Origin: Symbiodinium sp. CCMP2592
Taxonomy: Eukaryota > Sar > Dinophyceae > Suessiales > Symbiodiniaceae
Direction of reading: 5' to 3'
Assembly: GCA_905221615.1 (NCBI GenBank)
Contig: CAJNDT010000510.1
Coordinates: 61,001-125,000, forward strand
DNA: 64,000 bases
In this document: piece by piece, positions 1-64,000 of the stretch
Layout of the letters: each line of letters begins with the position of its first letter
How positions within the stretch are numbered: position 1 is the first letter of the stretch
Notes under the pieces: generated by a model
Databases searched by the model: none
Told to the model about the DNA's origin: nothing
What the model saw: only the letters and a program-made list of their open reading frames with translations
Translations under genes and position numbers: made by a program

Positions 1-1
1 T

Positions 2-167
2 GCTTCCATCATGCGTGCGTGAATGGGTTTTATTTCCCGCCGAAAGTGTAGACAAAGTTTGTCGAAAAAGGAAAACAGTGTTTTCACTTGCGTGTTGTGA
101 ACACTAGACTAACTTTGCCGCGCAGCTTTCGGCTTGAAGATAGGATCAGTGATCCTAGTTTTTTGTC
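2..167 (+). repeat. E1 split direct repeat A1
   Basis: Matches 20758-20922 with one 1-bp indel in a G run and one C/T change. It contains the 17-bp palindrome 141-157 (arms taggatca/tgatccta around G) and TTATTTCCC at 30-38, which is the inverted partner of the B-end GGGAAATAA. Confidence 0.85.
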
Positions 168-2145
168 TGGTAGAAGTAGCAGTGGGCTAGTAGCCCGTCG
201 GATCCAAAGTGATTTTTCTATAGTAGAATTGCTAGCTCCTTTGATCCAAAGTGATTTTTCTGGTAGAGTAGCGGTGGGCTAGTAGCTCCTCTGTAGGGCG
301 TGGTAGTTCCTGTAGCGCCATGGATGGTCCAGGCCGTGCCCTTAATGCAGAGTCTGCATTAAATTAGCACCTTGGCCAAAGCTGGACGGGTTATTAACCC
401 CCTTAGCTGCGTCAGTGACGCTCGCACGGACGCGGCAGTGCCGCATGTCCCTCAGTTCCTGCGTTGTAATCCAGTGGATATACTCGCGCAGGCCATTCGT
501 GAGGATCTCGGACTCAGGAGATAGTTATCTCCTTTTCGCGGTTAGTAACCTGCTGAGTGTCCGTGGGGGCAGAGCCCCGAGGCTTGAGGCTGCCTTGCAG
601 GCATCTTGCTGTTTAGAAAACAGTGTCAACATTGTTGTGACTGCTCAGTGCCGCTTATGCGGCAGCACTGCTGGAGGTTTTCCTGTGCAGCTTCTGCATG
701 TAGCAGTGCTGCGAGCATGCAGGCAGCAGTGCTGCCGATGCCTCGCATCCTAAACCTCAGGTCACTGCCCCGAGGCTTCAGGTTCTCATGCATGCTTTTT
801 CTGTTTGGCACACATGCTGTCTGCAATGCTTGGTGTTGGTCAGGGTTGCCCTGCAGCCTCTGCTGTTGGCGTTTTCTCCAGCGCAGCTGTGCCTGTAGCA
901 GTGCTGCAGGCACGCAGGCAGCAGTGCTGCCTATACCTCGCATCCTAAACCCCAGGGCAGTGCCCCCCTCTTGCATGCTTCTTACTGTTTCGTAAACGTT
1001 CTGGGCAGTACCCCGAGGCTTCAGATCCTCCGCCTGCTTCCTACTGTTTAGTAAACAGTATGTCAATGCTTGCGAAGTCCACGCCAGGCTCTGCGGCCGC
1101 TGCTGTTGATGTTTTCTCCAATGCAGCTTGTGCGTGTAGTAATGTTGCAGTCAAAAAAGCCGCGTACGCTTATGCCTCGCATCATAAGCCTCAGGGCAGT
1201 GCCCCGAGGCTTAAGGTCCCCCGCCTGCTCTTTACTGTCTAGCAAACAGTCTGTCAGTGCTTCGTGTCGGTGAAGTTTTGTTGCGAGGTCGCGCTAAGCC
1301 CTGAGACCGCTGTTGTTGCGGGGTCGGCCCCCAACGCAGCTTGTTCGCAGCGCAGTGCTGCCTGCACGCGGAGAGCAGCGCTGCTAATGCCTTGCTTCAT
1401 AAGCCTACGGGCAGTGCCTTGAGTTTTAAGGCCTTCAGGCATGCTTTTTACTGTCTAGTAGACAGTGATGCCAACGTTTCGTGCCGGTCGCGTTTTGTTG
1501 CAGAGATGCTGTGGGCGAGCAGGCAGCAGTGCTGCCGATGCCTCACATCCTAAACCTCATGGCGGTGCCTCGAAGCACTTTGTGCGTGTAGCAGTGCTGC
1601 AGGCTCGCAGGCAGCAGTTTTGCCTATGCCTGCACCCTAAACCCCAGGGCAGTGCCCTAAGGCTTCAAGCCCTCATGCATGCTTCTTGCTGCTTAGTAAG
1701 CAATAAAACTTCATGCAGGCAGGAAGGGACGCGCTAGGGCAACCAGGAATTGAGAGATCTCTTCCTCGCGTTTAGCAGTGCTATGCGCGTAGCCCCTGTG
1801 ACACCGTCAGTGACGGACATGCAGTTTTTGAGACGAAGTGCCGCGGGCCAGTGTCCATTTGTCGGCAGCTTATGCCTTCATAACTGGTCAGAGTCAGGGC
1901 CTGGGCAGGCTCTGGCTGTCATTTGTGCTCAAGCGCTGCCACTGGCAGTCAAGGCACTGAGCTCTGTGCCGTTTGCTGCCCGCCTCGGTTGGCAAGTTGC
2001 CTCCTCGCTTGTTTCTTGTTGCGCGCAATTCACCCTTTCAACCGTAGACTGCTTTGTGGCTTCGGTTAGGAGGAGCTTCCTCCGTGCGCCATGTTTTCCG
2101 CAGGGCGACAAGCTAACGCAGACAATGCGGCGCAGGCGATGCGTG
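168..2145. other. E1 left interior, non-coding, rich in short palindromes
   Basis: I see no convincing gene here; open frames up to 164 codons lack recognisable motifs. The stretch holds many odd-length palindromes centred on AGT, for example 184-196 (gggctagtagccc), 409-421 (gcgtcagtgacgc), 1042-1060, 1450-1466 and 1804-1816. It also holds the repeat family described at 590-1710. A short direct repeat around 'gatccaaagtgatttttct' occurs near 200 and 241. Confidence 0.6.
590..1710. repeat. Diverged tandem repeat family, about 6 units, left part
   Basis: Units recur near 741, 936, 1173, 1389, 1540 and 1628. Each carries a version of 'cctcgcatcctaaacc', then a gggcagtgccc palindrome, then often a tgcatgctt box and an actgtttagtaaacagt-type palindrome. 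Spacing is irregular (about 90-240 bp). Two more units of the same family lie at about 13.2-13.5 kb, on the other side of E2, which fits E2 having split the family by insertion. Confidence 0.6.
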
Positions 2146-2286
2146 CTAGTTGTGAGTTTGTATTTTGATTCAACTGTGTTTTCTTATCTGTGTCGAAAAG
2201 AACCTTTGCCTCTCACTGCTTTTCGGCACAAGCTTAACAACTAGCGTTCTACTCGTACTGCATCGCATGCAACATTTCTTTTTTCA
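2146..2286 (+). repeat. E2 split direct repeat A1
   Basis: Begins ctagttgtgag and is 141 bp, with one substitution against 12754-12894. It includes ACAACTAGCGTTCT at 2237-2250, the inverted partner of the sequence formed at the B1/A2 junction. Confidence 0.88.
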
Positions 2287-2369
2287 AAACGCTTTGGAAC
2301 AACAGCACGCACTTGACACATCAGCTCTGCTTACCGCATTGCATGGCAGTTTTCCTCCATCTCGACGCC

Positions 2370-2600
2370 ATGGACCCGCCCGAGACAGCAACGCCGGACC
2401 AACTTGTCCGCGCATTGCAGAGCCTCGCAGAAGACTGCATCGAGATGGGGGCTACGCTTCATGAGCGCATTGATACACTTTCGCATCGCCTGCAGGAAGC
2501 CTTGGCCAAAGTTGGCAGTCTGGAGCATCGCATTGCACTCTTGGAAGGCGCGCCGCAGTGCACCGATGCCGTAGATTTCTCTTTTGAAGAAATGGATTGA
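2370..2600 (+). CDS. E2 ORF1: small coiled-coil protein
   Basis: A 76-codon ORF from ATG 2370 (MDPPETATPDQL) to TGA. Residues of about 15-55 form a heptad-like helix (RIDTLSHRLQEALAKVGSL) suggesting a coiled coil; the tail is acidic. It is the first ORF after repeat A1. E3 has a small coiled-coil ORF (23902-24180) in the equivalent first position, which supports it being a genuine element protein, perhaps an assembly or nucleic-acid chaperone factor (inference). The ATG was chosen over upstream in-frame codons because the preceding residues look non-coding. No family recognised. Confidence 0.5.
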   Translation: MDPPETATPDQLVRALQSLAEDCIEMGATLHERIDTLSHRLQEALAKVGSLEHRIALLEGAPQCTDAVDFSFEEMD

Positions 2601-2691
2601 TTGTGTGGTTTGAAACGCACTGCCCGGCATCTCAATACCGCTGCTTGCTCAGCGTTTCTTCAGGTGTTCTTAGCCGGTTTCTTCAGAAGCC

Positions 2692-3045
2692 ATGTCACAA
2701 CGCCAAGGCAATAAGAAGCAACGCCTTGCTACCCCCGAGCTGCGGACCGCAACTCACAGCACTGCAACGCTGGTCGAGGCACTCTTGCATCTTAGCAGCG
2801 ATCTCCCAGCAAGCCCTGGTTTTGTTTTGGGCAGTCTGCCAGAAGTTTTTCTATCGCAACGATCTGCAAGCATTCTTCTCCGCTTTCTCGAGATGTCAGA
2901 TAGAAGACCGCTCTCCTTCACGCATAGCACAGTACATCGACGCATGGCAAGGATATGGGATCTCACGCCCGGAGATCGTCAGATCCTAACAACCAACCTG
3001 CACAGCACAGTGGCATTGCATTATCTTCTTTATCGCACAGCATAG
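2692..3045 (+). CDS. E2 ORF2: small basic protein of unknown function
   Basis: A 117-codon ORF starting MSQRQGNKKQR, with a basic N-terminus followed by leucine-rich predicted helices (VEALLHLSSDL, SILLRFLEMSD) and a hydrophilic C-terminus. It lies 92 bp after ORF1. It occupies the place of the 198-codon second ORF of E3, but I see no clear similarity. Function not recognised; it could also be an exon or broken remnant of a longer protein. Confidence 0.35.
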   Translation: MSQRQGNKKQRLATPELRTATHSTATLVEALLHLSSDLPASPGFVLGSLPEVFLSQRSASILLRFLEMSDRRPLSFTHSTVHRRMARIWDLTPGDRQILTTNLHSTVALHYLLYRTA

Positions 3046-3067
3046 CCTTGCATTGCCGGAGCTCGCA

Positions 3068-3598
3068 ATGTTGGCAACACCCCGCGCAGCATGGGCCTGG
3101 CTTATGGTCGCCTCGGTCTTTGTCGCCTGGCGCCAGCAACTGCAACGCACGGCCCGCACCAGAAGAAGATTTAATGTCTACAGGTATCGCCTTTTGCGTT
3201 TTTCCTTTACCGCCCTGCACTGGAATGCAATGCACTTTGGAGCATTTGCCCTGGATGCCATCCAACGCAGAGCACTGCCCAGCATCACCACGCAAAGCCC
3301 GGGAGACGAGCAGCACAGCTCATGGCACAAGACATGGTCACTGCTGGATAGTCATGTTGTATTCTATCTGATCAGGCATTTTTCATATGCGGATACCCGC
3401 GCATGGCGCGCATCGTCTTCGACCTTGCACCGCACTTTGCAAAGCGTCATGCAACGCACTGGCACTGTGGTTATTGAGGGACGCACTGCAATGGTTTGGA
3501 TTCGTCACTATGACCACGACGTTTTCGCACAGATATTGCCTCCATTTTCTTTCAACCCGCAACGCAGCGCTCTCTGCATAGTTGAATTCCTCGACTGA
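3068..3598 (+). CDS. E2 hypothetical ORF, weak
   Basis: An open frame with ATG at 3068 running to TGA 3596-3598, about 176 codons. Its composition is partly basic (RTARTRRRFNVYRYRLLRF) and its C-terminal half looks protein-like (RTAMVWIRHYDHDVF), but no motif is recognised. It follows ORF2 in a different frame, so it could be the frameshifted continuation of that gene. The density of GCANNGC heptamers in this stretch makes open frames likelier by chance. Confidence 0.25.
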   Translation: MLATPRAAWAWLMVASVFVAWRQQLQRTARTRRRFNVYRYRLLRFSFTALHWNAMHFGAFALDAIQRRALPSITTQSPGDEQHSSWHKTWSLLDSHVVFYLIRHFSYADTRAWRASSSTLHRTLQSVMQRTGTVVIEGRTAMVWIRHYDHDVFAQILPPFSFNPQRSALCIVEFLD

Positions 3599-4285
3599 GT
3601 TTTCGCAGCAACGCATTGCATTGTTTTCATGGAGAAACAGAACGCTCTCTCTGCATTTCTTCATGTTGCATTTTGCATGTCTTAAAGCATTGCTTTTTGG
3701 CTCATCATGCACGCATGCTTTGCTACTTTTTGGCAGGTCACCGCACTGCCTTGCAAGGCCAGTCCCACTGGTCCTTTTTCATTTGTCATCTGCCTCGCTG
3801 GCAGGCGGCATCGCAAATGAACGAGCCCGGCGCCGGCCCCCGAGAAGCCTCTTCTCTTTTAATTGCAACGCATTGCAACGCCAGATTTTCCTTTTGGCTA
3901 CGCAGTGCCAAGCTCAGCATTTTTCTGGCAAGGCCTCCTTGCTTAGACAAAGCGCACCGCTTGCCTCGCCCAGGTCAGCACAGCAAAGCTTCGACTCGGA
4001 GCCTCAGTTGCTTGCGCCAAGCCTTGCTTTGTAACACCTTGTAATTCCCGCCCTGCCCTAACCTGCCCTGCCCAGGTCACGACATCGCCTTCGAGCACAA
4101 CTTCGATGAGGCCATCACAGAGGACCCTCTCGGTTTTCTGCACGCATTGCATTCTCAGCACTGCTCCGAGTGTTTTTCTTGTGCTCTGCATGATTTCTAG
4201 CAGAACTTCAGTATTGCATAGCCTTCTGATCGAGCTTTCTTGCCTTCCCGCACCGCCCCGCCCGCACTGCCCCGCCTAGCCCCGC
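3599..4285. other. E2 spacer without supported gene
   Basis: One open frame (3582-4034) exists but its sequence is low in recognisable structure and rich in repeated GCANNGC words (gcattgc, gcaacgc). I see no RNA gene or promoter motif here. Confidence 0.4.
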
Positions 4286-5238
4286 ATGGCCGGCACGAGC
4301 ACTGCTCTTCAAGCACTGCTCCAAGCGCAGCGAGAGCAGCGCATCATGGCATTCCGTGCCCTTGGCCACGCAAAAATCGACGCCCTGCAAAGCGAGCTGG
4401 CCGAAGCTCGCCTTACTATCTTCGGCCCTGCAGCTGCATCGTCAGCCCAGCCCAGCACTGCAGCGACACCATCCGCACCGCCAACGCAAAACAACAGGCC
4501 CAACCCCCTCCACCAGCACAACCTGTACAGCCAGCCCCGCCCCCAGAGGCCACCCCTCCCGCCACGCCCCGCGCTGCAACGCCCCGCAGAGGACGAGACC
4601 GAGATGGCACTCAGCGCCGCGATGATCGTGCTGGCACTCCGCGCCGCAATCGCACACCGCCCCAGCCACAGCCTCGCCCACGATGGAGTGACGTCGAAGA
4701 TGATTGGGGCACCGCCAGGCCCAGCACTGCAGGCGACGGCTGGGGTGGAAAAGGCCAGGAGTGGGGCGGCAAAGACCAAGACTGGGGGAAAGGCTGGGGG
4801 AAACCAGACTGGAGTTTCCCCCAGCCTGCACCGCACTTCGCACAGCATCTGCCTTACGCGCCCCTCACTGCAGCCCCCCCGCCCTGGCACCAGGCACAGC
4901 AGTGGCAGCACGCACAGCCCTGCCCCGCACCGTGGGGATACCCCCCGCCGCCACCCCCGCACGAGCAGCCACGCCCAGCAACGCACCGCGTGCGAGTATC
5001 ACCTCACATCCATTGTGATGTGAAGTGGTACCTCTCACCACTTGGAGATCAACGCCCTGCGTATCGCAACGCAAAGGGCGACTGGTTGTGCGCCGCAGAA
5101 TGCGAAATGCACTGCAAGTTTGGTGGGGGGGCGTGCAACAAAAAGTTGCGCGACCCCCCCACCGCAGACAGCCATGCCCCGCACCGCTGCAGCAAGTGCA
5201 AAGAGTTGCAAGAGAGGGGGCAGAGTGACTCCGATTGA
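4286..5238 (+). pseudogene. E2 proline-rich protein with Cys/His-rich C-terminus, probably frameshifted
   Basis: The N-terminal part reads well from ATG 4286 (MAGTSTALQALLQAQREQR, helical, about 55 residues). After about 4460-4510 protein-like sequence continues in the frame that ends at TGA 5236-5238: a Pro/Gln/Ala-rich region, an RDRDGTQRRDDRAG basic/acidic stretch, a Trp/Gly repeat (GWGGKGQEWGGKDQDWGKGW) and a C-terminal Cys/His cluster (CAAECEMHCKF ... CSKCKEL) like a small zinc finger. This needs one frame change near 4.48 kb: a mutation, a sequencing error, or programmed. The role is unknown; disordered plus zinc-binding composition suggests an RNA-binding structural protein (inference). 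Confidence 0.5.
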
Positions 5239-5788
5239 GCACTCGGCCCCCTCCTGCTCAGCACAGCCTAGCATCTTTGTAATCCTAGCATTATTGCCTC
5301 GTAATCTAGCACATTGCCTTGCCTTGCACAGCACTCGCAGTGGTCCTTTTTTTTTTTTTTTTAAAGTCGCACAGCAGCACCGCATTTTCCTGACAGCCGC
5401 GCTCGGCTCGATGCAAAAGGATATCGGCACCGCACTGCCACGCACTGCAAGTCTGCCCAGCATTCCAGTTGCGAACACAATGCCTTCAGGACACCGATTT
5501 CGCATTGCCCGGCAAGGCTCGCAATCTTTCGTGCCCCGCCCGATGGCAACTTTTTTTCTGCACTGCATTCTTGTCAGGATTCCCACATCGAGCACGACTT
5601 GGCCCTCGACATCAGGCCCTGCCCGGCCTCTCAGGTTGGCCCGGCCCCAAATGCACTTTCTTGGAGGGGGTTTCTGTCAGTGCCCTGCCTTGCTCTGCAT
5701 GTTGCACTACTTAGCAAGCAATAACAGCACTGCTCACTTAGCATACACGGCCACGCCCTGCAGCCTTTTTTCTGCTCAAACGGTTCAA
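5239..5788. other. E2 spacer with T-tract
   Basis: No supported gene. It contains a T run at about 5347-5362 and repeated GCANNGC words. The end of the spacer (5759-5781, gcagccttttttctgctcaaacg) resembles the sequence before the gag start at 8149-8172. Confidence 0.45.
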
Positions 5789-6178
5789 ATGAGACGCCGA
5801 TGGGCGCTACAGAAACAGCATCGCACAGCCTCGGCTCCGACCTCTCCGATTGAGGTGGAGTCACAGCCGGCATCGCCTCGCAGAAGCTTAACCGAAGATT
5901 TCGAAGCCCATTTGGCCTCGCTGGCCTCGCAGCCTGCATCGCCATGCTTCGACCTGTCTGAAGTGCCCGCCCCGGCACAGCCTTCCATTTCACAGGTTTT
6001 CGCAAAGCAACGACTGCTACAATCGCATCCCAAGACGCCGGCACCGGCACGCCCGAGCCATGGTGACCTTCCCACAGTAGCCGACTTAGCAGTCGGCCCG
6101 ACCTCGCATCACACAACGCCTAAGCGCAGCACTACTTATCCGCCTGACGCTCCCGCCTACAACCTTCGCTGCATCTAG
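5789..6178 (+). CDS. E2 small Ser/Pro-rich ORF upstream of recombinase
   Basis: A 129-codon ORF from ATG 5789 (MRRRWALQKQHR) to TAG. The start is basic, then come Ser-Pro repeats (QPASPRRS, SQPASPCFD) and acidic segments (LTEDFEAHL), suggesting a disordered, possibly phosphorylated protein. The upstream frame is open further but carries no convincing protein sequence, so the internal ATG just after a pyrimidine-rich box was chosen. The recombinase frame follows at 6352. It may be the N-terminal disordered part of the recombinase, comparable to the long acidic N-terminus of the E3 recombinase, separated by an intron or frameshift (inference). Confidence 0.4.
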   Translation: MRRRWALQKQHRTASAPTSPIEVESQPASPRRSLTEDFEAHLASLASQPASPCFDLSEVPAPAQPSISQVFAKQRLLQSHPKTPAPARPSHGDLPTVADLAVGPTSHHTTPKRSTTYPPDAPAYNLRCI

Positions 6179-6351
6179 GAGGCCTCCCACCGCCCCCGCC
6201 TCCCGCACTGCCACGTAGCCTCGCAGGCTCCACCTCAAAGCAAACCCTTTTGCACAGCTCGCACAAAAGTCCGCCTAATGTCCCGCGGCCGCTTCCTTCT
6301 GCTCAGCTTCCGCTGGCACCTCCCAAGCCTCGCAGAGTCACATTCAAGACC

Positions 6352-8018
6352 ATGCGTAACTCACTGACCTCTCGCATGCAGGTCTGCGGCACTCTCTGGC
6401 TCCAGCTAGTCCATAAGCTTGGCACTGCCTCCCTACTTTTACAATCGGTTCAAGCTGCAAAGGAAGCCTCAGAGCACATTCTGGCCGTCATCCGAAATAA
6501 CACGCCCGGCACGCTGGAAAGATACCTTCGCATAGCATCTCTTTTCATGAGTTTCTTGCAAAGCTCAGCAGTTAGCTTCATAGAGGTAAGCCTGCACTGC
6601 CTCCTCGACTTCCTTGCTCTGGCCCGTGCATCGCAAAGCCAAGACCTGGACATTCACCGCATCAGTGCATCATCCTCAATCAAAGCCCTGCGTTGGTTCG
6701 TTAAACAAACGCAATGGCTCTGCCTTAGCAACGCCTTAGAGAGCCCGGTCATCCGGGCTTATTCGCTCAAAGGCACTGCCAAAGATAGACGCGAAGCACT
6801 GCCCATCCCTTGGGCATTGATTGCTGCTTGGGAGCAACGCGTTTGTGATCCCAGCACGCCCTTGACTACCGTTATCGTCCTGGGTGCGGCACTGCTAGCC
6901 ATTCATGCTAGCCTGCGTTTTGGAGACCTGCAACGCATCGATTTTTCAAGCCTCGCACTCTCCACCTCAGCGCTGCACGGCACGTGCTGGGCCACCAAAA
7001 CAACAACGCAAGGCCAGCCATTCGCGGTGACACTTTCTGGTATCACTGGCCGGTGCATAGCCACCTGTTGGACACTGCACTGGTTAGCCGCACTGCACCA
7101 GCTAGTCTCCTCCTCATCGGAGGTTCGCCCAGATTTTCTATGGTTCAGCACAGCTCTGGACCAAAGCTCGCTAGAGGAAATTGCACCAGCCTCATACTGC
7201 ACTGCGTTGCTCAGCCTCAGGTATCTAGCCACACTTCCCTGGAAGGTCAGCGGCAGCGGGCTCTTGCCCAGCGAAGCCATGCAACTAACACTTCACAGTA
7301 TGAAAAGCACCCTGTTGGCAGCCGCAGCGCAACTGCGAGTATACAAAGAGCTACGCCTGGCGCAAGGCCACCACAGAGACAGCGCCAGGCTTTACAGCAG
7401 AAACGACACCTTCGACAGCCTCGATCTCCAACATCGCCTGGCACATGCCTTCAGCACTGGCTGGCGGCCCAATCGCAGCGTTGCTCGGGGAGGGCAAGCG
7501 CCCATCCCTGAACCTCCTTTTCACCTACCCCCAGGTGACCCCCTTGCAAGCATCACGCCTCAAGAGTCCCTCTCGGGGCCTTGGAAAGCCTTCGCATCTA
7601 GGCACGAAGCGCTGCACCAACCCAACTGGACCCAGCAACGCAGGCGTCCACACAAAGCTCGCCCGACATCGTTGAGCAATTTTCGCAAGATTCGCCTGAT
7701 CCTATCGCACCTTTCTCAGATGAAGAAGCCTGGCTCGTGGAAAACGCAGCGCTGCAGCGTCAAAGCTCCGACTCTTCCGGCGAAGAATCCTCTGTCTCAT
7801 CCAAGGAGCCCTTGCAGATTGATGTGGACGGCCCCGCACAGCTATTCGCCTGCACCGGCCCCTGGGGATGCTGGCACTCCCTGTGCCCCCCCGATGAGTC
7901 GGGCGTGCTGCGCACAGCATGCGGCATCAAGCTGGGCACAGCTGCATTCACTTCAGACGCACCGCCACAACCGCTTTGCCGTCGCTCGGCCTGCGTCGCA
8001 CTTCGAAATGGTTTGTAA
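6352..8018 (+). CDS. E2 tyrosine recombinase (DIRS-type YR), C-terminus in another frame
   Basis: Integrates the circular DNA form by site-specific recombination. Starts at ATG 6352 (MRNSLTSRMQVCG). The catalytic signature is visible: box I arginine in HASLRFGDLQRI (about 6904-6939), box II HSMK in LTLHSMKSTLL with Lys where HxxR is usual, then QGHHRDSARLYSRND with GHH and the likely nucleophile Tyr. Up to about 7550 one frame reads as recombinase and stays open to 8079. After about 7606 convincing protein sequence (an acidic Ser-rich stretch DSSGEESSVSS, then a Cys-containing tail resembling the end of the E3 recombinase) is in a different frame ending at TAA 8016-8018. A frameshift or short intron near 7.5-7.6 kb is therefore likely. 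The gag-like ORF follows at 8201. Confidence 0.8.
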
Positions 8019-8148
8019 AAGAAAGAACTTTCTGCACATGCGCCACACAGTTGTTCTTTTCTTTGCTTTCGATCGCTGAGGTCTACACCGAGTGCGCCGC
8101 CCTGCGCTGCACTGCTCTTGCCTCTTGCTGAACTCAACGCTTCTCCCG

Positions 8149-8200
8149 CAGCCGTTTTTCTTGCTCAAACGCCAACCAAGCTTTCTTTGCTAGGCTGAAC
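8149..8200 (+). promoter_or_regulatory. Pyrimidine-rich box before gag start, possible trans-splice acceptor
   Basis: gcagccgtttttcttgctcaaacg (split: gcagccgttttt + cttgctcaaacg) is nearly repeated at 5759-5781 before the 5789 ORF. Here it is followed by ctttctttgctag and the ATG at 8201. Dinoflagellate mRNAs are trans-spliced to AG acceptors after pyrimidine tracts; these sites would fit, but two examples are weak evidence. Confidence 0.3.
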
Positions 8201-9466
8201 ATGGAGTCTCCGGACGCACTCTCGGAACTCCTTTCGCAGATGCAAGTGCCTGAAGCACTCTGCAACGCATTGCACAGCACGGGCATCGAATCGGTACCCG
8301 ATTTCGCCTTTGCCTATAATAGCACCGCAGACCTAGATGTGTTCTGCTCGGACAAATACGAAGAGCTGTGGGGCGAGTTAGGCATATCAGACCCTGAGCA
8401 TAGCCCCGCAATGGCTCGCCTTCGCAGAGCCCTCCGCCGTGCACAATCAATGACAGAAGTGGCAGACACTCCTGCCACACGCATTCCAGAGAGCACAGCC
8501 CAGGCATCGCTTAATGTTTGGGCAGAACACGCACCGCCTCGACTGGACGCATCCAGCATCGCACAGTTGGTGAAAGACTTTCACACCAACTACCCTGGTG
8601 AGCACCTTGACAGCGATGCCATGCCCAGCGTGCGCCTACTTAGCATTATCCATAGGTGGTTTTCCCCAGGAAATTCCATCAGTTGGGTTCCCTGGCAATT
8701 GCGCCTGTCGGAAAAGCAATACCAAGAGCTCATCGAGAGCAAAGCATCGCGCACCATCCGCACCGAAGCAGCCTTCCTCAGCACCGCACTGTTCGATGAC
8801 ACACCGGAAATGCCGGTAGATCATCTTCGTCTCAGCGCTGCATGGCTTGGCAGAATTCAAACAGTCTTCCGCAATGCCATCGCACTGTGCAAGGGAGCGC
8901 ATCTTCAACGCCTTAAGGCATATGATAAAAAGATTTTAGATCTGGCGACACAGTCGCCCAGCGACGCATCGCTCCGCACCGTCACTACACAGGAACTTGT
9001 AGCAGCGGACCGCAAGCTCTGGAGGGAAATCTCCCTCCTGCACGGCTCCGGATGGACTTTGGATGATGCCCTGCATGAAATGACAAGCATCCGCTCCGAC
9101 ATAGGCAATCTCCTGCAGCTCCGAGCCCGCCCTCCTCCGCCCCCGCAGAAGCCACCGCCTCGCCTCCCTAACAAAGGCAACGGCAAAGGCAAGGGCAAAG
9201 AAAAGGGCACCAAAGGCAAACAAGGCACACAGCCCGGAAAAAGACGCACGCCAGGCGAAGGCACCGCACAAGAGGTCAAAACCGCAGACCTCGTGCAACA
9301 GCACGGCAACAAGACCTTTTGCGTCCGATACAACAAGGGGCATTGCAGAAACGCACAGTGCAAATATCTACATGCATGCGCGTATAAAATGCCTAACGGT
9401 GAGCCGTGCGGCAAAAGCCATCCCGCCTGTCAGCACCGCAACCCACAAGAGCCGCCCAGCTCCTGA
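8201..9466 (+). CDS. E2 gag-like protein with C-terminal zinc finger
   Basis: A 421-codon ORF from ATG 8201 (MESPDALSELL). The first 70 residues resemble a helical SAM-like fold (VPEALCNALHSTGIESV). A helical middle follows, then PPPPPQKPPPRLP, a Lys/Gly basic run (KGNGKGKGKEKGTKGK) and a Cys/His cluster, CVRYNKGHCRNAQCKYLHAC (a CCCH-like pattern), followed by CGKSH and CQH. This order (structural domain, basic linker, zinc finger) matches nucleic-acid-binding gag-type proteins. The E3 equivalent is at 27385-28573. It ends with a single TGA, after which the same frame is open into RT-RH, so it may also be made as a gag-pol readthrough product. Confidence 0.72.
   Translation: MESPDALSELLSQMQVPEALCNALHSTGIESVPDFAFAYNSTADLDVFCSDKYEELWGELGISDPEHSPAMARLRRALRRAQSMTEVADTPATRIPESTAQASLNVWAEHAPPRLDASSIAQLVKDFHTNYPGEHLDSDAMPSVRLLSIIHRWFSPGNSISWVPWQLRLSEKQYQELIESKASRTIRTEAAFLSTALFDDTPEMPVDHLRLSAAWLGRIQTVFRNAIALCKGAHLQRLKAYDKKILDLATQSPSDASLRTVTTQELVAADRKLWREISLLHGSGWTLDDALHEMTSIRSDIGNLLQLRARPPPPPQKPPPRLPNKGNGKGKGKEKGTKGKQGTQPGKRRTPGEGTAQEVKTADLVQQHGNKTFCVRYNKGHCRNAQCKYLHACAYKMPNGEPCGKSHPACQHRNPQEPPSS
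9464..9466 (+). promoter_or_regulatory. In-frame TGA between gag and pol of E2, candidate readthrough stop
   Basis: The stop lies in the context ctcc-TGA-AAACCGCAG. The gag frame is open after it for about 1000 codons, and the next ATG in that frame comes only at about 10276, deep inside the polyprotein. The same arrangement with TGA-AAACCCGCAG occurs in E3 at 28571. Confidence 0.55.
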
Positions 9467-12400
9467 AAACCGCAGCTGGAACTGGCCGGGCAAGTCCAGT
9501 TGCCGTGTGCCCCCCCCCCGGCCCCACGGCCAGAAGCCGCCACGCATGGCGCAGCCACCCCGCCTACGGAGCAAACTCCAAAGGACATTCCGCAACCCAA
9601 CCCTGTCGCAACTAGCACCCTGCCTCGCCCTGCTGAAGCAGACTCCTTGCAAAAACACGATGCCACAGACTCGCAAAGCTCAGAATCCGATTCATCCGAT
9701 TTGGGCGAAGATGTGCCCTCAGCCCCTAAGCACAGATTTCTGTTGCACAGCATCGCTGATGATCCATTTACCTGCGACCGTATCTGCTACAAAGCTCTCT
9801 CATCGCCGGGCATTATAGACGACGAAATTTATGCAGCATGGCATGGCCTGGTCTGGTCGGGGGCACTTGGCGCAGCAGTGCTCTTCTTCCCCTTGCAGCA
9901 TTTCGATTTGGCATCGCACACCAAACTGTGCTCACTGCTTCGCGCGGCACATCTTCAGGGCAGTCAGGTTTTCTTCGAATACCCAAAGCCCTGCGAAGAC
10001 AGCATAGCACAGCTGTACACTCAACTATGCCAAGAGCTAGCCGTGCACTGCATACAAGTTAAGCTCCCCACAAGTAATACCTCGCACATCATTTGCTCAA
10101 CGCACCCGAGCCTCTCTAGTGTGGCTGAGCATACCGACCCCTACAAACATCTCCTAGACCTAGCCTCCCAGGAATGCACTTCCTACCTGCAAGCGCCGAT
10201 TAAGCCCGAAGCATTGCAGAGCTATCTGCCTAGCTGCTTCCTGCCTCGCAGGCCCGCGGTTTGCGACGGCGCTGGCATGTTCAGCACTGCAGATCATTCT
10301 GCTAATAATGTCAGTAGTAAGCCTAAGCCCCTTGCCAAACTAGCTAAAGCCTTCAAGACTTGCCTGCATAAGCACGGTTTAGTCTCCCACATTGCGCAGC
10401 ATCTTAAGTCCGGCACAGACTCGCGTCCTCTCAGCGAGGAGCACCGCACGGCATTAGCAAGCATCATGCATGAGACCATGGCACCGAATGCAAACCGAGA
10501 CCAGTTCCTTCGCATTTCGGAGGGACAGCCTTTCCGCCTTACGGCTTTGCAATACCTGGCACAAGCCTTGCAGGACAAAGACGCACAGCTGCCCATCATC
10601 CTAGACGAAGGTGTACCCACTGGCGCCTTCGGACCGCTACCCAGCAGTGGACAGTGGCCGCCGACGCAAAGCTCCTTGGATTTCTCTGAGGATTTCAGCC
10701 CCGCCTCGCTTGAGCACTGCAGAGGAAATTGGCTCCTTGCCGAAAGCAACCCGACACTGCTACAGGAACTTGTGGACGAAGAGGTACGCAAGGGCTTCGT
10801 TGCAAAGTTTGACGGCACCGCAGAAGACGCAAAGCGCCGGTGGCCACAAGGCACAGCAATAGGCAAGCTGAACATTGTCATGGCAGAGGGACGAGATCCC
10901 CGCCTCGTCCTAGATAGCACTGTATGTGGTCTCAACCCCGCAGTGCACCTCCCCGAAAGGGTCTCACTGCCTACAGCGTCAGATGTGCAACGCACTTTCT
11001 TGTGCGACGATTGTTACGCACAGCTACACGCATTGTCGCTAGATTTTAAGGCAGCGCATAAATGCTGTAAAGTACACCCTTCCGACCAAGGCACGCTGCT
11101 CTTTCGAGTCGGAGAATCGCTCTACTACTACAAAGTCAGCGCATACTGGTGGCAACGCACGGGCAGCCTTTTGCTCAGATGCATCCACGCACTGCTATGC
11201 GACTACCCACACAGAGCATGGTTATATGTTGACGATCTCCTTGCTCTGCTGCGCACGTCCGACAAGGACACCGCATCGGCACTGATAGTGGCATTGCTTT
11301 CAGCATTGAACGCTCCCATTAGCTGGAAGAAAGCACAATTCTCGCAAGAGGTTACCTGGTGCGGATGGACCATCCGCACGGACGCAGAGACCATTGAGCT
11401 CCGCGAGCTCAAATTGCAAAAGCTCCGCGAGCAACTCCTTGCCCTGCAACGCAGAAGTAAAGTCCAACGCAAAAATCTGGAAGGGGTGTTAGGTTTGCTT
11501 AATTGGGCTACTTCTTTAAGTAAACATATGAGGCCATTCATGGCACCGCTCTATAAGGACTTGCACAGCTGCAAAGGGACCCTGCATAGCATTTCGCCGA
11601 ACATGTGGGGCACCTTCCTTGACAGCCTCGACAAGAACGCAAAACTCACTCGCACTCCAGCAGGCACATGGCTGCCGCGCAACGCACAGCTACTTGAAGT
11701 CGGCAGCATCAAGGTCTCCAGCAAGGCAGATGTGCCAATCGTGCCCCCCTCGCATAAACATCAGTGGCTAAGGTTGGCAGACCCACATCGCTCTGAAGTG
11801 CATTTGCGACATGAAAGCAAATTTGTGCTGGCATGGCTCCAGCACTGTTTCTCGCACGAGCAGCCTTGCTCGTTGCGCACGGCCCCGCGGATGCACTGCT
11901 ACAGCGCAGCCGACGCATTTGCAGACACGCACCGCATGGGAATCGGAGGATGGATCAGTACTTCCGACTCCTTTCTCTGGTTTAGCGCCATCTTTTCAGC
12001 CGAAGAGGTGCGCAAGCAGTGGCCGCAGCTGCAAGGCAGCCTTCAACCATATATTGGTTGCTTCGAGGCACTTGCACAGCTCGCCTTGGCGCAATGCTCA
12101 TGGCAGTTATTGCGCAGCAAGGCCATCCGCTTCGTATTGCCCACAGCCTCTGACAACACCAGTGCAGAGTCTGGCCTGAACAAGCTCTTCAGCACCGCAG
12201 AGCCCCTTGGAACCTTTCTCCGCCTCGCGGCCACTTGGGCGCATCTGCACCGCGTGCAGTTCGAGGTCGAACACCTCGCAGGGGAGAAGAATGTATGGGC
12301 TGACAAGCTCAGCAGAGGCACTACTGCCTTTCTTCAGCATCGCACTGCTGAACGCGCTGAGGTAACGCTAGCGCAACTAGCTTCCGCATCGCATTGCGTC

Positions 12401-12469
12401 ACACTTCATGATCACGCTCTGACATGGCCACAACAGCTTTTAGACGCACAGCACGCAATGCTCAAATGA
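9467..12469 (+). CDS. E2 pol: reverse transcriptase and RNase H
   Basis: About 1000 codons, ending TGA. The N-terminal 80 or so residues are disordered and acidic (SSESDSSDLGED). A region of about 170 residues of unknown role follows (ALGAAVLFFPLQHFDL, QVFFEYPKPCEDS). RT motifs: SLDFKAAHKC (motif A Asp near 11042) and LYVDDLLALL (motif C, YVDD at 11225-11236), then WCGWTIRTD and a thumb-like region. RNase H-like motifs follow: YSAADAFADTHRMGIGG, CFEALAQLAL, LPTASDNTSAE and EHLAGEKNVWADKLSRG. This order and the V(W)ADKLSR-type ending are typical of DIRS-order RT-RH. There is no early ATG; expression most simply follows readthrough of the gag TGA. Confidence 0.85.
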   Translation, partial: KPQLELAGQVQLPCAPPPAPRPEAATHGAATPPTEQTPKDIPQPNPVATSTLPRPAEADSLQKHDATDSQSSESDSSDLGEDVPSAPKHRFLLHSIADDPFTCDRICYKALSSPGIIDDEIYAAWHGLVWSGALGAAVLFFPLQHFDLASHTKLCSLLRAAHLQGSQVFFEYPKPCEDSIAQLYTQLCQELAVHCIQVKLPTSNTSHIICSTHPSLSSVAEHTDPYKHLLDLASQECTSYLQAPIKPEALQSYLPSCFLPRRPAVCDGAGMFSTADHSANNVSSKPKPLAKLAKAFKTCLHKHGLVSHIAQHLKSGTDSRPLSEEHRTALASIMHETMAPNANRDQFLRISEGQPFRLTALQYLAQALQDKDAQLPIILDEGVPTGAFGPLPSSGQWPPTQSSLDFSEDFSPASLEHCRGNWLLAESNPTLLQELVDEEVRKGFVAKFDGTAEDAKRRWPQGTAIGKLNIVMAEGRDPRLVLDSTVCGLNPAVHLPERVSLPTASDVQRTFLCDDCYAQLHALSLDFKAAHKCCKVHPSDQGTLLFRVGESLYYYKVSAYWWQRTGSLLLRCIHALLCDYPHRAWLYVDDLLALLRTSDKDTASALIVALLSALNAPISWKKAQFSQEVTWCGWTIRTDAETIELRELKLQKLREQLLALQRRSKVQRKNLEGVLGLLNWATSLSKHMRPFMAPLYKDLHSCKGTLHSISPNMWGTFLDSLDKNAKLTRTPAGTWLPRNAQLLEVGSIKVSSKADVPIVPPSHKHQWLRLADPHRSEVHLRHESKFVLAWLQHCFSHEQPCSLRTAPRMHCYSAADAFADTHRMGIGGWISTSDSFLWFSAIFSAEEVRKQWPQLQGSLQPYIGCFEALAQLALAQCSWQLLRSKAIRFVLPTASDNTSAESGLNKLFSTAEPLGTFLRLAATWAHLHRVQFEVEHLAGEKNVWADKLSRGTTAFLQHRTAERAEVTLAQLASASHCVTLHDHALTWPQQLLDAQHAMLK

Positions 12470-12612
12470 TAAAAAATCGAGCGACGCCTCTCTCTCTCCT
12501 CTTTAAGTGCGCTCACTGCTCATCATTTCTGACTCCCTGCCTCGCCAGGTACACCCGCCAACTCGCGCGGTGAGGGGGTTTTCCAGCAGAGGTTGCCGAG
12601 GTGCACCTAAAG
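12470..12612. other. E2 3' untranslated spacer
   Basis: Non-coding sequence between the pol stop and repeat B1, beginning with taaaaaatcgagcg. Nothing else recognised. Confidence 0.5.
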
Positions 12613-12753
12613 TGGGGGATAGCTCGGCATCGCATGCCTTTTTCCCTTCTGGCGAGCAATGCCTCGCACTGCACTGCACTCTCGAGCAACCTCCGCGGAA
12701 AAGAAACGTCTGAGTTCGCACTGCGTGTGGCTTTGAGAACAGTGAAGAGAACG
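12613..12753 (+). repeat. E2 split direct repeat B1
   Basis: 141 bp from tgggggatagctcgg to gagaacg, one substitution against 12911-13051, directly joined to A2. Confidence 0.88.
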
Positions 12754-12858
12754 CTAGTTGTGAGTCTGTATTTTGATTCAACTGTGTTTTCTTATCTGTG
12801 TCGAAAAGAACCTTTGCCTCTCACTGCTTTTCGGCACAAGCTTAACAACTAGCGTTCT
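12748..12858. other. E2 circle-junction inverted repeat (putative recombinase site)
   Basis: AGAACGCTAGTTGT at 12748-12761 spans the B1/A2 border and is perfectly inverted at 12845-12858 (ACAACTAGCGTTCT). At the left end of the element only the A half is present (2146-2153); the complete 14-mer arises only where B meets A, as in a circle. Confidence 0.6.
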
Positions 12859-12894
12859 ACTCGTACTGCATCGCATGCAACATTTCTTTTTTCA
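12754..12894 (+). repeat. E2 split direct repeat A2
   Basis: 141 bp copy of 2146-2286, followed by the C-rich box cccaccctccgcgccctg (12895-12912), which recurs in E1 at 20922-20939. Confidence 0.88.
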
Positions 12895-12910
12895 CCCACC
12901 CTCCGCGCCC

Positions 12911-13051
12911 TGGGGGATAGCTCGGCATCGCATGCCTTTTTCCCTTCTGGCGAGCAATGCCTCGCACTGCACTGCACTCTCGAGCAACCTCCGCGGCAAA
13001 GAAACGTCTGAGTTCGCACTGCGTGTGGCTTTGAGAACAGTGAAGAGAACG
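12911..13051 (+). repeat. E2 split direct repeat B2 (right end)
   Basis: Copy of B1, ending gagaacg. The next bases, cagagatacag, are E1 sequence. Confidence 0.88.
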
Positions 13052-14160
13052 CAGAGATACAGAAACAGGAGATAAGTTTTTCTTGTGCTTAGCAGTGCTA
13101 CGCACGTTGACCGTCGTGACGTCAGTGACGATCACAGCGTTTTAAGGGTGAGCATTCCAAGGGTCAGTGGCCTTTCGTTTTGTGTTTCACTGCTACTGGT
13201 TATCCTCCAATGCAGCATGTGCGTTGGGCAGTGCTACAGGCAAGCAGGCAGCAGTGCTGCCGATGCTTCGCACCCTACACCTATCAGGGCAGTGGCCCGA
13301 GGTTGCAAGTCCCATGCATGCTTGCTCCTGTTTAGCCAACAGTCACGGCAAGGTTTGGCTCCGATTGGGGTCTTGGTGTGGAGTCCGCGCCAATCCCGAG
13401 ATCGCTGCTGTTGCGGGTCGTCCAACGCAGCATGCGCGTGTAGCAGCGCTACAGGCAAGCATGCAGCAGTGCCACCATAACCTCGCATCCTAAACCTCAG
13501 GGCAGTGCCCCGAGGTTTGAGGCTTTCATTCATTTTGTTTTGATGGTAGATGGGGAAGCCGTCAGTGACGGCAATTCCATTTGAGCGGCTAGTAGTTGCG
13601 CAGGCCCGCCTTGACTGCGGACAACCGAGGCAGTGCCTGGGACCACAAGCATCCCGAAAGGGCTGGGCATGTACTTCATGTGCCTTCTGCCCTGCTGCTG
13701 CCGGCAGTGCCCGGCAAGGCCGCCATGCAGCAAGTCGCTCCAGAGGCCCTGGCCGTTTAAGCTTCCCTCGTACAGCAAGCTCCCAAGTTTGGCGACTCAG
13801 TGAGTTTTTCACAAAGGGAGCAGCTTGCCTTTGTAGGGGTGTGCCCTTTATTGCTTTTCAACATGGTTTCGACACGGGAGTATCTCTGCACCTCTGTTGT
13901 GCTCTTGCGTGGCCGGGTTCTCCATTTTGGCAGGTTTCATTGGCCAGTCTGCGCGCGTTTGGACGGTGTCCACGGCTTCTTCACATCGGACAGGCATTTT
14001 GACCTAGACGGTGTCTAGCGCCCGCTGCTGATCCGAGGCCTCCAGCAAGCACGTACCCGCGCGTCAGTGACGCGCAGCCCCGCAAACGGGTCAGCTCCTG
14101 CTAAGTGCTTTTGCAGTCCAACCAGTCAGTGCGGTGCCGGTGCGTTAGCGTCGGAGATCT
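13052..14160. other. E1 interior right of E2, non-coding
   Basis: No supported gene. It contains AGT-centred palindromes at 13120-13130, 13558-13572 (gccgtcagtgacggc) and 14059-14075 (gcgcgtcagtgacgcgc), and two units of the repeat family also found at 590-1710. Confidence 0.55.
13200..13540. repeat. Two further units of the 590-1710 repeat family
   Basis: Units near 13267 and 13481 show the same ggcagcagtgctgcc palindrome, 'cctcgcatcctaaacctcag' and gggcagtgccc blocks in the same order as on the far side of E2. Confidence 0.55.
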
Positions 14161-14179
14161 GGGTGGCGCTTCGACTGCA

Positions 14180-14378
14180 GTGCAGCAGCCGTTCTTTCTT
14201 AGCTCTGGGAGGCTGAGGTGGAGCTTGTTTTGTACCGCACCTGACTCACGGCGACTGCAGCTGGTTTCAGGCTTAACTTTGCAGTCAAAAGAGGACCTTT
14301 TCGTGTAAGGACCCGCTGCGAGTCCCTAAGGGCCACTGCGAGCTGCTAAGGGCCCTCTGCCTGCCTCTTTTGCAGGCG
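14180..14378. repeat. E1 dispersed module, copy 1, ending in a splice-acceptor-like tract
   Basis: Shares with 15541-15727 and 19845-20031 an 'agctctgggaggc' start, the sequence 'accgcacctgactcac' (copies 1 and 3), 'cccgctgcgag', two taagggcc blocks and (copies 1 and 2) a ctcttttgcagg end. In copies 2 and 3 RNase H relic sequence follows, so these may be decayed intron ends or duplicated segments. Confidence 0.5.
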
Positions 14379-15540
14379 AAAGGTGCCCATGTTGAGCCTC
14401 CGGAGTTCTGCAGTTCGGCACTGTCGTACAGCTGCTGGTGGCTACCATGTCTCGCTTGGTGGGTTTTCGCGGCTAGTAGCCGTGACTTCGTTTCTTGCCC
14501 TTCCGCCGATTGGATGGCAGGCGCGACAAAACTTCTGATTCATCCCACTGTTGGCGGTATCTTGGTAGCCGTGCTGCCTATGCTTTGTCCCTGAAATCTC
14601 AGGACAGTGTCCCGGGCGCTTCTATTCCTGCTTGCCGCATAGGCGGTGCACCTTTAACAGCAGCTTGCAGTGCAAGCGTCCCTTGGTGTCAACTACAGCC
14701 TGGGAAGATGACTCCACAGCTGCAAACAGCATTGCCCAGAAGGCCGCGGCAGTAGTGCCTGCCTTTCTGCAATGCAGCCATGCGAGTATCCACAGGGCGA
14801 AGCTCGCATTAGTAATGACGAGCCTCTCCGATGCTTCCAGACACTGCCGCGCAGTGCGCGCAAAAGGGCTTTGCGCCTTGCTGTTCAGTGCAATGCTGGC
14901 CCCACCCGAGACTAGGGAGGAACATTGCAGTTCAGGCGCAGTGCGCGCAATTCTGCCGCGCCACGACGCAACGCAGGGCTAGAATTGCCTCCATGGCCGC
15001 GGCCTTCGAGGAGACTCTGCAGTGCAGCCTGTGAGCGTTCCGTCGTTAATACTTGCGGCTTGGCGGCGGCTGCAGTTACAAATGGCCTTACTAAGGCACC
15101 CCCAGAGACTACTGGGAACAAACTGCAGGCGCAACGCAGTGTGTCACTTGGCGGTTGCTACAAAGGATTTTGCCTGAGGAAGGCGGCCCCTGCAGGCTGA
15201 GCGCAGTGCGTCAGTACCTGCCACTGTGCAGCTGCCACAGTGAATCATTTAACGTTGGTAACCTGCCTTAGTAAGGCAGCCCCAGAGACTGCTGGGAACA
15301 AACAGCAGGCTAAATGCAGTGCGTTACTGCCTGCCGTCCAACGCAGTGCAGTTAGCGACTACCGGGAACAACAGCAGGTTAGCCACAGCGCGTTACGTAC
15401 TACCTGCCAGTGTGCAGGTGCTACAGTGAAAATGGCCTCGGTCAGGAAGCCCCAGAGGCCCCAGAGATTACAGTGCCAGCGAAGCGCAGTGCGTTGCGTT
15501 GCGGTTGCTGCAATGGATTTTGCATTAGGAAGGCAGCCCG
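14379..15540. other. E1 interior with repeated RNase H tail fragments
   Basis: No intact gene. 14800-15000 is a diverged copy of 20032-20215 (both carry ttagtaatgacgagc, the gcgcagtgcgcgca palindrome and 'ctggcccca.ccgagact'). From about 15090 to 15500 short fragments of the form 'cccagagactactgggaacaa...gcagtgcgt' recur at about 15100, 15282 and 15355; they resemble the SRDWWE tail of the RNase H relic at 20.4 kb. Confidence 0.45.
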
Positions 15541-15727
15541 CCGCTGCAGTGCAGCAGTCGTCGTTTCTCAGCTCTGGGAGGCACAGGGGCTGCTTCCTTT
15601 CTCCAAGGCACATACTTTTGGTCCTCAAATTGCCTGCAGGTGGCTGATCCTTTGGTGTCAAGGCCCGCTGCGAGCCTAAGGGCCACTGCGGGCTACTAAG
15701 GGCCCTCTTCCTTGCTCTTTTGCAGGC
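15541..15727. repeat. E1 dispersed module, copy 2
   Basis: Diverged copy of 14180-14378, ending ttccttgctcttttgcagg immediately before RNase H relic sequence. Confidence 0.5.
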
Positions 15728-15975
15728 ATAGACGTCGCAGCGCGCTCGTCTCTACACAAGCCTTCACGCGCAAGGCGGAAGGGGCCGTGATAGTATCACA
15801 GGCAGTGGACATAGAGGAAGCTCTGCAGTGCAGAGCGGCCTTCTTTCGAATCCCCACAAACAGCAACATAGCTGAGCTGACGGTCCTAGGAGACTGGTGG
15901 GAGGGCACTCGCAGGTTAGGCGCAGTGCGCAAATTCCTGCCGCCCAACGCAGTGCCGTTAGCACTGTCACTCTAG
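15728..15975 (+). pseudogene. RNase H C-terminal fragment of a DIRS-type pol (relic 1)
   Basis: An open frame reads TRKAEGAVIVSQAVDIEEA, AAFFRIPTNSNIAE and then GDWWEGTRRLGAVR, FLPPNAVPLALS before a stop at TAG 15973-15975. It aligns residue for residue with the better copy at 20.2-20.5 kb (FFRVPTVSNITDGPSRDWWE). The upstream catalytic segment (WIDNE) is missing, and a 1-bp difference near 15758 shifts the frame. It follows copy 2 of the dispersed module. Non-functional remnant. Confidence 0.6.
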
Positions 15976-16348
15976 GCAAGCCTTGCCAGCTAATGTTTGT
16001 TTTTATGCCTGGTAGGCCTCTCCTGGATGCTCTGTGTGGCCTTGTAGGCACATTTATCCTGCGCATAGTGGGCCTTTCTGCTGCCGTTTTCGCCCAGTAG
16101 GCGACGGGCTGCTTCCGTGCAAGCACGCACGTTGTGTGAGACATCTGGCAAGGGTGGGTTCACCGCCTAGGAAGCCCGCCTGGTAGGCTGTGGTGTCCTC
16201 ACCTAGTAGGTGTGTACAAGCTCACAGTTGTTTAGCCTTTCTGCTTTCAGTGAGCATTTCGGCTCGTGCTTCTTTGTGAATCTGAGTTCGTCGTAGCCAG
16301 TTGCTGGAACGACGACTTTGCGTCCGACCAGAGTCGGGAGCAGAAGCC
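15976..16348. other. E1 interior, palindrome-rich spacer
   Basis: No gene seen. Several GCCTGGTAGGC / CACCTAGTAGGTG (16200-16212) palindromes announce the motif that dominates the minisatellite that follows. Confidence 0.45.
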
Positions 16349-17463
16349 AGGCCTAGTAGGCTCTGCGTGCCTCGTAGGCTTGCTATTGTGAGTACACGTC
16401 TGCAGTGCAGACCTTTGCTAAGTTTGGTGCCTACTTGCCTCACAATAGCCAGGCCTGGTAGGCTCTTCTGCGTGGCCTCGTAGGCTTGTTGTTGTGCGTA
16501 CACGTTTGCAGTGTACACCTTTCCAACGAGGTTTCTGCTAGCCTCATGCTAGCCAGGCCTAGTAGGCTCTGAGTGGCCTCGTAGGCCTCTTGTTGTGATG
16601 TTGTGAGTACACGTCTGCAGCGCAGACCTTTCCAACGAGGTTTTTGCCTACTAGCCTAACGCTGGCCAGGCCGGCCTAGTAGGCTCTGCGTGGCATCGTA
16701 GGCTTGTTGTTGTGAGTACACGTCTGCAGTGCAGACCTTTGCAACGAGGTGTGTGCCTACTAGCCTCACAATAGCCAGGCCTTGTCGGCTCTGCTTGGCC
16801 TCGTAGGCTTGTTGTTGTGAGTACACGTCTGCAGCCTCATATTCGCCAGGCCTAGTAGGCTCTGAGTGGCCTCGTCGGCCTCTTGTGTAATGTTGTGAGT
16901 ACACGTCTGCAGCGCAGACCTTTCCAACGAGGTTTTTGCCTACTAGCCTCGCGCTAGCCGGGCCGGCCTAGTCGGCGCTGTGTGGCCTCGTAGGCTTGTC
17001 GTTGTGTGTACATGTCTGCAGTGCAGACTTTTGCAACGAGGTGTGTGCCCACAGCCTCACAATAGCCAGGCCTTGTCGGCTCTGCTTGGCCTCGTAGGCT
17101 TGTTGTTGCGAGTACACGTCTGCAGTGCAGACCTTTCCAACGAGGTTTCGGCCTACTAGCCTCACACTAGTCAGGCCCAGTAGGCTCTGCGCGGCCTCGT
17201 AGGCTTGCTTGTTGTCGTGAGTACACGTCTGCAGTGCAGACCTCTCCAAGGACGTTTCTGCCTACTAGCCTCACACTAGCGAGGCCTAGTAGGCTTTGCG
17301 TGGCCTCGCAGGCTTGTTGCAAGTACACGTCTGCAGTGCAGACCTTTCCAACGAGGTGTCTGCCGAGCAGCCTCACACTAGTCAGGCCTATTAGGCTCTG
17401 CGTGGCCTGATAAGCTTTTTGTTGTTGTGAGTACAACGTTTTGGTCTGCGGTGCAGACCTTTC
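16349..17463. repeat. Minisatellite: about 11 tandem units of about 104 bp
   Basis: Units begin at about 16349, 16451, 16555, 16668, 16777, 16848, 16960, 17068, 17173, 17282 and 17383 (spacings 71-113 bp). Each unit reads aggcctagtaggctctgcg, tggcctcgtaggcttgttg, gtgagtacacgtctgcag, tgcagacctttccaacgagg, then gcctactagcctcacac. The ends of the unit are mutually inverted (GGCCTAGTAGGC and GCCTACTAGCC) and CTGCAGTGCAG is a further palindrome. Copies are diverged, so the array is not recent. Confidence 0.85.
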
Positions 17464-17870
17464 CAGCTGCGAGGCCCTAAGGGCCCACCGCGAGGCATCG
17501 CCCATTGAAAGATTCTATGAAATGCTCTCTGGGTTTTTGTCCTTGATGCCTGCCAGTTTGCTGCTGTTGCAGTTACAGATTGCCTTAGTAAGGCACCACC
17601 AGAGATTACTGGGAACAAGCAGTAGGTTGGGCGCAGCGCGTTACTACCTGCTAGTGTGCAGTTGCTGCAGTGAAAATGGCCTTAATAAGGCAGCCCCAGA
17701 GATTACTGGAGTACTGTGAATAAACAGCAGGGCAAGCGCAGTGCGTTCATACCTGCCGTAAAGTGGACAGCTGCCTTAGCAAGGCAGCCCCAAAGACTAC
17801 TGGAACAAACTGCAGGCAAGGCACAGTGCGTCACTTATGGGTGGCTGCAGTGAGGTTTTTGTGAGGAGTC
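17464..17870. repeat. Further repeats of RNase H tail fragments
   Basis: Blocks near 17581, 17672 and 17770 each carry a tgccttagtaaggca-type palindrome followed by 'agagattactgggaacaa' or similar and 'gcagtgcgt', as at 15.1-15.4 kb. Confidence 0.45.
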
Positions 17871-19844
17871 CGCTCTTGGCCCTGCGGAGGCAATTAAGCC
17901 GTCAGTGACGACTTCTTGGCTGGTCTGGCTAGCGGCCGCCGAGTGCTGCATAGCCCCACGGCCGCTACTGTTGGGAGTTATCCAAGGTTTTTGTGAGGAG
18001 TCCGCTTTTGGCCCTTCGGAGGACTGACTTCGTTTTTCTGGCTAGTAGCCGCCGACTGCTCCGTGGCTGCGGACAGTCTCCGCTGACGCCAGTGACCTTT
18101 CAGGCCCAGGCCCGCTGCGAAGCGATAGGGGTCCGCTTCGAAGCCCGTCCTTAGGGCTCAATGACAGGCTGTAAGGGTCCTTTGCCTGAGTCAGGTTGGT
18201 CCTCTGCTGTGCCCTGTGACCCTTCTAAGGGTCGGTTGGCTGTTTGCCTTGTAGGCCTAATTGGCGGGGCCTCGGTCAGCCGTCTTCCTGCCTGCCTAGC
18301 AGGCCAATGACCACTGACCACTGTTTGCAAGCTGCCCTGCAAGCACACGCCCCGTGTTTCACGCGCTAGTAGGCTGAGGTTTTGTTGGTAGGTGTGCACA
18401 GAGCTTCGTAGTTTTTGCGTGTCTGTCGCAGACTGGACCAACGCTTTCGTCTGCAGTTTGTCTTCACTCCCGCAAGATTTTAGGCAGTGCCTTGTTGCGC
18501 CTCTCGCGGGTTCACACACTCGCGAAGTGGTGGCAGTACCACCTTCTTCGCAGCACAAAAAGTGCGCTTGGCCAGTGGCCCCAAGGGCCAACTGCGAGAC
18601 CCTAAGGGTCAGCGAGGCGTCTGAGCCCACTGAGATGCTGTAAGGGTCTTCGGCCTTTGTCGGGTTGTTGGCCACTTGGGCCTAGTAGGCCCCATTTGCA
18701 GCCCTTGCGTGCTCACATGGCCCTGGGCCGGTCGGCGGGCTTTGTAAAACAGCAGCACGCCTTCTGACGCAGTACGTGCAGGAGTCAAGCGCTTGGCAGA
18801 CCCCAGCGCTCAGTGCTGCAGCTACCGCTGGAGTCCTCAGCGGGCCTCCGCGCTAGTGCAGCTGTTTCTGGGTCTCGAACCCGCACTGCGGGTAAGCTTG
18901 CTTTATGCGCATGTATTTTCATGTTTTTCATCTTGTCCTCTGGCAGGCGCGTGATACATCTGCGGCTTCAAGGAGGTCCTGCTGCGCCAGCGCGCCATGC
19001 CTCTTCGGCTTCCGCATCCGCGGGCAGCCGTTGCGGCTAAAGTTTTAGCCGGCGCAGCCAACGTTTTGGCCGCTGCTCCCTCTTGTTGGGGCCGTTGGTT
19101 CCGCAGTCGCGGAACGGCTATACCGCGTCAGTGACGCGAAGTTAGCGTTGGTTAGGATGAGTTGTTCCATTCCCCCCAGTGTGGGCTTCAAGGCTGCTCT
19201 CTTTTCCCGCCAACTACGTGGCAATGCGGGCACACAGCGACAGTGTCGCAGACAGGGCCTGTTGGGAGCAACCTTCCATCACGGTGGAATGTTTTAGTAA
19301 AGCATACTTTTGTTTTGAATGGAAAAAGCCAGTGGCTTTCGCATAGCTTCACACCGCAGCACCCCCGGTTATGGCACGGCTGTGCGAACCTTCGGGTACC
19401 GTCGAGCCACCTAAGGACGTCAGTGGACGCCGAATTCAAACGCGAGGCGCCTTGTTTTAGTAACATGTGCAGCAGACTAAGGAGGGAGAGCTGCAACAGC
19501 TGCCTCACCAGCAGAGACTGGTGAAAAAACAGATCAAGCGCAGTGCGTGAATATCTGCCTGCCAACGCAGTGCAGTTGGCTCTTTACTAAAGCGTGTAGT
19601 ACACGGACCGCTGCGGACAGCGTCCAGTCATCCCAGGCAGGACGTAGATGCAAACATCGCTGGTGCCTCACATGGGAAGTTCCCAGTTTGTACCCCAAGT
19701 GCGGCCTCAGAGCAGTGCTCGTTGGTGAAGGCGTCGCTTTCTCGTGAAGTCTGCAAAGCGCGCCAAAGATTGCAATCCAGTGGGTCGCTTATAAAGAGCA
19801 GAAACAGCAGCTCGTGTTCCACCCTATCTGCTCAGCCTCAGCTG
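17871..19844. other. E1 interior without supported gene
   Basis: Open frames here lack recognisable domains. It contains palindromes (18678-18692 gggcctagtaggccc; 19124-19138 cgcgtcagtgacgcg), a repeated segment ggtttttgtgaggagtccgct at about 17855 and 17985 with the following gaggac block, and several CCCTAAGGG/CTAAGGGTC words. Confidence 0.45.
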
Positions 19845-20031
19845 AAGCGTGCTGAGCTCTGGAAGGCTCCGGTGGAAACTGTTTTCTACCGCACCTGACT
19901 CACAGTGCGGGCAGATGGTTTCAAGCCTAAATTTGCTCGTAAATGGCGAACCTTTTGGTGCAAGGACCCGCTGCGAGTCCCTAAGGGCCCCTGCGAGCTG
20001 CTAAGGGCCCCCTGCCCGCTGCTTTTCTGTG
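19845..20031. repeat. E1 dispersed module, copy 3
   Basis: Diverged copy of 14180-14378 ('accgcacctgactcac', 'aaggacccgctgcgagtccc', two taagggcc blocks), directly upstream of the better RNase H relic. Confidence 0.5.
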
Positions 20032-20460
20032 GGCTCGCGTTAGTAATGACGAGCTTCTGTGTTGCTTTAAGACAGCGCCGCGCAGTGCGCGCACAAGGCC
20101 CCAGAGCCTGATGTTACTTGCACTGCTGGCCCCAACCGAGACTGGGGGAAGAACATTGCACATCAAACGCAGTGCGCTGCTCTGCCGCGCAACGCGCAAC
20201 GAAGGGGAGTTGTGGGCAAAGCACATAGCAGGCAGTGACCTGTTCGTGTGGATTGACAATGAAGCGCGTACATCCCTACACAAAGCCTTCACAAGGAAGG
20301 CGGAAGGCGCCGCGATAGTATCGCAGGCAGTCGACATGGAGGAGTCCCTGCAGTGCAGGACTGCTTTCTTCCGCGTGCCCACCGTCAGCAACATTACTGA
20401 TGGCCCCAGCAGAGACTGGTGGGAAGAGACTCAGAAACTTGGCGCAGAGCGCTAATTCCT
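20032..20460 (+). pseudogene. RNase H C-terminal fragment of E1 pol (relic 2)
   Basis: A frame open to TAA at 20453-20455 contains GELWAKHIAGSDLFVWIDNE (WIDNE at about 20249-20263), then AFTRKAEGAAIVSQAVDMEE, FFRVPTVSNITDGPSRDWWE and a short tail. WIDNEpAR...RVPs.sN.aDgPSR is the end of a DIRS/Ngaro-type RNase H; E3 shows the same WIDNE and RVPS signature. It lies just before repeat B1, where the 3' end of an E1 pol would be expected. The upstream RT is not recognisable, so this is a remnant. Confidence 0.65.
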
Positions 20461-20544
20461 TCCTCCCGACGCAGTGCTGTTGGCCTTGTCACTCGGCGCG
20501 GACTAGATGGGGGGTGGGTAAGGCTTCGAGTGCCTTCAAGGGGG

Positions 20545-20757
20545 GTGGACGAGTCGTTCGCCTTACCTTCGACCAGTGGTCGATCCTTCCAAGAAGATGC
20601 CAGCGGCATCGGTGTGTACAGTGCCCGAAGACCGGGCCCGAACTCACCCCCCATATCAGCTAGGAGCAAAAAGGAGAGCTTTTGCTTTAAGGGTTTACTG
20701 CAGCGCAGTTGAGGGTCCCCCGAAACGTGCGCTTACGAAAGTTTCGTTGGGAAATAA
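20545..20757 (+). repeat. E1 split direct repeat B1
   Basis: 213 bp from gtggacgagtcg to gggaaataa; one substitution against 21165-21377; directly joined to A2. Confidence 0.87.
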
Positions 20758-20793
20758 GCTTCCATCATGCGTGCGTGAATGGTTTTATTTCCC
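20749..20793. other. E1 circle-junction inverted repeat
   Basis: GGGAAATAA at 20749-20757 (end of B) is inverted as TTATTTCCC at 20785-20793 (inside A2), bracketing the B1/A2 border; a further GAA/TTC match lies outside. This parallels the inverted repeat around the E2 junction. Confidence 0.5.
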
Positions 20794-20922
20794 GCCGAAA
20801 GTGTAGACAAAGTTTGTCGAAAAAGGAAAACAGTGTTTTCACTTGCGTGTTGTGAACACTAGACTAACTTTGCCGTGCAGCTTTCGGCTTGAAGATAGGA
20901 TCAGTGATCCTAGTTTTTTGTC
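20758..20922 (+). repeat. E1 split direct repeat A2
   Basis: Copy of 2-167. It is followed by cccaccctccacaccctg (20922-20939), the C-rich box shared with E2. Confidence 0.87.
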
Positions 20923-21164
20923 CCACCCTCCACACCCTGTATAGTATGCGGGGTCGGGGACCACGCAGAGCAGCAGCAGAGCTGATTCGCTTTTTCATCT
21001 CTAGCAGAGATTCCGTTGAGGCACAGCGTGCCAAAATGTACATAGGCCGTAGGCCGTGGAAAGGCTTTCCTCAGCGTAGTTACTGGTAGTCTGCAGGGAC
21101 CTTTCAGGTCCATTAGAAGTTTCACCAAAAGCTCCAGTAGTACGGGAGTGTCCCTTGTAGGGGT

Positions 21165-21377
21165 GTGGACGAGTCGTTCGCCTTACCTTCGACCAGTGGT
21201 CGATCCTTCCAAGAAGATGCCAGCGGCATCGGTGTGTACAGTGCCCGAAGACCGGGCCCGAACTCACCCCCCATATCAGCTAGGAGCAAAAAAGAGAGCT
21301 TTTGCTTTAAGGGTTTACTGCAGCGCAGTTGAGGGTCCCCCGAAACGTGCGCTTACGAAAGTTTCGTTGGGAAATAA
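21165..21377 (+). repeat. E1 split direct repeat B2 (right end)
   Basis: Copy of B1 ending gggaaataa. The 242-bp A2-B2 spacer (20923-21164) carries no recognised gene. Sequence after 21377 is protein-like in one frame from the first base, consistent with a true insertion border. Confidence 0.85.
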
Positions 21378-23472
21378 CCCCTCTTTGATACCACCGATCC
21401 CTATGCTGTGACGTTAGATGTGGACGAGCCTCTCTCTGTACGGATTGCGGGATTGGCAGGGGCGGGGGGTGCGTCCCCCTGCTCGGTTGTACACAGCCTT
21501 TGCCGACTCGCACGCCCGCAGCATCAAGGGGCGCATGAGGGTGCCGCCTGACTCCACGGAGCAAACTGTCGATTCACATGACACGATGTGGGCGGTTGCC
21601 TCACTCCCGGGCAGCTACTATTTAGCTCATATTGCCACCGACCACACTACGCAGGAGTTCATGAGCTACCTCCGGTATAGGTTGCGGGCGCTAGTGGGAC
21701 ACACCTATGACTATGACTTGGCATCTTTCCGGTTTAGTGATGCTGGCACTCTCTCATGTGGATTGGCGGCCGCTGGATATGACAGGCGGGGACAGGCCAT
21801 CCTTCAACGCGCCGTCAGTGCTGGCGCGGGTGTCCAGGAAGACCCCCGGTTTGCGGACGAGCTCTATAGCGTGGGTTGTCCCCGCGTTTTCCAGATGACG
21901 GACTGGCAGGAGGACGTGGATGCATTGCTCCAAGCACTGGATGCACACCCCACTCGCCACCGTCCCGCTCTGACGGGACTCACTAGTAACGTTGCGGCCA
22001 CAGATGACCCCTCTACGCATACGGTTCAAAGGGCCACCCTGCAAGAGTGGCGACAAAAGGCAGGTGCCCCTCCACGGCCTGGAACAACGGCCCAGGCGCA
22101 TGTCGAGCACTTGCGCCACATCCTGCCTTCACAGGTTGACTGCGATACGCTCCTGTCACTCCCGATGTCCTTGACCGCGGGGTCGCTTCGTGTCAACGTT
22201 GATCAGTTCGGTTTTGCCATCTGCAGTCAGTTTTGCGGATAGAGCCATGCGGCTGAGATGCTGCTCTGAGGAGGAGGCCTGGCGACTCTGCGTCAATCCA
22301 CTGATTGCCATCAGTGCAGCCTTAGCTGAGTTGTGCGAGCCTCTTCAGCACTTGGCGGATGATAAGGCATATGACTTGTGTTGGCGCGAGCTCGCTCGGC
22401 CTCAGGTGTGGTGGTGGCTACTGGTCGATGAAATTGTCGCTCAATGGCAACATGCGGATCAGGCTACGCTGGACACCACCATGGCCCGGGATGGCAGCTT
22501 CATCGTCATGGCTCTGGGCGGCCCTGGCAGACGCGTCTCCCCGCTGCAATATTGCAGCGCCCTGCTACCCATCCAGGTGCTGCTGTTTGTGGTCCGCCGT
22601 CTCGTCGATCAGCCGCAATCCTACCCGCATTTAGAGGTAGTTGAGGTCTTCCGTGACAATGATCAGCAGGCCGCTGATGAAGGCCGTCATGGTCAGATCG
22701 GGGTACGCCTCGCAGCCACCTTTGCGGCGGGCGACATCTGTCCGCTGCAATGGCAGGTTGGGGCCCGGATACGACATAGATGGGAGAGAGGAATTGTTGC
22801 ACTTCACCATCCCTACGTGAATCCGGACATTTTCACTCATCCATCGATATATCAAGGTCGTTTCCGCATATACCTCCCGCTGTCGGAGGAGGCCTGGGTC
22901 TACGACCAGCGGCTGAGCTTAGTCTGCAGCCTGCAGGCCTGCTGTCAAGTGCCTTGGCCAGAGTCCGACAGTGGACCCAGCAGGATGGCTACGACTTGCA
23001 TGCAGCTCTGGCGGTTTGGCTGCCTGGACCCAAAGGATCACCATGTACTACCCAGAACGATTCTTCTCAATGGGAGGTCATACGATGACTGGCCGGCGTG
23101 CGGAGATCATTAGGCGAGACTTCGCTGATGTTCCCATGGGCCTCCGCATGGACTATCCACACCCTGGGCCAGGATCTCCGTATTGAGGACTGGGTCGCAG
23201 CTGCTAGGCAGTTCAAGGCCCAGGGGGGACTAGCGGGTGGTCTTGGTTACCAGTTTTTGGGCTTCCGGCTGGTACCCAACTACCATAAGGCCTCACCAAT
23301 TTACTATTACACACGACAGCAATTGACCCGGCGCCAAGAGGCGGGCGAGTGGACATTCTTATATACCCTTAATGATGCACATATGGATGATCCTGACCAC
23401 TTTCGCAGAGTTCTCTGGGAGATTGCCGTGCGGTATTGGGAACGGCGCGCTCCGGACGTCCGCCTGTCATAA
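21378..23472 (+). pseudogene. Frameshifted relic of a large gene of unknown function, cut by E1
   Basis: Protein-like sequence runs from the E1 border (frame with DTTDPYAVTLDVDEPLSVR) and continues in successive frames: 21418-22242, 22190-23113, a piece around 22971-23186, then 23098-23472 ending at TAA. Segments such as FMSYLRYRLRALVGHTYDYD, GTLSCGLAAAGYDRRGQ, WVYDQRLSLVCSL and GEWTFLYTLNDAHMDDPDHF have normal amino-acid composition, so this was a real gene of at least 650 codons. I recognise no family. Length, the absence of introns and several lone frameshifts would fit an endogenised viral structural gene such as a totivirus-like capsid, but no motif proves it. Its 5' part should lie left of E1, outside the window. 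Confidence 0.5.
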
Positions 23473-23901
23473 CAGGTGCGAGACGTCAGGAGCGACTGGC
23501 AACGAACCTGCCGTTCGGTCGGTGTTGGACCCCTTGGTTGGCACGTTTCCGCTTGCGGATAACTCTTTCCACCTAAACTACAAGGTTGTTTTATTTGGGG
23601 GTAATCTTTAACCCTCAAAATGGCGACAACCGAGAACCGACTAATTGCATCGTTTCAAACTTTTAATTTTGTGTGAAAGCATGATTTTCTCACACAAAGT
23701 TTTTCCCTCTTTACAACGGCTTCATGCAGTGTTTTTCACGCATGCCGAAGTTCTGAATCTTTCAATGCACCGGCGGTTTTTACAGATCAAGTGGCATTTT
23801 GTCACTGGGGAAAATTTTTGTGTAGCGGGGGGAGCCGGTGTGCAGTCTGAGTACCCTCGGGGAAAGGTCTGTGTGCTGGCAGGCCGTCCTAGGCCCGCTG
23901 C
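23473..23901. other. Spacer, possible left end of E3
   Basis: AT-richer than its surroundings and non-coding. It contains an inverted repeat tttgtgtga (about 23670) / tcacacaaa (about 23691) and GGTTGT / ACAACC near 23583 and 23624. E3 repeat A1 may lie here, but the matching A2/B repeats are missing because the 3' end of E3 was replaced by LINE sequence, so the border cannot be fixed. Confidence 0.4.
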
Positions 23902-24180
23902 ATGCGCCAACAGGAGCTTTGGAACGTTGATCTTGATTCCTCTGGTCGTTCCGGCAGTCACTCTCCATCTACGGTGAGCCTTGTTAGCCGGCACGTGCAT
24001 CAGCTGGATCTGCAGCTGCGAACACTCACTGCTCACGTAACAGCCTGTGAGCGCCGTATTCGTGAGGTGGAATCACAACTTGCCGAGCTCCAACAACTGC
24101 GTGAGCCGCAGAGTGCCTCCTTTTGGGATTCCTTCAGGGCTTGCTTTTCTCGCTGTTCTTCAAGCCAGCATCATGAGTGA
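23902..24180 (+). CDS. E3 ORF1: small coiled-coil protein
   Basis: A 92-codon ORF from ATG 23902 (MRQQELWNVDLDSSGRSG). Residues of about 25-70 form a strong coiled coil (TACERRIREVESQLAELQQL). The C-terminus is Ser/Cys/His-rich. It overlaps the next ORF by ATGAGTGA (24173-24180), an arrangement compatible with coupled termination-reinitiation. Counterpart in position and type of the E2 ORF at 2370-2600. Function unknown. Confidence 0.55.
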   Translation: MRQQELWNVDLDSSGRSGSHSPSTVSLVSRHVHQLDLQLRTLTAHVTACERRIREVESQLAELQQLREPQSASFWDSFRACFSRCSSSQHHE

Positions 24181-24769
24181 AGCCCCGTCTCTTGACGGTG
24201 CGCCAGGGTTTGCGCCTGGTGATGCCTTGCATCAGCATCTGTCCCGTCAGGCGCTCTGGAGGCATGCTTCTTTCAATCCATGCCAGGCTGCACAGCGTAC
24301 CAGTGCCATTGTGGCACACTTAGCTGAGCGCCGCTACGCGGCCAACATGTTGGCTTCGGTTCAGGAACCCGAGGCCGAAAAGCAGAACAGGATCTTGTGG
24401 CGTCGTGTAGACGCCCTTGAGGACACTTCTGATTGCGACTCGCTGGCCGCTTCCGAAGGTGGCGATTACTTTGCCGAGGCCCGTCCGCATGCACTTGTTT
24501 TCGCTGCGCTTTCTCCTCAGCAAAAGAGAGAACTCTGTGGATGCAGCGTGACAGCCAGCACTCGTGCATTTCGGCCGGTTTCCCACAGGAAGTGCCCTGC
24601 CAGTGTCAGTGTTGATTCCGAAACCATAGCTCTTTCTGGTCGCTTGGATCATGTCGAGTCTTTCACTGGTGCCATTATCGACGAAAACTTTTCGAGGAGC
24701 TTGGACAGGCGTGTTGCTCGTCTCGAAGCTGCTGTGCTCGCTTTTCGTGGCGCTGGCCCTAATCCCTAA
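24173..24769 (+). CDS. E3 ORF2: 198-residue protein of unknown function
   Basis: Starts at ATG 24173 (MSEAPSLDGAPG), inside the stop of ORF1. It is mostly helical (AIVAHLAERRYAANMLASV), with a coiled-coil-like end (LDRRVARLEAAVLAF) and a middle Cys pair (ELCGCSV). No catalytic motif recognised. Its place between the coiled-coil ORF and the recombinase suggests a structural or accessory role (inference). Confidence 0.5.
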   Translation: MSEAPSLDGAPGFAPGDALHQHLSRQALWRHASFNPCQAAQRTSAIVAHLAERRYAANMLASVQEPEAEKQNRILWRRVDALEDTSDCDSLAASEGGDYFAEARPHALVFAALSPQQKRELCGCSVTASTRAFRPVSHRKCPASVSVDSETIALSGRLDHVESFTGAIIDENFSRSLDRRVARLEAAVLAFRGAGPNP

Positions 24770-24947
24770 CCTGCCTGGCCGATGCCCTTGTTTTCCGGCG
24801 GACCCTCAACCGAAGCCTGCGCTGAGCTGCACATGTAACAACTGCCATCTTTCTTAGAGGACAGCGCGATTTTGAGCTCGTGGGGCCATCCAGCTTGAAA
24901 ACTCGCGGCTTGCCAAGCTAATCAAACTGACATGTTGCCTGTCGAGC

Positions 24948-27206
24948 ATGGGCTGCACTTTCTTGCCAAGGAAGGCTGTGCCTGCTGCCTGCGAGTTTTT
25001 GGTTCAAGCCGTTGACTCAGGTTCTGCTTTTGCCATGGCTTCTCCTGCAGCTGATTCCTGTGAACTAGGGGGTTCTCCGGCACACGAATCCTTGCAGGCT
25101 AACCCTGATGAAGGCGTTCGCCCCGTCGAGGCCGATCAAGCTTCGCCTGACAAGTCTCAGGGAGAGGTCGAGCCGGGCGATCTCGAGTTTCAACAACATC
25201 TTGAGGACTTGCTGTCGCAGGCTGGCAGTGTCGCTAGAGACCCGCTTGATCCACCTGCTGCTGACGAAGACACCTTCCTTGGTGTGAGTGGCTGGAGTGA
25301 TCTTGGATCGGCGGCCGAGGAGGCGTGGTACGGCGATGTGCGCCGGCTGGGAAGTGATGAAGCTGAGGCTTCTGTATGGTCGGTTGTCGAGCGTGGGTCC
25401 GAAGCTCCGAAACTCCTGGCGTCGCCAATGGACGACAGGGATGTGCAAAGGGTCGCGGCGGAGCTTGAGAGGAAGCAGGCTGCCGAGACAGTGCCAAAAC
25501 AAGCCTGGGAGCTCCCAGGCAGATTGAGCTACGCTTGGGAAGTTAAGAGACCTTGGAGGCTGATTGGCATCCCCGAGGTTGCTGCCTCGCTGGACCCCGA
25601 GCCGGCATTGGAGACGGAGCTCAAGCTGAAGCTGAACCCAATGGTTCGAAAATACTTGGAACGGATGCCTGTGCAGAGGTCCGAAGAAGAGGCTAGATCG
25701 CATGCGCTAAAGAACTTGAAATTTATGATCCTCTTCGATGTCGAGGCCACTCAGCTGGGGATGAGCCTCGCAGGCTTGGTTGGTCGTGCAGCTGAGGAGG
25801 ACGAGATCAAAAGTTCTTTCGTAGCGGCTTTCCGCTTGAAGGCCACCAGCACCCTCAGCAAGAGAACTTCGGCACTCATGAAGTTTTTCAGGTGGGCACT
25901 GAACGGTTTCTTGCACTCGCCGCTCTCTTTCAATGAACAGCACCTTTTCGACTACATGAAGGTCTTCCAAAACGGCCAGGGGGGCCCCACTTCGGCCTCC
26001 CATTTCCTGGAAGCTCTTCGCTTTTTGCATGGGGTGGCTGTTTTGAGGCACGTCGCCCTCGACGATTGCATCAGTGCAAGGGTCAAGGGCTTGGCGGCAG
26101 ACCTGTACTTGACAAAGGCCCCACTGAATCAACGGGACGAGCTCACTCTTAAGATGGTCGTGGCACTTGAGACGGCTATCGACCTGGAGGGCGACCGCGA
26201 CGCTTGTATCATGGGGCAACACTTATTCTGCCTTCACTCGGGGGCGCGGTGGACGGATTCGCAAAGGCTGAAGTCCATCGCCGTGCAAACCTCCCATGGC
26301 GAGACCTTTGTGATTGCGGAAGGGCTCACCTCGAAGACTTCGAAAACTCAGGAGGCCAAAACCCGGCTGCTGCCCTATGCTGCGATTGGGTCGGGTGTGA
26401 AGCTGCCGTGGGCAAACCGTTGGCTTGAGGCGCGCCAAAACCAAGGATTGAAGCTCGAGGCCTTCACCCTGCCGGGTTGGTCGGAAACTTCCGGAAAATG
26501 GACCTCCCTGCCGATGTTGGCGGGAGAGGCTACCTCGTGGTTGCAGGATTTCCTTTTGAGGGCTGGGTTCGAAGAGGAAGAAGTGCTGAAGCGCGGCTCT
26601 CACTCGCTGAAGGCGACTCTTACTACTTGGACATCCCGGTGCCCAACGGTCTCTTTCTCCTCTAGCGACCAGAGGTTGGTGGGACATCACGTCAAGCCCA
26701 AAGACAAGTCTCCCTTGATCTACTCTAGGCAGGCGTACACCGCCCTGTACGGCAAGATCCTCGCGATGTTCATTGACATTCGTGAGGGTCGCTATGATCC
26801 GGATTTGCCGGAAGTTGATAGAGTCCTTGCTGCAGCCGCTGAAAACTCGCATAAAAGGCCAACTGAGCCTAAGGCAAACACGATCCCTCCCGCAATCGGG
26901 CCCCTCGAAGAGGCTAGCGGGGAGGAGGGTGGCTCGACTTCCGAAGGGAGCGAGGAAGCACTCTCGGGGGAAGACCGAGCCGACGTGGCGAGAGCACCAT
27001 TTCAGCAGCCGGTGGACTTGGAACTTGTTTATGTGCACCGAGTGTCAGGCGTTGTGCACTGCCTGAAGGACCCTCGAAGCACGGATTTCTTTTGTGGTCG
27101 TTTCTTGACCGCAGCGTACATGAAATTCGGAAGGGCCGGCGCGGCAGCAGCAGATCCAGATTGCTGCATTCAGTGCCGGAGGGCGCGCGACCGGGAGCCG
27201 GTTTGA
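24948..27206 (+). CDS. E3 tyrosine recombinase (DIRS-type YR)
   Basis: A 752-codon ORF from ATG 24948. The first 220 or so residues are acidic and disordered. A SAM-like N-terminal binding domain lies at about 240-400 (TLSKRTSALMKFFRWAL, HFLEALRFLHGVAVL). Catalytic domain: Arg434 in CLHSGARWTDSQRL; His552 and Lys555 in SHSLKATLTTW (Lys at the position usually Arg); GHH at 579-581; Tyr592 in LIYSRQAYTALYGK. A serine/glutamate linker follows, then a Cys-containing tail (DLELVYVHRVSGVVHCL ... CCIQCRRAR) that also appears, out of frame, in E2. Expected role: integration of circular element DNA. The ORF is intact; the start is the first ATG giving a continuous protein. Confidence 0.85.
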   Translation: MGCTFLPRKAVPAACEFLVQAVDSGSAFAMASPAADSCELGGSPAHESLQANPDEGVRPVEADQASPDKSQGEVEPGDLEFQQHLEDLLSQAGSVARDPLDPPAADEDTFLGVSGWSDLGSAAEEAWYGDVRRLGSDEAEASVWSVVERGSEAPKLLASPMDDRDVQRVAAELERKQAAETVPKQAWELPGRLSYAWEVKRPWRLIGIPEVAASLDPEPALETELKLKLNPMVRKYLERMPVQRSEEEARSHALKNLKFMILFDVEATQLGMSLAGLVGRAAEEDEIKSSFVAAFRLKATSTLSKRTSALMKFFRWALNGFLHSPLSFNEQHLFDYMKVFQNGQGGPTSASHFLEALRFLHGVAVLRHVALDDCISARVKGLAADLYLTKAPLNQRDELTLKMVVALETAIDLEGDRDACIMGQHLFCLHSGARWTDSQRLKSIAVQTSHGETFVIAEGLTSKTSKTQEAKTRLLPYAAIGSGVKLPWANRWLEARQNQGLKLEAFTLPGWSETSGKWTSLPMLAGEATSWLQDFLLRAGFEEEEVLKRGSHSLKATLTTWTSRCPTVSFSSSDQRLVGHHVKPKDKSPLIYSRQAYTALYGKILAMFIDIREGRYDPDLPEVDRVLAAAAENSHKRPTEPKANTIPPAIGPLEEASGEEGGSTSEGSEEALSGEDRADVARAPFQQPVDLELVYVHRVSGVVHCLKDPRSTDFFCGRFLTAAYMKFGRAGAAAADPDCCIQCRRARDREPV

Positions 27207-27384
27207 GGCGAGCTTTCGACTACCAGGGGAGATCTGGGCCTCGGCCCATCCTCGGCACCTTTGCCTGCATGCAGCATAGGCAGAACATGGTGTGTCGTCC
27301 TACGGAGTTGGCAGCCTGCAGATTTCGACTGTTTGTTTGTGTGAGGCGCTTGACTCAAGTCACTTAGCGCTAGAGGGTGCGAGC

Positions 27385-28573
27385 ATGGCCGGAGTGATGC
27401 TGGACTCGGAAGCTGCCTTTAAAGAACGTGCCTTGAAGGTGGGACTCTCTGCTGCAAACCACGCCACTTTGGAAGCGCAGGGGTACAGCACATTTGGCGC
27501 CTTGGCTTTCGCAGTTTCAGCCTCACCCAACAGCGTCAGTGAGGAAGAGGTCAAAGAATGGATTTGTGCAGTCTTCACGCCGGCACCCGCGCATCACCAG
27601 GTTTCCTGCCTGCGACGCTTGCTCTTCGAGGCCCAGGCCCTCTCAATCAGTGATATGAAGAACCGTGTGGAGCCCTCGAACGATTTCGTCACGAGGAAGA
27701 TGCCAGTAGCCGAGCGCCTTGCCAGGCAAAAGGCGCAAGAATCCCGGCTTACCGGGATACACTTTTCACCGGAAACCACACCATCCCATGGCGTGGTAGA
27801 TCGACTTGTGGAGATGCTCGAAACCGGAACGCTTGTATACCTTCCTCCCGGTAAGTATCTCTCAAGGGCTCAGGAAATTCAGTCGGCCAAAGCAGACAAG
27901 GCTTTGTCGATTGATTCGGATGGCAACCTTAAGGTCACTTCAAAGCTTGACAAGTTCGAACATTGTGACACGGGGTCCGAGTGGACCCTTCGCCAGGCTT
28001 GGGCGCGAAGGAGCCTTGCCTTGGATCTTTCTGGCCTTGCGACATATCTGGCTATGGAGGCTTGGGTGCACAAGCTCTTCGTGACGCTTGAGAGGCCTTC
28101 CCCTCCTGGTTACCACGGAGTGGCGCTGACTCAAATCGTGGCACACTTTGGCCGCTTCCAACCTGCTGGGAGCCCTTGCCGCCGCCCCTGGCCGCGTCAA
28201 ACCGCTTGATGAACAGCTTAAGCTCCTGAGCGACCACAGTGATGTCTTGCAGTTTCTCAACCACCTGCCTGCCCAGAGTTCGCCGTCAAATCCTCTGAAG
28301 CGCTCCGAGAAAGGTGACACCCCCAAAGGCCGAGGCAAAGGCAAAGGCAAGAAAGGCAAGGATCGTGGCGCTTCGGGTTCCATTACCGTGCCTGACGGGG
28401 CGGTCACTAAGGTGAATGACAAACCTGTGTGCTTCGCTTTCAACTGCGGCTCCTGCAAGTTCAAGGTGTCCAAGAAAGGTAGGTGCGGGCGAGGCTTTCA
28501 CCTGTGCTGGTGGAAAGGCTGTGGAGGTGCCCACCCGGGGCACGAATGCACGAAGGCTCGCGCCAATCAGTGA
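27385..28573 (+). CDS. E3 gag-like protein, one frameshift near 28147
   Basis: Starts at ATG 27385 (MAGVMLDSEAAFKERALKVG). Helical throughout; the first 45 residues resemble the SAM-like start of the E2 gag. Near 28147 the frame changes: one frame ends at TGA 28207-28209, the other continues LAASNLLGALAAAPGRVKPL to TGA 28571-28573. An extra T in 'cactttggcc' would explain it (mutation, error or programmed shift). The C-terminus has a Lys/Gly run (KGRGKGKGKKGKD) and a Cys/His cluster CFAFNCGSCKF ... CGRGFHLCWWKGCGGAHPGHEC, zinc-finger-like. The joined length of about 396 codons is close to the E2 protein. Confidence 0.65.
28571..28573 (+). promoter_or_regulatory. In-frame TGA between gag and pol of E3, candidate readthrough stop
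   Basis: Context atcag-TGA-AAACCCGCAG; the same frame is open on both sides. Compare E2 9464-9466 (TGA-AAACCGCAG). Confidence 0.55.
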
Positions 28574-30493
28574 AAACCCGCAGGGACCGCGACGCACCCT
28601 GTGGAATCCCAGTCGTCGCAGTGCCAGGCAAACGTGCTTGCAGAGCCTAGGGGCCCTCCTTTGCACCCTGCCGAAATGTTTGCAACCTCGCTTTTGGAAC
28701 TACCTTCGGCCAGCCGTGTAGACTTGCTGAAGCTTTTTGACCTTCTCCCTCACGAGGATGCGCCTACTGCCGGGCGTGCAGAAGCTGGAGGTTTTTCTAT
28801 CGGCACCGGCACCTGGGTGCATGGGAACCTTGTGGGATTGCGAAACAACTGCCGAGTTTTCCCTTTGAGCACTAAAGTTTTCACTCGTTTTGTGTTGCAG
28901 GAGTGCCCCAGCCACTCCTTTTCTGCCATAGTTGTCCTTGACAGCGTTTGCACTGTTGCGCACCGTGACACTCACAACTTGGAGTCGGCTCGCAATGCTG
29001 TTTTCGGGCTTTCCGATTACTCAGGAGGTGAAGTCTGGGTCCAGAATGCTCAGGGCCACACGCCTATGGAGGTCGATGGCCAGACGTTGCTTGGTGATGC
29101 TTTGCCAACGCTCCCTGGCCCGGCCGTCTTTTCGGCCCGGTGCGTTTTGCATGCAACTTTGCCTTGGGTAGGCAGTCGAGTTGTGTTAGTTGCATACACA
29201 ACGAACTTCACTGACAAGTTGGCGGTCTCAGATGCCTCATTTGCAGCACGCTTGGGCTTCAACGCGTGCCACCGTTCAGCCGGCGGGCCGACCCGGCAAC
29301 CCTTTGCAGCGGAGGTCTTCAGCGGCACAGCCGTTTTGTCTCGGGCCCTCTTCGCAGCTGGCTTTGCCACTCTCGCCGTTGATCACCGGCCTCGTGCAGC
29401 TCTCATGCCAACAGTGCGATTGGACCTTACTGAGAAGGCCCAACAAGATCTGCTTATGGACCGCCTCCAGGCAACCCCCCCTGATGCTATTCATATAGCT
29501 CCGCCTTGTGGTACCTCCAGCCGCGCCCGAGAGCGCCCCCTTCCAGCCGTGCTGCTTAAACAAGGCGTTCGTGAGCCCAAACCCTTGCGCTCCGCGCGCC
29601 ACCCCTTGGGACTTCCAGGCCTTGACAAAGCGTCCTCCCAGTACCGCCGTGTGGAGCAAGCAAACCTTCTGTACCTCTTCACTTTCAACTTGGTCTGCTG
29701 GGCGCTTGAGAATAGTGTGCCTTTCACGCTCGAGAATCCCGCTAACAGCCACTTCTGGGCGGCTTTTGCCGCGCTGGCTCGCGCCCGTCCTAAGGCCTCC
29801 TGGCATCGCTTTAGCCACAGAACCTTTCAGGTGGAGTTTGATCATTGCATGTACGGTGGTGCCCGGCCGAAAACCACGCGATTGCTCACCAATTGCAAGC
29901 ACATGGCCGACTTGCGTGCCCGTTGCGACCGCTCTCATGATCACGCCCCTTGGGGCGCTCAGCGGGGTCCCCATGGGTGGGCCTTGGCCACGCACCTCGA
30001 GGCTGCATATCCCGTCCAGCTTGCTGAAGCCCTGGCTGCTCGCTTCGCCACCCATGCTGAGACCTCTGGCCTCTCTCTTTGCCCACGCCCGCTGGACGTT
30101 CATCATGCTGCTTACGCGGCCCAAGGTTTGCAGCATCGCAAGAGCCAGCCTCTCCTGTCCGAGTTTGCTGCGATCCGACATGTGCCCAAGTCGGCCGTCG
30201 ATGAGTCATGCATGAGGGTTCTCACGGCCCCGATGATTGGGGTGAAAACGGGGGACCTTGCGAAACCCTCCGATCATGTGCCTTCGTGCGACTTCGAGAA
30301 CTCCGAGCCCTCGACTAATAACCCGGCTCCCTCGCCTGCCCCTTCGGGTTTAGTCCCTAACCCCTCGTGTGAGCCCCTGCGGCACGCAGGAAACGAGCCT
30401 GGTGCGGGGTCAGGGCTGGTTACAGTTGGGGTCTATCGTAGTCCCGAAGTGTGGGTAACCGCATCCCTTGGACTCGAGCAACCCTTTGCATGA
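28574..30493 (+). CDS. E3 fusion of 2OG-Fe(II) oxygenase-like and C5 DNA methyltransferase-like domains
   Basis: About 640 codons in the gag frame after the TGA. Residues are numbered from codon 28601; an alternative ATG lies at 28676. Residues of about 60-205 show a jelly-roll oxygenase signature: His121-x-Asp123 in VAHRDTHN, then GGEVWV, then His184 and Arg193 in LHATLPWVGSR, the HxD...H...R set that binds iron and 2-oxoglutarate. Residues of about 235-470 show C5-methyltransferase motifs: VFSGTAVLSRALFAAGF (motif I, from Phe240), DHR, APPCGTSS with catalytic-type Cys303 (motif IV), and LENP at 377-380 (ENV-like motif VI), then FDHCMYGGARPKTTRLLTN. The C-terminus is Pro/Ser-rich. It would modify DNA, perhaps methylating and oxidising bases; enzyme activity is inference. 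The target-recognition part is short, so other methyltransferase families remain possible. Confidence 0.68.
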   Translation, partial: KPAGTATHPVESQSSQCQANVLAEPRGPPLHPAEMFATSLLELPSASRVDLLKLFDLLPHEDAPTAGRAEAGGFSIGTGTWVHGNLVGLRNNCRVFPLSTKVFTRFVLQECPSHSFSAIVVLDSVCTVAHRDTHNLESARNAVFGLSDYSGGEVWVQNAQGHTPMEVDGQTLLGDALPTLPGPAVFSARCVLHATLPWVGSRVVLVAYTTNFTDKLAVSDASFAARLGFNACHRSAGGPTRQPFAAEVFSGTAVLSRALFAAGFATLAVDHRPRAALMPTVRLDLTEKAQQDLLMDRLQATPPDAIHIAPPCGTSSRARERPLPAVLLKQGVREPKPLRSARHPLGLPGLDKASSQYRRVEQANLLYLFTFNLVCWALENSVPFTLENPANSHFWAAFAALARARPKASWHRFSHRTFQVEFDHCMYGGARPKTTRLLTNCKHMADLRARCDRSHDHAPWGAQRGPHGWALATHLEAAYPVQLAEALAARFATHAETSGLSLCPRPLDVHHAAYAAQGLQHRKSQPLLSEFAAIRHVPKSAVDESCMRVLTAPMIGVKTGDLAKPSDHVPSCDFENSEPSTNNPAPSPAPSGLVPNPSCEPLRHAGNEPGAGSGLVTVGVYRSPEVWVTASLGLEQPFA

Positions 30494-30503
30494 AGCCACC
30501 CTG

Positions 30504-33500
30504 ATGGCCATCAAGGAAAATCTTACTTCGGAGGCTAAAGTGCTTAAGCTGAAGCAAAAGATTGCCCTGACTAAAATGGAGATCCGGGCCAAGCAACTTG
30601 AATCTCAGGAGAGGGCACTGCATCAGTCAAAGCCACCTTGGATGCAAAAAGTCCTTCGGGGAAAACGCATTCTGTTGCTGCGCGATCTGTTGTTGCAGCA
30701 CGGCTTTGATGACATGGGGGTCGTGGACCTCGTGAGTGACGGCTCACATCTGGTGGGGTCTGCTCCTAAGCCCGATTGTTTTGAGACCCGCGTTAGGATG
30801 GCAAAGCTCTCTCCCGAGGCCCTAAGGGCTGCAGCCCCGGATTTGAGGAAAGCCATCCTTGCGAACCCCCGGAGAGTCTCTGGAGACGAGGCGGCCGAAC
30901 TGCGGAGGGTCACCGACGAAGAGACGGCCGAAGGTTTCCTCACGGGACCGTTCGAGTCTGAGGAAGCGGTGTCCAGCCACCTCGGGACCCAGGATTGGGT
31001 GGCTGTGAGGAGATTCCTCATTCAACAGTCCGACAAGAACCGTCCCATTGATGACGGCCACGAGGCCCACCTCAACGATGCTTATGGGACGGCCATCCGC
31101 TTGAGGCTCCAGGATAGTGCGTACTTTACGGCCATGGCCCTGGCTGTTGCAAGGATGCAAAAGGACTTGGGCGTGTGTGTTCCTTGGAAGGTCAAATGCC
31201 TAGACTTGTCAAAGGCTTACAAACAATTTTGTGTAAGCGAGCGGGATAGGTGCCTTTCGGTTATAGTCATTTTCGACGAAAAAGGAAAGCCAACCTGGTA
31301 TGTGGCGAACGCCTTAATGTTTGGTGCCGCTGCCAGCGTTTTTAGCTTTAACCGTATAAGTCGTGCCATACACTTCTTGTTCACCAGAGTCTTGAACGTG
31401 GTGTGCTCGTACTTCTATGATGACTACCCGATGTTGGCCCGCACTGACATGGCACAGGCAACTGATGAGGCGTGCGGCCGCATGCTGACTCTACTTGGCA
31501 TCCGATATGCCGAGACAGGGACCGGATCCAAAGGTTTGCCCTTCGATGAATCTTGCAACGTGCTGGGACTCAAAATGTCCGTGGAACATCTTCACTTGGG
31601 GAAGCTCTCGATTTCCAACAAACCAGGCAGAATTGAGCGGCTTGTGGAGTTGTTCGGCAAGGTCAAAGCCGAGGGGTCGATGACAAAGCATTTTGGCCAG
31701 GTACTGCTTGGACTCTTGCGTTTTGCTGCAGGCTCCTGTGTGGGCATGTCGCTAAATCACATTTGCGCTGACTTGAACAGGATAGTCCATGCTGAAGCTT
31801 TTCCATCTCCCGAGGAGTTCGCGAAGCTTTGTGAACGGGCTTTGGAGTTTCTTGGCAGTGCTCGACCCAGGGAGGTGAAGGTGTCTGATCGGAAGGAGGT
31901 CGTTCACATCTTCACGGATGAATCTCTCGAAGGCGATTTCGCAGGCATAGGGGCCGTGATGATTGATTCGGCCGACGGCTTCACGCGTGTGTTGCAAGGC
32001 GAGCTCCCGCCTGAGCTCCGCAGCGCATGGCGGAACGAGGCCAGCGAGCACTTGATCTGCCAGGTCGAGTTGTACGCGATATTCTGTGCAAAACTTGTCT
32101 TCAGAGAACGGCTGGAGGGCAGGAGAGTTGTCTATTGGATAGACAACGAACCTGCACGCCTGGCCCTTGTGAAGGGCGTGAGCAAATCTTGCATTATGGA
32201 TCGCATGCTTCGCGAGCTGTGTCGACTTGAAGACAACATGGTCTCCTACGCGTGGTACACTCGGGTACCGTCGAAGTTTAAGCCCCGCTTGGGTATAGCT
32301 CAGGGTTGTCCCTTAAGTCCCACCCTAGCTGCCGCATTCAGCCACCTTTGGACCTTGGCTGTTTTGAGGCAAGGGGTTTCAGGCCTGGTCTATTTGGACG
32401 ACCGTTCCTTCTGGACTTTTTCTGCGGATCTTGGCGACCTGGAGCATGCGATTCAGCGCTCCAACCGATTCGATGCCACTTGCGGTCTAGAAATATCCTT
32501 GCCAAAGTGTGCGATCGTGGCGCCAGAGGGTCACGTTGAGGCTCCTGCTCTGGCTGCCCGATTAAACTATCAGTATTCGCAAACCCTTGAAGTATTAGGT
32601 GTCACTGTTTCCTTTAATGATGAATGGGGCTTGCTGAAATTTTCCTTGAGAAAAGCTTTGCTGCGCATGGACCTTTTGCGCTGGGTGACCACTTGCAGTC
32701 GACTGCGGGCCCTCATGTTGAAATCGCTTGTTTACCCGTGTTTGGTGTGGGCCGCTGCCTACGCTACGCCACTGGCAGGCGAGATGAAACAAGTTAGAGA
32801 TGCTGCGATTCGGGTATTTGACTGTCAATTTTCCTTTGAAGCCCCGCGCGTCCTGATCTTCGAACATGTGGGGTGGATGCTGGAGCCACAGTGTGCTGCT
32901 GACTCTGCTATGCTCCGCGAGGCCTGGCGCCTTCTCTGCAAGCCTCCGGCGTTTGCCCTGGAGCAGCCGCGTGACGTCCGGGGCCAGCGCTGGGATCAGC
33001 TGTTGCCTGCTGCGCCTGGCCTTCTCCGCAGATTGGGGTGGAGCGTCGTTGAACGCCCTGACGGCTTCTTTTTCGCCTGCCGCGATGACTTGGGAATCTC
33101 TCGTGAGGTGCAGGTCGGATGGGAAAGCTTTGCTGAGGTAAAGGGCTGGCTGTTTGACCACTACCGGCACCTTTACATGCAGAGATGCCAGCGTGTCTGG
33201 CGTAGCTTTCATAGGCCGGACCCGAGCCTTGCGCGAGGCCTGGATCTCGAGCCTCCGTTGCGGGATGCGCGCTTCAGCTTTCGTGGGCACCGTGTAGCCA
33301 TGCATGAGGCGACCACTCCTTATATGCGACGGGCCGCTGCTGTCACGGGAGGCTCGTGCTGGTTCTTTACGGCCGGGCAGGGGTTGAACGAGCAGCACCG
33401 GCGCATGCATTGCCGCTACTGCTCCGTCGCGACCGCATGTGACCTGGGTTTGCGAGTGCACCGAGGCCGCCGAGGCGCTCCGACGGGACCATCCCCCGCC

Positions 33501-34208
33501 AACGACGCGAGCGGAGGAGCGCATGTTTGCAAAGTCGACTCCCTTGAAGCCTCCGGCGCCTGCCTCGCGCTCGGCTCGGGCCGGAGCAGGATTTATGCGG
33601 CTACTGATGGCTCCAGCCATCGATCTGTCGGTGCTTATGCGGTGGTGGTCGGCGATCCGTCTTGTGTCTATGCCATGGGCACTGGGGCAGAGGATCAATC
33701 CCCGTATCGGCAAGAAGTTCTGGCCCTCCGCGCGGCCTTTGCTTCGGTCCATCGGGTATGGAGTGAGGGCTGCGAGAAGTGCATCTTTCTCTTGACCGAC
33801 TGCAAAGCTGCCCTGACGGCCATCTCGAGCCATGGTGATGATCCCTTTACTTTGGGTCTCTTGCTGAGGGACGCGCGCCGTCTCTGGAAGGAGCTGGAGA
33901 GGCGCGGCTGTGCTATCTCCTTGATTTGGGTGCCGTCACATAATAAGCACCCCCGCTGGAGGCCCTCGCCGGATCATGATGCGGATGTGCTCCGCGCCTT
34001 TAACCATGCTGCAGATCAGGCGGCGGGCAACTGCATGCAAAACAGACTCTCGGGCTCTCTCAGGGAGCGATGGCATCAGCAGTGTGATCAGGCTCGGGAT
34101 TGGGAGCTGACTACCATCCGGCTTGCGGCAGCTGCTGCCGAGAAGCTGGACAAACATGTGAAGAGCGTTCCTCTTGATGATGCTGAGCCCGAAGGGGCTA
34201 GGCCCTGA
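30504..34208 (+). CDS. Chimeric ORF: E3 reverse transcriptase/RNase H fused to LINE RT-RNase H
   Basis: One open frame with ATG at 30504 (MAIKENLTSEAK; the upstream frame is open from 30468, overlapping the methyltransferase stop). 30504-32279: DIRS-type RT with motif A VKCLDLSKAYKQF, motif B NALMFGAAASVFSF, motif C SYFYDDYPML, then RNase H with VVHIFTDES, QVELYAIF, YWIDNEPARLAL, ending at RVPSKF. From about 32280 it is LINE ORF2: KPRLGIAQGCPLSPTL (motif B), VYLDDRSFW (motif C), thumb, and LINE RNase H (YAATDGSS, LTDCKAAL, VPSHNKHPRW) to TGA 34206-34208. LINE motif A is absent, so only the DIRS RT is complete. The join shares GTTTA between both parents. About 33410-33580 runs in a shifted frame relative to other copies and then returns. 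Probably not functional as a fusion. Confidence 0.8.
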   Translation: MAIKENLTSEAKVLKLKQKIALTKMEIRAKQLESQERALHQSKPPWMQKVLRGKRILLLRDLLLQHGFDDMGVVDLVSDGSHLVGSAPKPDCFETRVRMAKLSPEALRAAAPDLRKAILANPRRVSGDEAAELRRVTDEETAEGFLTGPFESEEAVSSHLGTQDWVAVRRFLIQQSDKNRPIDDGHEAHLNDAYGTAIRLRLQDSAYFTAMALAVARMQKDLGVCVPWKVKCLDLSKAYKQFCVSERDRCLSVIVIFDEKGKPTWYVANALMFGAAASVFSFNRISRAIHFLFTRVLNVVCSYFYDDYPMLARTDMAQATDEACGRMLTLLGIRYAETGTGSKGLPFDESCNVLGLKMSVEHLHLGKLSISNKPGRIERLVELFGKVKAEGSMTKHFGQVLLGLLRFAAGSCVGMSLNHICADLNRIVHAEAFPSPEEFAKLCERALEFLGSARPREVKVSDRKEVVHIFTDESLEGDFAGIGAVMIDSADGFTRVLQGELPPELRSAWRNEASEHLICQVELYAIFCAKLVFRERLEGRRVVYWIDNEPARLALVKGVSKSCIMDRMLRELCRLEDNMVSYAWYTRVPSKFKPRLGIAQGCPLSPTLAAAFSHLWTLAVLRQGVSGLVYLDDRSFWTFSADLGDLEHAIQRSNRFDATCGLEISLPKCAIVAPEGHVEAPALAARLNYQYSQTLEVLGVTVSFNDEWGLLKFSLRKALLRMDLLRWVTTCSRLRALMLKSLVYPCLVWAAAYATPLAGEMKQVRDAAIRVFDCQFSFEAPRVLIFEHVGWMLEPQCAADSAMLREAWRLLCKPPAFALEQPRDVRGQRWDQLLPAAPGLLRRLGWSVVERPDGFFFACRDDLGISREVQVGWESFAEVKGWLFDHYRHLYMQRCQRVWRSFHRPDPSLARGLDLEPPLRDARFSFRGHRVAMHEATTPYMRRAAAVTGGSCWFFTAGQGLNEQHRRMHCRYCSVATACDLGLRVHRGRRGAPTGPSPANDASGGAHVCKVDSLEASGACLALGSGRSRIYAATDGSSHRSVGAYAVVVGDPSCVYAMGTGAEDQSPYRQEVLALRAAFASVHRVWSEGCEKCIFLLTDCKAALTAISSHGDDPFTLGLLLRDARRLWKELERRGCAISLIWVPSHNKHPRWRPSPDHDADVLRAFNHAADQAAGNCMQNRLSGSLRERWHQQCDQARDWELTTIRLAAAAAEKLDKHVKSVPLDDAEPEGARP

Positions 34209-35323
34209 CAAACTTTGGCTGCACCAGAATAATCTTGGACAACACACCTTGGGCCTCTCAATTCTTTGATTGCCCTTGGCATGTCTTTCGTGTGTGTGCC
34301 GCTTGCATTCTTTATGTGCTGGGCAGAACGAACAATCACTTCCTGCCTGCTCCTCTTCGGGTTTGCTTGGGTTTAGGCCCCTTCTTTCCCCTAGTGGTTC
34401 CCGTGTGCACCTGGCGTAAACTCCTCTACGCATGAGCGCGGCCTCGCTTTATTGCGTGGTGCTGCTGCTATTGTGTGGAGCTTGCTTTCCCAGGTTTCCG
34501 TGACTCCGCGATGCCTTTGCCCCCCCCTTAGGGTTTCTTTGGGTTTAGGCCCTTCTCCCCTAGGGGTACCTGTGTGCATCTTGTGTGAGCTCAGGCCTTC
34601 TGCTGAGCGCGGCTATGATTCCTTATGTGGCACTGCTGCTGCCGGCGGGAGTCCCTGACAGTGGGACGTTTCTTGTAGAAAAATTTTGCTCGACCTTGCT
34701 ACGGCCCATCCGCTTCTACTGGGTGCGAGCCTCGAACCACTCCGAGCGCTGCTAGCTTGGCTCGTGCTTGGCACTGCTGCTGCTGGGGCGGGTTCGCTTC
34801 CTTTGGCTGGCCCCCTCCTTTCGGGTTTTCGGGTTTAGGCCCTTCCCTTTCCTTAGGAGCCCCCGTGGGCAATCGAGGTGCGCTTTGGCCTCTTGCTGAG
34901 TGCGTTTACGCTCTACTAGAGCTGCTGCTACTGGCCAGGGTTGTCTACGCATCTAACACCTTTCGTGTGCGCGTGATGCCTCACGCTTTCTTGACATTTC
35001 ACGTGGCATCCTCTCTCGACGGCCCTTGTCCCTTTTGGGTTGTTCGGGTTTAGGCTCTGTTCTCTCCCCTAGGGGTACCTGTGTGTACTATAGGCGTGCG
35101 CTTGGCGCAACTGAGAGCGGCACTGCTCTGCCTTTCTGGTCTGGCGCTGCTGCTGCTGGTTGGGCTGCTGGCTCACCCTTTTTCCTCTTCGTCGTCTACT
35201 ACAAGGGCGGCTGCTGTGGGCTGCGGAAGCGAGGTCCTCTGAGCTCCACTGACGGTGCCTTCTGAAGTACGTGAGAGTCTCCCCCGAGCTTGTTTTCCTT
35301 CAATTCGTGTCGTTTGAGTAGTA
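34209..35323 (+). other. LINE 3' non-coding region with repeated TTTAGGG-like modules
   Basis: Four diverged modules of about 180-290 bp, each with GGGTTTAGGC (34369, 34541, 34831, 35046), a following cttctcccctaggggtacc-type block, and a run such as gctgctgctgctgg. 34529-34550 reads ttagggtttctttgggtttagg (22 bases; read as two blocks ttagggtttc/tttgggtttagg). No gene is supported; short open frames are by-products of the CTG-rich runs. Confidence 0.6.
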
Positions 35324-35470
35324 CTCGGATTTGTAGCTCTGCTGCTCCGAGCTTTTGACCTGACTCGTAGCTTTGCTGCTCAGGTCATGTCGTTTCGAGC
35401 TTTATTCCGAACTGTAGCTTGCTGCTCGGAATGTTTCCGGATGTGATTGCGTAGCTAATCTGATACATCC
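35324..35470 (+). ncRNA. Four serial hairpins at LINE unit junction 0/1
   Basis: H1 35324-35351 (CTCGGA/TCCGAG), H2 35357-35386 (GACCTGA/TCAGGTC), H3 35405-35431 (TTCCGA/TCGGAA), H4 35439-35470 (GGATGT/ACATCC). H1-H3 share an inner GTAGC...GCTGC stem with one G.U pair and a 2-4 nt loop. Outer stems differ in sequence but pair. Likely an RNA structure of the element transcript, for example RT recognition (inference). Confidence 0.5.
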
Positions 35471-35499
35471 AATTCGTTGCTTTTCACAAGAGGAGGTAC

Positions 35500-37122
35500 A
35501 TGTCAGACGGACTGCGGCTTCCTGACTTCCCTCCCATTCGACGTGTGGCGAAGGCTCTCTTTATGCTGCCTCGTCTTTTGTTAATAGTGTCGCTGAGTCG
35601 CTGAGAATCATCGCTCCGGACTTGTGCTGCACAGCTTCCGCACTCTCCTTGATGACTCAGCAGGTTACGGGATGTTTCACCCGACCCGCGAGGACCTCGG
35701 ACAGCAGCTGAGCGGTCTTCTCGAAGTCGCTCAGCCCCCAGACCACCGGAAATTCTGGAGTTTTGGGCTCAAGTGGGGAGGGGCTCCGCGTGCCTTGAGC
35801 TGGTTAACCTGTACTTTCCCGAGTGCAGGGCTGACACTTCCCACACGTGCCTTCGGGCCATGGCTCCTTCTTCTGGAGGCCTTGATTGTGGGTGCTACCT
35901 ACACTTACGGCGATCTTTGAAGCGAATGCATTGTGCTTTGAGTGATGGTGCTTCTTTGTTGGGAAAAGAAGTGAATGGGAAAGAAAAGAGCTGCTTCGGC
36001 AGCTGGGGCAAAGCGTCTGGCAATGACCGAGATGCGCAACCGTGGGTGGCTCAGCGCCTGCAAATGCTGAGCGCTTTCATTGTTCGAGCACGTGGTTTTC
36101 AGCTTCAGCTGTTCCAGAAGGATTTTGATTTCTTGGCTCAACGTGGTGTGCCGAGAACTATGGTGTGGAGCGCAGTAGGGGCCTTTGGCTTGTGGTCAGG
36201 GGCTTCAGTGGGGGCCAGCTCAGATGGCACCAGTGGGGGCAGCAACTCTGCTGCCGTGGCAGATCCTTGGCAGTCGGGGATCGGTCTTGCATCTGCCGAG
36301 GATGATTCTCAGGTGCAGCTCTCAATGGGTGTTTGTCGAGAGGATGCCCTTGCTATTGCTGGGGCTGAATGCCCTGCTCAGGGGCTCCCTTTGGCGAGTG
36401 AGCTTTGTGTGCATGCTTCTGACACGCAGGCAAGTGCAACATTTGGGCTTCACATGATTGAGGACACTTTCTCTGAGGAGTTTCTTTACTACGTGCCGCA
36501 GGCAAGTGCAGCATTTGGGCTCCACTTGATTGAGGACACTTTCTCTGAGGAATTTCTTTACTACGCGCCGCAGCAGCAGCTTCTTCCCTCAGCGTCTGGT
36601 CTGGACCTTGGTGCTGGGCCATGTGGGACGTCGACTTGCGCTGCTGAGAACCCCGTGTGTGACATTCAAGAAATCAACAAGACCCGTGAAAGGGCAAAGA
36701 GCCTGAGAGGCCTAGCTAGTGATGATTGTGAGTGTCAAGAAATCAACAAGACCCGCGAAAGGGCAAAGAGCCTGAGAGGCCTAACTAGTGCCCATTGTGA
36801 TGGTGAGTGCGAGCCTGACTGTAGGACGAAGAGCCTTTATGGCCGTGTTCTTAGTGTTCTGTGGGAGCTCAGCGCTATCAAGACCCGCAAAAGGGCAAAG
36901 ATTGAGACTGAGACCGGGCCTCTGGTGCCAGCTACTTGTGCTAGTGGTAGACATGGCTCCCCGGAGCCCCCCTGTTCTTCCTCCTCGCAGTGCTGCTGCC
37001 ATGGCCTGGGCTCGCTGGCGGCTGGTGACGGTGGCGGCCAGTTCTTCATCGCAAGGACGCTGGTGCCGACGACGCTTCTTGCCGGGGCTGCTGCCCTTGC
37101 CGTGATTCCTCTGCCCCCCTAG
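35500..37122 (+). pseudogene. LINE copy 1 ORF1, N-terminal part, disrupted
   Basis: ATG 35500 (MSDGLRLPDFPPI) runs into TGA at about 35602 because of a local change; in copy 3 the frame is open. The conserved frame resumes and is open from 35773 to TAG 37120-37122. It holds two tandem peptide duplications, FGLHMIEDTFSEEFLYY twice (about 36440-36570) and EINKTRERAKSLRGL twice (about 36670-36785). Near 37050 it leaves the copy-3 frame and stops. The full ORF1 would continue into 37310-41713. Confidence 0.6.
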
Positions 37123-37309
37123 GGTTTAGGTCCTCCCCCATAGGGGTACCCGTGTCTTCTGTTGGGGGCGATGCGCTGCCCCATTGCTGCACTGACCATG
37201 GCTCACTTTCTCCCCTAGGGTTTAGGCCTATGCCCCCTTGGGTACCTGATGTCCAGCCTGCTGCAACAGCTGATCGGGATGATCTTGTGATACCTAATAT
37301 AATCCGGGT

Positions 37310-40300
37310 TTGGAGTTTTTGCCAGGAGGAGGTGGGGTCGCTGACCCAGGGCTCCGGGGGCCTTCCCAATACAGGCCGCCGTCGGCGTGCATATCTGTGG
37401 GTCGAGGGGACCGTGGTCTCGTCGAGCAGTCCCAGGACCGTGCTGAGTGTGGTGCTGAATGCCTTCAACAGGGTTTCCCTTCACCCTTTCGGTTTAGATG
37501 CCCTCCTGTGCTTTTTGGAGTTCCCGAGTGCACTTGCAAGCCCTTGACAGGGAGAGATGCTGTGCCGACATGTGTGGTCTTGCCTCAGAGTGAGCCTGTA
37601 GCTTCTGATGTGTGTGGCCGGGACCCTGCCAGGCTCGTTGCAGTCTCCTCTTGCATGTGTCAGGTTCCACTTGTTGCTGACTTGCAGGGTTCGGATCGGG
37701 TTTTTCTTGATACATCTCATGCTGCCATGGGCCCCTGTCCGAATTGCACCAGCAAAGCTTGTTTCATGCGGGCTGTGGGGAGTCTTTCTGATGGCGCCTG
37801 CGCCCAGGTGCCTGCGACGCGCAGAGCGGGACCGCTGCAAACTCAGAGCGATCTTGACGGTGTGCAACTGCAGGGGCCACTGGGTCAAGACAGGCCGAAA
37901 GGTCCGAGTATATCCCGCGTGGCCCCTGGTAGTTTGATGCCTTGCTGCCTGTGTCACGTGTGCCATGCTGGCATGTATGATCCAAGAAGCCCGCCTGTCT
38001 GTGTGCAGTTGCCGGGGTCAGTGAGTCAAGGTAGGCCGAAAGGTCCGAGTATATCCCATTTGGCCCCGAGCAGCCTGCTTCCAACATGTGTGTGCGAGGT
38101 ATGCTCTGCTGGCTTGATGCACAACTGCAATTGTGGACTGCGACCTGCTGGCGGGCAGCCTCTTCCGAGGGTTTCTGGCCGAGCGCAATTGCAAGGGTCT
38201 TTGGGTTCAGGCCGACCGCAAGGTCCGAGTATATCCCACTTGACCCCTAGCAACCTGATGCCAACCTTTGTGTGTGAGACACAATCTGCGAGTGCACCTG
38301 TCCCTCCGAGGATGGGTGGTAACGTGCAAGTGCAAGGGATCTTGGGTCAGGATACCAGTGACGTGATTGCCTCTGCCTGTGCAAGCACTCTTGTGACAAA
38401 GGACCAGGACTCTGCTGCTGCCTCGCGCTCCTGCCTGCCTGAGGGCTGCTCGGGCCCCACTGGCCTAAGGTTTGGAGGCGGCAACCCGTTTGAGGGCATG
38501 ATGGCCAGCATCACGGAACAGCTTATGCCCATGATCACTGCGCTCATTCAGAAAGCTGTGCAGGAAGCCATTGCAAATGCAATGGGAGGTGCCCCGGCAA
38601 CCCGTCCCCGTGTTGTGCTGCAGGAACCGGACCTGGAGCGAGGGCCCAAACGCCATAAGCCTGACCCTAACCCCAGCAACAAGCGAAAAAACCATGAGTC
38701 GAGCCGCCATCCTTCGTCTCGTGAGCCGGGCGAGGGCAAAGCAGCTGGTGGCAGAGGTGGTCAGCCTGGTGCTGCAAAGGGCTCGGCCAAGGGTGCTGCT
38801 AAAGGCAGTGCAGAGGCGTCCCCACCCAAGTCTGGACCTAAGGGCAAAGGGCAGGGCGACCGGCCTCCTCGTGATGCTGAGGGCTGGACCAAGGTTCAGC
38901 GTGCTCCCCCGCAGGGCCCCTTCCAGCTCCGAAGGCAGGATTGGAGCGCGCAGTTGTTGTCGCAGGATGGCATTGCCAAAGCATTGGACGAACTTAAACC
39001 GGGTTCTACTCTGGAAGCTGTCATTCTTGTCGAGCCCTCGGCGCTGCCGAGAATTCGCACCATGCTTGCAGGCACCAGCAAATCCCATAAAATCACCCTT
39101 GTAACCTTGGACGCAAATGGTCCTCACAAGGTCCCGGGATGTGTGGGAGATCTCCTCCGTTTTCGACGAGCCTCGATTGCACATTGCAAATCTGACCCTG
39201 CTGATGGTGGTGTCCCTTGCTTTGCGGGGCACAAGGCCAAGGCCGTTAAAGTTGTTCCTGCGTCCACTTCGGTCGTCTACTTTAAGGTGCCTGAGATGTA
39301 CATGACGCCTGATAAATTCAAGCATTGGAAGAACAACCCGAGTCGTGCTGCTTCTTCTTGGGCAAGCTCTCACCAAATCACTTTGAGTGACACGTGGGGT
39401 TGGGTCGAGGAGCAGCAGGCTGGCAAGCAAGGACTGCAGTTGTTTGGCATTGCTCGCCTCCTGGACTCCGAGTTGTCTTCTCTCGTTGCTGTCAGTGGCC
39501 GGGATGGAGTTTTTGTTGATGTGCCGCGCGGCAAGCTTGTCTCCACTGTGCAGTGGCTTGCTGTTACCAAGGGGGAAGCTCCGACTGCGTACCTTGAACG
39601 CGGCCTCCGCATGAGTGCTCCTTATGGCCTTGCCACCCAGGGCGGACGCATTGGCGCCAGATCGCCTAGGGATCCCTCACAGGCTGTCCCGCGTGTTTGG
39701 AATTTCCCTCATGTGCCGGCTAGCTGGGGACAGAAGGAAGTGCTGCAGGTGCTGGACCAATCCTTCAAGGATGTGGCTTTGATTCAGCATAAGCGCACTG
39801 GCGCTGAGTACTTGTATCGCTTCAGAGCTACGCTTAAACACGGCGATCTTGATCTGGTTCCTTTGAGTGCTATCGTCGAGAGCGAGCCGGGGAAGGACAA
39901 TGAAATCACGCTGTGGGCCACGGTTGCACCCTACAAGCCTAAGCAAGCTAAGCAGCGACCTCTGCGATGTGCGCCGACTCCCTGTCTTGCCAAGGAGAAG
40001 CCTGCATTGGAGCCCCAATCCGTTAAAATTCAGGTCCCCGCTGAACTCGATGATGACGGTAAGAAGGTGTCCCCTGCCAAACATGTTGCGGCTTCGCATC
40101 GGCAAATCCCCTCGGGGTGTGATCTCATTGAGACTCCGAAAGACGGAGCCTGTTTGTTTCACGCCATAGCGCGTGGCCTCCACTGGCTTTCGGGCCCTAA
40201 GAAAACCGAGCACTCCCACAGGGACTTGAGGGCGCGCTGTGTCGAGCACTTGCGAAAATATGCCTCGCAATATATAGGGGAATGGGACGGCCACGGGCCG

Positions 40301-41713
40301 GCTTTACAAAAATTGCGCGAAAATGCCGCATCTCCGGAGGACGCCTTTGAGGAATACCTCAAGTTAATTGCTTCGGAATCTGCATACGCCTCTACCATCG
40401 AGCTGAAGGCTCTCGGACGCTTATTTGATTGCCACATCCTTGTGATCCCACGCGATGGGAATTTTAGTGCGATGTCGTTTCATGCGCAGCAGCGCAAAAG
40501 GAGGCTGGTGTTATGGTACACACCTCGGCACATCGAGCTTCTTTTGCCCGCTAAGGATGCTAAAGACTACCCTGAGGAGGTTTTTTCCGTTACGAGTGGT
40601 GCTGTCGTTGACTTGAGGGCTGGAGGGGATGATGCTTCCCAGTGCTCTGGTACTGTTTGGACTGCTTGCGCCCGATCAAACCGATCCAAGGCCAGCCGAT
40701 CATCTTCTGTGAAGGCGGGCACTGTGTGGACTGCCACCAACGCGTCGAGCAGAAAGGCCGCTACTTCTCTTAAGCGCGCTCGCGGTGCTGCTGCGACGGT
40801 CTGGTCCCGAGCCGTCTCTTCTGGTGCTTCCGTGCATTCTCAAATGCCTGCCTTGCCGGAGCGGGACGATGATGATGCCCCGCAACCTGAGCGGTTGCAT
40901 CATGCCAGCCGGGCCCTGCCTCAGTCTGCCCTTGTGATGGCCCGTCGTAATCGCGGCCGTGCCTTCCCTGATGGAGTTGCCAAATGCAGGCTTTGCCCCT
41001 TTCGCCGCAAGTGTGCTGATCCTGTGAAGGCCTATGCGGCCTATCAGCGGCACTTCTTGGATTCGCATCCGGGGGAGAAGCTTGGGCTCGCTCCTGCCCG
41101 CCAGGCTTCCTGTGTTCGTGACCTCGCTGATGGCGAGGAGGCGTACTGGAGATGTAAACGGTGCCAGGCAGGCATCTCGACTGCTGATGCGGCCCGCTTT
41201 GGCAAGGACTCTTTGTGGCGCTTTCGCCGGGAGCATAAAACAAAGGCCCACCCGCGCGTCTCTTGGGCTGTGTGGAACAAGGAAGCGAAATCACACTCGG
41301 CCACCAAATGGGCCTCAAAGATCAGTGTCACTCGCAACAATGCCCAGAAGGCTAAGCTCCTGCCGGTGCTGCGCGAGCTGGAGGCTCAGGACTTTGATGC
41401 CTTCGGGTGGCCGCGCCAGGCCGGGAAGGACACCAATACTGTTGATAAGTATCCCTTGCGCATATGCCCGGCTTGGGTGTGCCGCAAATGCCGAGCGCCG
41501 TGCCCCTCTGCAGAGATCGCTAGGAAACATCGGTCGGTCAAGGGACAGTGCCCTTCTCGCACTGCTAAGGCGAGGGCGTGGATTCGGTTGCGCTCCCTTG
41601 CTGCCAATAAGAAGCTTCATGATGCTGCTCCTGCCTCTGTTCGCAAAGAGCAAGGCGAGCTCGCCTTCGCTGCTGCTGAAGAGGCATTGCGAGCCCCCAT
41701 GTCGTCGGTGTGA
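37310..41713 (+). CDS. LINE copy 1 ORF1, main part: repeats, basic region, OTU-like protease, zinc fingers
   Basis: About 1467 codons, open upstream to about 37310. Order: Cys-rich region with three or four repeats around GRPKGPSIS and CxxC pairs (37860-38340); helical segment FEGMMASITEQLMPMIT; basic Lys/Gly/Ala-rich stretch (38690-38870); a globular region of unknown fold (38930-39990); OTU-type cysteine protease signature with DGACLFHAIARGL (Cys codon 40151-40153), ELKALGRLFDCHILVI and RHIELLLP (His codon 40529-40531); then zinc-finger-like clusters CRLCPFRRKC...H...H, CKRCQAG...H...H and CRKCRAPC...H to TGA at 41711-41713. OTU domains cleave ubiquitin-like linkages or polyproteins; its role here is inferred. 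A 75-bp segment present in copies 2 and 3 is missing near 40765. Confidence 0.72.
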   Translation: MEFLPGGGGVADPGLRGPSQYRPPSACISVGRGDRGLVEQSQDRAECGAECLQQGFPSPFRFRCPPVLFGVPECTCKPLTGRDAVPTCVVLPQSEPVASDVCGRDPARLVAVSSCMCQVPLVADLQGSDRVFLDTSHAAMGPCPNCTSKACFMRAVGSLSDGACAQVPATRRAGPLQTQSDLDGVQLQGPLGQDRPKGPSISRVAPGSLMPCCLCHVCHAGMYDPRSPPVCVQLPGSVSQGRPKGPSISHLAPSSLLPTCVCEVCSAGLMHNCNCGLRPAGGQPLPRVSGRAQLQGSLGSGRPQGPSISHLTPSNLMPTFVCETQSASAPVPPRMGGNVQVQGILGQDTSDVIASACASTLVTKDQDSAAASRSCLPEGCSGPTGLRFGGGNPFEGMMASITEQLMPMITALIQKAVQEAIANAMGGAPATRPRVVLQEPDLERGPKRHKPDPNPSNKRKNHESSRHPSSREPGEGKAAGGRGGQPGAAKGSAKGAAKGSAEASPPKSGPKGKGQGDRPPRDAEGWTKVQRAPPQGPFQLRRQDWSAQLLSQDGIAKALDELKPGSTLEAVILVEPSALPRIRTMLAGTSKSHKITLVTLDANGPHKVPGCVGDLLRFRRASIAHCKSDPADGGVPCFAGHKAKAVKVVPASTSVVYFKVPEMYMTPDKFKHWKNNPSRAASSWASSHQITLSDTWGWVEEQQAGKQGLQLFGIARLLDSELSSLVAVSGRDGVFVDVPRGKLVSTVQWLAVTKGEAPTAYLERGLRMSAPYGLATQGGRIGARSPRDPSQAVPRVWNFPHVPASWGQKEVLQVLDQSFKDVALIQHKRTGAEYLYRFRATLKHGDLDLVPLSAIVESEPGKDNEITLWATVAPYKPKQAKQRPLRCAPTPCLAKEKPALEPQSVKIQVPAELDDDGKKVSPAKHVAASHRQIPSGCDLIETPKDGACLFHAIARGLHWLSGPKKTEHSHRDLRARCVEHLRKYASQYIGEWDGHGPALQKLRENAASPEDAFEEYLKLIASESAYASTIELKALGRLFDCHILVIPRDGNFSAMSFHAQQRKRRLVLWYTPRHIELLLPAKDAKDYPEEVFSVTSGAVVDLRAGGDDASQCSGTVWTACARSNRSKASRSSSVKAGTVWTATNASSRKAATSLKRARGAAATVWSRAVSSGASVHSQMPALPERDDDDAPQPERLHHASRALPQSALVMARRNRGRAFPDGVAKCRLCPFRRKCADPVKAYAAYQRHFLDSHPGEKLGLAPARQASCVRDLADGEEAYWRCKRCQAGISTADAARFGKDSLWRFRREHKTKAHPRVSWAVWNKEAKSHSATKWASKISVTRNNAQKAKLLPVLRELEAQDFDAFGWPRQAGKDTNTVDKYPLRICPAWVCRKCRAPCPSAEIARKHRSVKGQCPSRTAKARAWIRLRSLAANKKLHDAAPASVRKEQGELAFAAAEEALRAPMSSV

Positions 41714-44700
41714 TTCGACTTTCGTGCTTGAATGTTCACCGGCGTGGCACGTCGACGGTGGGGCTGCTCGATGCTCTGCTTCGGCAAGGCCCCCCACAGA
41801 TTATGGCGTTGTCCGAGGTCAATGTTCCTGAAACGGCTGGCATCGGCTATCGCAGCCAGTGGAAAGCGCATGGCCGGCATGTTGCTCTGAGCGCTCCTGA
41901 GGATCTCGGCAGCCGGGTTGCTTTGGTCAGCGATTTTCCTTTTCGGCACGTCCAGCTGTGTAAGGGTCCTGCTTCCACCAGGCACGTGGCGGGGCTCTTC
42001 AATTTGCGATCCCTCCCTGAGGATGATTCTTCGCTCCCTGCGAGCTCCCGGAGTGCCACTGATGAAACCATCCTGGTGGTGGCCTTTTATGGCCAGGCCG
42101 GCAACGAGCCAGTTGCCCAGACACAAGTGGATGAGGTTTTGGCGTGTGCGGTTTCCTCGGGTTATAGGTTTGTGGTTTTGGGCGACTACAACCGGGCCTT
42201 CCCAAGGCCGCTTAGGATCGCTAATTTCGCAAGGCACCGTGCTTGCTGGTGATGAATGTGCGCGTGGCCGGCCCCTTCCTGCCACGGGCCCGGTCAATGC
42301 CCAAGGAGTGCGCTCTCGTCGCATTGATTTTGCTGTTAATCATCGGGACTTGCCTGCGGTTTCTGTGGATCACTTTACGTGCGATTTTTCGGACCACTTG
42401 GGGGTACACTACTCGTATGCCCTCGATGCTCCTTGCCCCTTGGTTGGGCCCAAGCGATGTAAGCCTCGTGATGATCTCCAGTCTTCTGACTTGGAGTCCA
42501 GATGTGCCCAAATTGATGCTGGCCCTTTTGCGAGCGCCTTGGAACAGAATGATTTGGACGGGGCTTGGCGCTTCTTGTCGGACACCGCTGAGCTTCTGCT
42601 GTGTGAGCCGTGCTCTGCAGAGTGCGTTCCTCGTGCGTCTTCCTGGGAGCCTGTCGCCCACAGTGCCGCGGGACGGGCTGGCAAGCAGCTTGTGAAGTCG
42701 GAGAGCCTGCGCCTTTTGCTGCGACTCCGTGCGAGGCTTCAGGTTCTTTCCCACCGGACGAACGATGATTTGCTGGTGGCGCGTATCAGGCGCTCACTCC
42801 GGTCCACGCGCTTGAAGGTGCCCAGCCTGCCTTATGCCCGTGATGGCGATGAGCTCTCTCTTCTTCCACATGTTGCACAGCTCATCGAGACTTTCACGCA
42901 GCAGGAGGAGGAGGCAAGAAAGCAAATGTGGCGCACCAGGACGCGTGCTGACCTGCCTCGTGCCCGGTCTTTTGTCAAGCGGCGCGCTGATGAGCAACTT
43001 GCTTGGGAGCGTCAGCTTCCGGATGTTGCCAGTCCGGGCGACCCTGCACATCCGGCGGTCGCGGTTGCAGCTGTGGCGAAGGACCTGCGTGCGAAGCTTT
43101 GTCCCGCGTCCTTTCGGGCGGTTGACATGCAAGCCATGCGTGACCTGTTGCGGCCCTTGCCGCGCCCCGCTAGCTTGGAGGTCGTGCCTAACATCACGCC
43201 GGAGGCTCTCCGACGATCAATGCAGTCCATGCGGCACCGTGCTGCCGGGCCGGATGCGTGGAAACCTGGGCTGCTTTGTTCCATGCCTGATCTTTGGTGG
43301 GTGTGGACCTCCCAGCTGTGGAATCGGTGCATTGCTTGTTGTGACGTCCCCGCCCAGTGGGCGCAGGCACGTGTGGTGATGATTAAGAAAATCAAGGGGG
43401 GCTTCAGGCCGTTAACCGTCTCTCAAGCTGTCTGGCGTGCGGGAGCAAGGATTCTGAATGCCCAACTCTCCGACTGGATAGGTTCTTGGAGGTCTCCGTC
43501 GGATGCCGGTGGCATCCCGGGCACGTCGGTGTCGGGTGCCCTGCTTCAGCTGAATGCTGCAATGCGCGGTGGCGCTAATGTTGCGGTACAACAGGACATT
43601 GCGGGGTTCTTTGATGCCATCCAGTTTGAAGCCCTTGAGGTCCTCCTTTCTCATCTGAAAGCGCCGCCTTTTCTTTGGCCACTGCTGAAGGCCTTTTACA
43701 CGCGAGCTTCGCGCATCGTCCAATTTGATGGTGCATACAGTGATGCCTGGTTTAAGCCCCGCTTGGGTATAGCTCAGGGTTGTCCCTTAAGTCCCACCCT
43801 TGCTGCCGCTTTCAGCCACCTTTGGACCTTGGCTGTGTTGAGGCAAGGGGTTTCAGGCCTGGTCTACTTGGACGACCGTTCCTTCTGGACTTTCTCTGCG
43901 GATCTTGGCGACCTGGAGCATGCGATTCGGCGCTCCGACCGATTCGATGCCACTTGTGGTCTTGAAATATCCCTGCCAAAGTGTGCGATCGTGGCGCCAG
44001 AGGGTCATGTCGAGGCTCCTGCTCTGGCTGCCCGATTAAACTATCAGTTTTCGCAAACTCTTGAAGTTTTAGGTGTCACTGTTTCCTTTAATGATGAATG
44101 GGGCTTGCTGAAATTTTCCTTGAGAAAAGCTTTGCTGCGCATGGACCTTTTGCGCTGGGTGACCGCTTGCAGTCGACTGCGGGCCCTCATGCTGAAATCG
44201 CTTGTTTACCCGTGTTTGGTGTGGGCCGCTGCCTACGCTACGCCGCTGGCAGGCGAGATAAAGCAAGTTAGAGATGCTGCGATTCGAGTTTTTGACTGTC
44301 AATTTTCCTTTGAAGCCCCGCGTGTCCTGATCTTCGAACATGTGGGGTGGATGCTGGAGCCACAGTGTGCTGCTGACTCTGCTGTGCTCCGCGAGGCCTG
44401 GCGCCTCCTCTGCAAGCCTCCGGCCTTTGCTCTGGAGCAGCCGCGTGACGCCCGGGGCCAGCGCTGGGATCAGCTGTTGCCTGCTGCGCCTGGCCTCCTT
44501 CGCAAATTGGGGTGGAGCGTGGTTGAACGCCCTGACGGCTTCTTCTTCGCCTGCCGCGATGACTTAGGGATCTCTCGTGAGGTGCAGGTCGGATGGGAGA
44601 GCTTCGCTGAGGTTAAGGGCTGGCTGTTTGACCACTACCGGCACCTTTACATGCAGAGATGCCAGCGCGTCTGGCGGAGCTTTCATAGGCCGGACCCGAG

Positions 44701-44797
44701 CCTTGCACGCGGCCTGGATCTTGCGCCTCCGTTGCGGCGCGCTTCAGCTTTCGTGGGCACCGTGTTGCCATGCATGAGGCGACCACTCCTTATATGA
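41710..44797 (+). pseudogene. LINE copy 1 ORF2: endonuclease and reverse transcriptase, frameshifted
   Basis: Begins at GTG 41710 overlapping the ORF1 stop (GTGA). The APE-like endonuclease is visible: LSCLNVHRRG, IMALSEVNV, VVLGDYN. At about 42193 two bases are missing relative to copy 2, ending the first frame at 42252; the second frame then continues RRIDFAVNH, FSDHLGVHYS and RT motifs AVQQDIAGFFDAIQFE (A), GIAQGCPLSPTL (B) and VYLDDRSFW (C). Near 44735 four bases (gatg) are missing relative to copy 2 and the frame ends at 44797. Confidence 0.82.
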
Positions 44798-45726
44798 GAC
44801 GGGCCGCTGCTGTCACGGGAGGCTCGTGCTGGTTCTTTACGGCCGGGCAGGGTTTGAACGAGCAGCACAGGCGCATGCAGTGCCTCTGCGGCGCGACTGC
44901 TCCGTCGCGACCGCATGTGACATGGGTTTGCGAGTGTACCGAGGCGCTCCGACGGGACCATCCCCCGCCGACGACGCGAGCGGAGGAGCGCATGTTTGCA
45001 AAGTCGACTCCCTTGAAGCCTCCGGCGCCTGCCTCCTCTGACTGTGGGGCTTTTCGGGCGGACTTAGATGCTGCTTTCCGTGCTGCACTCGGCTCGGGCA
45101 GGAGCAGGATTTATGCGGCTACTGATGGCTCCAGCCATCTATCTGTTGGTGCTTATGCGGTGGTGATCGGCGATCCGTCTTGTGTCTATGCCATGGGCAC
45201 TGGGGCAGAGGATCAATCCCCGTATCGGCAAGAAGTTCTGGCCCTCCACGCGGCCTTTGCTTCGGTCCACCGGGTGTGGAGTGAGGGCTGTGCGCCGTGC
45301 CTCTTTATCTTGACCGACTGCAAAGCTGCCCTTACGGCCATCTCGGGGCAAGGTGATGATCCATTCACGTTGGGTCTCTTGCTGAGGGACGTGCGCCGTC
45401 TCTGGAAGGAGCTGGAGAGGCGGGGCTGTGCTATCTCCTTGGTTTGGGTGCCGTCTCATAATAAGCACCCCCGCTGGAGGCCTTCGCCGGATCACGATGC
45501 GGATGTGCTCCGCGCCTTTAACCATGCTGCAGATCAGGCGGCGGGCAACTGCATGCAAAACAGGCTCTTGGGCTCTCTAAGGGAGCGATGGCATCAGCAG
45601 TGTGACCAGGCTCGGGATTGGGAGCTTGCCACCATCCGGATCGCGGCAGCTGCTGCCGAGAAGCTGGATAAACATGTGAAAAGCGTTCCTCTCGATGATG
45701 CTGAGCCGGAAGGGGCCAGGCCCTGA
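44770..45726 (+). CDS. LINE copy 1 ORF2 C-terminal part: zinc cluster and RNase H
   Basis: Opens at ATG 44770 (MHEATTPYMRR), after the frameshift. A Cys/His cluster CLCGAT...HVTWVCEC is the zinc-binding pattern often found between RT and RNase H. RNase HI residues: YAATDGSS (Asp), QEVLALHAAF (Glu), FILTDCKAAL (Asp), VPSHNKHPRW and HDADVLRAFNHAADQAA (His/Asp). Ends PEGARP-TGA. RNase H would remove template RNA. Here it is cut from its RT by the frameshift, so it is a piece of a broken ORF2 rather than a separate gene. Confidence 0.75.
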   Translation: MHEATTPYMRRAAAVTGGSCWFFTAGQGLNEQHRRMQCLCGATAPSRPHVTWVCECTEALRRDHPPPTTRAEERMFAKSTPLKPPAPASSDCGAFRADLDAAFRAALGSGRSRIYAATDGSSHLSVGAYAVVIGDPSCVYAMGTGAEDQSPYRQEVLALHAAFASVHRVWSEGCAPCLFILTDCKAALTAISGQGDDPFTLGLLLRDVRRLWKELERRGCAISLVWVPSHNKHPRWRPSPDHDADVLRAFNHAADQAAGNCMQNRLLGSLRERWHQQCDQARDWELATIRIAAAAAEKLDKHVKSVPLDDAEPEGARP

Positions 45727-46583
45727 CCATTTTGGCTGCACCTGGATGATCTTGGACCACACATCTTGGGCCTCTTATTCTTTGATTTGCCCTTGACGAT
45801 GCCTTCGCCTCCCCTTAGGGTTGCTTTGGGTTTAGGCCCTTCTCCCCTAGGGGTACCCGTGTGCATCTTGCGTGAGCTCAGGCCTTCTGCTGCGCGCGGC
45901 TTTGCTTCCTAGTGTGGCGCTGCTGCTGCTGGCGGAATTCTCTGCAAGCTCGCACTCTTTCACGTTTTCGGCGGAACGCTTTATCACTTCCTGCCTGCTC
46001 CTCTTTGGGTTTGTTCGGGTTTAGGCCCCACCTTCTCCCTAGAGGCATCCGTGTACGCCTTACGTTAACCATAATCTGTTTGAGCGAGGATTCGCTTTGC
46101 TGCGTGACGCTGCTGCTGTGGCGGGGGTTTACCCTTCCTGGCTTTCCGTGACACTGCGCTCTCCTGGTTCCCCCTTTTTCTTTAGGGTTTCTTTGGGTTT
46201 AGGCTCCCCTTAGGGCTTCCCGTGCGCTCCTGGAGTGTGCTCAGAGCCTCTGCTGAGCGCGGCTCTGCCTGCGTGAGTGGGTGATGCTGCTGCTGGCGGG
46301 CTGTGCTGGTCCCAGGACTTTTCTCATGACCAATGCTTGATCTGTGGGGCTGTGGCCCATCCGTGTGCGCCTGGTGTGAACTTGCTCTACTCCTAGCGCG
46401 GCTAGCTCGACTGTGTTTGGCGCTGCTGCTGCTGGTGTGGGCTGCTGGTTCACGCTACTTCCTCCTTTTCGTCAACTACAAGGGCGGCTGCTGGCGGCTG
46501 CGACTGGCGAGGTCCTCTGAGCTCCCCTGACGACGCCTTCTGAGTTGATGTGAGAGCCTCCCGCGAGCTTCTTTTGCCTTGCT
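45727..46583 (+). other. LINE copy 1 3' non-coding region
   Basis: Starts CCATTTTGGCT (45727-45737). Contains TTTAGGG-like modules near 45829, 46017 and 46195, shorter than in copy 0. No gene seen. Confidence 0.6.
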
Positions 46584-46729
46584 CAGACCTGTAGCCTTGC
46601 TGCTCTGTGCAGGGGACCTGACTCGTTGCTTTGATGCTCAGGTCGTTTTGAGTTGTTCTTCTTTCCGAACCGTAGCTGTGCTGCTCGGAATGTTTCCGGA
46701 TGTGATTGCGTAGCTAATCTGATACATCC
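46584..46729 (+). ncRNA. Serial hairpins at LINE unit junction 1/2
   Basis: H1 46584-46607 (CAGA/TCTG), H2 46615-46644 (GACCTGA/TCAGGTC), H3 46663-46690 (TTCCGA/TCGGAA), H4 46698-46729 (GGATGT/ACATCC). The H1 stem differs from that of junction 0/1 yet still pairs. Confidence 0.5.
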
Positions 46730-46759
46730 AATTCGTTGCTTTTCACCAGAGGAGGTTTC

Positions 46760-49268
46760 ATGTCAGACGGACTTCGGCTTCCTGACTTCCCTCCCATTCA
46801 ACGTGTGGCGAAGGCTCTCTTAATGTTGCCTCGTCTTTTGTTAATAGTGTCGCTGATGATCATCGCTCTGGACTTGTGCTGCGCAGCTTCGCACTCTCCT
46901 AGATGAATCAGCAGGTTGCGGGATGTTTCACCCGACCCGCGAGGACCTCGGACAGCAGCTGAGCGGTCTTCTCGAAGTCGCTCAGCCCCCAGACCACCGG
47001 AAATTCTGGAGTTTTGGGCTCAAGTGGGGAGGGGCTCCGCGTGCCTTGAGCTGGTTAACCTGTACTTTCCCGAGTGCAGGGCTGACACTTCCCACACGTG
47101 CCTTCGGGCCATGGCTCCTTCTTCTGGAGGCCTTGATTGTGGGTGCTACCTACACTTACGGCGATCTTTGAAGCGAATGCATTGTGCTTTGAGTGATGGT
47201 GCTTCTTTGTTGGGAAAAGAAGTGAATGGGAAAGAAAAGAGCTGCTTCGGCAGCTGGGGCAAAGCGTCTGGCAATGACCGAGATGCGCAACCGTGGGTGG
47301 CTCAGCGCCTGCAAATGCTGAGCGCTTTCATTGTTCGAGCACGTGGTTTTCAGCTTCAGCTGTTCCAGAAGGATTTTGATTTCTTGGCTCAACGTGGTGT
47401 GCCGAGAACTATGGTGTGGAGCGCAGTAGGGGCCTTTGGCTTGTGGTCAGGGGCTTCAGTGGGGGCCAGCTCAGATGGCACCAGTGGGGGCAGCAACTCT
47501 GCTGCCGTGGCAGATCCTTGGCAGTCGGGGATCGGTCTTGCATCTGCCGAGGATGATTCTCAGGTGCAGCTCTCGATGGGTGTTTGTCGAGAGGATGCCC
47601 TTGCTATTGCTGGGGCTAAATGCCCTGCTCAGGGGCTCCCTTTGGCGAGTGAGCTTTGTGTGCATGCTTCTGACACGCAGGCAAGTGCAACATTTGGGCT
47701 TCACATGATTGAGGACACTTTCTCTGAGGAGTTTCTTTACTACGTGCCGCAGGCAAGTGCAGCATTTGGGCTCCACTTGATTGAGGACACTTTCTCTGAG
47801 GAATTTCTTTACTACGCGCCGCAGCAGCAGCTTCTTCCCTCAGCGTCTGGTCTGGACCTTGGTGCTGGGCCATGTGGGACGTCGACTTGCGCTGCTGAGA
47901 ACCCCGTGTGTGACATTCAAGAAATCAACAAGACCCGTGAAAGGGCAAAGAGCCTGAGAGGCCTAGCTAGTGATGATTGTGAGTGTCAAGAAATCAACAA
48001 GACCCGCGAAAGGGCAAAGAGCCTGAGAGGCCTAACTAGTGCCCATTGTGATGGTGAGTGCGAGCCTGACTGTAGGACGAAGAGCCTTTATGGCCGTGTT
48101 CTTAGTGTTCTGTGGGAGCTCAGCGCAATCAAGACCCGCAAAAGGCCAAAGATTGAGACTGAGACCAGGGTTTAGGTCCTCCCCCATAGGGGTACCCGTG
48201 TCTTCTGTTGGGGGCGATGCGCTGCCCCATTGCTGCACTGACCATGGCTCACTTTCTCCCCTAGGGTTTAGGCCTATGCCCCCTTGGGTACCTGATGTCC
48301 AGCCTGCTGCAACAGCTGATCGGGATGATCTTGTGATACCTAATAGAGCGTGCCCCCGGAGCCCAGGTGGTGGGTGTAATCCGGGTTTGGAGTTTTTGCC
48401 AGGAGGAGGTGGGGTCGCTGACCCAGGGCTCCGGGGGCCTTCCCAATACAGGCCGCCGTCGGCGTGCATATCTGTGGGGCGAGGGGACCGTGGTCTCGTC
48501 GAGCAGTCCCAGGACCGTGCTGAGTGTGGTGCTGAACGCCTTCAACAGGGTTTCCCTTCACCCTTTCGGTTTAGATGCCCTCCTGTGCTTTTTGGAGTTC
48601 CCGAGTGCACTTGCAAGCCCTTGACAGGGAGAGATGCTGTGCCGACATGTGTGGTCTTGCCTCAGAGTGAGCCTGTAGCTTCTGATGTGTGTGGCCGGGA
48701 CCCTGCCAGGCTCGTTGCAGTCTCCTCTTGCATGTGTCAGGTTCCACTTGTTGCTGACTTGCAGGGTTCGGATCGGGTTTTTCTTGATACATCTCATGCT
48801 GCCATGGGCCCCTGTCCGAATTGCACCAGCAAAGCTTGTTTCATGCGGGCTGTGGGGAGTCTTTCTGATGGCGCCTGCGCCCAGGTGCCTGCGACGCGCA
48901 GAGCGGGACCGCTGCAAACTCAGAGCGATCTTGACGGTGTGCAACTGCAGGGGCCACTGGGTCAAGACAGGCCGAAAGGTCCGAGTATATCCCGCGTGGC
49001 CCCTGGTGGTTTGATGCCTTGCTGCCTGTGTCACGTGTGCCATGCTGGCATGTATGATCCAAGAAGCCCGCCTGTCTGTGTGCAGTTGCCGGGGTCAGTG
49101 AGTCAAGGTAGGCCGAAAGGTCCGAGTATATCCCATTTGGCCCCGAGCAGCCTGCTTCCAACATGTGTGTGCGAGGTATGCTCTGCTGGCTTGATGCACA
49201 ACTGCAATTGTGGACTGCGACCTGCTGGCGGGCAGCCTCTTCCGAGGGTTTCTGGCCGAGCGCAATAG
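46760..49268 (+). pseudogene. LINE copy 2 ORF1, N-terminal part, disrupted
   Basis: ATG 46760 followed by TGA at about 46903-46905. The conserved frame is open from 46916 to 48175 with the same two peptide duplications as copy 1. A deletion joins 'gagacc' to 'agggtttagg' at about 48166. A second frame covers about 48160-49268 (Cys-rich repeats with GRPKGPSIS) and ends at a TAG (gcaatag, where copy 1 has gcaattg). Confidence 0.6.
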
Positions 49269-49277
49269 CAAGGGTCT

Positions 49278-52200
49278 TTGGGTTCAGGCCGACCGCAAGG
49301 TCCGAGTATATCCCACTTGACCCCTAGCAACCTGATGCCAACCTTTGTGTGTGAGACACAATCTGCGAGTGCACCTGTCCCTCCGAGGATGGGTGGTAAC
49401 GTGCAAGTGCAAGGGATCTTGGGTCAGGATACCAGTGACGTGATTGCCTCTGCCTGTGCAAGCACTCTTGTGACAAAGGACCAGGACTCTGCTGCTGCCT
49501 CGCGCTCCTGCCTGCCTGAGGGCTGCTCGGGCCCCACTGGCCTAAGGTTTGGAGGCGGCAACCCGTTTGAGGGCATGATGGCCAGCATCACGGAACAGCT
49601 TATGCCCATGATCACTGCGCTCATTCAGAAAGCTGTGCAGGAAGCCATTGCAAATGCAATGGGAGGTGCCCCGGCAACCCCTCCCCGTGTTGTGCTGCAG
49701 GAACCGGACCTGGAGCGAGGGCCCAAACGCCATAAGCCTGACCCTAACCCCAGCAACAAGCGAAAAAACCATGAGTCGAGCCGCCATCCTTCGTCTCGTG
49801 AGCCGGGCGAGGGCAAAGCAGCTGGTGGCAGAGGTGGTCAGCCTGGTGCTGCAAAGGGCTCGGCCAAGGGTGCTGCTAAAGGCAGTGCAGAGGCGTCCCC
49901 ACCCAAGTCTGGACCTAAGGGCAAGGGGCAGGGCGACCGGCCTCCTCGTGATGCTGAGGGCTGGACCAAGGTTCAGCGTGCTCCCCCGCAGGGCCCCTTC
50001 CAGCTCCGAAGGCAGGATTGGAGCGCGCAGTTGTTGTCGCAGGATGGCATTGCCAAAGCATTGGACGAACTTAAACCGGGTTCTACTCTGGAAGCTGTCA
50101 TTCTTGTCGAGCCCTCGGCGCTGCCGAGAATTCGCACCATGCTTGCAGGCACCAGCAAATCCCATAAAATCACCCTTGTAACCTTGGACGCAAATGGTCC
50201 TCACAAGGTCCCGGGATGTGTGGGAGATCTCCTCCGTTTTCGACGAGCCTCGATTGCACATTGCAAATCTGACCCTGCTGATGGTGGTGTCCCTTGCTTT
50301 GCGGGGCACAAGGCCAAGGCCGTTAAAGTTGTTCCTGCGTCCACTTCGGTCGTCTACTTTAAGGTGCCTGAGATGTACATGACGCCTGATAAATTCAAGC
50401 ATTGGAAGAACAACCCGAGTCGTGCTGCTTCTTCTTGGGCAAGCTCTCACCAAATCACTTTGAGTGACACGTGGGGTTGGGTCGAGGAGCAGCAGGCTGG
50501 CAAGCAAGGACTGCAGTTGTTTGGCATTGCTCGCCTCCTGGACTCCGAGTTGTCTTCTCTCGTTGCTGTCAGTGGCCGGGATGGAGTTTTTGTTGATGTG
50601 CCGCGCGGCAAGCTTGTCTCCACTGTGCAGTGGCTTGCTGTTACCAAGGGGGAAGCTCCGACTGCGTACCTTGAACGCGGCCTCCGCATGAGTGCTCCTT
50701 ATGGCCTTGCCACCCAGGGCGGACGCATTGGCGCCAGATCGCCTAGGGATCCCTCACAGGCTGTCCCGCGTGTTTGGAATTTCCCTCATGTGCCGGCTAG
50801 CTGGGGACAGAAGGAAGTGCTGCAGGTGCTGGACCAATCCTTCAAGGATGTGGCTTTGATTCAGCATAAGCGCACTGGCGCTGAGTACTTGTATCGCTTC
50901 AGAGCTACGCTTAAACACGGCGATCTTGATCTGGTTCCTTTGAGTGCTATCGTCGAGAGCGAGCCGGGGAAGGACAATGAAATCACGCTGTGGGCCACGG
51001 TTGCACCCTACAAGCCTAAGCAAGCTAAGCAGCGACCTCTGCGATGTGCGCCGACTCCCTGTCTTGCCAAGGAGAAGCCTGCGTTGGAGCCCCAATCCGT
51101 TAAAATTCAGGTCCCCGCTGAACTGGATGATGACGGTAAGGAGGTGTCCCCTGCCAAACATGTTGCGGCTTCGCATCGGCAAATCCCCTCGGGGTGTGAT
51201 CTCATTGAGACTCCGAAAGACGGAGCCTGTTTGTTTCACGCCATAGCGCGTGGCCTCCACTGGCTTTCGGGCCCTAAGAAAACCGAGCACTCCCACAGGG
51301 ACTTGAGGGCGCGCTGTGTCGAGCACTTGCGAAAATATGCCTCGCAATATATAGGGGAATGGGACGGCCACGGGCCGGCTTTACAAAAATTGCGCGAAAA
51401 TGCCGCATCTCCGGAGGACGCCTTTGAGGAATACCTCAAGTTAATTGCTTCGGAATCTGCATACGCCTCTACCATCGAGCTGAAGGCTCTCGGACGCTTA
51501 TTTGATTGCCACATCCTTGTGATCCCACGCGATGGGAATTTTAGTGCGATGTCGTTTCATGCGCAGCAGCGCAAAAGGAGGCTGGTGTTATGGTACACAC
51601 CTCGGCACATCGAGCTTCTTTTGCCCGCTAAGGATGCTAAAGACTACCCTGAGGAGGTTTTTTCCGTTACGAGTGGTGCTGTCGTTGACTTGAGGGCTGG
51701 AGGGGATGATGCTTCCCAGTGCTCTGGTACTGTTTGGACTGCTTGCGCCCGATCAAACCGATCCAAGGCCAGCCGATCATCTTCTGTGAAGGCGGGCACT
51801 GTGTGGACTGCCACCAACGCGTCGAGCAGAAAGGCCGCTACGCAATCCCGGCATGTTGCTTCAGTTCCGAGTTCGCAAAGGGGCGATTGTTTTGCTGTCC
51901 CCCGGTCTGGTTCCAGTTCTCTTAAGCGCGCTCGCGGTGCTGCTGCGACGGTCTGGTCCCGAGCCGTCTCTTCTGGTGCTTCCGTGCATTCTCAAATGCC
52001 TGCCTTGCCGGAGTGGGACGATGATGATGCCCCGCAACCTGAGCGGTTGCATCATGCCAGCCGGGCCCTGCCTCAGTCTGCCCTTGTGATGGCCCGTCGT
52101 AATCGCGGCCGTGCCTTCCCTGATGGAGTTGCCAAATGCAGGCTTTGCCCCTTTCGCCGCAAGTGTGCTGATCCTGTGAAGGCCTATGCGGCCTATCAGC

Positions 52201-52865
52201 GGCACTTCTTGGATTCGCATCCGGGGGAGAAGCTTGGGCTCGCTCCTGCCCGCCAGGCTTCCTGTGTTCGTGACCTCGCTGATGGCGAGGAGGCGTACTG
52301 GAGATGTAAACGGTGCCAGGCAGGCATCTCGACTGCTGATGCGGCCCGCTTTGGCAAGGACTCTTTGTGGCGCTTTCGCCGGGAGCATAAAACAAAGGCC
52401 CACCCGCGCGTCTCTTGGGCTGTGTGGAACAAGGAAGCGAAATCACACTCGGCCACCAAATGGGCCTCAAAGATCAGTGTCACTCGCAACAATGCCCAGA
52501 AGGCTAAGCTCCTGCCGGTGCTGCGCGAGCTGGAGGCTCAGGACTTTTATGCCTTCGGGTGGCCGCGCCAGGCCGGGAAGGACACCAATACTGTTGATAA
52601 GTATCCCTTGCGCATATGCCCGGCTTGGGTGTGCCGCAAATGCCGAGCGCCGTGCCCCTCTGCAGAGATCGCTAGGAAGCATCGTTCGGTCAAGGGACAG
52701 TGCCCTTCTCGCACTGCTAAGGCGAGGGCGTGGATTCGGTTGCGCTCCCTTGCTGCCAATAAGAAGCTTCATGATGCTGCTCCTGCCTCTGTTCGCAAAG
52801 AGCAAGGCGAGCTCGCCTTCGCTGCTGCTGAAAAGGCCTTGCGAGCCCCCATGTCGTCGGTGTGA
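49278..52865 (+). CDS. LINE copy 2 ORF1, main part with OTU-like protease
   Basis: 1195 codons from ATG 49278, in the conserved ORF1 frame. Same domain order as copy 1: last GRPQGPSIS repeat, basic stretch, unknown globular region, OTU signature DGACLFHAIA ... RHIELL (about 51223-51612), zinc-finger-like clusters, ending SSV-TGA. It retains the 75-bp segment (near 51841) that copy 1 lacks. The ATG is an internal Met made the first codon only by the upstream stop. Confidence 0.72.
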   Translation: MGSGRPQGPSISHLTPSNLMPTFVCETQSASAPVPPRMGGNVQVQGILGQDTSDVIASACASTLVTKDQDSAAASRSCLPEGCSGPTGLRFGGGNPFEGMMASITEQLMPMITALIQKAVQEAIANAMGGAPATPPRVVLQEPDLERGPKRHKPDPNPSNKRKNHESSRHPSSREPGEGKAAGGRGGQPGAAKGSAKGAAKGSAEASPPKSGPKGKGQGDRPPRDAEGWTKVQRAPPQGPFQLRRQDWSAQLLSQDGIAKALDELKPGSTLEAVILVEPSALPRIRTMLAGTSKSHKITLVTLDANGPHKVPGCVGDLLRFRRASIAHCKSDPADGGVPCFAGHKAKAVKVVPASTSVVYFKVPEMYMTPDKFKHWKNNPSRAASSWASSHQITLSDTWGWVEEQQAGKQGLQLFGIARLLDSELSSLVAVSGRDGVFVDVPRGKLVSTVQWLAVTKGEAPTAYLERGLRMSAPYGLATQGGRIGARSPRDPSQAVPRVWNFPHVPASWGQKEVLQVLDQSFKDVALIQHKRTGAEYLYRFRATLKHGDLDLVPLSAIVESEPGKDNEITLWATVAPYKPKQAKQRPLRCAPTPCLAKEKPALEPQSVKIQVPAELDDDGKEVSPAKHVAASHRQIPSGCDLIETPKDGACLFHAIARGLHWLSGPKKTEHSHRDLRARCVEHLRKYASQYIGEWDGHGPALQKLRENAASPEDAFEEYLKLIASESAYASTIELKALGRLFDCHILVIPRDGNFSAMSFHAQQRKRRLVLWYTPRHIELLLPAKDAKDYPEEVFSVTSGAVVDLRAGGDDASQCSGTVWTACARSNRSKASRSSSVKAGTVWTATNASSRKAATQSRHVASVPSSQRGDCFAVPRSGSSSLKRARGAAATVWSRAVSSGASVHSQMPALPEWDDDDAPQPERLHHASRALPQSALVMARRNRGRAFPDGVAKCRLCPFRRKCADPVKAYAAYQRHFLDSHPGEKLGLAPARQASCVRDLADGEEAYWRCKRCQAGISTADAARFGKDSLWRFRREHKTKAHPRVSWAVWNKEAKSHSATKWASKISVTRNNAQKAKLLPVLRELEAQDFYAFGWPRQAGKDTNTVDKYPLRICPAWVCRKCRAPCPSAEIARKHRSVKGQCPSRTAKARAWIRLRSLAANKKLHDAAPASVRKEQGELAFAAAEKALRAPMSSV

Positions 52866-55800
52866 TTCGAATTTCGTGCTTGAATGTTCACCGGCGTGGC
52901 ACGTCGACGGTGGGGCTGCTCGATGCTCTGCTTCGGCAAGGCCCCCCACAGATTATGGCGTTGTCCGAGGTCAATGTTCCTGAAACGGCTGGCATCGGCT
53001 ATCGCAACCAGTGGAAAGCGCATGGCCGGCATGTTGCTCTGAGCGCTCCTGAGGATCTCGGCAGCCGGGTTGCTTTGGTCAGCGATTTTCCTTTTCGGCA
53101 CGTCCAGTTGTGTAAGGGTCCTGCTTCCACCAGGCACGTGGCGGGGCTCTTTAATTTGCGATCCCTCCCTGAGGATGATTCTTCGCTCCCTGCGAGCTCC
53201 CGGAGTGCCACTGATGAAACCATCCTGGTGGTGGCCTTTTATGGCCAGGCCGGCAACGAGCCAGTTGCCCAGACACAAGTGGATGAGGTTTTGGCGTGTG
53301 CGGTTACCTCGGGTTATAGGTTTGTGGTTTTGGGCGACTACAACCTTGAGCCTTCCCAAGGCCGCTTAGGATCGCTAATTTCGCAAGGCATCGTGCTTGC
53401 TGGTGATGAATGTGCGCGTGGCCGGCCCCTTCCTGCCACGGGCCCGGTCAATGCCCAAGGAGTGCGCTCTCGTCGCATTGACTTTGCTGTTAATCATCGT
53501 GACTTGCCTGCGGTTTCTGTGGATCACTTTACGCGCGATTTTTCGGACCACTTGGGGGTGCACTACTCGTATGCCCTCGATGCTCCTTGCCCCTTGGTAG
53601 GGCCCAAGCGATGTAAGCCTCGTGATGATCTCCAGTCTTCTGACTTGGAGTCCAGATGTGCTCAAATTGATGCTGGGCCTTTTGCGAGCGCCTTGGAACA
53701 GAATGATTTGGACGGGGCTTGGCGCTTCTTGTCGGACACCGCTGAGCTTCTGCTGTGTGAGCCGTGCTCTGCAGAGTGCGTTCCTCGTGCGTCTTCCTGG
53801 GAGCCTGTCGCCCACAGCGCCGCGGGACGGGCTGGCAAGCAGCTTGTGAAGTCGGAGAGCCTGCGCCTTTTGCTGCGACTCCGTGCGAGGCTTCAGGTTC
53901 TTTCCCACCGGACGAACGATGCTTTGCTGGTGGCGCGTATCAGGCGCTCACTCCGGTCCACGCGCTTGAAGGTGCCCAGCCTGCCTTATGCCCGTGATGG
54001 CGATGAGCTCTCTCTTCTTCCACATGTTGCACAGCTCATCGAGACTTTCACGCAGCAGGAGGAGGAGGCAAGAAAGCAAATGTGGCGCACCAGGACGCGT
54101 GCTGACCTGCCTCGTGCCCGGTCTTTTGTCAAGCGGCGCGCTGATGAGCAACTTGCTTGGGAGCGTCAGCTTCCGGATGTTGCCAGTCCGGGCGACCCTG
54201 CACATCCGGCGGTCGCGGTTGCAGCTGTGGCGAAGGACCTGCGTGCGAAGCTCTGTCCCGCGTCCTTTCGGGCGGTTGACATGCAAGCCATGCGTGACCT
54301 GTTGCGGCCCTTGCCGCGCCCCGCAAGCTTGGAGGTCGTGCCTAACATCACGCCGGAGGCTCTCCGACGATCAATGCAGTCCATGCGGCACCGTGCTGCT
54401 GGGCCGGATGCGTGGAAACCTGGGCTGCTTTGTTCCATGCCTGATCTTTGGTGGGTGTGGACCTCCCAGCTGTGGAATCGGTGCCTTGCTTGTTGTGACG
54501 TCCCCGCCCAGTGGGCGCAGGCACGTGTGGTGATGATTAAGAAAATCAAGGGGGGCTTCAGGCCGTTAACCGTCTCTCAAGCTGTCTGGCGTGCGGGAGC
54601 AAGGATTTTGAATGCCCAACTTTCCGACTGGATAGGTTCTTGGAGGTCTCCGTCGGATGCCGGTGGCATCCCGGGCACGTCGGTGTCGGGTGCCCTGCTT
54701 CAGCTGAATGCTGCAATGCGCGGTGGCGCTAATGTTGCGGTACAACAGGACATTGCGGGTTTCTTTGATGCCATCCAGTTTGAAGCCCTTGAGGTCCTCC
54801 TTTCTCATCTGAAAGCGCCGCCTTTTCTTTGGCCACTGCTGAAGGCCTTTTACACGCGAGCTTCGCGCATCGTCCAATTTGATGGTGCATACAGTGATGC
54901 CTGGTTTAAGCCCCGCTTGGGTATAGCTCAGGGTTGTCCCTTAAGTCCCACCCTTGCTGCCGCATTTAGCCACCTTTGGACCTTGGCTGTGTTGAGGCAA
55001 GGGGTTTCAGGCCTGGTCTACTTGGACGACCGTTCCTTCTGGACTTTCTCTGCGGATCTTGGCGACCTGGAGCATGCGATTCGGCGCTCCGACCGATTCG
55101 ATGCCACTTGTGGTCTTGAAATATCCCTGCCAAAGTGTGCGATCGTGGCGCCAGAGGGTCATGTCGAGGCTCCTGCTCTGGCTGCCCGATTAAACTATCA
55201 GTTTTCGCAAACCCTTGAAGTTTTAGGTGTCACTGTTTCCTTTAATGATGAATGGGGCTTGCTGAAATTTTCCTTGAGAAAAGCTTTGCTGCGCATGGAC
55301 CTTTTGCGCTGGGTGACCGCTTGCAGTCGACTGCGGGCCCTCATGCTGAAATCGCTTGTTTACCCGTGTTTGGTGTGGGCCGCTGCCTACGCTACGCCGC
55401 TGGCAGGCGAGATGAAGCAAGTTAGAGATGCTGCGATTCGAGTTTTTGACTGTCAATTTTCCTTTGAAGCCCCGCGTGTCCTGATCTTCGAACATGTGGG
55501 GTGGATGCTGGAGCCACAGTGTGCTGCTGACTCTGCTGTGCTCCGCGAGGCCTGGCGCCTCCTCTGCAAGCCTCCGGCCTTTGCTCTGGAGCAGCCGCGT
55601 GACGCCCGGGGCCAGCGCTGGGATCAGCTGTTGCCTGCTGCGCCTGGCCTCCTTCGCAAATTGGGGTGGAGCGTGGTTGAACGCCCTGACGGCTTCTTCT
55701 TCGCCTGCCGCGATGGCGATGACTTAGGGATCTCTCGTGAGGTGCAGGTCGGATGGGAGAGCTTCGCTGAGGTTAAGGGCTGGCTGTTTGACCACTACCG

Positions 55801-56161
55801 GCACCTTTACATGCAGAGATGCCAGGGCGTCTGGCGGAGCTTTCATAGGCCGGACCCGAGCCTTGCACGCGGCCTGGATCTTGCGCCTCCGTTGCGGGAT
55901 GCGCGCTTCAGCTTTCGTGGGCACCGTGTTGCCATGCATGAGGCGACCACCCCTTATATGAGACGGGCCGCTGCTGTCACGGGAGGCTCGTGCTGGTTCT
56001 TTACGGCCGGGCAGGGTTTGAACGAGCAGCACAGGCGCATGCAGTGCCTCTGCGGCGCGACTGCTCCGTCGCTTGCGAGTGCACCAAGGCGCTCCGGCAG
56101 GACCACCCCCCTCCGACGACGCGAGCGGAGGAACGCATGTTTGCGAAGTCGACTCCCTTGA
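52862..56161 (+). CDS. LINE copy 2 ORF2: APE endonuclease and reverse transcriptase (best copy)
   Basis: 1099 codons, frame open from GTG 52862 overlapping the ORF1 TGA. Endonuclease: ISCLNVHRRG, IMALSEVNV, VVLGDYNLEP (Asp/Asn), RRIDFAVNH, FSDHLGVHYS (Asp-His). Linker helices follow, then RT: AVQQDIAGFFDAIQFE, GIAQGCPLSPTLAAAF, VYLDDRSFWTF, LEISLPKCAIV, LEVLGVTV. The Cys cluster CLCGATAPS is reached, then about 19 missing bases shift the frame and it stops at 56161. Nicking plus target-primed reverse transcription is the family mechanism; the endonuclease-RT-RNase H order places it near I/R1-type LINEs. There is no early ATG, so reinitiation or frameshifting from ORF1 is likely. Confidence 0.85.
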   Translation: MIRISCLNVHRRGTSTVGLLDALLRQGPPQIMALSEVNVPETAGIGYRNQWKAHGRHVALSAPEDLGSRVALVSDFPFRHVQLCKGPASTRHVAGLFNLRSLPEDDSSLPASSRSATDETILVVAFYGQAGNEPVAQTQVDEVLACAVTSGYRFVVLGDYNLEPSQGRLGSLISQGIVLAGDECARGRPLPATGPVNAQGVRSRRIDFAVNHRDLPAVSVDHFTRDFSDHLGVHYSYALDAPCPLVGPKRCKPRDDLQSSDLESRCAQIDAGPFASALEQNDLDGAWRFLSDTAELLLCEPCSAECVPRASSWEPVAHSAAGRAGKQLVKSESLRLLLRLRARLQVLSHRTNDALLVARIRRSLRSTRLKVPSLPYARDGDELSLLPHVAQLIETFTQQEEEARKQMWRTRTRADLPRARSFVKRRADEQLAWERQLPDVASPGDPAHPAVAVAAVAKDLRAKLCPASFRAVDMQAMRDLLRPLPRPASLEVVPNITPEALRRSMQSMRHRAAGPDAWKPGLLCSMPDLWWVWTSQLWNRCLACCDVPAQWAQARVVMIKKIKGGFRPLTVSQAVWRAGARILNAQLSDWIGSWRSPSDAGGIPGTSVSGALLQLNAAMRGGANVAVQQDIAGFFDAIQFEALEVLLSHLKAPPFLWPLLKAFYTRASRIVQFDGAYSDAWFKPRLGIAQGCPLSPTLAAAFSHLWTLAVLRQGVSGLVYLDDRSFWTFSADLGDLEHAIRRSDRFDATCGLEISLPKCAIVAPEGHVEAPALAARLNYQFSQTLEVLGVTVSFNDEWGLLKFSLRKALLRMDLLRWVTACSRLRALMLKSLVYPCLVWAAAYATPLAGEMKQVRDAAIRVFDCQFSFEAPRVLIFEHVGWMLEPQCAADSAVLREAWRLLCKPPAFALEQPRDARGQRWDQLLPAAPGLLRKLGWSVVERPDGFFFACRDGDDLGISREVQVGWESFAEVKGWLFDHYRHLYMQRCQGVWRSFHRPDPSLARGLDLAPPLRDARFSFRGHRVAMHEATTPYMRRAAAVTGGSCWFFTAGQGLNEQHRRMQCLCGATAPSLASAPRRSGRTTPLRRRERRNACLRSRLP

Positions 56162-56871
56162 AACCTCCGGCGCCTGCCTCCTCTGACTGTGGGGCTTTTC
56201 GGGCGGACTTAGATGCTGCTTTCCGTGCTGCACTCGGCTCGGGCAGGAGCAGGCTTTATGCGGCTACTGATGGCTCCAGCCATCTATCTGTCGGTGCTTA
56301 TGCGGTGGTGATCGGTGATCCGTCTTGTGTCTATGCCATGGGCACTGGGGCCGAGGATCAATCCCCGTATCGGCAAGAAGTTCTGGCCCTCCACGCGGCC
56401 TTTGCTTCGGTCCACCGGGTGTGGAGTGAGGGCTGCGTGCCGTGCCTCTTTATCTTGACCGACTGCAAAGCTGCCCTCACGGCCATCTCGGGTCAAGGTG
56501 ATGATCCATTCACGTTGGGTCTCTTGCTGAGGGACGTGCGCCGTCTCTGGAAGGAGCTGGAGAGGCGGGGCTGTGCTATCTCCTTGATTTGGGTGCCGTC
56601 ACATAATAAGCACCCCCGCTGGAGGCCTTCGCCGGATCATGATGCGGATGTGCTCCGCGCCTTTAACCATGCTGCAGATCAGGCGGCGGGCAACTGCATG
56701 CAAAACAGGCTCATGGGCTCTCTAAGGGAGCGATGGCATCAGCAGTGTGATCAGGCTCGGGATTGGGAGCTTGCCACCATCCGGATCGCGGCAGCTGCTG
56801 CCGAGAAGCTGGATAAACATGTGAAAAGCGTTCCTCTCGATGATGCTGAGCCGGAAGGGGCCAGGCCCTGA
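56078..56871 (+). pseudogene. LINE copy 2 RNase H, out of frame with its RT
   Basis: Same RNase H motifs as copy 1 (YAATDGSS, QEVLALHAAF, FILTDCKAAL, VPSHNKHPRW), ending TGA 56869-56871. It is separated from the RT by the small deletion near 56075, which also removed part of the HVTW segment of the zinc cluster. Confidence 0.75.
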
Positions 56872-57723
56872 CCATTTTGGCTGCACCTGGATGATCTTGG
56901 ACCACACATCTTGGGCCTCTCATTCCTTGATTTGCCCTTGACGATGCCTTCGCCTCCCCTTAGGGTTTCCTTGGGTTTAGGCCCTTCTCCCCTAGGGGTA
57001 CCCGTGTGCATCTTGCGTGAGCTCAGGCCTTCTGCTGCGCGCGGCTTTGCTTCTTTGTGTGGCGATGCTGCTGCTGGCGGAATTCTCTGCGAGCTCGCAC
57101 TCTTTCACGTTTTCGGCGGAATGCTTTATCACTTCCTGCCTGCTCCTCTTTGGGTTTGTTCGGGTTTAGGCCCCACCTTCTCCCTAGAGGCATCCGTGTA
57201 CGCCTTACGTTAACCATAATCTGTTTGAGCGAGGATTCGCTTTGCTGCGTGTCGCTGCTGCTGTGGCGGGGGTTTTCCCTTCCTGGCTTTCCGTGACTCT
57301 GCGCTCTCCTTGCTCCCCCTTTTTGGGTTTCTTTGGGTTTAGGCTCCCCTTAGGGCTTCCCGTGTGCTCCTGGAGTGTGCTCAGAGCCTCTGCTGAGCGC
57401 GGCTCTGCCTGCGTGAGTGGGTGATGCTGCTGCTGACGGGCTTTGCTGGTCCCAGGACTTTTCTCATGACCAATGCTTGATCTGTGGGGCTGTGGCCCAT
57501 CCGTGTGCGCCTGGTGTGAACTTGCTCTACTCCTAGCGCGGCTAGCTCGACTGTGTTTGGCGCTGCTGCTGCTGGTGTGGGCTGCTGGTTCACGCTACTT
57601 CCTCTTCTTCGTCAACTACAAGGGCGGCTGCTGGCGGCTGCGACTGGCGAGGTCCTCTGAGCTCCCCTGACGACGCCTTCTGAGTTGATGTGAGAGCCTC
57701 CCGCGAGCTTCTTTTGCCTTGCT
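56872..57723 (+). other. LINE copy 2 3' non-coding region
   Basis: Begins CCATTTTGGCT (56872-56882); carries GGGTTTAGG modules near 56972, 57164 and 57335. No gene seen. Confidence 0.6.
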
Positions 57724-57869
57724 CAGACCTGTAGCCTTGCTGCTCTGTGCAGGGGACCTGACTCGTTGCTTTGATGCTCAGGTCGTTTTGAGTTTTTCTT
57801 CTTTCCGAACCGTAGCTGTGCTGCTCGGAATGTTTCCGGATGTGATTGCGTTGCTAATCTGATACATCC
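57724..57869 (+). ncRNA. Serial hairpins at LINE unit junction 2/3
   Basis: Same four hairpins as at 46584-46729: H1 57724, H2 57755-57784, H3 57803-57830, H4 57838-57869. In H4 one loop base differs (cgttgct against cgtagct) while the stem is intact. Confidence 0.5.
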
Positions 57870-57899
57870 AATTCGTTACTTTTCACAAGAGGAGGTTTC

Positions 57900-60611
57900 A
57901 TGTCAGACGGACTGCGGCTACCTGACTTCCCTCCCATTCAACGTGTGGCGAAGGCTCTCTTAATGGTGCCTCGTCTTTTGTTAATAGTGTCGCTGATGAT
58001 CATCGCTCTGGACTTGTGCTGCACAGCTTCGCACTCTCCTAGATGTATCAGCAGGTTGCGGGATGTTTCACCCGACCCGCGAGGACCTCGGACAGCAGCT
58101 GAGCGGTCTTCTCGAAGTCGCTCAGCCCCCAGACCACCGGAAATTCTGGAGTTTTGGGCTCAAGTGGGGAGGGGCTCCGCGTGCCTTGAGCTGGTTAACC
58201 TGTACTTTCCCGAGTGCAGGGCTGACACTTCCCACACGTGCCTTCGGGCCATGGCTCCTTCTTCTGGAGGCCTTGATTGTGGGTGCTACCTACACTTACG
58301 GCGATCTTTGAAGCGAATGCATTGTGCTTTGAGTGATGGTGCTTCTTTGTTGGGAAAAGCAGTGAATGGGAAAGAAAAGAGCTGCTTCGGCAGCTGGGGC
58401 AAAGCGTCTGGCAATGACCGAGATGCGCAACCGTGGGTGGCTCAGCGCCTGCAAATGCTGAGCGCTTTCATTGTTCGAGCACGTGGTTTTCAGCTTCAGC
58501 TGTTCCAGAAGGATTTTGATTTCTTGGCTCAACGTGGTGTGCCGAGAACTATGGTGTGGAGCGCAGTAGGGGCCTTTGGCTTGTGGTCAGGGGCTTCAGT
58601 GGGGGCCAGCTCAGATGGCACCAGTGGGGGCAGCAACTCTGCTGCCGTGGCAGATCCTTGGCAGTCGGGGATCGGTCTTGCATCTGCCGAGGATGATTCT
58701 CAGGTGCAGCTCTCGATGGGTGTTTGTCGAGAGGATGCCCTTGCTATTGCTGGGGATGAATGCCCTGCTCAGGGGCTCCCTTTGGCGCGTGAGCTTTGTG
58801 TGCATGCTTCTGACACGCAGGCAAGTGCAACATTTGGGCTTCACATGATTGAGGACACTTTCTCTGAGGAGTTTCTTTACTACGTGCCGCAGGCAAGTGC
58901 AGCATTTGGGCTCCACTTGATTGAGGACACTTTCTCTGAGGAATTTCTTTACTACGCGCCGCAGCAGCAGCTTCTTCCCTCAGCGTCTGGTCTGGACCTT
59001 GGTGCTGGGCCATGTGGGACGTCGACTTGCGCTGCTGAGAACCCCGTGTGTGACATTCAAGAAATCAACAAGACCCGTGAAAGGGCAAAGAGCCTGAGAG
59101 GCCTAGCTAGTGATGATTGTGAGTGTCAAGAAATCAACAAGACCCGCGAAAGGGCAAAGAGCCTGAGAGGCCTAACTAGTGCCCATTGTGATGGTGAGTG
59201 CGAGCCTGACTGTAGGACGAAGAGCCTTTATGGCCGTGTTCTTAGTGTTCTGTGGGAGCTCAGCGCTATCAAGACCCGCAAAAGGGCAAAGATTGAGACT
59301 GAGACCGGGCCTCTGGTGCCAGCTACTTGTGCTAGTGGTAGACATGGCTCCCCGGAGCCCCCCTGTTCTTCCTCCTCGCAGTGCTGCTGCCATGGCCTGG
59401 GCTCGCTGGCGGCTGGTGACGGTGGCGGCCAGTTCTTCATCGCGCAGGGCAAGGACGCTGGTGCCGACGACGCTTCTTGCCGGGGCTGCTGCCCTTGCCG
59501 TGATTCCTCTGCCCCCCTAGGGTTTAGGTCCTCCCCCATAGGGGTACCCGTGTCTTCTGTTGGGGGCGATGCGCTGCCCCATTGCTGCACTAACCATGGC
59601 TCACTTTCTCCGCTAGGGTTTAGGCCTATGCCCCCTTGGGTACCTGATGTCCAGCCTGCTGCAACAGCTGATCGGGATGATCTTGTGATACCTAATAGAG
59701 TGTGCCCCCGGAGCCCAGGTGGTGGGTGTAATCCGGGTTTGGAGTTTTTGCCAGGAGGAGGTGGGGTCGCTGACCCAGGGCTCCGGGGGCCTTCCCAATA
59801 CAGGCCGCCGTCGGCGTGCATATCTGTGGGTCGAGGGGACCGTGGTCTCGTCGAGCAGTCCCAGGACCGTGCTGAGTGTGGTGCTGAATGCCTTCAACAG
59901 GGTTTCCCTTCACCCTTTCGGTTTAGATGCCCTCCTGTGCTTTTTGGAGTTCCCGAGTGCACTTGCAAGCCCTTGACAGGGAGAGATGCTGTGCCGACAT
60001 GTGTGGTCTTGCCTCAGAGTGAGCCTGTAGCTTCTGATGTGTGTGGCCGGGACCCTGCCAGGCTCGTTGCAGTCTCCTCTTGCATGTGTCAGGTTCCACT
60101 TGTTGCTGACTTGCAGGGTTCGGATCGGGTTTTTCTTGATACATCTAATGCTGCCATGGGCCCCTGTCCGAATTGCACCAGCAAAGCTTGTTTCATGCGG
60201 GCTGTGGGGAGTCTTTCTGATGGCGCCTGCGCCCAGGTGCCTGCGACGCGCAGAGCGGGACAGCTGCAAACTCAGAGCGATCTTGACGGTGTGCAACTGC
60301 AGGGGCCACTGGGTCAAGACAGGCCGAAAGGTCCGAGTATATCCCGCGTGGCCCCTGGTAGTTTGATGCCTTGCTGCCTGTGTCACGTGTGCCATGCTGG
60401 CATGTATGATCCAAGAAGCCCGCCTGTCTGTGTGCAGTTGCCGGGGTCAGTGAGTCAAGGTAGGCCGAAAGGTCCGAGTATATCCCATTTGGCCCCGAGC
60501 AGCCTGCTTCCAACATGTGTGTGCGAGGTATGCTCTGCTGGCTTGATGCACAACTGCAATTGTGGACTGCGACCTGCTGGCGGGCAGCCTCTTCCAGCAG
60601 CACTCTTGTGA
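57900..60611 (+). CDS. LINE copy 3 ORF1, N-terminal 900 residues (best copy of this part)
   Basis: Open from ATG 57900, preceded by an aagaggaggtttc stretch. An N-terminal hydrophobic segment ALLMVPRLLLIVSLMIIALD (residues of about 19-38) could be a membrane helix or signal anchor. Then come an Arg/Ser-rich stretch, two tandem peptide duplications (FGLHMIEDTFSEEFLYY; EINKTRERAKSLRGL), and a Cys-rich region with GRPKGPSIS repeats and CxxC pairs. After about 60593 a deletion relative to the other copies shifts the frame into a short tail (AALL). This copy shows that ORF1 begins here and is over 2000 codons in the intact element (inference by comparison). No function recognised for this part. 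Confidence 0.65.
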   Translation: MSDGLRLPDFPPIQRVAKALLMVPRLLLIVSLMIIALDLCCTASHSPRCISRLRDVSPDPRGPRTAAERSSRSRSAPRPPEILEFWAQVGRGSACLELVNLYFPECRADTSHTCLRAMAPSSGGLDCGCYLHLRRSLKRMHCALSDGASLLGKAVNGKEKSCFGSWGKASGNDRDAQPWVAQRLQMLSAFIVRARGFQLQLFQKDFDFLAQRGVPRTMVWSAVGAFGLWSGASVGASSDGTSGGSNSAAVADPWQSGIGLASAEDDSQVQLSMGVCREDALAIAGDECPAQGLPLARELCVHASDTQASATFGLHMIEDTFSEEFLYYVPQASAAFGLHLIEDTFSEEFLYYAPQQQLLPSASGLDLGAGPCGTSTCAAENPVCDIQEINKTRERAKSLRGLASDDCECQEINKTRERAKSLRGLTSAHCDGECEPDCRTKSLYGRVLSVLWELSAIKTRKRAKIETETGPLVPATCASGRHGSPEPPCSSSSQCCCHGLGSLAAGDGGGQFFIAQGKDAGADDASCRGCCPCRDSSAPLGFRSSPIGVPVSSVGGDALPHCCTNHGSLSPLGFRPMPPWVPDVQPAATADRDDLVIPNRVCPRSPGGGCNPGLEFLPGGGGVADPGLRGPSQYRPPSACISVGRGDRGLVEQSQDRAECGAECLQQGFPSPFRFRCPPVLFGVPECTCKPLTGRDAVPTCVVLPQSEPVASDVCGRDPARLVAVSSCMCQVPLVADLQGSDRVFLDTSNAAMGPCPNCTSKACFMRAVGSLSDGACAQVPATRRAGQLQTQSDLDGVQLQGPLGQDRPKGPSISRVAPGSLMPCCLCHVCHAGMYDPRSPPVCVQLPGSVSQGRPKGPSISHLAPSSLLPTCVCEVCSAGLMHNCNCGLRPAGGQPLPAALL

Positions 60612-63600
60612 CAAAGGACCAGGACTCTGCTGCTGCCTCGCGCTCCTGCCTGCCTGAGGGCTGCTCGGGCCCCACTGGCCTAAGGTTTGGAGGCGGCAAC
60701 CCGTTTGAGGGCATGATGGCCAGCATCACGGAACAGCTTATGCCCATGATCACTGCGCTCATTCAGAAAGCTGTGCAGGAAGCCATTGCAAATGCAATGG
60801 GAGGTGCCCCGGCAACCCCTCCCCGTGTTGTGCTGCAGGAACCGGACCTGGAGCGAGGGCCCAAACGCCATAAGCCTGACCCTAACCCCAGCAACAAGCG
60901 AAAAAAACCATGAGTCGAGCCGCCATCCTTCGTCTCGTGAGCCGGGCGAGGGCAAAGCAGCTGGTGGCAGAGGTGGTCAGCCTGGTGCTGCAAAGGGCTC
61001 GGCCAAGGGTGCTGCTAAAGGCAGTGCAGAGGCGTCCCCACCCAAGTCTGGACCTAAGGGCAAAGGGCAGGGCGACCGGCCTCCTCGTGATGCTGAGGGC
61101 TGGACCAAGGTTCAGCGTGCTCCCCCGCAGGGCCCCTTCCAGCTCCGAAGGCAGGATTGGAGCGCGCAGTTGTTGTCGCAGGATGGCATTGCCAAAGCAT
61201 TGGACGAACTTAAACCGGGTTCTACTCTGGAAGCTGTCATTCTTGTCGAGCCCTCGGCGCTGCCGAGAATTCGCACCATGCTTGCAGGCACCAGCAAATC
61301 TCATAAAATCACCCTTGTAACCTTGGACGCAAATGGTCCTCACAAGGTCCCGGGATGTGTGGGAGATCTCCTCCGTTTTCGACGAGCCTCGATTGCACAT
61401 TGCAAATCTGACCCTGCTGATGGTGGTGTCCCTTGCTTTGCGGGGCACAAGGCCAAGGCCATTAAAGTTGTTCCTGCGTCCACTTCGGTCGTCTACTTTA
61501 AGGTGCCTGAGATGTACATGACGCCTGATAAATTCAAGCATTGGAAGAACAACCCGAGTCGTGCTGCTTCTTCTTGGGCAAGCTCTCACCAAATCACTTT
61601 GAGTGACACGTGGGGTTGGGTCGAGGAGCAGCAGGCTGGCAAGCAAGGACTGCAGTTGTTTGGCATTGCTCGCCTCCTGGACTCCGAGTTGTCTTCTCTC
61701 GTTGCTGTCAGTGGCCGGGATGGAGTTTTTGTTGATGTGCCGCGCGGCAAGCTTGTCTCCACTGTGCAGTGGCTTGCTGTTACCAAGGGGGAAGCTCCGA
61801 CTGCGTACCTTGAACGCGGCCTCCGCATGAGTGCTCCTTATGGCCTTGCCACCCAGGGCGGACGCATTGGCGCCAGATCGCCTAGGGATCCCTCACAGGC
61901 TGTCCCGCGTGTTTGGAATTTCCCTCATGTGCCGGCTAGCTGGGGACAGAAGGAAGTGCTGCAGGTGCTGGACCAATCCTTCAAGGATGTGGCTTTGATT
62001 CAGCATAAGCGCACTGGCGCTGAGTACTTGTATCGCTTCAGAGCTACGCTTAAACACGGCGATCTTGATCTGGTTCCTTTGAGTGCTATCGTCGAGAGCG
62101 AGCCGGGGAAGGACAATGAAATCACGCTGTGGGCCACGGTTGCACCCTACAAGCCTAAGCAAGCTAAGCAGCGACCTCTGAGATGTGCGCCGACTCCCTG
62201 TCTTGCCAAGGAGAAGCCTGCATTGGAGCCCCAATCCGTTAAAATTCAGGTCCCCGCTGAACTGGATGATGACGGTAAGGAGGTGTCCCCTGCCAAACAT
62301 GTTGCGGCTTCGCATCGGCAAATCCCCTCGGGGTGTGATCTCATTGAGACTCCGAAAGACGGAGCCTGTTTGTTTCACGCCATAGCGCGTGGCCTCCACT
62401 GGCTTTCGGGCCCTAAGAAAACCGAGCACTCCCACAGGGACTTGAGGGCGCGCTGTGTCGAGCACTTGCGAAAATATGCCTCGCAATATATAGGGGAATG
62501 GGACGGCCACGGGCCGGCTTTACAAAAATTGCGCGAAAATGCCGCATCTCCGGAGGACGCCTTTGAGGAATACCTCAAGTTAATTGCTTCGGAATCTGCA
62601 TACGCCTCTACCATCGAGCTGAAGGCTCTCGGACGCTTATTTGATTGCCACATCCTTGTGATCCCACGCGATGGGAATTTTAGTGCGATGTCGTTTCATG
62701 CGCAGCAGCGCAAAAGGAGGCTGGTGTTATGGTACACACCTCGGCACATCGAGCTTCTTTTGCCCGCTAAGGATGCTAAAGACTACCCTGAGGAGGTTTT
62801 TTCCGTTACGAGTGGTGCTGTCGTTGACTTGAGGGCTGGAGGGGATGATGCTTCCCAGTGCTCTGGTACTGTTTGGACTGCTTGCGCCCGATCAAACCGA
62901 TCCAAGGCCAGCCGATCATCTTCTGTGAAGGCGGGCACTGTGTGGACTGCCACCAACGCGTCGAGCAGAAAGGCCGCTACGCAATCCCGGCATGTTGCTT
63001 CAGTTCCGAGTTCGCAAAGGGGCGATTGTTTTGCTGTCCCCCGGTCTGGTTCCAGTTCTCTTAAGCGCGCTCGCGGTGCTGCTGAGACGGTCTGGTCCCG
63101 AGCCGTCTCTTCTGGTGCTTCCGTGCATTCTCAAATGCCTGCCTTGCCGGAGTGGGACGATGATGATGCCCCGCAACCTGAGCGGTTGCATCATGCCAGC
63201 CGGGCCCTGCCTCAGTCTGCCCTTGTGATGGCCCGTCGTAATCGCGGCCGTGCCTTCCCTGATGGAGTTGCCAAATGCAGGCTTTGCCCCTTTCGCCGCA
63301 AGTGTGCTGATCCTGTGAAGGCCTATGCGGCCTATCAGCGGCACTTCTTGGATTCGCATCCGGGGGAGAAGCTTGGGCTCGCTCCTGCCCGCCAGGCTTC
63401 CTGTGTTCGTGACCTCGCTGATGGCGAGGAGGCGTACTGGAGATGTAAACGGTGCCAGGCAGGCATCTCGACTGCTGATGCGGCCCGCTTTGGCAAGGAC
63501 TCTTTGTGGCGCTTTCGCCGGGAGCATAAAACAAAGGCCCACCCGCGCGTCTCTTGGGCTGTGTGGAACAAGGAAGCGAAATCACACTCGGCCACCAAAT

Positions 63601-63662
63601 GGGCCTCAAAGATCAGTGTCACTCGCAACAATGCCCAGAAGGCTAAGCTCCTGCCGGTGCTC
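57900..63662 (+). mobile_element. LINE copy 3, truncated within ORF1
   Basis: Same sequence as copies 1 and 2 up to 63662 (ctcctgccggtgct), where it changes abruptly to unrelated sequence. The missing part is the 3' side, which is not how LINEs truncate on insertion, so deletion, rearrangement or an assembly join is more likely. Confidence 0.8.
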
Positions 63663-63701
63663 CCAGTAAACCCAAAAGTCCATTTTGGCTTTCCCCCTTA
63701 A
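60594..63701 (+). pseudogene. LINE copy 3 ORF1, remaining part, frameshifted and truncated
   Basis: The middle part (FEGMMASITEQLMPMIT) is in a frame ending at 60913, because one extra A in the run at about 60901-60907 shifts it. From NHESSRH on, the conserved frame continues through the basic region, the OTU signature and two zinc clusters to 63662; the last 12 codons to 63701 are foreign sequence. Identity to copy 2 is very high, including the 75-bp segment absent from copy 1. Confidence 0.7.
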
Positions 63702-63822
63702 ATCAATACGCTTTGTTTAGCGTTTACATACCCTATTTTAACAATCCTTAAATTCAGTGTTTTCACATGCGTTATTTAAAGTGCTTTTTCTTGTATGGTT
63801 TGCATGCATGTCGTGGCATGCA
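63663..63822. other. AT-rich flank after LINE copy 3
   Basis: No gene seen. CCATTTTGGCT at 63680-63690 matches 11 bases of the dinoflagellate spliced leader core; possibly chance. Confidence 0.5.

Positions 63823-64000
<178 letters not shown>

Follow-up and report, generated by a model that had tools for sequence, protein, structure and literature searches.

The window analysed here, meaning the whole 64,000-nt stretch of Symbiodinium sp. CCMP2592 DNA (C510:61001-125000), carries on its forward strand a copy of a retrotransposon whose pol frame begins with two putative base-modifying domains. The features of this copy, in window coordinates, are as follows:

24876..27206, forward strand: tyrosine-recombinase-like ORF (homology to a related copy over 25032-27203)
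27379..28570, forward strand: gag-like ORF with a Cys/His finger at its end, its frame broken at 28143-28145 in the window copy
28571..28573, forward strand: in-frame TGA between gag and pol, also present in 38/38 loci read
28670..29257, forward strand: TET/JBP-like 2OG-Fe(II) oxygenase domain, residues 33-228 (profile, AlphaFold and fold matches)
28961..28978, forward strand: HRDTHN, with His130 and Asp132 (predicted Fe ligands) and Asn135 (the position of TET2 Asn1387)
29150..29179, forward strand: His193 (predicted Fe ligand) to Arg202 (predicted 2OG ligand)
29279..30073, forward strand: divergent C5 cytosine methyltransferase domain, residues 236-500 (AlphaFold and fold matches)
29501..29509, forward strand: PPC, motif IV, with Cys312; the Cys is invariant in 53/53 rows
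29729..29740, forward strand: LENP, motif VI-like; E, N and P are each kept in at least 90% of 53 rows
30459..32276, forward strand: RT/RNase H part of pol, in another frame in the window copy and interrupted near 32276-32306 by a LINE-like fragment

Judging from homologues and related copies, the order of the element is a recombinase-like ORF, a gag-like ORF, oxygenase, methyltransferase, RT and RNase H. The window copy is broken by the gag frame shift at 28143-28145, by a pol frame shift at about 30459-30502 and by the LINE-like fragment near 32276-32306, and no terminal repeats were found around it within the window. An R...HxLK...GHH...Y recombinase pattern was recognized by eye in three ORFs; in Pfam, the recombinase ORF matched only Phage_int_SAM_1, under the cut-off (E 0.2; 0.42). 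The pol profile matches the Ty3 RT, and RVT_1 was detected in 23 of 51 relatives at E ≤ 0.1 and in the related copy L037 at 4.6e-5 (23.6 bits, under the cut-off of 29.6). Split direct repeats of the form A-coding-B-A-B occur in L037 and in L035, which shares 82% identity with the window protein. L037 is also 99.9% identical over 8943 bp to L038, which lies at a different site; the two share the A-coding-B-A-B arrangement, and no target duplication is evident for either. An earlier note, made from the sequence of the window, had placed the two domains in a retrotransposon pol frame, and this placement is borne out by the element order, the related copies and the split direct repeats. By computation, the element appears to be a tyrosine-recombinase-type (DIRS/Ngaro-like, split direct repeat) retrotransposon in which the oxygenase and methyltransferase begin Pol.

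Several further repeats were encountered along the way. In L037, positions 4212-4553, between the recombinase ORF and gag, hold diverged tandem repeats (~81-84% identical). In the window, 20210-20437 is an RNase H-end remnant of a related element, with 31% identity to residues 1014-1090 of P0002, a protein of Symbiodinium necroappetens. The same LINE-type RT peptide can be seen by eye at 32276-34208 and 41891-44797, and the copy at 32276-34208, truncated at its 5' end, interrupts the retrotransposon. Ahead of the second LINE RT, a long frame at 37298-41713 contains the stretch DGACLFHAIARGL, which by eye resembles an OTU cysteine protease domain. No spliced-leader relic was found within the window.

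The forward frame at 28574-30493 is open for 639 codons, and its product is 63% identical over 82% to P0002. A PDB sequence search with the window protein alone returned nothing meaningful, and NCBIfam gave it no match, with stray matches among its relatives. The earlier note had read the frame from its motifs as an oxygenase joined to a C5 methyltransferase, and all of these motifs (HxD, GGEVWV, His, Arg, FSGT, PPC and LENP) are present. Counted from the frame's first codon, they fall at His130/Asp132, GGEVWV, His193 and Arg202 for the oxygenase and at 249 (FSGT), 310-312 (PPC) and 386 (LENP) for the methyltransferase; the residue numbers first given (121/123, 184, 193 and 303) are each 9 below the true position and have been corrected, and the gap of about 45 residues proposed between the oxygenase Arg and motif I is 47 (Arg202 to 249). 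The motif-only argument for an oxygenase was dropped, as a loose HxD...H...R pattern is frequent by chance, arising in 406 of 5000 shuffles of the oxygenase domain; of the window's 88 stop-to-stop frames of at least 150 aa, 13 contain it. The bare pattern being weak, the case rests on homologues, folds and selection.

The identification of an oxygenase stood or fell with a jelly-roll core in the N-terminal half, with conservation of HxD/H/R among homologues, and with this half not being a gag or protease domain. A 2OG oxygenase jelly-roll is indeed predicted (AlphaFold pLDDT 93.7), with human TET2 as the top PDB match and a phage JBP1/TET protein as the top match among viral models in Foldseek searches. 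Gag occupies a separate frame upstream, and the N-terminal half is therefore not gag or protease. Across aligned oxygenase domains, the HxD is kept in 14/14, the second His in 13/14 (the decayed P0084 being the only one to lack it) and the Arg in 14/14, and both the iron triad and the 2OG-binding Arg are retained in 30/30 genomic copies. Moreover, the Asn three residues after the Asp (Asn135) is in the TET2 state. With the Tet_JBP profile, the window protein and the best of its relatives score 20-29.6 bits, below the Pfam cut-off of 34.9, and the domain is therefore labelled "TET/JBP-like"; PF12851.14 is listed in the protein database for P0081, P0082, P0085 and P0089. In a fold comparison, the TET match and a bacterial 2OG oxygenase tied at Z 11.3, with AlkB close at 10.4, and the TET2 alignment score is negative at the second His. 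A search with the oxygenase region only found P0002 alone, and an oxygenase-profile search found more relatives. Among pattern matches in bacterial, archaeal and viral contigs, relatives numbered 0/195 and 0/56, and no donor was found there.

It is conceivable that the N-terminal half is a non-catalytic relic or a chance likeness, merely binding nucleic acid or folding like an oxygenase, and the ease with which HxD/H/R arises by chance (in the shuffles and window frames above) would suit such a reading. However, the metal and 2OG residues are conserved, over the stretches covered, between families that share only 33-37% identity, and dN/dS in the domain is 0.11-0.14, so that we regard the probability of a relic as close to negligible. 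What lifts the oxygenase motif above chance is this residue conservation together with the predicted fold and purifying selection.

For the second half, the C5-methyltransferase Rossmann fold that the earlier note had anticipated is likewise predicted by AlphaFold (pLDDT 95.4), and C5 methyltransferases make up 50/50 of the fold matches among those listed. Glu387 of motif VI is conserved in at least 90% of 53 rows. PF00145 had no match in the window protein at E ≤ 1 and none among 51 relatives at E ≤ 0.1, and motif VI reads ENP in place of ENV; the domain is therefore labelled a "divergent C5-MTase". The exact string PPCGT[AS]SRARE is absent from 2 of 29 genomic copies. Among relatives, the methyltransferase-bearing P0057 carries DUF4326 (PF14216, 3.5e-16), and in P0081, P0082 and P0083 the methyltransferase likeness ends at the same point, just past PPCGTASR, with differing tails; this shared end point could reflect faulty gene models or a genuine splice site or break.

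We consider it very probable that 28574-30493 encodes both a TET/JBP-like oxygenase and a C5-MTase-like domain. AlkB homologues and DNMT2 also occur among the fold matches of the two halves, as would be expected of an RNA-directed pair that methylates and oxidizes the element's RNA rather than its DNA, and an AlkB-type 2OG oxygenase of orchid Ty3/Gypsy elements is described in PMC9289625 as demethylating m6A RNA in vitro. Since the best matches of the oxygenase are instead DNA-acting TET/JBP proteins, an RNA-directed role is very improbable.

The fusion was to be looked for in dinoflagellate genomes, and in the 1.098-Gb genome to which the window belongs the oxygenase part recurs many times. 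A P0001 probe gave at least 70 genome matches, 65 of which span the oxygenase catalytic region; of the best 29 besides the window, 29/29 have no stop inside the match, and pol frames reach at least 1283 aa in 17 and are shorter in 12. With the 78 oxygenase-side rows of a P0007 probe (95 rows, the 17 on the methyltransferase side being left out), at least 122 distinct places encode the oxygenase catalytic span, and many of these places have a long open pol frame. The genome also holds groups that share no more than 33-37% identity with the query's own; L037 and L038 belong to one of them.

Selection was gauged by dN/dS (Nei-Gojobori) between three subfamilies of the query's group, using pairs that share history and are not independent. 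In 5 pairs with dS > 0.3, the oxygenase gave 0.11-0.13, the methyltransferase 0.05-0.08 and the tail downstream of it 0.26-0.43; in a set of 6 pairs, 3 of them in common with the former, the values were 0.11-0.14, 0.05-0.07 and 0.25-0.40, respectively. The RT gave 0.05-0.09 in four pairs without a stop in RT, and 0.24 and 0.31 in two pairs involving L005 or L006, in which RT carries a stop. The methyltransferase value was 0.26 in the L003/L004 pair, and the L011/L017 pair has too few changes for an estimate. Computation thus shows purifying selection on both modification domains across elements that are numerous and fall into several families; the low dN/dS implies that both domains are being kept, the methyltransferase under constraint similar to that on the RT and the oxygenase under somewhat less. 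The CpG observed/expected ratio gave no signal (0.73-0.81 in the elements versus 0.75 in the rest of the window).

The distribution of the oxygenase was mapped on a tree of 79 methyltransferase domains (one of 80 rows, at < 150 aa, was dropped). The oxygenase is present in 13 of 54 scorable rows and absent from 41, with 25 unscorable. By-eye labels account for 3 of the 13, namely P0006 and P0013, in which the frame apparently starts within the last oxygenase strand, and P0004, labelled from P0084 because the contigs of the two are equal in length (48044). A single origin of the module on this tree was rejected (p-AU 4e-8), at least 5 changes being needed, and with the 10 HMM-scored rows alone the distribution needs 7. 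In the query's clade, the oxygenase is found in 7/7, counting the three by-eye labels. The oxygenase tree itself is poorly resolved, with 1 of 10 branches starred; P0088 (whose frame breaks past LHAT), P0082 and P0016 were left out of sequence set A6. In P0011 the oxygenase (residues 437-628) follows the methyltransferase instead of preceding it, an order that appears to be the product of domain shuffling within Pol. In the first set, 10/10 frames with a full-profile oxygenase also have a methyltransferase, a link that is biased because relatives were collected mainly via methyltransferase similarity; among short relatives, P0084, P0085, P0088 and P0089 have the oxygenase with the methyltransferase missing or broken in frame. 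The module thus appears to have been shuffled, gained or lost repeatedly, yet to stay with the methyltransferase in a sample gathered mainly through the latter.

Expression of the two domains would depend on the gag-pol junction. A TGA lies directly before pol, in the same frame, in 38/38 loci read from five groups (L001-L030, L037, L038, L042, L043 and L045-L048). The gag frame runs up to the TGA in the four long stretches; in L044 the TGA is present and the frame is broken. From this arrangement we infer what looks like programmed UGA readthrough, by which both enzymes would arrive together with RT. Internal initiation at the oxygenase start may also occur, since L035 and the window copy have an ATG at residue 35; in L036, pol has no ATG ahead of residue 278, which lies past the oxygenase.

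These features allow a mechanism to be proposed. Gag-Pol would be made by readthrough of the in-frame TGA past gag, so that the oxygenase and methyltransferase enter the reverse-transcription complex along with RT. Within it, the methyltransferase would convert cytosines of the new cDNA to 5mC, and the oxygenase would then oxidize this 5mC to 5hmC or further. The oxidized product could protect the cDNA. Alternatively, it could label a fresh insertion, which would then escape being recognized as ordinary 5mC and silenced. This order of events on the cDNA, which resembles the phage methyltransferase-TET systems of PMC12730594, is suggested by the association with the methyltransferase, by the TET2-type Asn and by the location within Pol; we judge its chances to be about even.

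The oxygenase might instead be a JBP-like thymine hydroxylase, placing 5-hydroxymethyluracil in element DNA and thereby making the cDNA look like the host chromosome, itself rich in hmU, with the methyltransferase acting independently. The matching Pfam model covers JBP as well as TET, and the Asn could face thymine too. According to PMC11071213, hmU accounts for 12-68% in dinoflagellate DNA where assayed and is enriched in repeats, although the most enriched are DNA elements (Mavericks), not these retrotransposons. Such an enzyme would not need a methyltransferase, yet all ten of the full-profile frames have one, and the Asn three residues past the Asp is in the TET2 state; a thymine hydroxylase is accordingly unlikely, if credible. 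A further alternative, that the oxygenase is an anti-silencing demethylase stripping host 5mC from integrated copies while the methyltransferase has a separate role, has been proposed for fungal transposon-borne TET/JBP genes (PMC12730594). A writer fused beside the eraser makes pure erasure odd, and the Pol position suggests action during reverse transcription, not at genomic copies, which renders this demethylase decidedly unlikely. Writing followed by oxidation on the cDNA is the reading we prefer.

To our knowledge, the enzyme that makes dinoflagellate hydroxymethyluracil has not been identified, and the present family is a candidate for it. That the TET/JBP-like enzymes of these elements, encoded at no fewer than 122 places, are a source of oxidized pyrimidines (5hmU, oxidized 5mC or both) in dinoflagellate chromosomes is a long shot. 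A Tet_JBP model search of the genome returned 4 matches, all of them in copies of this element; since most of the element's own copies escaped this search, it carries little weight against a host enzyme. If true, a eukaryotic retroelement with a phage-style DNA hypermodification pathway would have shaped its host's unusual DNA chemistry. More immediately, an active element would be an RNA-based parasite able to set base marks on its own DNA and afterwards alter them; its proteins offer concrete material for asking what retrotransposon methyltransferases do, and a one-chain writer-oxidizer could serve as a DNA chemistry tool.

Retrotransposons with cytosine methyltransferases and DNA transposons with TET/JBP genes are both known, and the literature searched gave no retrotransposon with the two combined in Pol. 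A full-text search of mostly open-access journal papers found no report of a TET/JBP enzyme in a retrotransposon, and a 2025 fungal study states that no retrotransposon in its material carried a TET/JBP gene (PMC12730594). The closest relative is SymbioDIRS-Dnmt3 (de Mendoza et al. 2018, PMC5890265), which is, as the present element appears to be, a dinoflagellate tyrosine-recombinase retrotransposon with A-coding-B-A-B repeats, a C5 methyltransferase inside Pol with RT and the recombinase in its own ORF. Its methyltransferase is described there as a Dnmt3 found with PF00145, whereas the domain here does not reach PF00145, and the words TET and hydroxymethyl are absent from the text of that paper. 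The orchid Ty3/Gypsy AlkB elements offer another case in which a retrotransposon has acquired a 2OG-Fe(II) oxygenase; according to PMC9289625, theirs is an AlkB-like m6A RNA demethylase encoded by an additional ORF of an LTR element, and its abstract names no methyltransferase partner. The fungal TET/JBP transposons resemble the present elements in being mobile-element carriers of a dioxygenase with several families per genome; the excerpts of PMC12730594 used here present the carriers as DNA transposons and Helitrons, unlike the retrotransposon described above, and name no fused methyltransferase. Finally, the same excerpts describe phage hypermodification genes in which a C5 methyltransferase and a TET/JBP enzyme bring a cytosine writer and an oxidizer together, as here; in phages these are separate genes accompanied by glycosyltransferases, of which none was noticed here, whereas in Symbiodinium the pair is part of one retroelement polyprotein.
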